Virus record (IMG/VR): IMGVR_UViG_3300021085_000055
Location: 1 to 48,188 of that record
From: a virus
Reading direction: 5' to 3' (one strand)
DNA length: 48,188 nt
Shown here: positions 1 to 48,188 of the stretch, piece after piece
Position numbering within the stretch: the first letter of the stretch is position 1
Layout of the letters: each line of letters begins with the position of its first letter
Position numbers and translations under genes: made by a program
Notes under the pieces: model-generated
The model's database searches: none
Seen by the model: only the letters and a program-made list of their open reading frames with translations
What the model was told of the DNA's origin: nothing

Positions 1-1425
1 ATTAATTCTATCAAATGCTGATGGTCTATCTAAGTGTGTTTTATCACCAAATAATAGAATACCGTTTCCAGGCATATTAGTTACTGGATTAATACCATTT
101 CTATAAAGCTCATCTCTTTGAGATTTATTAGGTGAATAAGCTAATCCAGTTACACCAAAATATTGACCTCTTCGTGTACCAGCTGGTGACACCCAAGGAG
201 CAAAATTATTATCAGTAGCTGCACATAGGCCAGCTGTTGATGATGCTGCAGGAATATGAATATACTTATCATTGTATTTATCATACACTTTTAAGAAGTT
301 ATTATCTACAGATAGATATGAGCTTCTTGTTAAGTTTTTAAGACCAGTTAAAATAGAAGCATTTGCTGTTGCTGGGCTATTAACAACACCAGTTCTCATT
401 GGAGAAGCAAAAACCATACAATCTTTTCTAGTTTGAGCAGCTATGCTTGTTAAGTGATTAGTAAGAGTAACATGATCTGTAGAACCATTTAAACTTGGTG
501 CAATTATAAAATCAACTAGATACTGATTAGGATCATCAATTAAATCATAACATAGTTGATAATCGCCAACTTCTAAAGGATCACTATTTTCACCAGTGGT
601 TAGTGTGACAGCTACTGGAGCAGATAGTTTCATATCACTCGTCGTTGTTGCTGCTGCACCGGAACCAACTCCCATACCGGTTGGGAATGTAACCATTCGA
701 ATATATTGTGATCTAATATTAATAGCATCAACAATATAATTATTGGTACCGTCGGCGTTTTGAGCACCTTTAGCTTGTGAAACATATGGATATGTTTCTA
801 AAACTGACATTTTAATTCCAGAAATAAGTCCAGTTGTATCAATAACTGCTACATGTACTTCATCATTTTTACCGCCAATATTTGCAGTATGAGCTGATGT
901 TCCTGGACCTGTATCATAGTTATTTTTGTATGCCCAGGCATTAAAGTCTGTGTGATATGTAGCATTTGTAGGATCAGCGTGGTTTGATCCAATTATTTCT
1001 ACTTTTATTGAATTTCCTAAATCACCAGGATGTCTTGCTATAAATGTGTGACCAACTGCTGTGGCAGAAGATATTTGTGATTCAAAATCTGTATCATTTT
1101 TAACTGTGATATCATCTCTTGTACCCCCGGCTTCAAAAGCATTTACTCCTGTATTTGAATCCATGCCTCTAATAACAAGTAAGTCACTTGAATACCTCAA
1201 ATAATATGAGGCGCTATGAAAGTCTACTGAATTTGTATCATTTGGTGTTCCAAATGTAGCTACTAAAGTACCTTCATTGTTTATGAGAATCGGTTCGTTT
1301 ACAGGACCCCAACGAAAATCGCCTACAATAACACCTGTAGAAGTAGGTACATTGGGTACGCCATTTGTTAAGTCAATTTCTCTTGTAACTACTGCCGGAG
1401 ACTCTGATGGTGCATATATTGCCAT
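1..1425 (-). CDS. 18: Tail sheath protein, gp18-like (3' end cut by window edge)
   Basis: This is an open minus-strand frame running off the left edge; about 475 residues are visible, beginning MAIYAPSESPAVV. The early segment with DFRWGPVNEP followed by FGTPN and YYLRYSSDLLVIRG matches the N-terminal region of T4-family gp18, and the last visible residues (RPSAFDRIN) match the gp18 FDRIN motif. Gp18 polymerises into the contractile tail sheath around the tail tube. An AAAGGAAA ribosome site sits just ahead of the ATG at 1425, and a TATAAATA late promoter lies 66 bp upstream. It follows the terminase gene, as in T4 (17 then 18). The C-terminal domain lies outside the window, so completeness cannot be judged. 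Confidence 0.93.
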   Translation of the reverse strand, partial: MAIYAPSESPAVVTREIDLTNGVPNVPTSTGVIVGDFRWGPVNEPILINNEGTLVATFGTPNDTNSVDFHSASYYLRYSSDLLVIRGMDSNTGVNAFEAGGTRDDITVKNDTDFESQISSATAVGHTFIARHPGDLGNSIKVEIIGSNHADPTNATYHTDFNAWAYKNNYDTGPGTSAHTANIGGKNDEVHVAVIDTTGLISGIKMSVLETYPYVSQAKGAQNADGTNNYIVDAINIRSQYIRMVTFPTGMGVGSGAAATTTSDMKLSAPVAVTLTTGENSDPLEVGDYQLCYDLIDDPNQYLVDFIIAPSLNGSTDHVTLTNHLTSIAAQTRKDCMVFASPMRTGVVNSPATANASILTGLKNLTRSSYLSVDNNFLKVYDKYNDKYIHIPAASSTAGLCAATDNNFAPWVSPAGTRRGQYFGVTGLAYSPNKSQRDELYRNGINPVTNMPGNGILLFGDKTHLDRPSAFDRIN

Positions 1426-1490
1426 GTCGTTTCCTTTTCCAATCTAATTGAATTATAAGTTTCATAATACGGTTGTTTATCAATTACCTA

Positions 1491-1498
1491 TATTTATA
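1491..1498 (-). promoter_or_regulatory. T4-type late promoter upstream of gp18
   Basis: The plus strand reads TATTTATA, which is TATAAATA on the minus strand and identical to the T4 late -10 element. It lies 66 bp upstream of the gp18 start, just before the end of the terminase gene. The same octamer recurs ahead of other virion genes in this window. Confidence 0.65.
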
Positions 1499-1509
1499 TA
1501 CATATGATT

Positions 1510-3135
1510 TTAAAGATTTGCCCCATCCCAATTTTGTACCATCCATTCTTGATCTGGTGATTCTATTTGCCATTGATCAGATGTTAATGCTGGATGTGAA
1601 ATATTATCTAAACCATCATCTACAAAACCCCAATTTAATACATCGTTTTCAATCTCTTGCATTCGCTGTTGAAACATCAAATCGCGTATGCTAATATCAG
1701 TTAATTCGCCAAATGCACTAGTGCCAGCAAAATATCCAAACATAATTAAATTCATAACAATGTCATCATGATTACCATCCGATGCTTCGTATGACGAACC
1801 TCTTGCAGTAAATGTAGAAATTTCTATAATTGTATCTTCATCTACAATTTCAAGTTTATTGTTTTCTAATAAATCTTTAAATGAAGAACATCCAATTCGT
1901 TTTACTTTACGAGTCATAAGAATACCAAGTGCATCCGCTTTAATAGCTGATTCAACAAACATATTTTCATATTCTAATTCATGATATAAGCCATTACATA
2001 CAACCATACCAGCATCATTTGATTCTATTACAACCATTGCTTGATTATAAGAATTTGCATACTTATATATAATATTAGGGAAGAGGAGAGGAGAGATAAG
2101 ATTATTGCGATATACAGCAACCTGCTTAAACGGCTCCGCGCTAATATCGATTACACTAAAAGTACTATAGTCCTGTCCTCTTCCTTTAGCAACATCAACT
2201 AACATTACATAATTGTGATCTTTGATTGGTTGATTATAAACTTTTACATCATCCTTTGTAATTTCTAATGGATCATGTCTTCTTAATTCAAGAAGTGTAT
2301 TAGCATTAATAAGAGTGTCACCTGTACCAAAGAATGTGTTTCCAAACTCTTGATCAAATTGTACAGGCGAAGTATTAGCTACTGTAGCTTTTTTCCACTC
2401 TTCGTCCCTTCCTGGAACGTCCCACCAGTCGACTCTAAATGGAATAAATTCGTTTGTTTCTTGTATTGCACCTTCCCATAATTTATGAAAAACATTACCT
2501 AAACCGTTTGCTGTAGATGTAATAATAACTTTTGTATCTTTACCAGATGATACAACTGGATAAGTTGAGGTATAAAACTCAGAAGCTCTTTCAACAAATG
2601 CAAACTCGTCAAGGTAAAGCAAATTAACTGACATCCCGCGAATAGATGATCCAGATGTCGCAGCAGCAACAATCCTTGAATTATTACTAAATTCAATAGA
2701 CCCTTTATTAAGAGCTTTACATCCAGGTTGTAAAAAAAATGGTAAGTTTTCTAGCATAAGTGTGACTCTACCAAGCATCTCACGAGCGGTAGCACCCTTG
2801 TTTGCCATAACAGCAATAACTTTTTCGCTATTAAAAAGTGCAAACCAAAGTAGATATGCCACTGATGAAATAGATTTACCAGATTGTCGACAGGCTAAAA
2901 CAATATTAAATCTGTTTGTATTAAACTGATTAAACATTTTTTCTTGGTAGGGATATAAATCAAATGGAACTAAACCTTTATCAAGGTGAATTACTTTACA
3001 ATATTTTCTCGCAAAGTATGTAGGATCTTGCATGCATCTAGCATATTCTTTAACTTCGTCATTTGTCCAATTAGTAACAACACCATCACGCTTAACACTT
3101 GGGTTGCCTAAATAAGAATCATTCTTTTCCATCAT
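1510..3135 (-). CDS. 17: Terminase large subunit, gp17-like
   Basis: A 541-residue protein of the usual length for T4-like large terminases, the ATP-driven motor and nuclease that packages DNA into the prohead. The ATPase half shows Walker A ACRQSGKS (residues 81-88), Walker B LLYLDEF (172-178, with the catalytic Glu) and the coupling motif TSTAN (206-210). The C-terminal RNase H-like nuclease half shows VDVAKGRGQDYS (D314), an IESNDAG acidic segment (E371) and DGNHDD (D457/D458), which are expected metal ligands. The gene overlaps the small terminase gene by 17 bp and is followed by gp18, as in T4. It starts with two Met codons in a row, and which one is used is not resolved by a clear ribosome site. 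Confidence 0.97.
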   Translation of the reverse strand: MMEKNDSYLGNPSVKRDGVVTNWTNDEVKEYARCMQDPTYFARKYCKVIHLDKGLVPFDLYPYQEKMFNQFNTNRFNIVLACRQSGKSISSVAYLLWFALFNSEKVIAVMANKGATAREMLGRVTLMLENLPFFLQPGCKALNKGSIEFSNNSRIVAAATSGSSIRGMSVNLLYLDEFAFVERASEFYTSTYPVVSSGKDTKVIITSTANGLGNVFHKLWEGAIQETNEFIPFRVDWWDVPGRDEEWKKATVANTSPVQFDQEFGNTFFGTGDTLINANTLLELRRHDPLEITKDDVKVYNQPIKDHNYVMLVDVAKGRGQDYSTFSVIDISAEPFKQVAVYRNNLISPLLFPNIIYKYANSYNQAMVVIESNDAGMVVCNGLYHELEYENMFVESAIKADALGILMTRKVKRIGCSSFKDLLENNKLEIVDEDTIIEISTFTARGSSYEASDGNHDDIVMNLIMFGYFAGTSAFGELTDISIRDLMFQQRMQEIENDVLNWGFVDDGLDNISHPALTSDQWQIESPDQEWMVQNWDGANL

Positions 3136-3511
3136 CTAATCTATCTGTAATATCAATTACGTTATCATCTTTAACAGGGTTATTCATATCTTGTAACATT
3201 CTTTGTAAATCTACTGTAGATCCTACAAATAAATTATTTGTTGTGCCTTCTGGCGCAGTTACTTGAAGTACATCTTTTTGATCATATGCCTTTTTCTTCT
3301 TATGTAAATCCATAAGACGGTCATTTACATCTGAAACATTTTTAATCATACCAGACACAACTTCAAAAGCTCGAGGATGTTCAAGATTCCTAGCTACTTC
3401 AATCATATCTTCTAGTGCAGCATTACCTTTTTCGATTAAATCGTAATATGTTCTACGAGAATAATCAAAGTCATCTTCTGGTAAATTGTCTGATTTTTTC
3501 CAATCACTCAT
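3119..3511 (-). CDS. 16: Terminase small subunit, gp16-like
   Basis: A 130-residue acidic protein with long predicted helices around residues 25-95, including a Lys-rich stretch at DLHKKKKAYDQK. Its size, its composition and its position directly before the large terminase, with translational overlap, fit the T4-like small terminase. That protein recognises viral DNA and stimulates gp17. No catalytic motif is expected. The assignment rests mainly on synteny and general resemblance to small terminases of marine T4-like phages. Confidence 0.85.
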   Translation of the reverse strand: MSDWKKSDNLPEDDFDYSRRTYYDLIEKGNAALEDMIEVARNLEHPRAFEVVSGMIKNVSDVNDRLMDLHKKKKAYDQKDVLQVTAPEGTTNNLFVGSTVDLQRMLQDMNNPVKDDNVIDITDRLDDGKE

Positions 3512-3751
3512 TTATCTAACTCTTTTTGTTCCGCTTAGCGAAGAAGCAGGTCCTGAAGGACTCGATGTAGAAGCTCTTTGCTCAATATCACGCATTGCTT
3601 TTGCCTGTGGTGATATTGTAACTCTATCAGGCAGTATCTCACGTGTTTTCTTTGTCTTATTTGGATTATGATTAGGACCATGCGGACTCATTAAGGCGCC
3701 TTTCATTGCTCCAACAAATGATTCTGAATTATATTGTTTAAATGATAACAT
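3512..3751 (-). CDS. Small basic protein of unknown function between gp15 and gp16
   Basis: A 79-residue basic, Pro/Ser-rich, probably disordered protein. Its stop codon lies immediately before the small terminase start. The N-terminus MLSFKQYNSES loosely resembles the short targeting peptides of phage internal head proteins, but I see no convincing protease site. The rest (HGPNHNPNKTKKTRE and a Ser-rich C-terminus) carries no recognisable domain. It could be a minor virion or head-associated protein. An imperfect late-promoter-like AATAAATA lies about 15 bp upstream. Coding status is supported by the tight packing with its neighbours. Confidence 0.6.
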   Translation of the reverse strand: MLSFKQYNSESFVGAMKGALMSPHGPNHNPNKTKKTREILPDRVTISPQAKAMRDIEQRASTSSPSGPASSLSGTKRVR

Positions 3752-3772
3752 TATTAATTCCTTTATATTTAT

Positions 3773-4393
3773 TTACGGTGCTGGCCGACCAGTTACAGCT
3801 GCATAAGCATTTTTATAAATATTTCTAACAGCTTGTCTTCGTACCGCTGGCGCTGCAGCTCTTTTTTGAGCTTTTTGCTGAGTTCTCCAATTTTGAGTTG
3901 CTCTTTTTGCAGCATTTTTTATTATTGCTGCGTGTTGCTTAAAATCAGGATGATTATGAGAAATAGTTGTTGCTTTGCCATCAACACCTCTTAAAACTTT
4001 TTTTCCAGTAGAAGTTGTCATAACTTTACCATGATCTGGATGAACCACTGATGATGGTGGTGTAGGTTTCATTGCTTCTATACCAGCACGACCAACACTT
4101 TTTGCTACTTTTTTAATTCCTCTTCCAGTTGCATTTATTGCATTTGTGCGAGCTTTATTACCAGTAATAAAATCACCAATTTTTCCTCCAATGTTTCCGC
4201 CGGCGCTTCCACCCGCAAGCCCACCTGCTGCGAATCCAGCCATATTACCAATCCCAGGAGCAATAAAGCCGCCCGCAGTGCCACCAGCAATTGCTCCACC
4301 TAATCCACCGACAGCCCGACCAATCCCTGTGCCAATAGCTTTACCTAATTTGCCTTCATTAAGTTCTTCTCTTAATTCAAAATATGTTTTCAT
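3773..4393 (-). CDS. Gly-rich basic protein with T4 internal-protein-like N-terminus
   Basis: A 206-residue protein in three parts. Residues 1-16 (MKTYFELREELNEGK) resemble the capsid-targeting peptide of T4 internal proteins (MKTYQEFIAEA) and contain LRE and LNE, which fit the L/I-x-E cleavage rule of the T4 prohead protease. Residues 17-75 form a Gly/Ala-rich glycine-zipper-like stretch with several GxxxG spacings that could insert in or pack against a membrane. The C-terminal third is strongly basic (Lys/Arg/Gln), as expected of a DNA-associated protein. The start codon overlaps the gp15-like stop (ATGA). A packaged, possibly injected internal protein is an inference; a minor tail protein is the main alternative. 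Confidence 0.7.
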   Translation of the reverse strand: MKTYFELREELNEGKLGKAIGTGIGRAVGGLGGAIAGGTAGGFIAPGIGNMAGFAAGGLAGGSAGGNIGGKIGDFITGNKARTNAINATGRGIKKVAKSVGRAGIEAMKPTPPSSVVHPDHGKVMTTSTGKKVLRGVDGKATTISHNHPDFKQHAAIIKNAAKRATQNWRTQQKAQKRAAAPAVRRQAVRNIYKNAYAAVTGRPAP

Positions 4394-5187
4394 TGTGATG
4401 AATCTCCGTAATATTCTGTAACAGTTGTAAATCCAAAATCACTAAATGGTTGAGCATTTGCTGGGTTAGGCGTAGTAATTTGTTTAACATATAAACCATC
4501 AGAATCCGATCCGGAAGTTAATAATGTGGTTTTGTCTATATAAACATCGGTTGTAGTTTTCTTAATAATTTTACTTTGACGAATTGGACCATGAAAATTA
4601 ACTCTCATTCCAAAATCAAGAGTATAAATTATAGTTCTTCTTTGTTCCAATGATCCTTCAAAATCATCTTGAAATGATACTGATTGTAATGTAATCGGAA
4701 CATCTTCTTTTATATCTTCAAATCCAGAAAATGGTTTAAGAGTTAAAGTGTATTGTGGATTGAAATATGGTAAAATTTGTTCTACAATTTGTAAAGCATC
4801 ATCTTGCAATTTAGCATAAATGTTTAATGAGAAAAATATAGTGTATGGTGCTGGAGAATACATTTTATTTGAATGAGTAGTACTTGTACCATATGCTTTA
4901 TTATAATTATTATTCTTTGGAAGAATTCTTTCTGGATCATAAGCTAATGAAGTAATTTCAAAAGACATTCGTGGCAACTTTAAAGCCACTTTAGTATTGT
5001 CAACTAAAGATGGATTTTCTCTGATTCTTTCTAAATATTTATCTTTTGGTGCATATGCTAAAGGCACTTTTGTTTGGTCTATTATAGAACCATTTTTTGC
5101 AGTCCTTTGAACATAAATATCGTTAAATATTGTGCCAAATGTAGCAACAGCTTTTCTAATTCTTTCGTGATAAAAATATTGAAACAT
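4390..5187 (-). CDS. 15: Tail completion and sheath stabiliser protein, gp15-like
   Basis: A 265-residue protein beginning MFQYFYHERIRKAVATFGTIFNDIYV. The pattern of a short HERIRKAV helix, then FNDIYV, then KVPLAYAPKDKYLERI is typical of gp15 from T4-like marine phages, the ring that caps the tail tube and sheath and joins the tail to the neck. It lies directly after gp14 (start and stop share a base at 5187) and before the small genes leading to gp16, matching T4 order. Nothing appears truncated. Confidence 0.9.
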   Translation of the reverse strand: MFQYFYHERIRKAVATFGTIFNDIYVQRTAKNGSIIDQTKVPLAYAPKDKYLERIRENPSLVDNTKVALKLPRMSFEITSLAYDPERILPKNNNYNKAYGTSTTHSNKMYSPAPYTIFFSLNIYAKLQDDALQIVEQILPYFNPQYTLTLKPFSGFEDIKEDVPITLQSVSFQDDFEGSLEQRRTIIYTLDFGMRVNFHGPIRQSKIIKKTTTDVYIDKTTLLTSGSDSDGLYVKQITTPNPANAQPFSDFGFTTVTEYYGDSSQ

Positions 5188-6239
5188 TATGGATCCTCTG
5201 CATCACCAAATGGGTTACCTTCAGAAAAATCTAAAAAGTCTATAGATGCTGTTGAATTAGCATCAAATATATCGTTTTGCGCTGAAAGGTATCCAGTGTC
5301 TTCATTAATTGAAAGAATAGTTCGTGTTCTCGGATATAGGTATGTATTTGAATCTACATTTCTTCCATAGAACACATTAAATGGGAATACAAACTGATCA
5401 TCAGGTCTATCATTAACAATTGTTTTACCAACCGTAAATCCAATTAATCCAGTTGCACCTGCTCCATTTGAATCAAGAGCACTATCTGCACCAACATGTC
5501 CGAGTACAAGTGTTCGAGTAGTAGGACTGTATTCAATAACTTCTCCAACAATTTTAGGATGTCTACCAGTAATAGTTCTAAGTGCAGAATCAATCTGATA
5601 AATATTTTCTCCAACAAAGAAGTCTACACCACCTTCCATTCTATCGCTATCACCAAAGAGAACCCCATTTTGATTACGTGCTGAATCAAGACCAAGCGTA
5701 ATATTTGCAGCATCATTTTCAATACTGTCAATTGTTTCTATTCCAGTATCTAGATCTTCTCCACTATATACGAATAGCTCACAACGTAAATTATATGTTG
5801 GAACATTATTTAACTGATAAAACGGTTGCTCATGTTCAACATGCATAATTTCAAACATTGAATTAGAAAGTGGAAGATATAATACATCACCTTCTCTTGG
5901 TCTTTCTGATGAAATTTCATTTGCGTTTTGTTCAACAACATGCCGCCATCTTCTACGTGATACTACAAAATTAGCAGCATCTCTGATTTCAACACCAAAT
6001 TTTGTAAAGAGATCTCCTTCTCCATCAAATCCTTGCTGATTCTCAATATACATTTCAATTTTATAAGCAGTTGAAAATTTAGATGGGACATCTTCACCCA
6101 AAATTTTATCTTCATTAACGATTTCACGCGGCATGTAATAAACATCTTGACCATAGATTTTTAATGATTCTATGATAATATCTTCGTATAAATTTTGTTC
6201 ATTTACCGGTTTATCGGCAAAAAAGAGATTCTTTGCCAT
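5187..6239 (-). CDS. 14: Neck protein, gp14-like
   Basis: A 350-residue protein. The N-terminal segments LYEDIIIESLKIYGQDVYY, YKIEMYIEN and GEGDLFTKFGVEIRD are strongly conserved in gp14 neck proteins of T4-like phages. Gp14 and gp13 complete the head and make the head-tail joint. The gene sits between the gp13-like and gp15-like genes with 3 bp to the upstream gene and one shared base downstream, so the three are probably translated from one message. Its length is greater than T4 gp14, as in related marine phages. Confidence 0.93.
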   Translation of the reverse strand: MAKNLFFADKPVNEQNLYEDIIIESLKIYGQDVYYMPREIVNEDKILGEDVPSKFSTAYKIEMYIENQQGFDGEGDLFTKFGVEIRDAANFVVSRRRWRHVVEQNANEISSERPREGDVLYLPLSNSMFEIMHVEHEQPFYQLNNVPTYNLRCELFVYSGEDLDTGIETIDSIENDAANITLGLDSARNQNGVLFGDSDRMEGGVDFFVGENIYQIDSALRTITGRHPKIVGEVIEYSPTTRTLVLGHVGADSALDSNGAGATGLIGFTVGKTIVNDRPDDQFVFPFNVFYGRNVDSNTYLYPRTRTILSINEDTGYLSAQNDIFDANSTASIDFLDFSEGNPFGDAEDP

Positions 6240-6242
6240 AAG

Positions 6243-7007
6243 TTATCCTACAAATAAATCAATTGGTAATTCAAATTCTAGTCTAAGTTTTTCATCTAAT
6301 TGTTGTATTTCAATATTTGCATCATCATATATTTGTCTACCATTTAGCATTACTCCACCTGGTAAAGTCATTCCTTCAAATTTCATGAGGTTTGATCCCC
6401 ATTGTCTTTTAATTAAAGCAGTAGCATACATCTTTAACCACATATCGTTAAAAATAGATTTAGTTCCTGATGTTGTTGATGGATCTACAAGAGCATAACA
6501 TTCGGCTACAAGATAATCACCTTCTTTAATATCTCTATCTGAAAAGTCACCAAAAATATGTAATCTATTTTGTCTACGCTGATAAGATACCTGGGGAGTG
6601 CCATTTAGCGTCATATTAATAAGATCAAGATATTGTTTCATCTGTACAAAGTAGTCTAAACCACCAGTAAAATTATTTAAATTTACCATGTCGTTAAGCA
6701 TCATTTGATACTTAATATCAAACATTCCAGCGCCAGATGATGAACCAACCCTAATAGGAAATAAATGAGTTACGAAAATAATATTATCTGGAACTGGAAT
6801 GTATTTGTTCGTAACATCAGTCGCAGTAACTAAATGTTTAAAGTAGGTTTTTACGGTAGCATCAGAATGATATTCTTGGTATACTTCAAGAGCTTCGTCT
6901 ATTCTATCATCGATTTGTTCGTCTGCAACATTAATATCAATTACAGGAGCGCCTAGTTTACGTAAACAATATTCCTCTAAATCAGTCCGCGAAGTTACTA
7001 TAGCCAT
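6243..7007 (-). CDS. 13: Neck protein, gp13-like
   Basis: A 254-residue protein opening MAIVTSRTDLEEYCLRKLGAP followed by VIDINVADEQIDDRIDEAL. This N-terminus is characteristic of gp13, the head-completion and neck protein of T4-like phages. It is the first gene of the gp13-gp18 run on this strand and has a TATAAATA late promoter 31 bp ahead of its start. The arrangement implies one late message covering neck, sheath-stabiliser and packaging genes. Confidence 0.93.
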   Translation of the reverse strand: MAIVTSRTDLEEYCLRKLGAPVIDINVADEQIDDRIDEALEVYQEYHSDATVKTYFKHLVTATDVTNKYIPVPDNIIFVTHLFPIRVGSSSGAGMFDIKYQMMLNDMVNLNNFTGGLDYFVQMKQYLDLINMTLNGTPQVSYQRRQNRLHIFGDFSDRDIKEGDYLVAECYALVDPSTTSGTKSIFNDMWLKMYATALIKRQWGSNLMKFEGMTLPGGVMLNGRQIYDDANIEIQQLDEKLRLEFELPIDLFVG

Positions 7008-7037
7008 ATTGACATCCTATTTAAATAGTCTTTGTAC

Positions 7038-7045
7038 TATTTATA
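7038..7045 (-). promoter_or_regulatory. T4-type late promoter upstream of gp13
   Basis: TATTTATA on the plus strand gives TATAAATA on the minus strand, 31 bp before the gp13 ATG. It sits in the 66-bp gap after the 463-aa fibre-like gene, inside a short inverted repeat (ACTAT-TTAT-ATAGT). Confidence 0.72.
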
Positions 7046-7073
7046 TAGTTTTTGCTTTAACTTTTACATTACT

Positions 7074-8465
7074 TTAAAACTGACTAAATCCGCTTGGTAT
7101 TGAATAAACATATGTATCACTAGCAGATTGTTTTCCAGCTTCCCAAACACTAGTGTAACTACTTCCAGTACCAGTGGCTAAAATTAATGAATAGCCAGTT
7201 ACACCACCAGCAGTAGCATCTACACTAATGCCAGCACCGCCCGCACCTGGATCACCACTGAGTGTACTCCATGTATTATTTTTACCTAACCAGACTTTTC
7301 CAGCATCGGTGTCATATGCAAGTTGTACAACATCACCGATGACAATCGAAGTTAGACCCTGTGCAGTTCCGCCTGGGTATTTATTGCCATTGTAGCCATA
7401 GTAATAAGCAACATTAGTAGCAGTACCACTATATCCCACAACCGAACTATATTGTTCTGCATAGTATCTTGTTGCAACTCCTATCATAGCCCTGCGACCA
7501 TAGCTAGAAGAAGTTGTTGAAATATATTTGAACTCGATATATCTTTTACCAAGTGGAGCAATATTCGTTCCGCCGTATGGAAGATACAAAGTAGCAGTTG
7601 AACCTCCAGAATTTGTATTGTACCAGGATAGCGTCCCATTTGTAGTTGGTTGAATAGTATTACTACTTTGGCTCTGTTGTGTGTCTACAGTCACATAAGT
7701 AACAAAACTAAGTATTACGTTTGATATTGCTGGTGTTGAAAGAACTCCATCTGAGGCTTTGAACCTAAATGAAAAACTACCTGCATGAGCTTCATCTGAT
7801 GACGGTGTTAATGTAATTACACCACTATCTCTAGAACTAGCCGTAATTTGTGGTGGTAGGTTTGATGAATCGTATACTGTTGAGCCACTAAATGCATCCC
7901 AATCATATGTCACTGGAAATCCACCATCATCTAATGCAACACCAGTTATAGTAGTCGTAGAACCATCTTGTGGCAAAATAATGTCTGCTGAAGGAGTTGT
8001 AGTATATCTGGGACCAAGTTGATTACCGATAGACATTCTTTGCCAAGAAGAATCATCCCACATATATACGGCCTTAGTATCTGTTGCAAATCCCATAGCC
8101 CCAGAAAGATTATTAGAACTGGGAAATGCAGCAAAATTTGCATATGTGGTAACGGCTGCTCCTCCAACATCTTCCTCATCCTGATCTACTCCACCAACTA
8201 CTTTTCTAGTTTTTAATTTTCCACTTGCACTTGCTTGTAATTTAACTTTAGTATTTCCAGTGCCTATTTCAATTGATGGTAGTTCTATTACTCCACCACT
8301 CCCAGCTGAAATAGAACCAGAATCACCGAGAAATAATGTATTACCACTTAAATGTAAAGATTTCCACTTTTTAGATGATGATCCTAAATCATATGCAGAA
8401 TCTGCATCTGGAACTAATGATCCGTGCAGTGTTAAATTAGCTAATGATCTACCTTTAGTTGACAT
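7074..8465 (-). CDS. Fibre or adhesin protein with Ig-like and SPRY-like domains
   Basis: A 463-residue virion-type protein. The N-terminus (LANLTLHGSLVPDADSAYDLGSS then KKWKSLHLSG) is a segment widely shared by marine phage fibres. Residues about 165-258 form a cadherin-type Ig-like domain (DGSTTTITGVALDDGGFP to EAHAGSFSFRFKASDGV). Residues about 272-458 resemble a SPRY/concanavalin fold, with GDVVQLAYDTDAGKVWLGKN and WSTLSGDPGAG as landmarks. Such C-terminal domains usually bind receptors or glycans. The Ig-like domain is a sibling of that in the gene at 16347-17951. A late promoter precedes the start codon. Exact virion location (fibre tip, baseplate or neck appendage) cannot be told. Confidence 0.82.
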   Translation of the reverse strand: MSTKGRSLANLTLHGSLVPDADSAYDLGSSSKKWKSLHLSGNTLFLGDSGSISAGSGGVIELPSIEIGTGNTKVKLQASASGKLKTRKVVGGVDQDEEDVGGAAVTTYANFAAFPSSNNLSGAMGFATDTKAVYMWDDSSWQRMSIGNQLGPRYTTTPSADIILPQDGSTTTITGVALDDGGFPVTYDWDAFSGSTVYDSSNLPPQITASSRDSGVITLTPSSDEAHAGSFSFRFKASDGVLSTPAISNVILSFVTYVTVDTQQSQSSNTIQPTTNGTLSWYNTNSGGSTATLYLPYGGTNIAPLGKRYIEFKYISTTSSSYGRRAMIGVATRYYAEQYSSVVGYSGTATNVAYYYGYNGNKYPGGTAQGLTSIVIGDVVQLAYDTDAGKVWLGKNNTWSTLSGDPGAGGAGISVDATAGGVTGYSLILATGTGSSYTSVWEAGKQSASDTYVYSIPSGFSQF

Positions 8466-8495
8466 ACTTTAAATCCTATTTTACTTAGTTAACTC

Positions 8496-8503
8496 TATTT
8501 ATA
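8496..8503 (-). promoter_or_regulatory. T4-type late promoter upstream of the Ig/SPRY gene
   Basis: TATAAATA on the minus strand, 31 bp upstream of the ATG at 8465. It overlaps the stop region of the preceding beta-propeller gene. Confidence 0.7.
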
Positions 8504-11084
8504 CACTTTTAATACTATAACTATTTTTAACACCAAAGCTTTGAACAGAACTTGTTGCAGTAGAAGATAAATCAGATCTTCCAGTAGTAATTAATTCAGA
8601 ACCATTACCATTCCAATCAACACCAAATGCTGCTGCTTCAGATGGAGAGGCAAGAGTTAAAATAGCAGAATCTAATACACTACTATTAAGTATATTATGA
8701 TCAATATCTATTTCACGTATTTTATTTTCACTAGAAAAATTTAAAGTGTTATTTCTTAAATTCAGGGCAGATATACCAACAATTCCTAAAGAGTCTTCTT
8801 CCCACATACTATCAAGAGACATACTAGAAACACCAGCATTAGCATTGAAGCTATACTTGTGTATTTCAAATCCAGTACCTGCGCCGATGTAAAATTTAGA
8901 TCGATCGCTATCGATTGCTAAACCACTTGCTCCAATAATATACCCACCAGTTCCTACATTTAATGTTTTAATTTTATTCGTATGTTCTCTTACAGCAGTT
9001 GAGGGATCATTTAATGTTGTCATCTTCCACTGATTAATTGTTCCGCTATCGTCATGAACTAATATTTTGTCGTCAACAATATTAACCCCAAAAATAGAAT
9101 TTGAAGAATCCATACTTACATTAGAATCAGATTGTATAAGACTAGATACTAAATTAAATTGATTTAATTGAACTGTATGTAAATACTTATCTCCGGATAT
9201 TATCATTTTATTTGAGTCTATAATATTAATAGTATTAAATGTTCCAAGATCTTGTCCAATTTTAGATGCAGGAGAACCTAAAGAATTTAATTCTATTTTT
9301 AAATCCCATCCTCCAGCACTAATTTCTTTACTTAAAGATGTAATAGGCTGAGTTAATTGTGATATATTAAATAAATTAGAATCAGTTGTTATGTTTAAAT
9401 TATATTGATAAATTTGATTTAATTTTTTATTTAATACATAAAATTTATTTCCATCTGGATTAAATCTTATAGACTCTGGCCCGTGAGGTCTTCTAGTTGC
9501 GAATCCATCTGACTGTGATAAATCTACTCCAAAACTAGGACTTGGATCTTCTAAGGATAGACTATTCATTTTAGTGCCTATTTCATGCGTCGCAGAATCA
9601 AATGCAACTGCAGTACTAACATCCCACGGTGATGTTAGAGTATATTGTCTAAATTTTCCATCCACTGCTGCTATAGCTTCACCAGTATACATTTTGGTTC
9701 CATCATAATTAAAACACATAGATTGAGGCAAACCATAATGTTCAAATGTAGATATATATTTACGCCCAGTTGAGACAAAAGTGCTGCCACGTATACGTGC
9801 ACCAGCTCGAGCTCTGCTTGCTATTCCAGAAGAACCCAACACCACTCCATCTTCAACGAATGTATGTGTATAAAATCCTGTTTCAAAAGATTTTGTTATA
9901 GCATTTGAGTCAACTGATAGTGTATGTATTTGCCCAGAATCGTATAAAGTATATCTTTTGATTGTACCAGCATTAACAGATTTAGGCATACCTCTACTAC
10001 CTTCAAAGGTATTGGTCGTTCCACTAGGCTCAAGAGATATAACTGGTGTTTCTAATGTATAATAATACTTTCCATCAGGACTTACGTAAGTATCTTCAAT
10101 ATTTTTTAACTCAGTGGTGTTAGTTTTAAAATTGTCTTTTCTAATAGCAGTGTGTATATCCCATGGTGTAAGTAACCAATATTCTGCTATTTGATTTAAT
10201 GTTTTGTCTAAAATAAATAATCTATAACCAGTATTATTAAATTTAAATGCCGATGGATTTTCAGCATTCCAGCTATCACTCTTTAAATTTAATGTTTTTT
10301 CTTGTGTATAATCAATTTCTCTTAACGAATATGGATTAGCCATAGGATAAGATAATAGCCTATTTTGATTATCATCCAATAAAAAGATAATTGACCCAGC
10401 AGAACTTCCTGTTGCAATTTGCATATCAACGTATTGATCAGTAGTTCTTGACGCATCTTTAATTTCTAAAAATTGTACATCTGGAACTGTAAATGTAGAA
10501 AGCTCTATTGCCTTATCATGATTAAAACCAGAAACACTTGTTTGTTCCCAATTATAAAAATATTGTATTTCAAGTTTATCTATAAAATTACTTCTTAATC
10601 CTAATGAATCTGCGGTAAATGCACTATCAAAAAGTGGTAAAAAATTAATTTCTTTAAATCTAGGAGCTGAATCTACTCCAGACACATTAATTACACCATT
10701 AAATACAATTTGATTTGATAATGAAGTATCACCAAGATTTTTTTTCGGAACTAAATCAAAACTTGGAGAAGTTCCACTAATATCTACTATAGCATTAGCC
10801 GGATCACCTATAATAGTATGAGTCCAAGTAATAGTATTTCCGTCGCTGTCAACACCGATCAAATTTATTCCAGATGACATTGATCTTTTTAAAGCATCAA
10901 AATTTGAATCGTAACCAAAATTTAAACCATTAGGTCCTACACTACTACTTATATGCTGTGGATTAATTATTCCTACTGAAACCCAGCTATTAGATAATTC
11001 GCTATATTGATAAATTTGTTTTTCTTTTTTAGAAAAAACTATTCCACCATTTTCCTTTACTTTTGATATATCAACTATACTCAT
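8499..11084 (-). CDS. Beta-propeller virion protein
   Basis: An 861-residue protein made largely of repeated propeller-like blades. The blade signature recurs as NNTGYRLFILDKTLNQIAEYWL then TPWDIHTA (about residues 285-315), DGTKMYTGEA then SPWDVSTA (about 460-490), PDGNKFYVLNKKLNQIYQYNL (about 545-570) and a degenerate INQWKMTTLNDPSTA (about 680-700). This DGxKxYVL...PWDVSTA pattern is well known from phage and bacterial surface propellers. The N-terminal 30 residues probably anchor it. The gene overlaps the upstream 1732-aa gene by 4 bp (ATGA), so the pair are coupled and may act in one appendage. Binding target unknown. Confidence 0.8.
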   Translation of the reverse strand: MSIVDISKVKENGGIVFSKKEKQIYQYSELSNSWVSVGIINPQHISSSVGPNGLNFGYDSNFDALKRSMSSGINLIGVDSDGNTITWTHTIIGDPANAIVDISGTSPSFDLVPKKNLGDTSLSNQIVFNGVINVSGVDSAPRFKEINFLPLFDSAFTADSLGLRSNFIDKLEIQYFYNWEQTSVSGFNHDKAIELSTFTVPDVQFLEIKDASRTTDQYVDMQIATGSSAGSIIFLLDDNQNRLLSYPMANPYSLREIDYTQEKTLNLKSDSWNAENPSAFKFNNTGYRLFILDKTLNQIAEYWLLTPWDIHTAIRKDNFKTNTTELKNIEDTYVSPDGKYYYTLETPVISLEPSGTTNTFEGSRGMPKSVNAGTIKRYTLYDSGQIHTLSVDSNAITKSFETGFYTHTFVEDGVVLGSSGIASRARAGARIRGSTFVSTGRKYISTFEHYGLPQSMCFNYDGTKMYTGEAIAAVDGKFRQYTLTSPWDVSTAVAFDSATHEIGTKMNSLSLEDPSPSFGVDLSQSDGFATRRPHGPESIRFNPDGNKFYVLNKKLNQIYQYNLNITTDSNLFNISQLTQPITSLSKEISAGGWDLKIELNSLGSPASKIGQDLGTFNTINIIDSNKMIISGDKYLHTVQLNQFNLVSSLIQSDSNVSMDSSNSIFGVNIVDDKILVHDDSGTINQWKMTTLNDPSTAVREHTNKIKTLNVGTGGYIIGASGLAIDSDRSKFYIGAGTGFEIHKYSFNANAGVSSMSLDSMWEEDSLGIVGISALNLRNNTLNFSSENKIREIDIDHNILNSSVLDSAILTLASPSEAAAFGVDWNGNGSELITTGRSDLSSTATSSVQSFGVKNSYSIKSV

Positions 11085-14000
11085 AATAGATCTCCAAAAC
11101 TGTCTGCAATACCAAAGAATGCGCCACCTTCTTCATAGGGGTCAAAACCACTAATTCCTTCTGCAGCAAATCCCCCTTGAGATATTTGATCCATAGTCAT
11201 AAGTCTTAATACCGATTCGTTTGAACTTACTATGTGAAACTCATTTCTATTATATGCAGTATTGATTATTACTTCTTCGCCCGACATTTTTGTGCCGAAA
11301 GTATCTACATATAATACTGGCATTTCACCTGTATTTTTATTCTTTCCAGTAATAGTTGAAAATGCGTTTATAGGTCTAGAAGCAAATGAATCAGTCGAGC
11401 TAAAATAATCATTAAAATAAAAATTAGTATAATTGGTTGTGCTATCTCGAATGGTTTCGACTATTGGTTCAAAAAGTTGTGAAGTTTGTATCTGCCAATC
11501 AATTCGTTGTTGATCATCATCTTTATTATACATACCAAGCTTTAATTGTAAACCTGGTATGTATCCAATTTCTCCAGATTCTTTTAGTTCTTCCCAGCTT
11601 GGATAATCGCTATCAGATCTTGTAATATGTAAATAACCGTATGAGTCATCTGGTAAATCTAAACCCAAACCATCTAATGCATTATCGGTTTTAGACACTA
11701 CGCTATCAGCATTAAAATCTATATTATTTTTATTAATAACTCCAACCTTAAACCAGTCTATTGTTGAAACTCCATCACCGAATGGGCTCCAGTCAATCCC
11801 TCTTACTATATCGCCTGTAATAGTATCTTTTTTTATCTTACTAATAGGATTAAAAATAGTTACGCCTGAACTTGGTATAACACCTGGTATATTTACAGAA
11901 GTATTAAAAGCAAATGTATTACCTGCTGCCGTAATTTGATCAGTGGTAGGTAGATCAAAACTATCCCCAGTAAATTGTATTCCGGTTTGTATTCTAAAAT
12001 CTTTTATATTACCTTGATATGTTCTAAATAAATTAGGTTCATTTCCGGCTATCCGGCCAGCTTGAATCGGCCGACCTTTAACTTGATTCCCGGCTCCAAT
12101 AAATAATCTAGAATTTTTTATTGGAATGTGTGTAGTCATAAATGGTCCATATGGCGCTCGGCCATTAACACTGTCAAATTGCACGCCGTCTTTCCATAAT
12201 CTTATTTTATCTTGCTCAACCACTATTGCATTATGACACCATTTTGCTCCTGCTCCATATGCCATTGAAGTAGAATCTTGAGCATGAATCGTCAGCACTT
12301 CGCGCTGATCTACAGTATAATTATAGTTTACATTTTTGGCTACAACTATCTGACCTAACGTATCAAAAGAAAGTAATGGCCCACCTTTAAATTCTCCTCC
12401 ACCTTTTGCTTGAATTCCTCCCATTATCTGTAGAGCAGAATCCTTTGAAGCAAGACCGGATAAATCATTATTCCAGTTATTAATATGAAAAGAGGCATAA
12501 CTATCATCTGGAAGTCCAATTTCTGAGCCACTATTAGGAGATCTAATATATGAATAAACTACATATGAGTCAAGTTGCTGATGAAAATTAATTCCTGAAT
12601 TCACTACATTCCAACCACCAGCTTTACCACTAGAAATTCTATTATCAGCAATATCATTAAATAAATGAAAATCTTTCATATGGCCTTTAAATGGCGACGT
12701 TACAAAATTTGAATCATTAATTGAACTAAAATCATTAGTATTCCACCAAGGTTCTAGCTCGGTATGGTCAAATTTTGGCTGATCTACACCATCAAGAATC
12801 TGATTAGAAATGCCACTTCCCTTAGAAAATATCGGATCTATAACTTTAGCATTTGCATATGGTTTACCAGTATAATAATCTTCTTCATCTTTTACATTCT
12901 TATAGTTTGAAAACACACATTTTTCAAACACATTTTGAGTACCTGGTTTAAACTTATTATTTATTAAAGCCCACGACCAACTGAAAAGATCAGCACCAGA
13001 AAAATCAAAATGTACTTTATATGCCTTTGCGCCAGTTGAAGCATAACATAATGCTGTTTCACCAGCGGCTTCATTTTTCTTTGTCTGTATAAATTTCTTA
13101 AATGTTAAAAATGCTAATTCTGTATTTTCGTCTTGATTTGGACCAAATATAGGAGAAATTCCATCATAATTATTTCCACTCGCCACATAATTAATATGTA
13201 CAGCCGCAATATCATTAGTATTACCACATATCATAATATTTTTTATGCCAAAGGGTGTAGATAAACTTTCTGTACCTTTAGGTACAGATGTGTCGGGTAC
13301 GGTTGTGTTAACGCCAAAAGCCCCACCTGGAGAAGCGGTAATACTATAATTACCCGGTTCTAATAATAAACAATTACCATCCGCTAATCCTGATATAACA
13401 GAAGTTATATCTCCAGCCGTAGAATGATTTACTATACTTCCACCAGTTCTTAAAATATATGCTCTAGCTTTATTAATTCCATGATCAGTTCCTTTATGTG
13501 TTGCTACTCTTCCAGCCCAACTAGCTCGAGCATTTTTATATTCATCAGTTTCACCTGTTAAATTAGTAATTGTTCCTGTGCTAATAGCTGGATTATATGC
13601 TTCTTTATAGTATATTAAGTGATCAGCTAGTGGCCAAGAAAATTTTCCTGTTCCCCATATACTATTTTTTAAATAAAAATCTCTTACATTCGCATTTGGC
13701 GCTACACTATGATCTATGAATGGATTAATATCATTAGGATTTATATTACCAGTAGTAGAATTAAATATTCCATCATTAACAAAAGCTGGAGTACTAGTAG
13801 CTGTTCTTGCCGCGTTAATTAATTTAGCTGGATCATAAACCCAATCCTTTGCTAAAAGTGCAACCTTTGCTTCATATCTTTCTCCTTCAGCTGCAAGAAA
13901 ATTTACGTATCCCTTTGGAGCAGGGTTTCCACTTGAACTTTTCCATCCTTTAGAATATACTATTGGAGGATCAAACACTAATGCAGGATCTGGATGATAG

Positions 14001-16279
14001 CTAGTGCCAATTGCACTTTGAATCGCACTCGTAAGACCATCAACAGGATTTATATGATAACGTGAGGCAAACCATAGATTTCGAAATTGAAATCCTAATT
14101 CCATAGTGGTATCAGTTCCTGGACTTGAATTAAAGGCTTTACTTCCTACATAAGCTCCATCTTTAAAGGTATGTAACTGTCCAGTTTGTTCATCAATTAT
14201 AAAACTACTTAACGATTCTTCTAGAGATTTAGTAACAGTATCAGTATAAGGAAATAAATATGAATTTGGAGCAGATGTGTTATCTAATATTTCTGCCCCA
14301 AAGTGTCCAGCTGAATTCGGATTTCTTACATTGACTGTATCATCTGCATCATATGGAGTATCTTGATGTACCATATTAGTAGAAGCAATAAACGGTATAA
14401 ACCGCATTATATCTGAAATACCAGTTACGGTTACTCTTTGATCACCTGCACTATTTTTATTATGTATTTCAAAATAAATTATTCTACCAGTTGAATTTGG
14501 GCTAGATGTTGTTCCGCAATCACTTAATAATATTTTATCGTTGCCTCCACCATCACTTTTTAAAATAGAATATCCAAAATTGGTTTTTTCAAATAGCCTT
14601 AAAAATAAATTACCAGCATTATCTGTTCTAAAGGGATCTCGTCCTGGAAGACCAGTGTGTATCTCTAATAGTGCATCAGTTCCAGATGTATATGTCCTTT
14701 TATCTCCTTCATGCTTCACGCCCATATTTGCTTGATTTGTTAAAACTTTAAATTCACTTATTCCAGTATTGTTATTAGCCCATCTTAATAATCCTGAAGA
14801 ACTACTAGGTCGGTGGCTAGATATTCTTATATCGTCCCCGCCATTCGGATAATATTTCTTTGAACCCTGTTGACTTGGTAAATTACCAATTTTTTTAGTC
14901 ATTAAAGTTACTTCTGCTGGAAATAACTTAACAGAGAATCTTACTTCATGCCATCTATTTCCTCTTTTTCTTTTAGAAGTTCCGGCCGGAACTGGATATC
15001 CAGTGTAATCAGAATCTATTTCAATATTATTATTACCTGAAGTAGTTGGTAAAGGTAACTCACATGCTAAAGCCCCGTTTCCAGCAGAAAGATTTAGTTT
15101 AGGTGTACCACCTGAATTAATTACTTTTAACTCTAAAGCCTCAGTATCACCTCCAGCTTTAAATAAGAGTTTATCATAAACAGGTGAACTATCGATCCAA
15201 AAATACCCAGCAAAAGTTGCATCGTTATAAACATCAAAATTGTTAGTAATAATATTACGTTTGCCGGTAAGATAAGAACTATTCATAACATCATTTGTAG
15301 CATATAGCCTATCACTGTCAGGAACCAAATACCCACCACTAAGATAATCATACGTTTTAACTGGATCGCTAACAGAAAGATAACCCATTTTTGGAGCTGT
15401 CATATCTATATCAGTTGTAATTTGCTCCCATTTTAAATTATTTCCAATTCTATATTCATATGGTGCACTATCATGATAAGACCAGTCTAAACCTCTAATA
15501 CGAATACCATTTGTATGTACCATTGCAATATTATCTAAGCCGTCGTCTAGACTCTGATAAGAAAAATTAGAAGTATTATAAGTATGTTTATTATCGCCTA
15601 TTGTCGTATTCGGCATTGAATTATCATTTTTTCTATACCAAGCGCCCATTGTGGTATGAGTTGATTTAGATGAACTTAGTGCATCAGATGAGAATACAGC
15701 ATACATCCCAGAGTCTTTTCCATCCGGAGATGCTCTTTCATGAACAACATCTGTTATAGGAGAAATTGAAGGGGTTGTGTATATACCTGAAGGATGTGAT
15801 GTGGTGGCATGTAAACTTTTTCCAAATAAATATGAGCTTCCTCCCCAAGAATCACTGTAAGGATTAACTCCTCTATCAATTTGTACTTCACCGCCCGCTA
15901 TTTCAATTGAATGGCTTCTATCTGGAATTAAATTTATTGGCTCACCAAGACTTGAATCATTTTCTACAATATCAAAAATAACTGCTGCATGATCAAGCGT
16001 ATCTAAAGTAGTAAATTGCCAAAAATCTATACTAAAATTATCAGTAATTTGATCGTAACCAGTAATTGGAACTTTAAACGCGCTATCAATTCTTAAGTGA
16101 GCACCGATTGGATTAACTAGATCATGACCAGAAAAATACATACTCCTACTAGGAAGTATATTTAAATTTAATTTAGTTCTAATAGATCCATCTTCTTTAA
16201 CAAAGGCTACTTTACCAATATCAACCGGATCTGATGGAAGCGATAAATCACTTATTAAATTTTTAATATAATTAGCCAA
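11081..16279 (-). CDS. Very large fibre protein with LamG-like and beta-helix regions
   Basis: A 1732-residue protein without enzymatic motifs that I can recognise. The N-terminal part (residues about 45-125) and the segment at about 1340-1440 (AKWCHNAIVVEQDKIRLWKDG to RLFIGAGNQ) look like LamG/concanavalin jelly rolls, which often bind carbohydrate. Residues about 935-1130 resemble a right-handed beta-helix of the pectate-lyase type (VISGLADGNCLLLEPGNYSI to NVFEKCVFSNYKNV), a fold used by tailspikes. Repeated 'DxSxxTIDWFKVGV/GLDWSYHDSAPYEYRIG' segments mark small sandwich domains. It has its own late promoter and is coupled to the propeller gene downstream. A tailspike- or fibre-like adhesin is most likely; depolymerase activity is possible but unproven. 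Confidence 0.78.
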   Translation of the reverse strand: MANYIKNLISDLSLPSDPVDIGKVAFVKEDGSIRTKLNLNILPSRSMYFSGHDLVNPIGAHLRIDSAFKVPITGYDQITDNFSIDFWQFTTLDTLDHAAVIFDIVENDSSLGEPINLIPDRSHSIEIAGGEVQIDRGVNPYSDSWGGSSYLFGKSLHATTSHPSGIYTTPSISPITDVVHERASPDGKDSGMYAVFSSDALSSSKSTHTTMGAWYRKNDNSMPNTTIGDNKHTYNTSNFSYQSLDDGLDNIAMVHTNGIRIRGLDWSYHDSAPYEYRIGNNLKWEQITTDIDMTAPKMGYLSVSDPVKTYDYLSGGYLVPDSDRLYATNDVMNSSYLTGKRNIITNNFDVYNDATFAGYFWIDSSPVYDKLLFKAGGDTEALELKVINSGGTPKLNLSAGNGALACELPLPTTSGNNNIEIDSDYTGYPVPAGTSKRKRGNRWHEVRFSVKLFPAEVTLMTKKIGNLPSQQGSKKYYPNGGDDIRISSHRPSSSSGLLRWANNNTGISEFKVLTNQANMGVKHEGDKRTYTSGTDALLEIHTGLPGRDPFRTDNAGNLFLRLFEKTNFGYSILKSDGGGNDKILLSDCGTTSSPNSTGRIIYFEIHNKNSAGDQRVTVTGISDIMRFIPFIASTNMVHQDTPYDADDTVNVRNPNSAGHFGAEILDNTSAPNSYLFPYTDTVTKSLEESLSSFIIDEQTGQLHTFKDGAYVGSKAFNSSPGTDTTMELGFQFRNLWFASRYHINPVDGLTSAIQSAIGTSYHPDPALVFDPPIVYSKGWKSSSGNPAPKGYVNFLAAEGERYEAKVALLAKDWVYDPAKLINAARTATSTPAFVNDGIFNSTTGNINPNDINPFIDHSVAPNANVRDFYLKNSIWGTGKFSWPLADHLIYYKEAYNPAISTGTITNLTGETDEYKNARASWAGRVATHKGTDHGINKARAYILRTGGSIVNHSTAGDITSVISGLADGNCLLLEPGNYSITASPGGAFGVNTTVPDTSVPKGTESLSTPFGIKNIMICGNTNDIAAVHINYVASGNNYDGISPIFGPNQDENTELAFLTFKKFIQTKKNEAAGETALCYASTGAKAYKVHFDFSGADLFSWSWALINNKFKPGTQNVFEKCVFSNYKNVKDEEDYYTGKPYANAKVIDPIFSKGSGISNQILDGVDQPKFDHTELEPWWNTNDFSSINDSNFVTSPFKGHMKDFHLFNDIADNRISSGKAGGWNVVNSGINFHQQLDSYVVYSYIRSPNSGSEIGLPDDSYASFHINNWNNDLSGLASKDSALQIMGGIQAKGGGEFKGGPLLSFDTLGQIVVAKNVNYNYTVDQREVLTIHAQDSTSMAYGAGAKWCHNAIVVEQDKIRLWKDGVQFDSVNGRAPYGPFMTTHIPIKNSRLFIGAGNQVKGRPIQAGRIAGNEPNLFRTYQGNIKDFRIQTGIQFTGDSFDLPTTDQITAAGNTFAFNTSVNIPGVIPSSGVTIFNPISKIKKDTITGDIVRGIDWSPFGDGVSTIDWFKVGVINKNNIDFNADSVVSKTDNALDGLGLDLPDDSYGYLHITRSDSDYPSWEELKESGEIGYIPGLQLKLGMYNKDDDQQRIDWQIQTSQLFEPIVETIRDSTTNYTNFYFNDYFSSTDSFASRPINAFSTITGKNKNTGEMPVLYVDTFGTKMSGEEVIINTAYNRNEFHIVSSNESVLRLMTMDQISQGGFAAEGISGFDPYEEGGAFFGIADSFGDLL

Positions 16280-16307
16280 CCATACATTCCTTAATAGTAT
16301 TTTCTAC

Positions 16308-16315
16308 TATTTATA
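16308..16315 (-). promoter_or_regulatory. T4-type late promoter upstream of the 1732-aa gene
   Basis: TATAAATA on the minus strand, 29 bp upstream of the ATG at 16279, in the 67-bp gap between two fibre genes. Confidence 0.72.
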
Positions 16316-16346
16316 TACTTAAAATGGATAATATATTAAGGTTTAG

Positions 16347-17951
16347 CTATTGAACTAACACTTTCATAAGATCTCCTGATCCAATTCCATAAACACAAGC
16401 AGTCAATCCATCTCCACTTAATCGTACATCTCTTCCCATTTGCGTGTTTGCTGGACCCGTATAAGTGCCTTCTTTAGTCCAAGTTGATCCAGACCTCCTA
16501 AAAAATTCTACTATACCATTTGATGATGCGCCACCACCCTGTTGGCCAAATGCAGCGACATTTCCGTCATTACTTAAATCTGGACGAATTTCCGTTGTTT
16601 GGTTAAGAGTAAGAGTTGCTTGTAAAGAGTTGGTAACCCAATTGTCTGTTGTTACATAAATTTTATTGCCATACGCAAATGTGTTACCATCACCAGAAAT
16701 AGCACCGTTTAATCCTGTACCAGAATTATAAATGGCGGCTCTGGTCGTCCAAGTTGATCCACTGCGAGTAGCAATAGTGTGTTCTCCTACCCGCGTACCA
16801 TACTTATATGCACTATGAATTACATTACCGTCAAAACTTATTCCAGAGTTAAAATAAGATACTCCGTTCTCACCGCCCATTTGTGCATTATCAACAAAAC
16901 TATGAGGTCCAAATTTTGCCTCATATGCCCAATTGGTACCAGTTCTTTTATAAACTATAATTGCTCCTGCTCTGTTTCCAAAAGTACTACTTTGGTGATC
17001 TACTACCATAACTGTTGAACCATCACCAGAAATGGCGGCTCTCATTGCATAATTAGTATATGATGTAATACTTGCATTAAATTGTTGAGACCATGAAGAA
17101 CCATCGTAATACCATATTTCAAGATATTGATTATTCTCATGCATAGCAGCAACATATAATCCATTTGCGCTCATATCTGCATGTCTCACACCATATTGAG
17201 TAGATGAAACTGTGTGTGCTAATGAGTGATTTGTCCCAGAATTTGCACGTTCATGTATCCTAAAGTCATAAGCAGTAGGAATTCCTCCAATACAAAAGCT
17301 ATTACCATTAGTACTAAGAGAAAAAGTGGTACTGGCACTGACCCCAGCTGTCGTTTCGAAAGCGGTAGTTGGTGTTGCCCAAGACGCAAATGCTAATGTA
17401 AATCCACTTACATAACTTACTGATCCATTAACTCCATCAGTCACACTAAATGTTAAACTAAAAGTTCCAGCATGAGCTTCAGTTGTTGAAGGTGTAATAG
17501 TAAATACGTTATCAGCTTGAGATACTGTTGCTGTAGAACCAAGCGATCCTGTTGTAACTGCATAGGACCATGTAAGCGGGAATCCTTCTGGGTCGGTAGA
17601 AACTGCAGTAATTGTGGTAGCAGTGCCATCAGATGCTAAATCATATGTTGCGTCAACTCCTGAAATTGCGGATGGAGATGAATTTGTAATAGTAGCAATT
17701 AAATACCAACCAACACCATCAAAAATATATAATTTATCAGTATTAGTTACGAGAACAATATCACCGCTATTCATTCCTGTTAAAGCTGATAACTCGCTAA
17801 ATGCAGTGACAGTTCTCATTCCGCCAGCGCCTTCTGCCAGAGAATCAGCTGTTATTTTTCTATTTTCTGCAGTTAATGATTCATCAGCTATTGGTGCTAA
17901 AGCGCCAGTTTTACCAAATGCCTTTGAAATGAGAGCTGCTTTCGATACCAT
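16347..17951 (-). CDS. Virion protein with Ig-like domain and propeller-like repeats
   Basis: A 534-residue protein. After an N-terminal linker common in marine phage fibres (MVSKAALISKAFGKTG), residues about 100-187 form a cadherin-type Ig-like domain (DGTATTITAVSTDPEGFP to EAHAGTFSLTFSVTDGV). The rest carries repeated SGDGxTVMVV, SFDGNVIHSA, SGDGNTFAYG, SNDGNVAAFG and SGDGLTACVYG strands, one per about 45-55 residues, as in integrin-like or FG-GAP-like propellers. It ends 67 bp before the 1732-aa gene and begins 12 bp after the stop of the giant fibre. I see no late promoter of its own, so it probably shares the giant fibre's message. Confidence 0.78.
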   Translation of the reverse strand: MVSKAALISKAFGKTGALAPIADESLTAENRKITADSLAEGAGGMRTVTAFSELSALTGMNSGDIVLVTNTDKLYIFDGVGWYLIATITNSSPSAISGVDATYDLASDGTATTITAVSTDPEGFPLTWSYAVTTGSLGSTATVSQADNVFTITPSTTEAHAGTFSLTFSVTDGVNGSVSYVSGFTLAFASWATPTTAFETTAGVSASTTFSLSTNGNSFCIGGIPTAYDFRIHERANSGTNHSLAHTVSSTQYGVRHADMSANGLYVAAMHENNQYLEIWYYDGSSWSQQFNASITSYTNYAMRAAISGDGSTVMVVDHQSSTFGNRAGAIIVYKRTGTNWAYEAKFGPHSFVDNAQMGGENGVSYFNSGISFDGNVIHSAYKYGTRVGEHTIATRSGSTWTTRAAIYNSGTGLNGAISGDGNTFAYGNKIYVTTDNWVTNSLQATLTLNQTTEIRPDLSNDGNVAAFGQQGGGASSNGIVEFFRRSGSTWTKEGTYTGPANTQMGRDVRLSGDGLTACVYGIGSGDLMKVLVQ

Positions 17952-17963
17952 TACTTTCGTCCT

Positions 17964-20900
17964 TTATTTTTCTATGAACAGCCAACCATTAGCTACATTA
18001 TAATATACTAATCCAAATGCTGCTCTATTAACATCAATTGTTAGATCTGAATCTCCGCCTTCAATTTTATGACCATTTCTTCCAATTGTAATAGCGTTTG
18101 TAGCAGCCTGACCAGTTCCATCAATAATTCTAATTTCATCTCCAAGCGATGCAGCTACTGGAAGATTAACTGTTTTAGTAGTGCTTGTATCAATAATTAA
18201 TCTTTGCCCAGCGACCGCAGTAATCGGTGTTGTAGTAATCTCTGCCCATGCTGCAGGAAGATTAACTCTTGCTGCAACATATGCACTATCAACTAATCCC
18301 TGTAATGCTTGTTCATTAACAGTAACATTACCTGCTTTATTTTCAATTGCAGTAATTGTGATTTCATCAGATGCGGAAGCACCAGACGTTAGTGTAATAG
18401 TATTTGTTATTGGATTAGATGTAAAGTCATCTGAATCCATAAGTTTAATACCATTTTGGAATACACTAAAGTTACTTGAATCGATTCCTAATGTTTTAGA
18501 ATTAGCATCAGCACCAGTAAACGCTGTTTGACCATTTGTAGCGATAAACTTAAAGGTGTTTATAAATGTATCGCCAACCATAATATGTGATGTCGTTTGT
18601 AATAAAGTATTAATTACAAGATCATCACCCGAGTCAGCAGTAAATCCATTTAATGTTATTGAATTTGCTGCAGCATTAACTGTATAATCTACAGCAGATA
18701 TTAAACGAATACCATTATTAAATACTTGATAATTATCAGTATCAATTGCTAGAGGTAAGCCATTTTTATCATTACCAGAGAATACTGTTTGTCCAGAATC
18801 AGCTTCAAAATAATAATTAGCAAAACTAACGCCAGTCGTAGCTGTTCCGCCCGATGATCGAGCCGCAACATATGCGCTATCAATCATTCCAGTTACAGCA
18901 GCAGAATCTGTACCTGCTGGTAACACGCCTGGAGCCCAATACTTATTTGAGTTGTCCCAAATTAATATCTGACCTTCAGTTGGCGGAGTTGTATGAACAT
19001 CTTGAGCTAATGTAATGATATTACCTGTTGTTGATCTAGTTAATGTTTGAATAACTACATCATCTGAATCAGCTGCGCCTAATGTTAAAGTAACAGTATT
19101 AGTACTAGAGTTAACATTATAATCTTCAACTCTATTTAAACGAATACCATTTAAATATACTTGATGATTACTATCTGTTATTGATAGAGATTGTGAATTG
19201 AGATCATTACCAGTAAATGCTGTTTGACCAGCTGTTGCTCTAAACTTATAGTCTTTAAAATTAGTTTTACCAGCAAGAATATAGTTAGCTCCAGTACCAG
19301 TGCTAATATTAGTTATGACTAAATCATCTCCAACATTTGCTCCAGTAGTAAGAACAACTCCTGTTGTTCCAGATACTGTATAATCAATATCTTTAAGAAG
19401 GTGAATACCATTTAAATATACTTGAATTCCAGTAGCAGTTACTGCAAGAGTATTACCAGCAACATCAGTACCACTAAATGTTGTTTGGTTAGCAGTTGCA
19501 GTAAATCTAAAGTTAGAATATTCAGATGAAACTGCAGCACCACCACTAGAAGTTTGTCTTGCTTGAATATAATCGCTATCAATTAAAGCTATTATTGTTG
19601 CACTATCAGCTGAACCGCCAGCGCTAGAAGCTGCTCCTGGAATCCATTTACTTGTTGCGGTATTATATACTAATGCTTGTCCATTTGTTGGAGATGGAGC
19701 ATTAACATCTGTAAGAGCACCAAGTGTTGTTACTCCAGCTGAAGATCTTGCTAAAACATATGCTGAATCAATCATCCCACTTACGGCTGAACTATCAATC
19801 CCTTGTGGAACAACTCTTGCTTGAACATATGCTGAATCAACTAATGTTCTTACGCCGACAGAATCATATTTTTCTCCAATAAGAGCTGTAATAGTAGTTG
19901 AGAAATTAGCATCATTTCCAAGTGCAGTTGCAAACTCATTTAGAGTATCCATTGCAGCTGGAGCCCCATCAATTAAATTATTAATAGCAGTGGTAATATC
20001 AGCGCCAGAAGCAAGATCTACCCAAGAACCAGCATGAGCAAAATATGCTTTGCCTGTTGCATGGACATGGGCGAACATACCATGATAAGACGCAGCGCTT
20101 GGAAGATCACTTAGCGCTGAATAAACATTAGAATATAGGATCTTATTCGCACCCATATCCAGATCTTTACCGGTAATATTGCTATCAACTCGTAAATCTG
20201 TATAATATAAATTTGAATCTTCGGCAAGATTCTTTGTAGTTGCTCCACTTAGATCAATTGGAAGAGCCACACCTAAAGAATCAGTAGTAGTAAATACACC
20301 ATTACTTTCTTTAATTCTTATTCCACCAAGATGGATAGTTGAACCACTTAAATATAAATCTCTCCATGCAGCAGTTGAACTACCGAGATCAAATAATTTA
20401 TCTGCACCTGGAATAATAGTATTGAATGTTACGTTAGTATTTTCTAATGGAATGCCTTGCCAATTTCCGCCTTTTGCTATTCTTGCAGTATTATCACCTG
20501 TAGTAACTGCAACCATACCAGTATGCGTAGCGGCATTGGGTAATGCACCAGTATTGGATGCACTTGATTTAAATGTAATATTATGGCTACCAAAATCAAC
20601 TGGTCTACTGCCTATTCCAGTTATTAGATTAACATGAGCACTATCAGCTATTGATTTAATATAATCACTATCAGCTACAAACTTAATATAATCGCTATCA
20701 GCTATTGATTTCACATAATCTGAATCTGCAATTGATTTCACATAATCTGAATCTGCAATTGATTTCACATAATCGCTATCAATGATTCCTTTAATATAGT
20801 CACTATCAGCTATTGATTTTACATAATCTGAATCTGCTACTGATTTAATGTAATCACTATCAGCTATTGATTTAATATAGTCCGAATCTGCTGCCGATTT

Positions 20901-23900
20901 AATATAATCGCTATCAGCTATTGATTTAATATAAACATCATTAGCAATAAATTTAATGTAATCACTGTCAGCTACCGTTTTAATATAATCGCTATCAGCT
21001 ATTGATCTAATATAATCACTGTCAGCTACTGTTTTAACATAATCACTATCAGCAATTGATTTAATATATTCAGAATTAATAATAAATTTAAAATGATCTG
21101 AATCAAGTTTACCAGCAGCAACCAGATCTCCTTTTTGTATTCTTCTGTTAATAAAGTCTGAATCCATAATGCCGTCAATAATATCAACACCATTAATGTG
21201 ATATTTCATACCTGCAGCAATATTAATACCGTCTTTTGCGATTTTGGGGAGAGCAGGTACGCCTATGTCAATTGCAAAATTGCCAGATGGAGAAGTGCGG
21301 TCATAAAGTATTGATGACCGAGTCGTTGTAGCTTCTGGATCAATCTCATAGCCACCAAGTTCTTGTGATAAAATATTTGATGTATTTAGAGCAACACCAT
21401 TTAGTAGTATTTGAGAGGTGCCGCCGATATTACCAATTTCTAAATTTCCTGCTTTACCATTACCAGACTGAATTTTTGCATTGCCGGAAACTAGTAAATG
21501 ATAATTAGGATCAGCAATTGCGCCTATACCCATTTTAAAGCCAGGAAGATCACCATTAAATACGCCGCTAAGTTCACGCCTCATGTAATTGTTAGTAGTT
21601 AATATTTGATTAACTAAACCAATTCCTTCATCCGAATTTAAAAATGCAGTATCATCAAGATTCGCCATAATATAATTTTGATCAATCGCCTGTTGATAAG
21701 TTTGACCTTTTGTAAATCCATGATTTTGTTGTCTTTCAAATACATAATCAGAATCAAAATATTCTGTAGCAGAATCAGGACCAATATAAAATTGTGCAGT
21801 TTGGTGAGTAAGATAAACTTGATTTCCCTGATGCGAATCAAGAATCTTATCACCTTGCCAATACAGTGATTGTACGTTAACACTACCATTAACATCTAAA
21901 TCGTAACCAGGTGATGAAGTTTTAATCCCGACTCTTGGAGCTGTAGTACAAAGATAACCAGTGGTTGCATCATTGTAAAAATACATTGATTTCGGCATAG
22001 TTGCTCGATAGTGTGTAGGATCAATATGTGATTGTACCCACGCAGCATCAGCATTAAATCTTATCCAAGCTTGATTAGCAACATTGTTTCTAATGTAATG
22101 ATAAAGAGTTTGACCTTGATGATATGCATCACCCGACCAATTTATGCTTCCATCAATATCTACCATATAAGCCGTATTAGGACTTACTTTATTAACCCCT
22201 ACTGTTCCACCCATCAGAGCTATGACATTATTAGCTGCAACAGTTGCTTGTACAGAACTACTTGTATATGAACCAATTGCAACAGAATTTGTTCCAGTTA
22301 CAGATACACCGGAACCTATCGATATTGCACCGTTACCCGAAGCTTGAGCATATGAACCTAAAGCCATACCGCCATTACTGACAATGTTTTCTTTACCAAA
22401 TCCAAACCCATTTTCGCTTACATTATTTTTATTACCAAATGCATAAGCAAGATTAGATGTGCCACCATCAACAGCGTTCTCGTAACCATAAGCGTGACCT
22501 CCATTAACAATAGTATTTAGATCGCCATAAGCCCAGCCAAAATCAGTAATTATATTGTCTTTACCGTAAGCATCACCAAATCCAGTAATGTTATTACGAG
22601 TACCGTAAATATTCCCGCCTTTGGTTTGTACATTTTGACCACCAAATATATAGTTACCCTGACCCCCATTTGCGGAACTGTTTCTACCGGTAAGGTTTTT
22701 GTTGTCTGAACCATATACCCTTGTTCCATACCAATTCTCATTAGAAGAGCCATATACTTCTGAATTATATACAATATTTTTATTTTCATTGCCATAAACT
22801 TTAGCCGCGTTGTTTACAGTCTCATTTGCATCACCATAAATTTTAGCATTTTTAGATGCACCTGAATTAACAGAACCAAATACATGTGATTCAGAGATAC
22901 TAGTATTATCGCCACCAAAGACTCTAGAAGCTTTACCAGTGGTATTACTAACTCCAAATGTAACTGATCCATTACCAGATCCAACATTATCTTTACCAAA
23001 GACAGTGGAGTTATTGCCACTTGCTCTATTAGATACACCGTAAGATATAGCACTTTTTCCAGTTGCATCAGTATTAATACCAATTGCAACTGAGTTATTA
23101 GCAGACGATTTACTTCCAATACCAATCGCGGTAGATGTAGTACCACTTGCTGCCACGCCTGAACCCATTGATACTGCGGTTTTTCCTGCAGCTGAACTAT
23201 GACCTATTGCTATACCACCAACACCAGTAGTATTATTTTGACCTATTAAAATAGAGTTTTTTGGCGGTGCTGTGCCTGCGCTGGTAGGATAATTATCTCT
23301 ACCAATATTTAATCCTGCTTCTCCGCCTGTTAAATTATATCCAATTGTTACAGCATTTATTCTTGTATTAACAAGTAAAGATCCAATAGCAGTATTATTT
23401 ACGTGAGAAGGTTGATTGCCATCATCGCCAGTAATATCTCTACCAATTACAACTCCACGGCCAGTTTCAAGTGTTTTACCAATTGCAACTCCACCTTCAT
23501 CTGTTTTAGATGTACCCTTTGCTCCTACGTTAGTGATACCAATACCAAGAGATAGTGAATTTTGCTTATTGCTATTTGTAATATCTTTACCTACCGCAAC
23601 ACTAAATTGTCCAGGATTGGTAATTGTATGTCCTATTGAAACAACTCTAGTAGTGTGTAATGGTTGTTTTGTATGGCCATCAGCAGCATAATCAACGTTA
23701 CCAGCAGATACATTATAACCGATAGCTGTTGAATGATCAGTAGCTACAACATTTGCACCAATACCTTGTGAGAATATGCCAACTTCTCCACTATCCCAAG
23801 TTGCCTTTTTACCGTCAACCCAACCGGCTCTAAAGGCTGCATAGCCAGGAATCCACATTAATCTTGCGCCAGAATCGAGTTGTTCACCTCCACCTGTTCT

Positions 23901-26900
23901 TGGAACTACGCCTGCTTTTGGATGCTCTGAGCTATCAATTAGGATTGAGCTTAAGAATAATACATTACCAGAATCTACGGCAAATCTAGTTTGATCAAAT
24001 GGATCGATCATATCTCTTTTACCGATAATCACGCCGCCTTCTTCATCATAGTATATTTGTTGATTCGGAGACGTTCCTATTCTATTCCAAGGATCGGTAA
24101 TTCTTGATCCAATATAATCATCATTGACAATTCTCATAATATTAGAATCAAAAGATCTTCCAACATAAGGATTAACTAAATTAAAACCTTTTGCTGAATC
24201 ATATGATACTGGATAATATGGACCAAAATAGAATTCAGCAGATTCGCCAGATGTCATGGTTTGTCCAACAGAATCCCAAACAGCTCCACCATATAATGTT
24301 CGCCAAGCTTCATCGGCCCTGCGCTCTTTATAACCAAATAGCAATCCGCCATTTTGGATTTTACCAATACCACTGTCTAATGTAAATCCAGTTTTAAATA
24401 TAGCACTATCTTCAAATGTAAACTGTGTAGTAGCTTTTGCTGAACCGCTATCCCCTTCACTAGCAATATTTAAATTACCACTTAATAAAATTTGTGGATT
24501 GCGAAGATTTCTATCACCAATAACAGAAAGAGGACCTTTAACTGTAAGAGATGCATCATTCTTTCTGCTTCTTGTTTTAACTTTAATTTGATCGCCGACT
24601 GCCAATCTTGTATTAGCTTCTGAATCATAAATGTGTATGAGAGAGTTAGTTACTTCTTCCCATTTCTCTCCACCAGATTCAAGTTCAATATCATTAATAA
24701 ATATTTGTGTTAAACCATTTTTAATATATTCAAGAACATTAGGTGAAGTTGAATTATCAGTATCTTGAAGTCTTAGTCCACTGCGGGACGAGATTGTAGA
24801 TGAAGTTAAAAGATGTAAACCTCTATTAATAATGTCAATAGAATGAGTATGTGTCATCGACGGAGTACTGTCATATCCAGGAATAGATTGCTCGCGTATT
24901 TTAATTTGATTGCCATTGACCCAAGCCCAATCACCGGTAGATATTCCGTTTCCAACAGCGTTTAGCGTTCCTTTTGTTAAAGCGGTAGAATCAAATCCAC
25001 TAGTTAATGGGCTAGTAACATCTTTAGGAGTAACTAACATCACACTCATAAAATTTGAGTCTAGTCCAGGCGTTCCACTGATACTAAAGTCTGCTGCAGA
25101 TTCACCATAGGGCAGACCTGGGCTTGTCGCAGACGTCAGTATTGAATATAATACAGGATCACCATAAATTATTGAATTAGGATGTGTGATGAAATAGCTA
25201 TCAGCTGCATTTACAGTAAAATTAAATATGTATTCTGAATCTACTGTTACCTTAGATCCTTCAATAATACTATGTCCACCAGCGCTAAATCCAGAATCAA
25301 CTCTTACATCACCTCTAACGTATAACTTAGATCCAGGATGATCGATAGGTGCACTATCAGCGCCAATCGCCACGTTAGCATATGAGTTAAACCCAACACC
25401 ACCAAAATAAAGAGTATGACCATCAGCGGATCTTCTCCAATGTGAACTATCATTAGCATGATGAAGAATATAGTTAGGACTAATAATAGTTTTCATATAA
25501 CCAGAATCAATAACAGAAGAAATAACTGCCGAGTCAATATTCATTCTATTTTTTACATAATCATTAGTAACAATCGTTGCAATATAGTCTTCGGTTGGCC
25601 AAGCAGCTTCGTTTCCAAGATTATTAGTAGTAATAATAGGAGATTTATGATCAATTGCAGCTTGACGTGAAGCCTTGTCTTCTGCTGGCCTAGAAGCATA
25701 AGCAGCTGGAATATCTATTCTAGCTTTACCATCCATATCAAGCTGGAATTTCCATCTTGCATTCCCAGTTGCATCGACTTCTTCATAATCTGCAGCATTG
25801 ACATCTATATTATTTTTATTAATTACGACTGGATTTGTTCTGCCCGGGCTTTGGTCATTAATAAGCTGATTGCCACCTTTTAATGACCAGAAATTATCAA
25901 TAGAAACTCTTGCTTGAACATATGCAGAATCAAGATGATTTTCTAGAATTGGAATAAGTCCACCAGTTGGTCTTACAACAAAACTGTCAAATGACATTCT
26001 TTCACCAGTACCAGGATTATCACCAATTGTAAATGTACTACCTGCAATAGATTGTCTAAAATGAACTGAGCCTTCTACAGTAGCGCTATCACCAACAGTT
26101 AATTTACCTAGAACATTTAAATTAGCGCTTGAAGTAGTTTTTTGTTTAGGTATGACATGAATATAATTTGCTGAGGTAGTAACTGGAGTTCCGGTATAAT
26201 CTGCGCTTAAAACTGGAACTGTTAATACATCATCTGTAAATAATTCAAATTTATTAGTATAACCAGCATCTAGTAATCCATCAGCATTTGCATCAGGTCC
26301 AACAAAATATGTATTTCCATTTAGATCTGTAAATGTTCCGCCAGTAATACCTGATAATCTAACACCATCACCTACTGTTAATCCATGAGCTGTTGATGTA
26401 ATTGTTAAATTTGTTCCGGTAGTATCAAATGCCCATGCAGCGCCTGAGACGGGTGCTGCAACTATTACAACTTCATATGATCCGGTCGGTGGGCTTGGAA
26501 CAAATATAGTTTCACTTTGAGTATCAAGTGCAGTAGTACATGCTCTATCAGTAAATAACTCAAAATTATTAGCGTCAACTGCCTGAACAAAATATACATT
26601 ATCAGCAGCAGATGTATAATTAAAGCTACTAGAAGGTCCAGCATTTCCATCAGTGAGACCACTAAATTTAACAGCTAATCCAGATCCAGCCCCACCTCCA
26701 CCAGGATGCGTCAATGCAGTACCACCTCCACCGGCTGATCCAAGTAAATGCCCGCCAGCAGGTACGTTTACAACCGCCGCCGCGGCTTTGGAAACAGAAA
26801 ATGCTGATGTTTGTACAGAGGGTGGAGTAACCGGGGTAGTTTTTATTACACCAGTAACAACAACTGTTGGAGCAGTTCCGGCAATATAGTCTTTAATATT

Positions 26901-29900
26901 AAGACCGCCGATGTGAAGTGTAGCACCACTATCAATATTTACATCACCATGAATATCTAATGTATAATTTCTATTAAAGCCAGAATTATAAATTGTAGAA
27001 TTACCATGTGCCACCTGCGCAGTTTTACCAATCATAATATTGGTATTATTTAAACCTTTATTAACAAGAGCGCTATCAAAAAGACTTGATCCAGAATCGT
27101 TAAAAATTGCTGGCTTCATAATCACAATGCCGTTTTCTAATCCTGTAGGGATAAACGCATTTCCACCTATGAAAGTTGTATTTTTAGCCCCACCGCCAGT
27201 TATTCCACCATATTGTGGATTTACATTATTAACTGAATGTGAATCTTTCCAACCAGCACCAATAATATAATTGTTAGTAAAATTATCATGGAAAACTTCG
27301 TTACTTTCACCAAATATGAAATTTTGATTTCCATTTGTATAAAGAGTATTACTTGTTCCTATTACATAAGATTTATTTGTACTTCTTACTGTAGAAGCAT
27401 TTGCTAATCCGAACAAATTATCTCTACCTATAGTATAAAGATCTGTTCCACTATTCATTGAGTCTTGAATATTATTTTGGCCAAGGAATAGATTATTATC
27501 TGTTAAAATAATATTTTCTTTACCGATAGCAATACTGTTTCTACCTTGTGTAGTGGTAGCAGTGCCTCTAAATACTATATTTCCTTGACTTCTTCTTTGT
27601 CCAACTTTATTTTTTTCGCCAAGAGATATAGAGTTTTTACCTCTAGCATAAGGTTCTTCACCCATACCTATAGAGAAGATTCCTAAATCAGAATTTACAT
27701 GCTCATCAAGTAAAACCTTACCGGCTCTAATAAGTCCAGCTCTTGAACTATACATAAACATATTATTATATGTGTTACCTGGGAAGGTTCCGGCAGAATC
27801 AAATATAGCAGAATCTGTGGATGCATAAGTTAATAGCGTAGTTCCATCAACTTGGAAATCACCTCTAATATCAAATTCTGTATTAGGAGTCGTTTTTCCA
27901 ACACCAACATTCCTTGGTGTTTCCATAAGAATAAATTCTCCATTGTCTTCAAATGGATTGCCGGCGATTGGAGACCCGCCGAGCGGATTTAATTTCATTA
28001 CGTCCCCGCCGTAAAGAATATCACCGCCTACAAATAAATTACCAGCACCTTTAACAGATGGATCAAACATATCAGATTCTCTACCAATCGATACGTTACC
28101 ACCTTGAATAGCTAAAAGATTTTCATCATCAACTTGACCCACAATATTCCGAAGTGTATTAGCCGGATCTTGACCAGCGCCTGGAGTTGCTGTTGATGGT
28201 CTTAAACTAATATTCATGCTGTTATTAGCAACAACCTTACCGCCGCCACCAATAGCAAACGAGTTAGCTCCCTGAATAACTTGATCATGGCCTATAGCAA
28301 ACGATGTATTACCAGAAACTTTATTATTAAAACCAAAAGCAAACGCCAAAGTTCCGCTAACTGAATCTAAAGCACCAAATATAAATGATGATTGTCCGTC
28401 AGCTATATTATCAATACCAATTATATTATTGTTATTGCCACCAAGCGACCTATTTCCTGCACCAATTAACAATGTGCTATTACCAGATGGTAAAGCCATA
28501 TTGTTTTTACCAAACATATAGCTTGCATTTCCAGCAGTAGTATTATTATGGCCAATCAGAACACTATTAATACCAATTGTTGTTGCAAACCCACCACTTC
28601 GATCTGAGTTTTCAATTCCTATTAATACATTATTCCCACCTTTAACTATATTGCGCTGGCCCATAGCAATTGAATTAGTGGCGCCGGTGTTAACACTACT
28701 ACTATCACCTACAACAAAACTAAAATCACCTTTAGCTTTAACATTTTTGCCAAATGCTACGGAATAAGTACCAATATCGTTCCAGCTGTAATCGTTATGA
28801 TTTGTAAAATAGCCGCCGCGAGTTGCAGCTTTACCCGGAATAAATGAAAACCTTGAACCTTTATCTGAATCTATATCAGCTTCATCATAATTAGCTAAAC
28901 CACTATATATAGTTTTTGCATCTAGATGCATTGATATCTCACCTGAAGTTTGGGGAGAATAGCCAGCATCTGTATTAAGTGGACCTTTAACTTGGAATGG
29001 GCCACCATGTACTTCAAATCGTGCTTTAGATCTAGTAGTTCCTACACCTATTCTACCAAATCCTCCAGATGGATATGTAGCAGTAAAATCTCTTGGCTCA
29101 AAATAAGCATTATCTATATTATCAGATGTAAATAGACCGCCGCCAGTAAACGGAATTCCGTTTTGCATAAGAGAACCGGTGAAGTTAATAGTACCATCTT
29201 TATGAACTTCAAATAAAGAGCTATCTTCAAGAGACATTGCTCTTATTAGAACTGATACATCTGAATCGTTTGCAGCATTAACACCATCTCCAGGAAATCT
29301 TCTAATCGATGCCCCGTCTGCTTTTGATATATCACTTTTAAAATAGTTGATAGGTAAAGTAGATTGTAAATAGTGTCTACCCTGTGAGTCTTTTCCAGCG
29401 TGAGAAGCACTTATTTTTAAACCATAAAAATCTCTTGTTTGAGCTGAATCAGGAAAATATACTGAGTTAGCATCAAAATTATTTCTTAATTCAGGTCTAT
29501 ATTTGTAAGATCCAATTTTTACTCCGGATGCATCGATATTACCAGTTGATTTATGAACAATAAATCTATTCCATCCAGAGTCTTGCGCAACTTGTTTTGC
29601 TGTCATAAGACCATCAAAAGAAGCACCCGCCGCTAAACCGTAATAGAAAGATTGATGTTCGCCAAAATGTAATTCGCCGCCTTGAATTGAGTCGCTTAAT
29701 CCTACAGTTAAAAGCGCACCAGGCACTAAAGAGTTAACTCTGAGTTTATCAAACACAGCTGGTGCATATGATATAACTTCACCGGTTGGTAAAATAGTTA
29801 ATCCTGTATTTACTCCTTGTGTTGCTCCAATCCGTAATCCATTAGTTGAATCATATAAAAAGTCAGAATCGCCTTGTAAAGAAAAATCAGGTCCTACATG

Positions 29901-31235
29901 TGCAACCGCGCCTAATTTTAATGCGCCGCCCGGAACATTTAAATCTAGTTTATCAACTTTTAAATACTCAACAAAAGCAGAATCTGCTTTAAGGTATTTG
30001 AAATATGCTGAGTCAGCTTGTAAATCTTTATTATAGAAAAGTCTATTTGTTGTCCAATAATTTTCATATTGTGTTCCGGCAGCTCCAGCCTGCCAGGTAA
30101 AAGATGCTCCAACAGGACCGCCTACTGTAATGCCTGCTCCTGATGCAAATGCAGAGTCGGCAGCATTATCAGCCACAACAATGTTTTTATCTACAATAGT
30201 AACAGTTTCAGATTGAATTGATGTTGTTGTTCCTTGCACATTAAGATTACCAATAATATTAACATCACCCGCAACATCACCAAACGGAAATGGATCAATA
30301 TTAATAGTAGTTGGACCACGATATTCCGGGCTATGTGCAATACCAAAACTATGATATAAAGAATGTCCACTGTCAATTAAAGCCCCGTCAATATGGGCAT
30401 AAGTTAAATGAGCAGAATCAACATCAAGTTGGCTAATATCAGCTGAATCTGCTTTAAAATGACTAATATATGCGCTATCAACATCAAGCTGACTGATGTA
30501 GGCAGAATCACCCTTTAATCTAGAAATAAACGCAGAATCGACATCGAGCTGACTGATGTAGGCAGAATCGCCCTTTAATCTTGAAATATAGGCACTATCA
30601 ACATCTAACTGAGAAATGTATGCGGAATCGCCCTTTAATCTAGAAATAAACGCAGAGTCAACATCTAACTGACTAATATAACCACTATCAACATCAAGCC
30701 TTGAAATATACGCAGAATCGACATCAAGCTGACTAATATATGCTGAGTCTGCAGTTAGCCTTGAAATATATGCAGAGTCCACATCTAAATCAAATATGTA
30801 TGCTGAATCTGCTGTTAATCTAGAAATATAACCCGAGTCAACATCTAATTTCCATATAAACGCTGAGTCTGCAGTTAACCGTTTTAAATGGGCGCTATCA
30901 ACATCTAAATCTTTAATATGAGCTGAGTCTGCGGTTAGTCCATGGACATATAATAGATCAACTGCTTTTTCTGAGTCAAGAAGAAGAAATTTATTTCCAA
31001 CTGCAATACCAGGATTTCCTGCTGACTGCAATAGAGACATAAATTTTTCGCCGCCAACTGCAGCTACTCTACTTGCTATTTGTGGAACTGCAGTTGAGTC
31101 AACGGCTGGTCCTACGCCAACATATAATGTTCCGCCTGCAATACTATCATAATATGAATATGCTAATTCACCTAGTGCTAAACTTGACGGTGCAGTTGCC
31201 GTGCCTGATCTTTTAATCTGGATTATAGATGCCAT
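17964..31235 (-). CDS. Giant 4423-aa tail fibre-like protein
   Basis: A single uninterrupted frame of 4423 residues. The N-terminus (MASIIQIKRSGTATAPSSLALGELAYSY) is the usual start of marine T4-like fibre proteins. Residues 100-279 are eighteen tandem 10-residue units (LDVDSAYISR type). Three blocks at about 795-1010, 1180-1355 and 2480-2985 carry the xxSxAxGxxxxxxGxxS strand pattern of trimeric autotransporter (YadA-like) heads. Residues 3379-3531 are seventeen 9-residue units (SDYIKSIAD type). Residues about 3905-4295 hold four related QTxFSG...DYTV domains. The C-terminus (DLTIDVNRAAFGLVYYN then GWLFIEK) is a recurrent phage fibre tip. It is probably a trimeric fibre. A late promoter lies 40 bp upstream. 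Confidence 0.88.
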   Translation of the reverse strand: MASIIQIKRSGTATAPSSLALGELAYSYYDSIAGGTLYVGVGPAVDSTAVPQIASRVAAVGGEKFMSLLQSAGNPGIAVGNKFLLLDSEKAVDLLYVHGLTADSAHIKDLDVDSAHLKRLTADSAFIWKLDVDSGYISRLTADSAYIFDLDVDSAYISRLTADSAYISQLDVDSAYISRLDVDSGYISQLDVDSAFISRLKGDSAYISQLDVDSAYISRLKGDSAYISQLDVDSAFISRLKGDSAYISQLDVDSAYISHFKADSADISQLDVDSAHLTYAHIDGALIDSGHSLYHSFGIAHSPEYRGPTTINIDPFPFGDVAGDVNIIGNLNVQGTTTSIQSETVTIVDKNIVVADNAADSAFASGAGITVGGPVGASFTWQAGAAGTQYENYWTTNRLFYNKDLQADSAYFKYLKADSAFVEYLKVDKLDLNVPGGALKLGAVAHVGPDFSLQGDSDFLYDSTNGLRIGATQGVNTGLTILPTGEVISYAPAVFDKLRVNSLVPGALLTVGLSDSIQGGELHFGEHQSFYYGLAAGASFDGLMTAKQVAQDSGWNRFIVHKSTGNIDASGVKIGSYKYRPELRNNFDANSVYFPDSAQTRDFYGLKISASHAGKDSQGRHYLQSTLPINYFKSDISKADGASIRRFPGDGVNAANDSDVSVLIRAMSLEDSSLFEVHKDGTINFTGSLMQNGIPFTGGGLFTSDNIDNAYFEPRDFTATYPSGGFGRIGVGTTRSKARFEVHGGPFQVKGPLNTDAGYSPQTSGEISMHLDAKTIYSGLANYDEADIDSDKGSRFSFIPGKAATRGGYFTNHNDYSWNDIGTYSVAFGKNVKAKGDFSFVVGDSSSVNTGATNSIAMGQRNIVKGGNNVLIGIENSDRSGGFATTIGINSVLIGHNNTTAGNASYMFGKNNMALPSGNSTLLIGAGNRSLGGNNNNIIGIDNIADGQSSFIFGALDSVSGTLAFAFGFNNKVSGNTSFAIGHDQVIQGANSFAIGGGGKVVANNSMNISLRPSTATPGAGQDPANTLRNIVGQVDDENLLAIQGGNVSIGRESDMFDPSVKGAGNLFVGGDILYGGDVMKLNPLGGSPIAGNPFEDNGEFILMETPRNVGVGKTTPNTEFDIRGDFQVDGTTLLTYASTDSAIFDSAGTFPGNTYNNMFMYSSRAGLIRAGKVLLDEHVNSDLGIFSIGMGEEPYARGKNSISLGEKNKVGQRRSQGNIVFRGTATTTQGRNSIAIGKENIILTDNNLFLGQNNIQDSMNSGTDLYTIGRDNLFGLANASTVRSTNKSYVIGTSNTLYTNGNQNFIFGESNEVFHDNFTNNYIIGAGWKDSHSVNNVNPQYGGITGGGAKNTTFIGGNAFIPTGLENGIVIMKPAIFNDSGSSLFDSALVNKGLNNTNIMIGKTAQVAHGNSTIYNSGFNRNYTLDIHGDVNIDSGATLHIGGLNIKDYIAGTAPTVVVTGVIKTTPVTPPSVQTSAFSVSKAAAAVVNVPAGGHLLGSAGGGGTALTHPGGGGAGSGLAVKFSGLTDGNAGPSSSFNYTSAADNVYFVQAVDANNFELFTDRACTTALDTQSETIFVPSPPTGSYEVVIVAAPVSGAAWAFDTTGTNLTITSTAHGLTVGDGVRLSGITGGTFTDLNGNTYFVGPDANADGLLDAGYTNKFELFTDDVLTVPVLSADYTGTPVTTSANYIHVIPKQKTTSSANLNVLGKLTVGDSATVEGSVHFRQSIAGSTFTIGDNPGTGERMSFDSFVVRPTGGLIPILENHLDSAYVQARVSIDNFWSLKGGNQLINDQSPGRTNPVVINKNNIDVNAADYEEVDATGNARWKFQLDMDGKARIDIPAAYASRPAEDKASRQAAIDHKSPIITTNNLGNEAAWPTEDYIATIVTNDYVKNRMNIDSAVISSVIDSGYMKTIISPNYILHHANDSSHWRRSADGHTLYFGGVGFNSYANVAIGADSAPIDHPGSKLYVRGDVRVDSGFSAGGHSIIEGSKVTVDSEYIFNFTVNAADSYFITHPNSIIYGDPVLYSILTSATSPGLPYGESAADFSISGTPGLDSNFMSVMLVTPKDVTSPLTSGFDSTALTKGTLNAVGNGISTGDWAWVNGNQIKIREQSIPGYDSTPSMTHTHSIDIINRGLHLLTSSTISSRSGLRLQDTDNSTSPNVLEYIKNGLTQIFINDIELESGGEKWEEVTNSLIHIYDSEANTRLAVGDQIKVKTRSRKNDASLTVKGPLSVIGDRNLRNPQILLSGNLNIASEGDSGSAKATTQFTFEDSAIFKTGFTLDSGIGKIQNGGLLFGYKERRADEAWRTLYGGAVWDSVGQTMTSGESAEFYFGPYYPVSYDSAKGFNLVNPYVGRSFDSNIMRIVNDDYIGSRITDPWNRIGTSPNQQIYYDEEGGVIIGKRDMIDPFDQTRFAVDSGNVLFLSSILIDSSEHPKAGVVPRTGGGEQLDSGARLMWIPGYAAFRAGWVDGKKATWDSGEVGIFSQGIGANVVATDHSTAIGYNVSAGNVDYAADGHTKQPLHTTRVVSIGHTITNPGQFSVAVGKDITNSNKQNSLSLGIGITNVGAKGTSKTDEGGVAIGKTLETGRGVVIGRDITGDDGNQPSHVNNTAIGSLLVNTRINAVTIGYNLTGGEAGLNIGRDNYPTSAGTAPPKNSILIGQNNTTGVGGIAIGHSSAAGKTAVSMGSGVAASGTTSTAIGIGSKSSANNSVAIGINTDATGKSAISYGVSNRASGNNSTVFGKDNVGSGNGSVTFGVSNTTGKASRVFGGDNTSISESHVFGSVNSGASKNAKIYGDANETVNNAAKVYGNENKNIVYNSEVYGSSNENWYGTRVYGSDNKNLTGRNSSANGGQGNYIFGGQNVQTKGGNIYGTRNNITGFGDAYGKDNIITDFGWAYGDLNTIVNGGHAYGYENAVDGGTSNLAYAFGNKNNVSENGFGFGKENIVSNGGMALGSYAQASGNGAISIGSGVSVTGTNSVAIGSYTSSSVQATVAANNVIALMGGTVGVNKVSPNTAYMVDIDGSINWSGDAYHQGQTLYHYIRNNVANQAWIRFNADAAWVQSHIDPTHYRATMPKSMYFYNDATTGYLCTTAPRVGIKTSSPGYDLDVNGSVNVQSLYWQGDKILDSHQGNQVYLTHQTAQFYIGPDSATEYFDSDYVFERQQNHGFTKGQTYQQAIDQNYIMANLDDTAFLNSDEGIGLVNQILTTNNYMRRELSGVFNGDLPGFKMGIGAIADPNYHLLVSGNAKIQSGNGKAGNLEIGNIGGTSQILLNGVALNTSNILSQELGGYEIDPEATTTRSSILYDRTSPSGNFAIDIGVPALPKIAKDGINIAAGMKYHINGVDIIDGIMDSDFINRRIQKGDLVAAGKLDSDHFKFIINSEYIKSIADSDYVKTVADSDYIRSIADSDYIKTVADSDYIKFIANDVYIKSIADSDYIKSAADSDYIKSIADSDYIKSVADSDYVKSIADSDYIKGIIDSDYVKSIADSDYVKSIADSDYVKSIADSDYIKFVADSDYIKSIADSAHVNLITGIGSRPVDFGSHNITFKSSASNTGALPNAATHTGMVAVTTGDNTARIAKGGNWQGIPLENTNVTFNTIIPGADKLFDLGSSTAAWRDLYLSGSTIHLGGIRIKESNGVFTTTDSLGVALPIDLSGATTKNLAEDSNLYYTDLRVDSNITGKDLDMGANKILYSNVYSALSDLPSAASYHGMFAHVHATGKAYFAHAGSWVDLASGADITTAINNLIDGAPAAMDTLNEFATALGNDANFSTTITALIGEKYDSVGVRTLVDSAYVQARVVPQGIDSSAVSGMIDSAYVLARSSAGVTTLGALTDVNAPSPTNGQALVYNTATSKWIPGAASSAGGSADSATIIALIDSDYIQARQTSSGGAAVSSEYSNFRFTATANQTTFSGTDVAGNTLAVTATGIQVYLNGIHLLKDIDYTVSGTTGVVLTTGANVGDDLVITNISTGTGANYILAGKTNFKDYKFRATAGQTAFTGNDLNSQSLSITDSNHQVYLNGIRLNRVEDYNVNSSTNTVTLTLGAADSDDVVIQTLTRSTTGNIITLAQDVHTTPPTEGQILIWDNSNKYWAPGVLPAGTDSAAVTGMIDSAYVAARSSGGTATTGVSFANYYFEADSGQTVFSGNDKNGLPLAIDTDNYQVFNNGIRLISAVDYTVNAAANSITLNGFTADSGDDLVINTLLQTTSHIMVGDTFINTFKFIATNGQTAFTGADANSKTLGIDSSNFSVFQNGIKLMDSDDFTSNPITNTITLTSGASASDEITITAIENKAGNVTVNEQALQGLVDSAYVAARVNLPAAWAEITTTPITAVAGQRLIIDTSTTKTVNLPVAASLGDEIRIIDGTGQAATNAITIGRNGHKIEGGDSDLTIDVNRAAFGLVYYNVANGWLFIEK
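18345..19515 (-). repeat. Four divergent tandem domains near the giant fibre C-terminus
   Basis: Four copies of a domain of roughly 75-95 residues recur with the core QT-x-F-S/T-G-x-D, then YLNGI/FNNGI, then DYTV/DYNV and a D-D/E-x-V/I-I-T ending. Copies begin near 19500, 19230, 18800 and 18535. The copies have diverged clearly at DNA level, so the duplication is old. Confidence 0.7.
20643..21101 (-). repeat. 27-bp coding repeat array (17 units) in the giant fibre
   Basis: Seventeen 27-bp units encode 9-residue repeats of consensus SDYIKSIAD (residues 3379-3531). The unit length is constant with no interruption. Silent changes (for example TCA/AGT Ser and ATA/GTG-type changes) show selection on the protein. 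Confidence 0.9.
30399..30938 (-). repeat. 30-bp coding repeat array (18 units) in the giant fibre
   Basis: Eighteen 30-bp units encode 10-residue repeats of consensus LDVDSAYISR/LTADSAYISQ (residues 100-279). Units partly alternate between LDVDSAY, LTADSAY and LKGDSAY types, so larger two-unit duplications probably contributed. Confidence 0.9.
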
Positions 31236-31274
31236 GAAATAAACAACCTATCTAAATGCTTTATTATTTAATCT

Positions 31275-31282
31275 TATTTATA
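31275..31282 (-). promoter_or_regulatory. T4-type late promoter upstream of the giant fibre
   Basis: TATAAATA on the minus strand, 40 bp upstream of the ATG at 31235, in the 52-bp gap after the 78-aa gene. Confidence 0.72.
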
Positions 31283-31287
31283 TGATT

Positions 31288-31524
31288 TTAGAAGGTATCT
31301 CCACCATCTATTATTTGTGCCTTTAAGTGGCTTGTAGCTGTCCATTTTTCGGTTACACCATCAAATGCAATCATTGTTCCTTCTGGTATTTGACCAGCTG
31401 CAATAGCAGTATCACTTACATCTCTAAGACTATTTCTAATTCTAATTTCTTTAATTGCCGGAATTGGAGTTCCAACTTTAATATTTTTAACGATTGTACG
31501 ATTTGATGTTATTTTAATTGCCAT
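31288..31524 (-). CDS. Small virion-associated protein next to the giant fibre
   Basis: A 78-residue protein (MAIKITSNRTIVKNIKVGTP, ending KAQIIDGGDTF). Short proteins with a similar plan, a GTPI segment and a C-terminal DAQxxxGG ending, sit just before fibre genes in marine T4-like phages. I cannot name a function. It lies 9 bp after the 129-aa gene and 52 bp before the giant fibre, so a structural or fibre-attachment role is inferred from context only. Confidence 0.65.
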   Translation of the reverse strand: MAIKITSNRTIVKNIKVGTPIPAIKEIRIRNSLRDVSDTAIAAGQIPEGTMIAFDGVTEKWTATSHLKAQIIDGGDTF

Positions 31525-31533
31525 ATCGTTATC

Positions 31534-31923
31534 CTATGTTGTTACTTGAGGAGAAAGTGTTAATTTTCCTTCTAGTATTCTTTCAACTACACCTAATCCT
31601 GTATTACTATCTGTTCCTTCTAACTCAACATCATACACGTATCTACCAGCTTTCATACGGGTTGTTTGTGCATTTGTTAATGATAGTTGTAAAATATTTT
31701 CTTGATTAAGTGGGTTAAATGCTGTAACGTTAAATAATTCAGCTGAATCTGTAGAATTATAGCTTTTTTTAATCTTACCTCTCATAAGATAATATGATCC
31801 AAACGAACCAGCATCTGAATCCCAATTGATTAAAAGTTTCCTACTTCCATCAGGATTAAATAATTCAAGTTGGATAGTAACGTCTGATCCTTGGTCGATT
31901 GTTAAGTCTTCGTAGTGTGCCAT
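31534..31923 (-). CDS. Small virion protein with BppU-like beta-sandwich character
   Basis: A 129-residue protein with MAHYEDLTIDQGSDVTIQLEL at the N-terminus and regular strands through YYLMRGKIKKSYNS and GRYVYDVELEG. The 'TIDQGSDxxxxL ... GRYxYDVEL' plan resembles the N-terminal domain of baseplate receptor-binding proteins (BppU-type), and similar short genes precede fibres in marine myoviruses. I chose the ATG at 31923 rather than the in-frame GTG at 31929, because AGAGG lies 5 bp before this ATG. Two TATAAATA elements lie upstream. Likely a baseplate or fibre-base protein, by inference. Confidence 0.68.
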   Translation of the reverse strand: MAHYEDLTIDQGSDVTIQLELFNPDGSRKLLINWDSDAGSFGSYYLMRGKIKKSYNSTDSAELFNVTAFNPLNQENILQLSLTNAQTTRMKAGRYVYDVELEGTDSNTGLGVVERILEGKLTLSPQVTT

Positions 31924-31947
31924 ACCCACCTCTTATCTATTTTACTG

Positions 31948-31955
31948 TATTTATA
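31948..31955 (-). promoter_or_regulatory. T4-type late promoter upstream of the 129-aa gene
   Basis: TATAAATA on the minus strand, 25 bp upstream of the ATG at 31923, in the divergent intergenic region 31924-32093. Confidence 0.7.
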
Positions 31956-31978
31956 ATGCTTTACACATGTAGGTGCAA

Positions 31979-32000
31979 GCAGAATAATGATCTATTCTGC
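31979..32000. other. Inverted repeat in the divergent intergenic region
   Basis: GCAGAATA (31979-31986) and TATTCTGC (31993-32000) can form an 8-bp stem with a 6-base loop. A T-rich tract follows on the plus strand. It lies between the minus-strand late promoter at 31948 and the plus-strand promoter at 32041. It may be an operator-like palindrome, or a weak terminator for rightward transcripts; no gene reads rightward into it, which favours the former. Confidence 0.45.
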
Positions 32001-32008
32001 TATTTATA
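32001..32008 (-). promoter_or_regulatory. Possible second late promoter ahead of the 129-aa gene
   Basis: A second exact TATAAATA on the minus strand, 53 bp upstream of the one at 31948 and immediately beside the inverted repeat. The sequence around it is A/T-rich, so it could be coincidental. Confidence 0.4.
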
Positions 32009-32040
32009 TATTTTTATTTTCAAAAAGTTGAAAATAGTCC

Positions 32041-32069
32041 TTTACAATCGCTCAAAAATGTGTTATAAA
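32041..32069 (+). promoter_or_regulatory. Sigma70-type promoter for the plus-strand gene
   Basis: TTTACA (32041-32046), a 17-bp spacer and TATAAA (32064-32069) each match five of six consensus bases of the housekeeping promoter. The expected start of transcription (about 32076) precedes an AAAGGAG ribosome site and the ATG at 32094. Confidence 0.72.
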
Positions 32070-32093
32070 GGTATTAACAAAGGAGACTACCAA

Positions 32094-32615
32094 ATGGAAC
32101 AGATCATTTCAAACTTAGAAAATGTCTTTACCGATCTCGATAAAAAATTCACCGAAGGGCAAATCGAATGGGCCTTAGGACGGAAAGTAGCTCTTAAAGA
32201 ATGGCGGATGGATAACATCCTCGGACATCATTATGGTGCAAAAGTAAATAAAGGTTACAAAAATTGGGGTAGAGATAGCTGGGGTTTCTACGAAGAAATG
32301 TTTCGGATTTGCGGCGGTAAAGGTCACTATAACACAATCACTCAAAATAACAATGCAGGAATTACTCAGATATTTGAAAAGAACTGCAAAAAAACAATTG
32401 AAGCAAGAAATGCTAAAGTAGCTAAAAAGCTGGAAAAATTCGGTATCACAGAAGTTAAAGACTCAAATATTTCTAAAACCTCAGATGGTTTTCACGGCGT
32501 CTTTAATGTAGAAACAGACAAAGGAAACAAGCGGATTGAAATCGATACAATCTTAGCTGGCGGATATAACATCCAATGTCTTCACCTTCGTACTCTAGTA
32601 AAAATGAAGAAATGA
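32094..32615 (+). CDS. Unrecognised 173-aa protein, the only clear plus-strand gene
   Basis: The start at 32094 is set by AAAGGAG 8 bp upstream and a sigma70-type promoter; an upstream in-frame ATG at 31899 lacks both. The product MEQIISNLENVFTDLDKKF... is basic and mixed alpha/beta, with many Trp, Tyr and Gly between residues 35 and 75 and a helical Lys-rich middle (about 95-125). I recognise no domain. Codon use differs from the surrounding genes: four of seven Arg codons are CGG, and C-ending codons (ATC, AAC, TTC) are frequent. It is transcribed against everything around it and ends at a strong terminator. An early-expressed host-interaction or moron-like gene is a fair guess, not a demonstrated role. 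Confidence 0.85.
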   Translation: MEQIISNLENVFTDLDKKFTEGQIEWALGRKVALKEWRMDNILGHHYGAKVNKGYKNWGRDSWGFYEEMFRICGGKGHYNTITQNNNAGITQIFEKNCKKTIEARNAKVAKKLEKFGITEVKDSNISKTSDGFHGVFNVETDKGNKRIEIDTILAGGYNIQCLHLRTLVKMKK

Positions 32616-32645
32616 AAAGAGGAGTTTTATAATGCAAGTTGTAAT

Positions 32646-32671
32646 AAAGAGCTCTCAGGAGCTCTTTTTTT
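32646..32671 (+). terminator. Rho-independent terminator after the plus-strand gene
   Basis: AAAGAGCTC (32646-32654) pairs with GAGCTCTTT (32659-32667) around the loop TCAG, followed by more T (to 32671), giving seven Ts in a row after the GAGCTC arm. It begins 31 bp after the plus-strand stop codon. The stop codon of the convergent oxygenase gene (32655-32657) lies inside the loop, so the hairpin may also limit leftward readthrough, though the T tract on that side (TTTATTAC) is weak. Confidence 0.85.
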
Positions 32672-33230
32672 GTTTAATAAAAATATCGACTGGAACAGCT
32701 AGTCTAAGATTAGAGTGATATGTTTTTACTAGATGATAAACATATCCTGGCATAATTATCACATCACTAGTTTTAGGTGCGTACTCAATAGGTTTAAACA
32801 TTTCAGTGGTTTTACCAAAATAACCTCTGTTAGCATTTGCTCTTGGATCGTACGCTACTAGCTCTCCACCTTTATCAATATCATCAGCAAGAACATAAAA
32901 TACTGCAGCAAACTGAGCTCCGGAATGATTATGAATATTCATTGAATATCCCTTTTGAGATCCTGTTAACCAAGAACTAAATTCATAAGACATATCGTTT
33001 AAATCACTATTAAATACTTCTTTAAAAAATTCTGAATATTTTTCTATAGCCAAATCTTTTAATAATGGAATTTTATCTGTCAGTGTACCGCTGTCGTATT
33101 CAGCCTGTGGTTTCATAATATTAGTACTAAGTAAAATCTCTTGAACTAATTCTTCGCATTGGTCTGAAGTAATTTGAGTTTTGTATATTGGTGTGGACCA
33201 ACACTGATTAATACCCGATTTCAACATCAT
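32655..33230 (-). CDS. 2OG-Fe(II) oxygenase family protein (PF13759/TIGR02466-like), last gene of the cassette
   Basis: A 191-residue protein with the plan of 2-oxoglutarate/Fe(II) oxygenases: an N-terminal INQCWSTPIYK start, then SMNIHNHSGAQFAAVFYVL (H100, H102), GGELVAYDPR (121-130), MPGYVYHLVKTY (H166) and a downstream Arg (R176) expected to hold 2-oxoglutarate. The first pair of ligands reads HxH rather than the usual HxD, as in the sister gene at 34501-35112. Substrate unknown; hydroxylation of a peptide side chain is inferred from its place behind four radical-SAM genes. It overlaps the 134-aa gene by 23 bp and has AAAGGA ahead of paired Met codons. Its stop lies in a terminator loop. 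Confidence 0.78.
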   Translation of the reverse strand: MMLKSGINQCWSTPIYKTQITSDQCEELVQEILLSTNIMKPQAEYDSGTLTDKIPLLKDLAIEKYSEFFKEVFNSDLNDMSYEFSSWLTGSQKGYSMNIHNHSGAQFAAVFYVLADDIDKGGELVAYDPRANANRGYFGKTTEMFKPIEYAPKTSDVIIMPGYVYHLVKTYHSNLRLAVPVDIFIKQKKSS

Positions 33231-33612
33231 AATATCCTTTTATGTCACGAACCATACCATGAATTACCATCAGTGGCCAATCTATATTGTTGAGTATACT
33301 ATCGTATATTTCTTTACTATTTTTATATGTTTTAAAATATGGATCATTACCAGCTAAAAGCATTGGATCATTTAACAAATCATAAAAATCTTCATTGAAG
33401 TCTTTACTAATCCAATAAGCATAGCATATTGCTACAACATAACTCTTGGCTGGATATAGCCATTCATCTACTTTTTCATTAAAGTGTCGAATAGCATTTT
33501 TAATAATAACCTCTTGATTATCATCAAAAACTATTTCTACTTTATTTAAATCATCTGTATGATCTTTATTTAATCTATGGTAAACTTCTTGTTTAACTTG
33601 CCATTCTTTCAT
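33208..33612 (-). CDS. Unrecognised 134-aa cassette protein
   Basis: A 134-residue, largely helical acidic protein (MKEWQVKQEVYHRLNKDHTD...), with aromatic-rich segments around KVDEWLYPAKSYVVAICYAYWISKDF and a C-terminal IHGMVRDIKGYYDVEIGY. I see no metal-binding motif, signal peptide or transmembrane helix. It overlaps both neighbours (20 bp with the upstream radical-SAM gene and 23 bp with the downstream oxygenase), so it is made with them. A substrate-binding or adaptor protein for one of the two enzymes is possible; this is inference only. Confidence 0.72.
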   Translation of the reverse strand: MKEWQVKQEVYHRLNKDHTDDLNKVEIVFDDNQEVIIKNAIRHFNEKVDEWLYPAKSYVVAICYAYWISKDFNEDFYDLLNDPMLLAGNDPYFKTYKNSKEIYDSILNNIDWPLMVIHGMVRDIKGYYDVEIGY

Positions 33613-34501
33613 GATACCAATCCAATAATCCTCTATATCCGTTACAGCTATTATTTAAATCTTTGACATATCGATAATGCTCTGTTAAGCAGTTTCCAAA
33701 ATACTTACATGAAGCACATATAGGACTTATCATTTCTTCTTTTTCTTTATTTGTCCAATCAATGTATTGTTCCCAAGAATCCAATTCAAGAAAGAATTCT
33801 TTATCCTCTTCATCAAATTCCAAGACACCAAATTTGCCAGAAGGAGTGATGTATATATGATCATCCGAAAATGCATTGTATCTTCCTTTCATTGATTCTA
33901 TAATTCTGTCTTCATTTACAAATTCAAACTTCATAGTGTCTTTTAATTTAAGCCACTTTATAACAAAATCTTCAAAGTCTTTGTGTGTCACATTGTGAGC
34001 ATTTGCTTGATTAATTGAATATGGTTTAATCTCAACAGATGTAATTGACGAACACATATTCAACATATTAATCATTTCAGATACATCTTTTTCTAACACC
34101 TTTGGAGAAGCTAAAACCAAAACTGCAATAGGTACTGTACTCATTAACATATTATTAAATACAAGTTCAGACTTTTCTCTTGCTTCAAAATCATATGAAA
34201 CAGAAAGATATACATCATCATCAAAAAAGCCTGGATGCATCATAGAATAATTTGTGTTGATGCTAATTTTACCTGAATAGTATTTTTTTATAACATCTTT
34301 AATGCCATAAAAATATGACTTTTTCATTGCGCCAACTTCGCCGCCGTATAAGTCAATATGTTCAATATTATGTACCTGAGATAGCAATATGTCTAGTTTA
34401 TTGAACGAAATTTGTTTTTGATCTCCAAGTTGCTTAGTAGATAGGTAACAAAAATCACATCTAAAATTACAAAAATATGAAGGATTGATCGATACGATCA
34501 T
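33593..34501 (-). CDS. Radical SAM protein (302 aa)
   Basis: The motif CNFRCDFC (C11, C15, C18) is the CxxxCxxC signature that holds the [4Fe-4S] cluster of radical-SAM enzymes, and YGGEV (52-56) matches the SAM-binding GGE motif. Four C-terminal cysteines (C262, C265, C271, C286) in a CxxCx5Cx14C arrangement suggest a shortened SPASM- or twitch-like auxiliary cluster site. Such enzymes often modify ribosomally made peptides or proteins. It overlaps the 134-aa gene and shares one base with the upstream oxygenase gene (TAATG), implying coupled translation. The N-terminus starts 10 residues before the first Cys, as is usual, so the start is secure. Confidence 0.92.
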   Translation of the reverse strand: MIVSINPSYFCNFRCDFCYLSTKQLGDQKQISFNKLDILLSQVHNIEHIDLYGGEVGAMKKSYFYGIKDVIKKYYSGKISINTNYSMMHPGFFDDDVYLSVSYDFEAREKSELVFNNMLMSTVPIAVLVLASPKVLEKDVSEMINMLNMCSSITSVEIKPYSINQANAHNVTHKDFEDFVIKWLKLKDTMKFEFVNEDRIIESMKGRYNAFSDDHIYITPSGKFGVLEFDEEDKEFFLELDSWEQYIDWTNKEKEEMISPICASCKYFGNCLTEHYRYVKDLNNSCNGYRGLLDWYHERMAS

Positions 34502-35112
34502 TACCTGGCCGGAAAGGAAATATTCATTACTACTGCAAGTCTATCTTCTTCACCATAATAAGGAGTTACTTCATGCCATACATGTGCCGGAACAATAATA
34601 ATTGTATTTTTTTCAGTCTCAATAGACATTTTAGATTTAGGTCTTGTTTTTATAACCTGGTTAAATGCTGGGTCATGAAAAATTAATTTGCCACCATCTT
34701 TATCATTATCTACACAGTCTAAATAATAAACCGCAACCATTGAAGCACCACTATGACAATGCAAACCTTTATAATCACCATTTCTCATAAAGGGCAATCT
34801 TCCGGTGGTCAATTCCATCCGTTCTAAAATTTCGGCATGTGTAATTGATTCATCATATTCATTAGCTAGTTTTAAAAATGACTTTGCAAAAAAATCATAT
34901 AAACTTTTTATTTCATTATAATTTTTAATATTATCATCTGTAAATAACGGGATATGCACTCCATCATCTCCACCATCTTGATATGAAAGACCGGCCATAG
35001 CTAAATGATTTCTAAATATTGCTTGACATACTGAATTAAGTGTACTACTTTCTTCTTCATTAATATCATGCAATTCATGTAACATTTTTATTGGAAAAAT
35101 AGTTTTTATCAT
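34501..35112 (-). CDS. 2OG-Fe(II) oxygenase family protein (203 aa)
   Basis: A 203-residue protein with GLHCHSGASMVAVYYLD (H118, H120), GGKLIFHDPA (140-149), IVPAHVWHEVTPY (H180) and an Arg (R191) at the expected 2-oxoglutarate site. This plan is shared with the cassette gene at 32655-33230 and with the 2OG-Fe(II)_Oxy_5 type of oxygenase. The two genes are probably ancient duplicates. Again the first ligand pair is HxH instead of HxD. A GAGAGGGA ribosome site precedes the ATG, which overlaps the stop of the next radical-SAM gene (ATGA). Each of the three 2OG genes lies next to a radical-SAM gene, which suggests enzyme pairs. Confidence 0.82.
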   Translation of the reverse strand: MIKTIFPIKMLHELHDINEEESSTLNSVCQAIFRNHLAMAGLSYQDGGDDGVHIPLFTDDNIKNYNEIKSLYDFFAKSFLKLANEYDESITHAEILERMELTTGRLPFMRNGDYKGLHCHSGASMVAVYYLDCVDNDKDGGKLIFHDPAFNQVIKTRPKSKMSIETEKNTIIIVPAHVWHEVTPYYGEEDRLAVVMNISFPAR

Positions 35113-36143
35113 GCGTATTCCCTCTCATACGGCGTCAATTGTCTATCGATGCTATTTATACTGATTATATCAGTTGCTAAAGTCTTCATATGTTTACAAT
35201 GATCTTCTACCATATTATGCTGTTTTAAATCTTTAATAGTTTTTTTACATCCATTACAAATTTCAAACATAGGACAAGTATAACATGCATTTTTTAAACT
35301 CATTAAACTTAAATCTGTTGCAAGAGGTGTTGAAAACCCACCACTCATTTCGTAATCAAAATCAATAGCCTTATCTAAATCATCGCCAAATGCACCACAT
35401 GAATAGTAGTCACCTTCAGGTTGAAGTGTCCGAATGCCAGAATCGCATGTTCTTGTTTGTGGACATATAGTAGATTCTCCTCTTAGTCGTACCATCATCT
35501 GTTGAGTGTTATGTTCCCAATCGCTTAATCCAGCTTTCCATATTTCAACATAACGTTCATATATTTTCGATAATTGATATGGAGCAGACTGAGAACCTGA
35601 TGCCATAGCATAATTTACTTTACAGACTACATCCATTTTCTTTGCAAGTTCAACTGTCTTAATATGAGTATCTTCATTCTCTTCAACAATAACTGCTATG
35701 AATGAAGGTCTATACCCAACATGTTCAACCATTGCATCTGAACACTTCCAAAAATCTTCTTCTGTAAATTCACTATAATCACCTTTTAATCTCCCTCCTC
35801 CATATTGAAATGATGTAGCTACACCAACTCGAGGATGGTTAAAAAGTTTTTTCCATTTCATTGGTTTCATAAGAAATGGATATAAATTTGTTGTAAGTGA
35901 TATTGTTGCAGGCAGCTCATGCTTATCAAGATACTCTATAATTTTCCAATAGTAATTTGGTTTCATCATTAATGGATCGCCACCATTAACAATAATTGTT
36001 TGAGTATCTGGAAAACGTTTTAAAAACTTAAATATTTTATTTAAATCAAGAGTAGCAGTATTATCTTCAAACGTAATTTTAGATGATGAACAAAATGAAC
36101 ATTTAAAATTACACAATTCTGTTGGTTTGACAATTAGGTCCAT
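35109..36143 (-). CDS. Radical SAM protein with SPASM-like C-terminus (344 aa)
   Basis: CNFKCSFC (C11, C15, C18) supplies the cluster motif and NGGDPLM (53-59) the SAM-binding motif. The C-terminal third is Cys-rich: CPQTRTC, then YYSCGAF, then NACYTCPMFEICNGCKKT and a final DHC. These are enough residues for one or two auxiliary Fe-S clusters as in SPASM proteins, which act on peptide or protein substrates. The overall plan suggests kinship with peptide maturases rather than with cofactor enzymes. Its start overlaps the upstream oxygenase gene by 10 bp and its stop overlaps the next oxygenase start by 4 bp. A TATAAATA at 35153 inside the coding region could be a fortuitous or internal late promoter. 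Confidence 0.92.
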   Translation of the reverse strand: MDLIVKPTELCNFKCSFCSSSKITFEDNTATLDLNKIFKFLKRFPDTQTIIVNGGDPLMMKPNYYWKIIEYLDKHELPATISLTTNLYPFLMKPMKWKKLFNHPRVGVATSFQYGGGRLKGDYSEFTEEDFWKCSDAMVEHVGYRPSFIAVIVEENEDTHIKTVELAKKMDVVCKVNYAMASGSQSAPYQLSKIYERYVEIWKAGLSDWEHNTQQMMVRLRGESTICPQTRTCDSGIRTLQPEGDYYSCGAFGDDLDKAIDFDYEMSGGFSTPLATDLSLMSLKNACYTCPMFEICNGCKKTIKDLKQHNMVEDHCKHMKTLATDIISINSIDRQLTPYEREYA

Positions 36144-36679
36144 GGCGAATTGCTAACTTTAAACCCAAAATTCATAGTGATTCTGTGCATATCAGGATCT
36201 CTGAAATGTTCAACTCTGTGTTCGAACTGTTTATCTTGGCTTCCTACTACTACATCATATTTTTGAGGTAAATGAAAGGCTGTGATTCTATTATTTTGTG
36301 ATATATTTCTAAACATAATTTCACCACCAGCGTCTTTATTCATATCAGTAAAATATAAAAGAAACATTATATTTGCACCTTCACAAAAATCATTATGCCA
36401 ATGACATGAAGTTTGTTCGGTGCCATTCCAACAATGATAATAAATCAAATCTTGTTTTTCTGAATATGGTTTTAAATAATGATTAAAAAGATAATCAGCA
36501 GTCATTAGCATTTTCTTTCGCATACCCAATATATAATAATTTAAAGGAAATCGATAATCTTTTCTATTACCAATACCTCTAAGCCATTTTATATTAGGAA
36601 TAGTATCTTCTAAATATTGAAACGCTCGAACGTTATTTTCTGTGTAAAATCCATCATCCATTTTCCAACCATTTTTCAT
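36134..36679 (-). CDS. 2OG-Fe(II) oxygenase, prolyl-4-hydroxylase-like (181 aa)
   Basis: A 181-residue protein with a canonical facial triad: HWHND gives H95 and D97, H154 or H158 within EHRVEHF is the distal ligand, and R166 in HRITMNFGF fits the 2-oxoglutarate-binding Arg. The DAGGEIMF segment (116-123) is the usual strand after the HxD. This matches prolyl/lysyl hydroxylase-like (P4Hc) folds of phages. It differs from the other two 2OG proteins of the cassette, which carry HxH. It is joined to the flanking radical-SAM genes by overlaps of 4 and 10 bp. Substrate unknown; a protein side chain is likely given the company. Confidence 0.87.
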   Translation of the reverse strand: MKNGWKMDDGFYTENNVRAFQYLEDTIPNIKWLRGIGNRKDYRFPLNYYILGMRKKMLMTADYLFNHYLKPYSEKQDLIYYHCWNGTEQTSCHWHNDFCEGANIMFLLYFTDMNKDAGGEIMFRNISQNNRITAFHLPQKYDVVVGSQDKQFEHRVEHFRDPDMHRITMNFGFKVSNSPWT

Positions 36680-37821
36680 AGCATTTTTACCTTTTGTCTA
36701 AATCCATATGATAAATCATCTTCACCATCACGTTTTGGTTTAAATCCCTTTGTTTTTTTAACGTAGTTAAACGTTTCTTTAAAAACACATTCTTCCATAT
36801 CATTGTGATCACCTGGCATATCAGCTTTTACAAAGCATGTGAATGGACAGTTTTCATAATATTCACACTCAAAACAATTATATTTTTTTAAAAACTTTTC
36901 TACCATCTCTCCTGTTTCAAATAGTGTTTCACCAGTTTTTTTATCTCGCTGATATGCTACACCACAACATCCACCGGGTGATGAACCATCAGGTTGAATA
37001 GTTATTGAATTACCTCTTGTGCACATCATTGCACCAGTTTGATTCAATGGATCATGAAATGCATCCATATTTTCGCACTCAGGATAGTTATCTACTAAAT
37101 ATTTATTGAATGCTAATAACTCACTGTCTTTAGGAATTAATTTTGCATCTGCTTTAATTAATGGCGATGGCATATAAGCATCAAAATCAACTGGGAAGTT
37201 TTTATACAAATAATCAAAAGTGCTTTTATCGTTACTTTTTATAATTGTTTGTACATTTTGGCTAGTAGTAACAATTGAAACGTTTCTAATATAATCTTTA
37301 AAAGTCTCAACATTTTCTAAGAATATTTCTAGTTGACCTTTGTTAAATCTACCTCTTGGATCATAAGAAGTTGAAAGCTTTACATCGTGCTTATTACAAA
37401 AGTCCATAACCTTATCTGAATTTTTTTTGTCAAACATAAAATTAGTAAGATAATTAAAATAAATTCTTTTGTCACCAATGTTAATCTTGGATTTGACTAA
37501 GTCCATAAATTCTTCATATACATCTAAAAAGCCTTTTTCAATCCATAGATCTTCAAATAATTCTCCACCTAATAGATGTAATTTATAGTCTTTTGATCTT
37601 GGCGAATTGTTAATAAATTTAGCAACAGTATCGCTTTTTGCTAAAATTTCTTCTCGAGTAGCTCCAACCATTGAGTTATGATCTTGTGGACAAAACACAC
37701 ATTTTAAATTACAATGTTCAAAGAATATTATAACAAGTTCACTTGATCGAGTAATCTTGCTTCCTAAGATTTTGTATATATCAAAATCAAGTGGAGCTGG
37801 ATTAATAGGTGCTACAGACAT
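36676..37821 (-). CDS. Radical SAM protein with C-terminal Cys-rich domain (381 aa)
   Basis: CNLKCVFC (C37, C41, C44) is the cluster motif and LLGGELFE (83-90) the GGE motif. Thirty residues precede the usual start of the barrel. The C-terminal part holds MMCTRG, GGCCGVAYQ, FECEYYENCPFTC and MEEC, a SPASM-like set of cysteines. The ITIQPDGS segment between them is typical of SPASM proteins. A substrate peptide or protein is likely. The gene overlaps the B12-type radical-SAM gene by 10 bp and the P4H-like oxygenase by 4 bp (ATGA). The ribosome site is AGAGG about 9 bp before the ATG. Confidence 0.92.
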   Translation of the reverse strand: MSVAPINPAPLDFDIYKILGSKITRSSELVIIFFEHCNLKCVFCPQDHNSMVGATREEILAKSDTVAKFINNSPRSKDYKLHLLGGELFEDLWIEKGFLDVYEEFMDLVKSKINIGDKRIYFNYLTNFMFDKKNSDKVMDFCNKHDVKLSTSYDPRGRFNKGQLEIFLENVETFKDYIRNVSIVTTSQNVQTIIKSNDKSTFDYLYKNFPVDFDAYMPSPLIKADAKLIPKDSELLAFNKYLVDNYPECENMDAFHDPLNQTGAMMCTRGNSITIQPDGSSPGGCCGVAYQRDKKTGETLFETGEMVEKFLKKYNCFECEYYENCPFTCFVKADMPGDHNDMEECVFKETFNYVKKTKGFKPKRDGEDDLSYGFRQKVKML

Positions 37822-39482
37822 TCTTTACTTACCTCTGACATAATTATATGTCTATTTTTTTCTATAAATTTATTTATAGTATTTGCTCTAAACTCTTGAT
37901 TTAAAACTTTAATGCTTTTTGGTTGAGAATTTGGATTAAATATATCTCTTATTTCAGAATGTATATCATCCCATCTATCTAATTTACTTATAGCTTCATA
38001 TGCTTTTTTAGTAAAGACTGATGGCGATATGCTATTTTCAAGCATAGGATAAAAGTGCTGCAATAAATAATTTCCAGCACTATTCATAAACCACATTTCA
38101 TGCATTTCTTCAATTGTAAACGAAAAGCACGATGATATTGTTTTGAAATACGATTTTTTATTTTTGTACAAATTATTCCAGCTATCAATTCCCTGTTCAT
38201 CCGCAATATCAGTATAAACTTCAACTGTTCGAATATCATATTTAATTTTATATTCCTGAGAATTAAGCGCTGAATCCGGAAGAAACATATAATCATGTCT
38301 ATAAGAACCAAACGATTTAAAATTCCAGATATATTCCATTTCATTATAAAAGTCTTCTATTGTAGAACCTGGCATTGCAAGGATCATTTCTAAATTAGGT
38401 ATCGGAAACCCATGCTTTGAACATTGCTCATTAATGTGTTTACTTAATTTTAATTTATCTTCTGTATTTAAATCAACTCTTTCAGCTATTTTCATTGCAA
38501 TGTCAGAACTGCTTTGAATAGACACTGATGGAACTATCGATATATTGGCCATCTCACTCCACATATCTTTTCCATTTTTCATATTTGGAGAAGTGTAATT
38601 TGTTCCAACAATTTCAAAATACTTATCAATTAATTTTTTTCTTCTATTTAAATCCTTAGATTTCATGGTAGAAATATCAGTTAAATTAAAACCATTTGTC
38701 CAAGCATATTCGAATATTTCAAAGTCTCTTTCAAAAAAAGCTCCAAAGTTTGCATCATTTAAATAAGCAGATCTATAACCGGCTTTTAGCATAGCATTGA
38801 TATCACGTTTTACTATGTCCAAGGATTTCTTATAAATCTTTGTATTAATACCTCCACCCCATTCGCAAAATACACACTTATAAGGACAACCTCTTGTTGT
38901 CTCTAAAACAATAAACGGTTCCATTTTATTATTACGAGCGTATTTAAGTAATTTTGTAAGATATTCTAAATGATCTTCGTATACTGAATAATCTTCTTTT
39001 GATAAATCATGTATGAATTTTACATCAGATCTTAATTCCCATGGAATACTTGTTGGATCTATTCTGTTTTCAATAAACTGATCGATAAGCTCAGCCATAA
39101 ATGGCTCACCTGGTTTAGTAGGTCTACAAATTAAATCATACTGAGGACGTGATGCTAATAGTTCTGGTTCATTGGTTCCAATATGTGGACCACCTAAAAC
39201 TAGTATTTTTTCTGGATATTTATTTTTAATTTTATTAGAAATTTCATCACATATCATATAGTTCCAAGTATAAGAAGAAAACATAATTATATCTGCTTCA
39301 ATTATATCATTTATTACTTCATCATAAGATTTATAGCTATTCCATTTATATGGTGATTCTAACCACTTTACTTTTTTACTGTATTTGCCAAAACGAGAAT
39401 AGTAACTTTGCATTAATAAAAATGTAAAGTTATTTGCTAGTGACCAGTCAGCGTGAGGAGGATTAATAAATGCTATAATCAT
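37812..39482 (-). CDS. B12-binding-type radical SAM protein (556 aa)
   Basis: The N-terminal 140 residues have the Rossmann-like plan of cobalamin-binding radical-SAM proteins: MIIAFINPPH, IIMFSSYTWN and ILVLGGPHIGTNEPELL are the usual strand and loop landmarks. I do not see the DxHxxG base-off motif, which is often missing in this class. The radical-SAM motif is GCPYKCVFC (C199, C203, C206), and VSIQSSSD and LEMILAMPGSTIEDF mark the later barrel strands. Family members methylate unactivated carbon or phosphorus or rearrange carbon skeletons. It is the largest enzyme here. A 33-bp gap separates it from the 376-aa gene, and it overlaps the next radical-SAM gene by 10 bp. Confidence 0.92.
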   Translation of the reverse strand: MIIAFINPPHADWSLANNFTFLLMQSYYSRFGKYSKKVKWLESPYKWNSYKSYDEVINDIIEADIIMFSSYTWNYMICDEISNKIKNKYPEKILVLGGPHIGTNEPELLASRPQYDLICRPTKPGEPFMAELIDQFIENRIDPTSIPWELRSDVKFIHDLSKEDYSVYEDHLEYLTKLLKYARNNKMEPFIVLETTRGCPYKCVFCEWGGGINTKIYKKSLDIVKRDINAMLKAGYRSAYLNDANFGAFFERDFEIFEYAWTNGFNLTDISTMKSKDLNRRKKLIDKYFEIVGTNYTSPNMKNGKDMWSEMANISIVPSVSIQSSSDIAMKIAERVDLNTEDKLKLSKHINEQCSKHGFPIPNLEMILAMPGSTIEDFYNEMEYIWNFKSFGSYRHDYMFLPDSALNSQEYKIKYDIRTVEVYTDIADEQGIDSWNNLYKNKKSYFKTISSCFSFTIEEMHEMWFMNSAGNYLLQHFYPMLENSISPSVFTKKAYEAISKLDRWDDIHSEIRDIFNPNSQPKSIKVLNQEFRANTINKFIEKNRHIIMSEVSKECL

Positions 39483-39515
39483 ACTTCATTCTATACATTA
39501 CAAATTAAAAAATAT

Positions 39516-40646
39516 TTAAACTGTTACATATTTAGCAATAGTTGTTTTATCAGAAACAGAATTAGCATCTAGTAGCGAATGAATTAAATAATGATTTACA
39601 GTTTCAAGTTCTAATGCAAAGAATTTTTCAGGTTCTTTATCATCTGATGATTCAATTAAAATAAGCTTATCTAATAGTTCATCTGTTAATTCAGTATTAA
39701 TTGCTGGTAAGAATTCTAATATGCTATCATCTCTTAAAGTAAAATCAGACCATTGACTTTCTATAATAGCTACAAACTCTTTAATAGTATTAAGATCTGA
39801 ATCAGAAATATTTTCGAATATTACATTATCACTACTAGAAGCGCCACTTAGATATTTTATAGACCACATATCGTCTTTAATAAACAGTTGAGCAAATTTA
39901 GAAGTATCTGTAAAAATGTCATTAATATTATTTAATGTGTAAGTTTTGTCTAAATTTAATTTATTAGCAAAAGATTTAGTTAAGAAATGTTGAAAAAATA
40001 TTTCTTTTAATTCGTAAAGATATTGTTCAAACACTTTTTTCAGCAAAGGTTTAACTACACCTTTTAACTCTGCTTTTGAAGATTTGTCATTAAGATAATT
40101 TGCTAGTAGATGTTCAACACTTATTGTGCTTTTATATTTTACCATAAACGCTTTTTTCTTGGCGGCTGAAGGGGCTTTAACACTATCATAAATGGTATTG
40201 AAATTTTCTACTTTTAAAATTTCACCAGATCCTAATTTTGCATTATTACTTGAAAACCTGCCTCTAAAAAATGTATTAAATTTAAAAGCATGTGCTTTTA
40301 CTAATGATTCTACTGAATCAGCTTTCGGAGTTTTTAAAATAAATTTATACCAAGTAGACATAATAAATTGAAATGCTGCACTATCGCAATAAACAACGAT
40401 TCTTTTATTTGTAGAATCACATTTGGCAGCTAATTCATCAAAAAGAGTTGTAGCATCTTTAAACGTTTTATCTTTTCCTAGAATATCATTCCATTCAAGT
40501 CCATATGCAATGAGTTGACCAGATAATATTTTTTGAAGATCTTCTAAAAGATTAAAACCGTTACTTTGCGATACAACAATACGATCAAAATTTGGATCGA
40601 TGATATTATCTGTTGTTACATAAATCTTCTTAAACAGATGTATCAT
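39516..40646 (-). CDS. Unrecognised 376-aa cassette protein
   Basis: A 376-residue, mostly helical protein. The N-terminus alternates strands and helices (KIYVTTDN, DRIVVSQSNGF, RIVVYCDSAAFQF), which hints at a Rossmann-like fold of about 110 residues. The remainder is a long Lys/Phe/Leu-rich helical part. I see no Cys clusters, no HxD motif and no membrane segment. It is coupled to the 215-aa gene upstream (ATGA overlap at 40643-40646). Both sit between the CHxS-tail protein and the radical-SAM block, so they may deliver or recognise the substrate; this is inference. No named family comes to mind. Confidence 0.75.
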   Translation of the reverse strand: MIHLFKKIYVTTDNIIDPNFDRIVVSQSNGFNLLEDLQKILSGQLIAYGLEWNDILGKDKTFKDATTLFDELAAKCDSTNKRIVVYCDSAAFQFIMSTWYKFILKTPKADSVESLVKAHAFKFNTFFRGRFSSNNAKLGSGEILKVENFNTIYDSVKAPSAAKKKAFMVKYKSTISVEHLLANYLNDKSSKAELKGVVKPLLKKVFEQYLYELKEIFFQHFLTKSFANKLNLDKTYTLNNINDIFTDTSKFAQLFIKDDMWSIKYLSGASSSDNVIFENISDSDLNTIKEFVAIIESQWSDFTLRDDSILEFLPAINTELTDELLDKLILIESSDDKEPEKFFALELETVNHYLIHSLLDANSVSDKTTIAKYVTV

Positions 40647-41290
40647 AACTGTTCTCCTGTGGCGATTGAACTTGTTAGTAAAAACATTGGGTTATTAACA
40701 TTCGCCCAATAACTAAATAGATTATTTCCTTTAAACATATACTCATTAAAATATGATTTATAATATGTTTTATGATGTTCAATTACATTGGCATAAAATA
40801 AATAAAAGCTTTCGTATTTAAGTAAATTTACAAAATTTATTCCAGTTAAATCTTTTGTATCATCTTCTGGAAATGATTTAACGTAGTCTTTTAATTCATC
40901 ACATTCAACAGTGTACAAATTATAAAGCGAAAGTGAATCTAATTTCTTAGCCCAAGTAGTAAGTATTTCAACGTTATCATCAATAAAATCTTTTTCTATT
41001 AACTCACTAATACCTTTCATCTGCAATAATAAACTAATTACTCTTTCTTCAAGAATAGGAATACTTATAATAAAATTAGCTAAAAGATATTCTCTAGTAA
41101 GATCATCAAAATCTTTCTGATCAGTAAAACCAATATTGCATGGCAATTCCAGATTACTGAGATATGTTAATAGCTTTGTTCCCTGCAATTGTGAATTTTC
41201 ATAATCAACCATATAAAAAGTTTGATCATCTTCAAAATACAATTTCAAATCTTCAATACTAAATGGTGCAGTAACATCAATAACTTTCAT
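40643..41290 (-). CDS. Unrecognised 215-aa cassette protein, coupled to the CHxS-tail protein
   Basis: The start at 41290 (MKVIDVTAPFSIEDL) is preferred over an upstream in-frame ATG at 41314, because a strong GAGAGGAAG ribosome site lies just ahead and the ATG overlaps the stop of the CHxS-tail gene (ATGA). The protein is acidic and helical, rich in Leu, Tyr and Asp, with DYENSQLQGTKLL near the N-terminus and a Tyr/Phe-rich C-terminal half. No motif is recognised. Translational coupling to the presumed substrate gene suggests matched amounts, as for a chaperone, leader-recognition protein or structural partner. That role is an inference. Confidence 0.74.
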   Translation of the reverse strand: MKVIDVTAPFSIEDLKLYFEDDQTFYMVDYENSQLQGTKLLTYLSNLELPCNIGFTDQKDFDDLTREYLLANFIISIPILEERVISLLLQMKGISELIEKDFIDDNVEILTTWAKKLDSLSLYNLYTVECDELKDYVKSFPEDDTKDLTGINFVNLLKYESFYLFYANVIEHHKTYYKSYFNEYMFKGNNLFSYWANVNNPMFLLTSSIATGEQL

Positions 41291-41850
41291 CTTCTTCCTC
41301 TCGAGCCATGACAACTGCTATGACAACTTGCATGACAAATATTAATATTTACAGTAACAGTATTGGAAACTAAACTATTAAAACGGGTCTGTAAGTCTGT
41401 AAATTTAGCTTCAAGACCAGAAGCACTAATTTGAGTACCAGCAGTTAAAGTAACTCCAGCCGCAGATAATGTTTGTGCATAACTACTGTTTAAATAAGCT
41501 TTTCGTGTTTGATTAAAAATTTGTCCAGGATTAGGATATGTTCCTGTATTACCACCAGGGCCTGTTACTGTTCGGGTTGCCTTTAAATTTCTAATTTGAC
41601 TATACGCCGCGGTTTCATTTTCAATTGCAGTATTGATAACAGAAGCAGTGATTGGATTTTGATTTATATCGGCTCCAGTAATTCCAATGCTCCGACCAGC
41701 AGTCGTTCCACCAAAATATGATGTAGAAAATCCACTAAACGGAACTGAATTAGTACCCCAAACAATACCAGAGTTTGCACTTGCCGGTGCAAAATCCGCA
41801 AATCTATCTATTATATTCTGTGCGCTAATTGGACTTGTTAGTGTAGCCAT
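41287..41850 (-). CDS. Virion-like protein with (CHxS)3-RGRR tail, candidate substrate of the cassette
   Basis: A 187-residue protein in two parts. Residues 1-165 are Ala/Ser/Thr/Asn/Gly-rich (AQNIIDRFADFA, GIVWGTNSVPF, SYFGGTTAG, IRNLKATRTVTG) and read like a short tail or fibre protein of marine phages. The C-terminal 16 residues are CHASCHSSCHGSRGRR: three CHxS units (C172, C176, C180) and a basic end. Those are the only cysteines in the protein. A SPASM-type radical-SAM gene is 29 bp upstream. A late promoter and an AGAGGA ribosome site serve this gene. I infer that the tail is modified (thioether, hydroxylation or metal site) and displayed on the virion. Low-complexity metal binding without modification remains possible. 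Confidence 0.85.
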   Translation of the reverse strand: MATLTSPISAQNIIDRFADFAPASANSGIVWGTNSVPFSGFSTSYFGGTTAGRSIGITGADINQNPITASVINTAIENETAAYSQIRNLKATRTVTGPGGNTGTYPNPGQIFNQTRKAYLNSSYAQTLSAAGVTLTAGTQISASGLEAKFTDLQTRFNSLVSNTVTVNINICHASCHSSCHGSRGRR

Positions 41851-41876
41851 TTCATTCCTCTTTTGTTATATACGTG

Positions 41877-41884
41877 TATTTATA
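41877..41884 (-). promoter_or_regulatory. T4-type late promoter of the CHxS-tail protein gene
   Basis: TATAAATA on the minus strand, 26 bp upstream of the ATG at 41850 and overlapping the last codons of the radical-SAM/SPASM gene. It gives the substrate-like gene late expression separate from the promoter at the head of the cassette. Confidence 0.7.
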
Positions 41885-42899
41885 CATGTTTTGCGAGTTC
41901 CATCATTAAACTTTTTGGTGCACCACAAATATCTCCATCCCATCCTAATTGATGACAATCACCTCCACAAAATCTAGATACAGGGCAAGATAAACAATTA
42001 GGATTACGCATTTTTTCTTCTAATATAGTACGAATTCTTTTTGGACTTTTTAACAATGTATCAATTGAATCGTCTAAACTTCCAAAGGCTTGTTCTGGCG
42101 CGCTGTTTGGACATCCTGCAATAGTACCATTGCCGTTTATTGTAAATAGCTTTTGTTCACAATCTCTACAAAAAGTTCCACATGTAGTCATAGTCTTTTC
42201 AAACTTAGCATATACATTTTCTAGAAAGTCGTTTTCAAACCAATCTCGTGCTCCGTGCTCTTCACTTTGCATGTGCATTTTTAAAAAATATTCATCAAGT
42301 TCTTTATTGCTTGGAAATATTTCTGATGCTTCTCGGGCACTACCATTATTAGTTAGTCTTTCCAGTGAAACTTCTTGCACACCAAGTCGGCGGCACCATC
42401 TTAATAATACTATGGGATCTTTTGCAAGCGTATCTTTTGTAAGACTAATAAACAAACGAATAGTAACACCATCTGCCAAAAGTGTTTTAACATTTTTATG
42501 CCAAAGATTATATTGGTTTTTATTTTCAAATCGAATCTTACGATCCCACGATGTGCCAAGTCTATTTCCAAGAGGACCTTTAATAAAATCCATATGCTGA
42601 TCTTTTAATTTAAAAACTAAATTAGTTGTGGCACCCCACGACATTTGATCCCATAAACCATCACATGCATCATATACCTTTCGCATTTGGCCAACCGGCA
42701 CAAGAAACGGTTCACCGCCATGAAATTCCATATGTATAGAATCTTGTGCTGCAGGTTTTTCTTTTCTAAATCTATGAATCCAGTCAACTAGCTTATCAGT
42801 ATTCCAATAAATCTTTTGACCACTTCTTCCGCTTGTAAAACAATGCGCACAATTAAGCTGACATGTTTCTGTTGTTTTGAGATACATCAGCCAGTTCAT
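41880..42899 (-). CDS. Radical SAM/SPASM protein adjacent to the CHxS-tail gene (339 aa)
   Basis: CQLNCAHC (C13, C17, C20) and FHGGEPFLVP (59-68) are the radical-SAM cluster and SAM motifs. The C-terminal SPASM-like domain shows CGTFCRDCEQ, ING-NGTIAGCPN, NPNCLSCPVSRFCGGDCHQLGW and DICGAP. This is the classical plan of the anaerobic sulfatase maturase and RiPP maturase group, which act on Cys, Ser or other side chains of a protein substrate. It is the cassette enzyme nearest the presumed substrate (29-bp gap) and the best candidate for modifying the CHxS tail. It overlaps the cupin gene by 47 bp, and an AGAGGA site lies 11 bp before its ATG. Confidence 0.95.
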   Translation of the reverse strand: MNWLMYLKTTETCQLNCAHCFTSGRSGQKIYWNTDKLVDWIHRFRKEKPAAQDSIHMEFHGGEPFLVPVGQMRKVYDACDGLWDQMSWGATTNLVFKLKDQHMDFIKGPLGNRLGTSWDRKIRFENKNQYNLWHKNVKTLLADGVTIRLFISLTKDTLAKDPIVLLRWCRRLGVQEVSLERLTNNGSAREASEIFPSNKELDEYFLKMHMQSEEHGARDWFENDFLENVYAKFEKTMTTCGTFCRDCEQKLFTINGNGTIAGCPNSAPEQAFGSLDDSIDTLLKSPKRIRTILEEKMRNPNCLSCPVSRFCGGDCHQLGWDGDICGAPKSLMMELAKHV

Positions 42900-43380
42900 T
42901 ATTAATTTTATCCTCTGTATAATTTTCTAAACCAAAGCTTAAAGTTAATGCTTCATCTTTATTTAATGCTTGATGAGGCGTATAAGCTGGTATATGTATA
43001 TATTCTCCTTGAATAATAGTCACTGGCTTATCATCAATTATTAAAGACTTAGATCCTTCACAGCAATATATAACAACATCATCTGGATCGGTATGCATAT
43101 CAAAAGAATAAGACCCAGCCATTGCAAAAAATAAATGACATGTAACATGTTGTTCATGTTTCCAATCAGTTTTTATTTTCCAACAATATTCATATATTGT
43201 TGAATTAAAGTTTTCCATACGTTCGATTTTTATAGAATGGTTTTGTTTTTGTACTTTACAAAAATCACTGAAACTAGTAATTAGCTGTTCACGACCCTGT
43301 TCATCTATAGCATAAACCATATTTTGTTCATACATATGATTTGCAGTAAGTGCAGATATGAGTTGAGATTTATTAATCAT
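42853..43380 (-). CDS. JmjC/Cupin_4-like Fe(II) oxygenase, first gene of the cassette
   Basis: A 175-residue protein with a cupin core: FDMHTDPDDVVIYCCEG supplies H96 and D98, and IHIPAYTPHQALN supplies H136. This HxD...H layout with the DVxxYxxEGxK strand resembles Cupin_4/JmjC ribosomal oxygenases (YcfD/RoxA, NO66, MINA53), which hydroxylate Arg or His in proteins. It is shorter than those proteins and lacks their C-terminal dimerisation part. The tail of the neighbouring CHxS protein is rich in exactly His and Arg. A sigma70-type promoter lies directly upstream with no ribosome site between, so translation may start on a leaderless message. A metal-binding cupin with another role is the alternative. 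Confidence 0.8.
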   Translation of the reverse strand: MINKSQLISALTANHMYEQNMVYAIDEQGREQLITSFSDFCKVQKQNHSIKIERMENFNSTIYEYCWKIKTDWKHEQHVTCHLFFAMAGSYSFDMHTDPDDVVIYCCEGSKSLIIDDKPVTIIQGEYIHIPAYTPHQALNKDEALTLSFGLENYTEDKINNELADVSQNNRNMSA

Positions 43381-43386
43381 TATTTA

Positions 43387-43415
43387 ATTATATACTATTT
43401 TTAATTAAATGTAAA
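43387..43415 (-). promoter_or_regulatory. Sigma70-type promoter at the head of the modification cassette
   Basis: On the minus strand TTTACA (43415-43410), a 17-bp spacer and TATAAT (43392-43387) give a near-consensus promoter for leftward transcription of the genes from 43380 to 32655. The expected start of transcription falls at about 43380, at or next to the ATG of the cupin gene. Confidence 0.72.
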
Positions 43416-43422
43416 CAGTTAT

Positions 43423-44982
43423 TTACACTTTAAGGACACATTCTATCAATTTTTCTTCATCTACAGTAGACGATTCTAAAGCTACACCTACCATCATAGC
43501 TCCATTAAATTCTTTACTTGCTCGGCCATTATGGTGTGTATATACTGGATCACCTTTATGAACTCCACCAACAACCCTTACTGGAACTCTTCCTTTAAGA
43601 CCTAAAGCTTGACCAGGAGCGTCTGCATTCATTAAATAAGCAGGTTGAGCTGAAATTACGCCGACTGGAATTCCACTTGATGTGCAAGGAGTAGTTTCTT
43701 CAGTTTTATTAAATGACGCCATCATTACTGTTCCAACTGGATGCTCTTCGCTTGTAGTATATTTTTCTGCAAGGTCAGCATAATTTGCAGTTGCAGCATT
43801 ACCAGCAATTGTACCGGAAGATAATGTTTGTGTTGATGGATTATACATTAAATGTCCATCATCAGTATCAATATAAGGTCTTTGATAACCTGTGCCATTA
43901 TTATCGCTAAATAATACTTGGTAATTTACATCGTCATTTTTTTCATCAACTTTTACAAAATCAGCTTCGCCTCCAGAAACTGTACAAGCGCCAGTATTTG
44001 CCATTGTAACATGACCAGATAATGCTGCAGTAGTAAAACCTGAGCCATTACCAATTAGAATTTGTGTGTCTGCTACTGTAATATCTGAAGGATCTGCTGC
44101 TGAAGAACTATTTCCAACTTTTACTGAATTTGCTGGCATATTGGCAAGCTTATCATTAGTCACAGCATCATCAGTTATTTGACCTGTTATTACTTGCCCT
44201 GCCTGAATACCTCCAGATGCTTGGCGACCAATTACAGTATTAGTTCCTGCTTGTACAGAGCCAATATCACCAGCAGCTGATCTACCAATAACTGAATGAT
44301 CTGGTATTGCTAAATCTCCTGGATCACCACTAGTACCTGCCTGGCGAGTTTTTATTGTATATCCTGCCATATTAGCAAGCTTAGCATTAGTTACTTGATC
44401 ATCTGATATCATATCAGTTTGAATTTGCACTTCTTCAATTGTTCCAGAATCTGTTTTACCAAGCACTCTATTTGCAGTTACGATGTCTTGCATTTTATCA
44501 TAGGTTACAACATCAGGCTGAATTGTGACCACGCCAGCATTTGTCATAAGAACATCTTGAGATAAAGCGGTAGATGTAAAACCAGTTCCATTACCAATTA
44601 AAATTTGCTCGTTAGTAACTGCCTTATTTGATGATGCTCCAGTAGTTCCGGCATCTCTTACCTTAACAGTATTTGCTGGCATATCTTCTAATTTAAGACC
44701 AGATGCTTCTTGAGTTAAACCGTGACCACCCGCTACTGAAAATGTTCCACTTGAATCTCCAGTAAGGTTTCCATTAACACTAGTTTTTAAAATTCCATTT
44801 CCTGCATTATAGTTTCTTCGCACAGCTTTACTAAAATTTAAGGCTTTTACTATATTTGAATCATGGCCAGCATAGTCACTACTAAGATCATCTAGATCAC
44901 CGATGTGAGCAGCAATATTATTAGATTTTACTCTAAAAGTGTTAATTGTATCACTTAAATTTATAACTGTCTGTCTAGCCAT
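43423..44982 (-). CDS. Tail fibre-like protein with G2-peptidase-like C-terminus
   Basis: A 519-residue protein. The N-terminus (MARQTVINLSDTINTFRVKSN) is typical of a fibre that docks on a baseplate. The middle holds repeated segments of the types PANTVKVRDAGTTG, EQILIGNGTGFTSTALS and NAKLANMAGYTIKTRQAG, as in phage fibres with regular shaft repeats. Residues about 397-519 begin ANYADLAEKYTTSEEHPVGTVM and resemble the Peptidase_G2/intramolecular chaperone domain that trimerises fibres and can cleave itself. It lies just upstream of the modification cassette on the same strand and overlaps the coiled-coil gene by 8 bp. Whether self-cleavage happens cannot be read from the sequence. Confidence 0.82.
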   Translation of the reverse strand: MARQTVINLSDTINTFRVKSNNIAAHIGDLDDLSSDYAGHDSNIVKALNFSKAVRRNYNAGNGILKTSVNGNLTGDSSGTFSVAGGHGLTQEASGLKLEDMPANTVKVRDAGTTGASSNKAVTNEQILIGNGTGFTSTALSQDVLMTNAGVVTIQPDVVTYDKMQDIVTANRVLGKTDSGTIEEVQIQTDMISDDQVTNAKLANMAGYTIKTRQAGTSGDPGDLAIPDHSVIGRSAAGDIGSVQAGTNTVIGRQASGGIQAGQVITGQITDDAVTNDKLANMPANSVKVGNSSSAADPSDITVADTQILIGNGSGFTTAALSGHVTMANTGACTVSGGEADFVKVDEKNDDVNYQVLFSDNNGTGYQRPYIDTDDGHLMYNPSTQTLSSGTIAGNAATANYADLAEKYTTSEEHPVGTVMMASFNKTEETTPCTSSGIPVGVISAQPAYLMNADAPGQALGLKGRVPVRVVGGVHKGDPVYTHHNGRASKEFNGAMMVGVALESSTVDEEKLIECVLKV

Positions 44983-45214
44983 TTGATTCTACCATTTTCT
45001 TTGTTATTTGCGCCAGCATTTGTTTTATTTCGCTTACATCATTTTTCAACTCGGCAAGTTCTTTTTCTTTTTCAGCGTCTAATTTTTTCTTTATTCTAGC
45101 TCTATTGATAGCATCACTATTAATATTTAATATAGCACCACTATTTAAATCTTTAACTAAATTGGGATGGCCCTGAATTTTTATACTGTTTATTTTACTT
45201 TTCACCTTAAACAC
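44975..45214 (-). CDS. Small coiled-coil virion-associated protein
   Basis: A 79-residue protein. The N-terminal half contains IQGHPNLVKDLNSGAILNINSDAI, a segment that recurs in small proteins beside structural genes of marine T4-like phages. Residues about 40-78 (RARIKKKLDAEKEKELAELKNDVSEIKQMLAQITKK) form a clear heptad-type coiled coil. It overlaps the genes on both sides by 8 bp. It probably oligomerises and may be a scaffold, chaperone or connector; the precise role is unknown. Confidence 0.75.
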   Translation of the reverse strand: MFKVKSKINSIKIQGHPNLVKDLNSGAILNINSDAINRARIKKKLDAEKEKELAELKNDVSEIKQMLAQITKKMVESNG

Positions 45215-48188
45215 CCAATGCTATAACTCTTAAATCTTTAACTGTTGGAACTTTTGAACTATTATTAGCAAAGAATACTATTTTTATTTGAAACGTAGTA
45301 AATGCTGGTATAGTTCCATCAGTTCCACCAATTAAATAATTGTATTCTTTATATGAATATGGATCATCTGATATTGAAACTGGCGCTTCAAGTGTGGCAA
45401 GTTCCCAATTAATATCTGTCAATATAGTATCTTCTGTACCCGTTTTAAAATATACGTCAAATAAAGCACCGGTTGGTCTATTTGCTGCTAACATTACTTT
45501 TAAACCAACTGCAGTATTTGTTAACGTTACAGGTTTTGTAATATGTTTAGCAAGCGCACTTCCACTAAATGGTGTTGTTTCTGCAGCATAATCGAAGACC
45601 ACGTTTTGACCAGAAGTAGCTACATCAATAGGTCTATCAATTTCATTTTTTGTAAGTACTAATGAAGCTCTTTGTAAATCTATTACTGGAGAAACAAATG
45701 AACTTGTTGTACTTAATGATATTCTTAAAGATCCAGTATTAACTCCACCTAATCCACCAATACCTGTTGCAGTGTCTTCTTTTACGGCATTGGCTACCAT
45801 TATTGGATTTTCAAAATGATTTTTTTGATTAAGCGCAATATCAGTATATCCTCCAGCTGGCGCAATGTATGGTGTTTCTAATGCAACATTAGAATATCCA
45901 CTATAAATGCTTGCTTTTGGAATTACACTTGTTAAAGGTGGATTAAGCATTTGAACAATAGGATATAAAGTATTTCCTTGAATATTTTTAGTTGCGGATA
46001 TTACACTACCACCACCTTGAGCAGCTGAAGTAGCTGATCCTGCAGCTAATGTAATTTTATATCCTGTTGGATCTATATGCGTTATCGTATGAGTAGTGTT
46101 AAGTTGAACGGCTGTAACACCACCAACTGCTATAGCTCCAGTAATAGCAACTTTATCTCCAACAAATAAATTATGATTCTTATGGAAAACTCTTATTGAA
46201 GTTGGAGCTGAAGTATTTGTTAGAATTGGATTAGGACCTAATAATGCAAGAGGTAAATCTGCTGTATTAAGTTGAGCAATTGCTTGTATATTAGTAGCAA
46301 AATCAGCTCTATATAATGTAAATTTCATATCTTGTTCTTGAGAAGCTTCCCAAGTGGTACTGTTTTGCGACTTAAAGAAAGATCCTAAGAATGGTTGTTT
46401 TGTAATTCTTCTTGAAGTAGAACCTAATTCAAAGTCACCCATGAATGATGTCCATAGTAAATAATCAGTATTATCACATATACATACAACTGCATATTCA
46501 GTTCTACCAGACAAATAAATCGGCTCATCAAAAGTAAATGTCGTAGGAAGCGATGCATCATCAGAAATACTAACATTTCCAGGTGATAAGTATTTTCTAG
46601 ATCCTGGTACAATTGTATTTGATGCTGGATAGCCATTTACAAGAGGTCTTAATTCAATCCATACTGGTAATGTAGCATGCTTTGTTTTAAAATATAAATC
46701 AATTTTGCAAACAAATATACCTTCATCTTGAGGAATATAAAACGATTGACCTAATGGATCCCTTTGCCTATTATCATCCTCCACCCGCACAGGTGGTATA
46801 GGTCTCAATCTAGATCCAGTAACTACTCTACTACTACTTGAAACTCTAGAGCCAACTACAGTAAGATGTCGAGTAGATAATATTTGTTCTTGAAAAGTTT
46901 CTAGAGCGCCAGAAGCATTATATGATGTTACTGCAGATGATCCTACCACGCCTCCGTTTTCAGGAGTTTCTGTAACATCAAGTAACATAAAATCAGCTTG
47001 ACCAGTTCTAAATTTAGTTGTACTATTATTGGGAATAAAAAATGATCCTGATATTCCTCCTAGTGCATCACTAAGTAAAGCACCTGCCCCATCCGGGTGA
47101 GTTGTAAGATTATTTGGTGATTCAAATTCAACTCTTGCTGAATTAATTCTATCAAAGTTTCCAGTACTTCTAACAAAATCATCCATTTTAACGTTATTTA
47201 AGTATGCAAAATGATATGCATTTGGCCGCAACCCAATAGCTTCAAAACTAACTTTTCTACTTCTCATAAATGGTATAACTGCTACATCAATAATTCTATC
47301 ACCCAATGATGTTCTAATAGTTTCAGAAGCTACTACTCTATTTACAATTGAACTTGTGGTTTGGTCAAATCCCCAAACAGTTAATCTTCCACTAGTCTGA
47401 GAGAATGCTCGACTAGATGATGTTGTAGTTCCTGCTACTGTAGTTTCATCACCAACTTCAAGACCTTCAATATCATTACCTAACCAACCCCATTCGGATT
47501 GATCAAAGAGAAGTGCTTGGTCAAGATTTAATCTTGTTCCACCATCTATTACTTTTGCCGCCGCTCTTTGATCTACTTTCCATTCATCTGATTGAGGAGA
47601 TAGATTTATTGACCCATTATATATAGAAATCATATATGGATTAACATTTTCTGTACGAGATACAACTGTTTGACTGATATATTCAACATCTGTATATTTA
47701 ATGTAAACGTTATCTCCTTTTAGAACAGTATCTGGAGTATCTACACCACTAACAGTCCTTGAAGAAGAAGTTGCAGCATCATAAATAAGTCCTACATTGT
47801 ATTCAGTAAATGGTGGATGTAAAGTCATAGTTTTTGGATTAACTGAAGCTCTATATTCTACTGAATTAGTATTTGAATGAAATAGATCTTTAAAATTGTC
47901 TACAAGAAATCCAGATTTAGTTCTATTATTTCCACTGCCGTCAACTACTTCAAAAGCGTTTGTATCAAGTTCTAATAAACTAAGTGATACGGTTTCTTCA
48001 AGTAAATCTACTCGCTTATCGATTTTACCAATATCTTTCATGGTATAACCTTTATTTTCAACAAACTTAACGACCATGTCAGAAGAAGAAATTGTACCAC
48101 CATTAAGTGATGATCTATATAGTTCTAAAGATTTAGGTGGTTGAGATGGTAATACTGGATTATCGGCTGGAGTTCCTTCTAGATTTTC
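45207..48188 (-). CDS. Large structural protein, DUF4815-like (5' end beyond window)
   Basis: The frame stays open to the right edge, giving 993 visible residues. The ATG at 48077 is internal: the coding continues upstream as ...PPKSLELYRSSLNGGTISSSD. The visible part includes YTMKDIGKIDKRVDLLEE and SLSLLELD (a helical linker), then FKDLFHSNTNSVEYR, then SLRPF-like strands and repeated jelly-roll regions, including DPLGQSFYIPQDEGIFVCKIDLYF (about residue 480). This is the plan of very large structural proteins of T4-like marine phages that carry DUF4815, found near baseplate genes. A baseplate or fibre-anchoring role is likely, but its exact place in the virion is not known. Confidence 0.82.
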   Translation of the reverse strand, partial: ENLEGTPADNPVLPSQPPKSLELYRSSLNGGTISSSDMVVKFVENKGYTMKDIGKIDKRVDLLEETVSLSLLELDTNAFEVVDGSGNNRTKSGFLVDNFKDLFHSNTNSVEYRASVNPKTMTLHPPFTEYNVGLIYDAATSSSRTVSGVDTPDTVLKGDNVYIKYTDVEYISQTVVSRTENVNPYMISIYNGSINLSPQSDEWKVDQRAAAKVIDGGTRLNLDQALLFDQSEWGWLGNDIEGLEVGDETTVAGTTTSSSRAFSQTSGRLTVWGFDQTTSSIVNRVVASETIRTSLGDRIIDVAVIPFMRSRKVSFEAIGLRPNAYHFAYLNNVKMDDFVRSTGNFDRINSARVEFESPNNLTTHPDGAGALLSDALGGISGSFFIPNNSTTKFRTGQADFMLLDVTETPENGGVVGSSAVTSYNASGALETFQEQILSTRHLTVVGSRVSSSSRVVTGSRLRPIPPVRVEDDNRQRDPLGQSFYIPQDEGIFVCKIDLYFKTKHATLPVWIELRPLVNGYPASNTIVPGSRKYLSPGNVSISDDASLPTTFTFDEPIYLSGRTEYAVVCICDNTDYLLWTSFMGDFELGSTSRRITKQPFLGSFFKSQNSTTWEASQEQDMKFTLYRADFATNIQAIAQLNTADLPLALLGPNPILTNTSAPTSIRVFHKNHNLFVGDKVAITGAIAVGGVTAVQLNTTHTITHIDPTGYKITLAAGSATSAAQGGGSVISATKNIQGNTLYPIVQMLNPPLTSVIPKASIYSGYSNVALETPYIAPAGGYTDIALNQKNHFENPIMVANAVKEDTATGIGGLGGVNTGSLRISLSTTSSFVSPVIDLQRASLVLTKNEIDRPIDVATSGQNVVFDYAAETTPFSGSALAKHITKPVTLTNTAVGLKVMLAANRPTGALFDVYFKTGTEDTILTDINWELATLEAPVSISDDPYSYKEYNYLIGGTDGTIPAFTTFQIKIVFFANNSSKVPTVKDLRVIALGV

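Follow-up and report, generated by a model that had tools for sequence, protein, structure and literature searches.

The gp15/gp16 junction and its two tagged genes

The window analysed here, a stretch of 48,188 nucleotides taken from a 48-kb virus record, is a fragment of a T4-like (Kyanoviridae-like) phage. On its minus strand the structural genes follow in the order gp13, gp14, gp15, X, Y, gp16, gp17 and gp18; the last of these was assigned by eye, since it follows gp17 just as it does in C48C1. This is the nearest named phage, with a terminase 71% identical, and in it gp15 and gp16 directly adjoin with nothing between them. In the window, the two genes called X and Y here lie between them (Table 1), and the start of X overlaps the stop of gp15 (ATGA, 4390-4393). 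The gp21 gene is absent from the window, which lacks the gp21 region.

Table 1. Coordinates of the genes at the junction and of the features within X.
Feature	Position	Strand	Description or basis
gp15, tail sheath stabiliser, left flank of insert	4390..5187	-	Pfam PF16724 E 1e-69; PHROG 227
X	3773..4393	-	206-aa candidate internal head protein, begins MKTYFELREELNEGKLGKAIG
Capsid-targeting-like peptide, X residues 1-13, MKTYFELREELNE	4355..4393	-	profile score, hhalign, conserved in relatives
Candidate gp21-type site LRE, X residues 7-9	4367..4375	-	pattern scan
Candidate gp21-type site LNE, X residues 11-13	4355..4363	-	pattern scan; stays next to G when an insertion shifts it
Glycine zipper, X residues 17-73	4175..4345	-	GxxxG every four residues, runs 17-37 and 49-69
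Predicted strand-strand-strand-helix unit, X residues 121-170	3884..4033	-	AlphaFold pLDDT about 80-86; conserved GVDGKxTxI
Basic C-terminus, X residues 166-206, predicted long helix	3776..3898	-	9 K+R, no D+E; AlphaFold
Y	3512..3751	-	79 aa, MLSFKQYNSE; second tagged gene, adjoins X
gp16, small terminase, right flank of insert	3119..3511	-	PHROG 445 E 1e-35

X is a real, selected gene. Nine relatives were found at 81-100% identity, several of the 100% ones possibly being the same phage, together with a further five that are more distant. Four relatives could be aligned with the window over the full length of X. The dN/dS values of X, 0.21-0.49, show purifying selection, with gp15 more tightly constrained (0.11-0.12). 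A search for X across 50,697 phage records gave no match. In the lineage of L012, L013, L014 and L015, X contains a PAATQPQT repeat, the copy number of which varies between contigs.

The junction was compared among 145 sequences having both genes on one strand, a set that counts the window twice (also as L010). The distance from the end of gp15 to the gp16 match was below 100 bases in 109 of these, 15 carry X, and the inserts in the others are unrelated. X therefore sits in an insertion slot. In L020 this slot carries Y without X. Elsewhere, nuclease-like, radical-SAM-like and structural-looking genes were recognised in it by eye (L058:917-1336, L155:4130-5020, L131:3144-10465).

Y had not been remarked on as a second tagged gene in the initial annotation of this DNA. 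In the case of L011-L014, Y is longer (184-187 aa, MLTFKGYATALDEGK) and shows a glycine zipper and a lysine/histidine-rich stretch, followed by the C-terminal part of the short form. The long Y repeats the arrangement of a tag plus a glycine zipper. It has one L/I-x-E, LDE13, followed by GK, and X of the window likewise reads LNE13-GK. Cleavage of the short Y is doubtful, because no L/I-x-E site is found in it.

Two other regions of the window stood out. Four open reading frames between 33593 and 42899 match one radical-SAM family (PHROG 1802), with 2OG-Fe(II) oxygenase-like genes occurring in the same run, and a single open reading frame of 4423 aa spans 17964-31235 on the minus strand.

The N-terminus of X, its candidate cleavage sites and its mature part

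The initial annotation had likened the N-terminus of X to those of T4 internal proteins, and this resemblance was borne out: T4 IPII and IPIII begin MKTYQEFIAEA, and X has Y at residue 4, L at residue 7, LRE ending at residue 9 and LNE ending at residue 13. According to passages of a T4 review, packaging needs no more than the ten N-terminal residues of IPIII, of which 4 and 7 serve in targeting and 8 and 10 in processing; propeptide length is 10-19 residues, and gp21 cuts after L/I-x-E (PMC9026906). Both targeting determinants are present in X as Y4 and L7, the latter a conservative change from F. To put the likeness in numbers, a profile made of seven N-termini of a core gene adjacent to gp21 and of T4 IPI-III was run over 10,574 internal methionines and 2,492 ORF N-termini. 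The internal methionines reached at most 11.3 and X of the window 18.5; leaving IPI aside, X comes immediately after the training set.

The core gene just mentioned occupies the position of T4 gp68, immediately upstream of gp21, and starts M[KRQ]TFx[ENQ][LI]RE in C48C1, G008, G011 and G013-G016, where its length is 65-73 aa. It lies within 10 bases of gp21 in eight of the ten members checked. In the remaining two, G001 and G002, both carriers of X, the core-gene homologue MIKFKELKANLHEA was found about 1.2 kb upstream of gp21. In C48C1 the tag is hidden because the annotated start of CDS0012 (46 aa), at 14491, falls inside the gene; this start is probably too far downstream, and an upstream one (L016:14434-14631) adds MRTFKELREA. 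The core gene shares its tag with X, but differs in being 65-74 aa long and in having no glycine zipper. When both families were compared by hhalign, only columns 1-11 aligned (55% identity, P 6.8e-4), and over so short a stretch the probability reaches only 27%. An alignment confined to these columns fits a shared tag on unrelated proteins.

The tag is also conserved within the X family. Distant relatives have a five-residue insertion between LREE and LNEG, and both MKTYF[EQ]LREE and LNEG are kept at a whole-protein identity of 51%. A scan for M[KRQLI].[FY]..[LI]RE in the loci analysed, T4 excepted, gave 24 distinct N-termini, which by eye comprised 13 of the core family, seven of X and four belonging to a single gene cluster present in C48C1 and G008. 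This three-gene tagged cluster (L017:16424-18408 and L187:17969-19924, respectively) encodes proteins starting with MKKFTEIREARR (67/70 aa), MKDFFELRE (424/415 aa) and MKKFKQY (105 aa).

LRE and LNE, which had been put forward as gp21-type protease sites, could be located by the pattern scan as candidate sites. In all six X sequences the L/I-x-E motif occurs twice, both times within the tag (ending at 9 and 13, or at 9 and 18 in distant relatives), and never later. T4 IPII, IPIII and IPI have one each, ending at 10, 10 and 19, and T4 gp67, gp68 and gp22 have 3, 5 and 16. The second site of X, ending at 13 or 18, consequently lies within residues 10-19; at the exact T4 position, residues 8-10, X reads REE. 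As X has L at residue 7, where IPII and IPIII have F, and R in place of I at residue 8, the T4 cut after residue 10 is unlikely in X, and LRE-E or LNE-G are the candidates. The absence of a later L/I-x-E is by itself not rare, as it applies to 15.2% of 692 ORFs of the same size. The mature part has 0-2 glutamates, and four X sequences fall in the lowest 2% compared with these 692 ORFs. Altogether, sites restricted to the tag and a glutamate-poor mature part form the pattern of a retained internal protein, unlike that of degraded core proteins.

Regarding the protease, a gp21 homologue was found in G001 and G002, both X carriers, thus in two of the six records searched, the other four being fragments. 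The major capsid protein precursors of C48C1 and G001/G002 show, by eye, LTE in the region of the FLTE of T4 gp23. This LTE suggests L/I-x-E specificity for the gp21-type protease.

The Gly-zipper stretch and the strongly basic C-terminus that the initial annotation had described were both confirmed (Table 1). Counted from G14, mature X would have 19.3 kDa and a predicted pI of 11.75. In the AlphaFold model, residues 1-86 are unreliable and only about 111-180 are fairly confident. The maximum 19-residue hydropathy of the mature part is 1.31, so that the zipper is only modestly hydrophobic for a membrane helix and, as the model is unreliable in this region, a membrane step can be suggested only tentatively. 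An HMM of the C-terminal unit, searched against 2,492 ORFs and two S-CREM2 proteins, detected no homologue outside the X family.

Tags on other phage proteins

Because the virion proteins of the cyanophage S-CREM2 have been tabulated (52 proteins in the table of PMC10665884), the occurrence of tags could be compared with virion content. The motif M..[FY]..[FYLIMV]..E matches five of 219 CDS, four of which are in this table, namely the SAM hydrolase, the APH-like kinase, the cytidylyltransferase and gp136 (p = 0.012). With L allowed at residue 4, five of eight matching CDS are in the table (p = 0.02); both values refer to all 219 CDS. Once 27 proteins named as head or tail components are set aside, p is 0.001, and if E may stand at residue 9 as well as at 10, the values are 0.09 and 0.007 instead. 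All five virion matches differ from the three others in having K or Q at position 2, a distinction seen post hoc. This link to the virion concerns the motif with E at residue 10, not the LRE subtype of X. The virion-detected enzymes (L252-L255) begin with T4-type tags such as MKNFSSFLTE and MKRFDAFLTE. In passages of the S-CREM2 paper, its authors consider that non-structural virion proteins may be encapsulated, and these passages name no targeting signal (PMC10665884).

In the case of S-SCSM1, a 50-kb stretch (72 complete CDS, after dropping two cut ones, with eight virion-noted) contained two motif matches, one of them a virion protein, which was not significant (p = 0.21). This phage has an NMNAT (L256:28819-30048) that begins MKSFLQFLKE and is reported in virions in passages of PMC9602691; similarly, S-SM1 virions contained a cytidylyltransferase, according to part of PMC3037559.

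The strict motif M.[TSN][FY]..[FYLIMV]..E was found in 20 of 2,189 marine ORF N-termini and at none of 9,254 internal methionines (p 4e-15), a count that repeats homologues (X four times), includes at least one match that looks like chance (a 585-aa ORF of G010) and is based on greedy ORF calls, not annotation. It had no match in 6 of the 16 marine genomes or records (HTVC008M, Syn9, G012, G013, G014 and G016). When the motif was relaxed and its site loosened, 10 of 269 T4 ORFs and 13 of 1,043 internal methionines matched, and this version was dropped as too loose. Several tagged proteins look like enzymes, being P-loop kinase-like (AAA_33, zeta-toxin-like), DUF6267, HAD-like or cytidylyltransferase-like (L187:7316-8002, L187:12129-13349, L236:5579-6184, L206:12347-13660). 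In T4 itself, gp61.1 (L241:18966-19130), annotated as hypothetical, begins with the targeting-like MKTFKEFIKE. In the literature library searched, capsid targeting combined with cyanophage listed only the T4 review, and among the papers listed by further searches none was seen to propose such tags for marine phages. Across the marine T4-like phages, T4-type tags may label proteins carried in the head; this would not hold for every phage, as Syn9 and HTVC008M have no strict match.

The proposed role of X

Judged from sequence, the N-terminus of X is supported as a T4-type capsid-targeting sequence, a prediction already made in the initial annotation and one to which the tag of the core gene, the IP-like distribution of protease sites and the association between tags and virion proteins in S-CREM2 lend support. 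We consider it likely, with a probability of roughly 70%, that X behaves as the internal head proteins of T4 do, being loaded by its tag, cut by gp21, packed with the DNA and ejected, with a role at the membrane. Residues 1-13 would bind the assembling prohead core, and the gp21-type prohead protease would remove the tag after LNE13 (or LRE9). Loading and cleavage are predictions supported by the sequence. Trimming would leave about 19 kDa of X, very basic and protease-resistant, to be packed together with the DNA. The later steps, ejection and membrane action, are proposed more indirectly: at infection mature X would exit the head along with the DNA, its glycine zipper would probably enter the host inner membrane and its basic tail would hold DNA, by which X could aid genome entry or act early on the envelope. 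Y would be a second, similar head cargo.

Since the closest tag to that of X belongs to the core gene beside gp21, X could also be a scaffold-like component of the prohead core, degraded and expelled in maturation like T4 gp67, gp68 and gp22. Such a protein would be expected to have multiple internal gp21 sites, as the T4 core proteins do; X has none beyond the tag, its mature part is nearly free of glutamate, and we regard this explanation as improbable. Another explanation starts from the neighbouring tail gene gp15 and from PHROG matches over X residues 13-176 to a tail lysin (1047, E 4e-11) and to tape measures (167 and 794), according to which X would be a tail or tape-measure-like protein with a zipper related to the membrane segments of these proteins. 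These are partial matches on the glycine-rich stretch to profiles of 763-1555 positions, compared with 206 aa in X, and a viral fold library search with the X model gave nothing below E 0.9. The homology was rejected as compositional, and a tail protein seems quite unlikely.

Finally, as the junction holds unrelated inserts in other phages and is closed in C48C1, X could be a non-virion accessory gene, e.g. for an early membrane or lysis-timing protein, with an incidental likeness of its tag. Against this, two adjacent genes are both tagged, the profile score of X is far above chance, the tag is kept where identity over the remainder has fallen to about half, and LNE-G is preserved across the insertion. 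An accessory gene outside the virion is therefore very improbable in our view.

A broader reading can also be formulated, to which we give about even chances. Marine T4-like phages would use T4 capsid targeting as a general delivery route, in which short N-terminal tags, cut by gp21, load the heads with X and Y, as membrane-active glycine-zipper proteins, and with enzymes (SAM hydrolase, kinases, nucleotidyltransferases, polynucleotide-kinase-like and HAD proteins), all of which would be injected into ocean bacteria. If so, the tag alone would tell which proteins an uncultured phage injects, and a short sequence rule would pick out head-carried, injected proteins that are at present concealed as hypothetical ones. 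This reading would also explain the SAM hydrolase and nucleotidyltransferases in cyanophage virions, and what abundant marine phages deliver into cells would become directly testable. With X, the known T4 internal proteins would be joined by a cargo that has a glycine zipper and possibly acts on membranes.

Podovirus ejection proteins, such as those of P22 and T7, are likewise carried in the head and act at the envelope as the DNA enters, and the role proposed for X is alike. They are not known to bear a T4-type tag, and the likeness is one of role. The tagged S-CREM2 virion proteins listed (SAM hydrolase gp6, kinase gp14, gp136 and cytidylyltransferase gp154) resemble X in the aromatic residue 4, the hydrophobic residue 7 and E10. 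They differ from it in that E at residue 10 goes with a hydrophobic residue 8, as in T4, and in being enzymes or basic proteins; in gp136 no glycine zipper was seen by eye. Like X, T4 IPI-III are basic (as described in part of PMC9026906) and have an MKT[YF] start and a propeptide of 10-19 residues that ends in L/I-x-E, with no later site. X departs from them by its glycine zipper and its two candidate sites, and the mature parts are unrelated by eye.

Follow-up and report, generated by a model that had tools for sequence, protein, structure and literature searches.

A probable giant tail-fibre protein of 4,423 residues, with repeat arrays of near-constant unit number, in a metagenomic fragment of a T4-like marine phage

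Introduction

In pelagimyophages, a variable host recognition cluster between VrlC and gp14 contains both tail fibres and radical-SAM cassettes (PMC7029224). Outside phages, very long adhesive chains are exemplified by AtaA, which reaches 3,630 aa and 200 nm (PMC3498257). Nine-residue repeats, or nonads, have been characterized in Tcar0761 from Thermosinus (14 nonads, MATKDDIAN) and in OMP100 (IENKADKAD), both of which form trimeric coiled coils in their crystals, the middle triplet making up a beta-layer (PMC4786415). A further set of modules is known from CBA120, where the XD1 domain of TSP4 (residues 80-178) has a T4 gp9 domain as its nearest structural homologue, and the XD2/XD3 domains bind partner tailspikes; in T4 gp10, such domains bind gp11/gp12 (PMC8825819).

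Here, we analyze a linear, metagenomic IMG/VR fragment of 48,188 bases (the window), in which one gene encodes a fibre-type chain that is very long by phage standards and recurs as a family. Our survey of the literature on giant and longest tail fibres found no matching case. In our view, this chain probably forms a giant, trimeric tail fibre (an adhesin) in a T4-like phage, with fixed rods, variable shaft surfaces, and a conserved C-terminal string. The chain unites modules that a related phage encodes as small, separate fibre proteins, the nine-residue array adds a candidate 18-unit alpha/beta coiled coil, and the family provides a clean natural setting for testing whether adhesin repeat rods are held at a fixed length.

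Genomic Context

The giant gene occupies positions 17964-31235 as one minus-strand frame, from ATG to stop, of 4,423 aa with 0 internal stops. A sequence-only reading of this DNA had proposed a single intact frame of more than 13 kb encoding a fibre and had left the strand unstated. The frame is indeed uninterrupted and runs on the minus strand, and the fibre assignment agrees with both the locus, which is a fibre locus, and the modules of the protein, which are fibre and adaptor modules. The terminase of the window shares 71% identity with its counterpart in Phage C48C1 (Kyanoviridae), followed by cyanophages at ~45%; judged by this sequence, whose nearest relatives lie in that family, the source phage is T4-like and related to Kyanoviridae.

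In transcription order, the locus starts with a large structural gene of the phrog_358 family (45207-48188; its homologue in C48C1 is WJE88068.1), followed by a 519-aa fibre-type gene and a radical-SAM/2OG-Fe(II) oxygenase cassette with unnamed genes. Next come a 131-aa fibre-assembly-type gene (31534..31929, minus strand; phrog_3304, ‘L-shaped tail fiber protein assembly’, E 3e-10), a small 78-aa ORF (31288..31524, minus strand), the giant gene, and four unnamed large ORFs with products of 534, 1,732, 861, and 463 aa. The order closes with the head-tail adaptor, head closure, sheath stabiliser, terminase, and sheath genes. The giant gene is thus placed as in a T4-like tail-fibre locus, between a baseplate-side large structural gene and the neck genes, an arrangement similar to the pelagimyophage/cyanomyophage (Kyanoviridae) host recognition cluster, where fibre genes precede neck genes. 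The 131-aa gene lies upstream of the fibre in 9/9 scannable relatives and is also found in C48C1. Among the downstream ORFs, the 463-aa (7074-8465, minus strand) and 534-aa (16347-17951, minus strand) products have a common domain, 33% identical over 177 aa, and the N-terminus of the former is similar to residues 3601-3636 of the giant protein.

Phage C48C1 resembles the window in having the 131-aa neighbour (44% identity), a YHGMFAHV module (64%), and one gp10-type domain, but there such modules are split between proteins of 457 and 291 aa, and a 1,753-aa fibre is encoded separately. It also has a giant protein (WJE88074.1, 3,347 aa), whose [FY]xGNYxR repeats are unrelated to those of the window fibre. 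WJE88074.1 (34012-44055) is annotated as hypothetical and consists mostly of [FY]xGN[FY]xR / YTRTR-type repeats with non-repetitive stretches between them.

Homologues and Selection

Scans of viral contigs recovered 8 further contigs with close homologues and 2 with deeper ones. Complete frames in close relatives measure 4,427, 4,508, 4,542, 4,549, and 4,619 aa, and partial frames of 4,237, 3,809, and 2,795 aa stay open up to the contig end; of the deep relatives, one is complete at 5,747 aa and the other is at least 4,990 aa long. All full-length homologues come from metagenome assemblies, and because 25816/25696 (in their shared part) and 24255/27413 are near duplicates, the independent cases are fewer than the contigs. 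Across five comparisons, dN/dS is below 1 for every module (range 0.03-0.69): the lowest values belong to the arrays (0.06-0.15) and the highest to the middle and YadA block 3, the conserved ends being generally low. Mean identity follows a similar layout, at 0.75-0.92 in the ends (N-terminus 0.81, tip 0.89) and 0.56-0.71 in the YadA blocks and middle, the most variable parts.

Since the frame is open in other contigs and dN/dS stays below 1 in all modules, the giant gene is under purifying selection. The proposal that the frame is selected, first drawn from its intactness, therefore now rests on 10 homologue contigs without interruption and on these ratios. They also bear on the idea that the frame is an assembly chimera or an unused, relic gene. 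The window itself is one fragmentary metagenome contig, as that idea would have it, but the same architecture recurs on independent contigs with dN/dS below 1 throughout, and an artefact or relic is already largely refuted and very improbable.

A protein search across 50,697 deposited phage genomes left most of the giant chain unmatched, short modules excepted, and recovered no full-length family member; megablast of window bases 1-25000 against deposited phages returned no close relatives. A cyanophage host was considered and set aside, as psbA is absent from 12 related fragments, although this absence does not exclude such a host.

Organization of the Giant Protein

The sequence-only reading had parsed the protein into a ten-residue array, three YadA-head-like blocks, a nine-residue array, and four C-terminal tandem domains. 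Both arrays stand far above shuffled controls: the ten-residue array (residues 103-292, 19 units) has autocorrelations of 0.57 at lag 10 and 0.77 at lag 20, with a maximum of 0.22 in 1,000 shuffles, and the nine-residue array (residues 3375-3545) has 0.64-0.68 at lags 9, 18, 27, and 36, with a shuffle maximum of 0.23. The tandem domains hold up equally, an HMM built from the four recovering all copies. The YadA assignment is sustained for blocks 1 and 3, which exceed the Pfam gathering cut-off (25 bits for the YadA head repeat PF05658), and not for block 2, which falls under it. Two AF2 models were calculated, both of monomers from shallow alignments, with mean confidence of 43 and 45.

The N-terminal domain (residues 1-96; 30948..31235, minus strand) matches positions 1-86 of phrog_15769 (E 1.5e-14) and, at 39%, the start of the Pelagibacter phage Mosig tail fibre. 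It is probably the virion attachment end. A profile search with the N-terminal 480 residues against solved structures gave no match. The domain is followed by the ten-residue array of DSAYISxLxV units (30360..30935, minus strand; 18-19 units), a region that phrog_16267 (2,299 positions) matches locally (E 2e-17). AF2 renders it as beta strands interrupted at intervals of ~20 residues, at pLDDT ~75 in the first half, and Foldseek found nothing for this model at E <0.001, the best hits being LRRs at 0.36. With no significant Foldseek match, we do not assign the array to a pentapeptide or LRR solenoid fold.

The three YadA-head-like beta-roll blocks span residues 816-1012 (block 1; 28200..28790; YadA_head, 32.9 bits), 1181-1420 (block 2; 26976..27695; 13.5 bits), and 2481-3012 (block 3; 22200..23795; 31.4 bits, in 4 stretches), all on the minus strand. 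Block 3 is the longest at 532 aa, and the periodicity of block 2 is inside the shuffle range. The giant protein resembles trimeric autotransporter adhesins (TAAs) such as YadA and AtaA in these beta-rolls and in its very long, modular, repetitive chain; TAA stalks are also known to contain nonads, and the giant protein has its nine-residue array. Unlike TAAs, it is a phage gene product without an anchor beta-barrel, no YadA membrane-anchor family being found in a Pfam scan up to E 1, and its C-terminus is a TSP4 XD1-like domain.

The nine-residue array (20601..21113, minus strand) comprises 18 units in the register IKS-IAD-SDY. Aligned over 139 units, its columns read [S/F/G]-[I/V]-A-D-S-D-Y-[I/V]-K, and the beta-layer triplet has I/V at position 1 in 129 of the 139 nonads, A at position 2 in 105, and D at position 3 in 134. 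The array therefore combines the nine-residue period of nonads with their aliphatic-A-[D/T] triplet, and its I-K-S/I-A-D/S-D-Y pattern parallels I-A-N/M-A-T/K-D-D of Tcar0761 and I-E-N/K-A-D/K-A-D of OMP100; it differs in having 18 units and a near-invariant Asp-Ser and Tyr. From this register, we propose the array as a candidate trimeric alpha/beta coiled coil. The AF2 monomer has a 7-residue helix and a 2-residue break repeated ~17 times at pLDDT ~42, a value at which the coiled coil stays a proposal from sequence. Searched against solved structures, the array gave chance-level matches only; Pfam matches to Med31 and Plasmodium HRP over it were dismissed as low-complexity hits under the cut-offs.

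C-terminal to this array lies a conserved module containing YHGMFAHVHATGKAYFAHAG (19836..20168, minus strand; 64% to C48C1 WJE88070.1 over 74 aa), which is common to many viral contigs and Phage C48C1 and was the main shared region of the viral-contig scan. The four tandem domains follow, at residues 3904-3979 (domain 1; 19299..19526), 3991-4067 (domain 2; 19035..19265; missing in two relatives), 4138-4213 (domain 3; 18597..18824), and 4223-4300 (domain 4; 18336..18569), all on the minus strand. They are mutually alignable, with common motifs such as QT.F.G and NGI.L, and were modelled by AF2 at pLDDT mostly 60-85. The models match CBA120 TSP4, T4 gp10, T7 gp17-N, and T5/DT57C neck proteins (best Foldseek E 5e-8 to 4e-6; VIA Z 7-9), with an XD2/XD3-type fold superposable on TSP4 187-250 at Z 8.8 and an rmsd of 1.6 over 64 aa. 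As modelled, then, the four domains have the T4 gp10 / CBA120-TSP4 / T7 gp17-N adaptor fold. The fold also retrieved 290 BFVD viral predicted structures at E <0.001, including phage tail fibres, spikes, and adaptors. The last 98 residues form the tip (17967..18260, minus strand), homologous to the XD1 domain of TSP4 at its residues 95-174 (phmmer E 4.6e-8 over 79 residues). In PHROG, the tip falls among tail fibre, tail spike, and gp9-type connector families (tail-fibre connector phrog_967, E 8e-4), and phrog_4527 (3,730 positions, ‘short tail fiber protein’) has a tip-type domain near its C-terminus, by a weak, local match (E 0.0025). The tandem-domain fold and the tip sequence are thus those of CBA120 TSP4, T4 gp10, and T7 gp17-N, with one difference in placement: the adaptor modules are N-terminal in TSP4 and T7 gp17, whereas in the giant protein they are C-terminal, after 3,900 residues.

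This C-terminal string could also be read as an assembly scaffold, in which the gp10/TSP4-type domains would serve as a branch hub for other receptor-binding proteins, for example the 534-, 1,732-, 861-, and 463-aa downstream products, and the giant chain as its spine. The docking of partner proteins by CBA120 XD2/XD3 and T4 gp10 (PMC8825819) speaks for such a role, as do the presence of four such domains with an XD1-type tip and the unnamed large ORFs directly downstream. However, fibres widely contain this fold as an ordinary module, and the number of XD domains ranges from 1 to 4 among relatives; we regard the scaffold as unlikely.

Unit Number and Length Variation

The nine-residue module measures 171 aa in five of six relatives and 174 in the sixth, and its unit count is 18 in all 7 genomes with a whole, regular array; contig 29263 has 13+5. 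Similarly, the ten-residue module measures 196 aa in five of the six relatives compared and 201 in the sixth, with 18-19 units wherever the count is readable among close relatives. The units themselves do not keep their positions: when the window is compared with its closest relative, just 9/18 ten-residue units match best to the unit of the same index, and near-identical genomes can differ by internal shifts of 4 units with the total unchanged. In most comparisons, synonymous sites diverge several times more within the arrays than in the flanks, a pattern expected if the units compared are paralogous.

The sequence-only reading had suggested that the fibre alters its length by changes in repeat number. 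Because the units have been rearranged from genome to genome at a constant number, routine length switching is disfavoured, and among close relatives, which keep 18 and 18-19 units despite the shuffling, that suggestion is not supported. A fibre whose reach is tuned by repeat-number change would find some footing elsewhere. Length change among close relatives is mainly C-terminal, with 5-10 DSxYV..R spacers and 3-4 gp10-type domains in whole C-termini, and array counts differ in the deep relatives, the 5,747-aa protein having ~20+4 ten-residue units plus further short arrays and the protein of at least 4,990 aa ~3. The arrays of close relatives nevertheless hold to 18/18-19 units and to a nearly exact residue length, and we judge a length-variable fibre to be quite improbable. 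The 5,747-aa relative (contig 3300020317_000004) also has, at residues ~2015-2234, about six near-identical repeats of ~29 residues, TVTTYKGTDSMQIGGRLxGVxSLEMAG, which are absent from the window protein.

The simplest reading of the arrays is unit turnover with stabilising selection on length. A more detailed version, which we put forward tentatively and rate as possible rather than likely, is that the nine-residue units, as an alpha/beta coiled coil, and the ten-residue units make up a selected rod of fixed length whose units are recombined or converted while their count is held, and that receptor diversity resides in the YadA rolls of the shaft and not in the tip.

Proposed Fibre Architecture

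As a giant tail fibre, the protein can be rationalized from one end to the other. The fibre would probably be anchored on the virion by its N-terminus; both repeat arrays would be rods of constant length; the YadA-type beta-rolls on the shaft would present variable surfaces that may contact the host; and the conserved gp10/TSP4-type string would end the fibre and either clamp the trimer or dock other adhesins. We infer the trimeric state, the virion-side end, and the receptor contact from these modules. The virion-side end is questionable, since conserved ends with a variable middle are atypical for fibres. Scaled by the ratio of length to residues in AtaA, the fibre would be ~240 nm long.

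The Radical-SAM Cassette

The cassette upstream of the fibre (32655-43380, minus strand) contains five radical-SAM genes of 302, 344, 381, 556 (with a B12-binding-type match), and 339 aa, two to three 2OG-Fe(II)-oxygenase-type genes (191, 203, and possibly 181 aa), and a cupin-like 175-aa gene. The cassette genes checked (191, 302, and 556 aa) are 74-98% identical in relatives with an often far more divergent fibre, and the same three genes were not found in the examined loci of the relative with the closest fibre. Independent inheritance of cassette and fibre is therefore likelier; a cassette-fibre link was rejected, and the cassette is not claimed as part of the fibre. At 41287-41850 (minus strand), adjoining a SPASM radical-SAM gene, a 187-aa protein ends in NINICHASCHSSCHGSRGRR. 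It was without a match in deposited phages, and its match to phrog_35144 is limited to the last 24 residues. This end is possibly a substrate tail for peptide modification.
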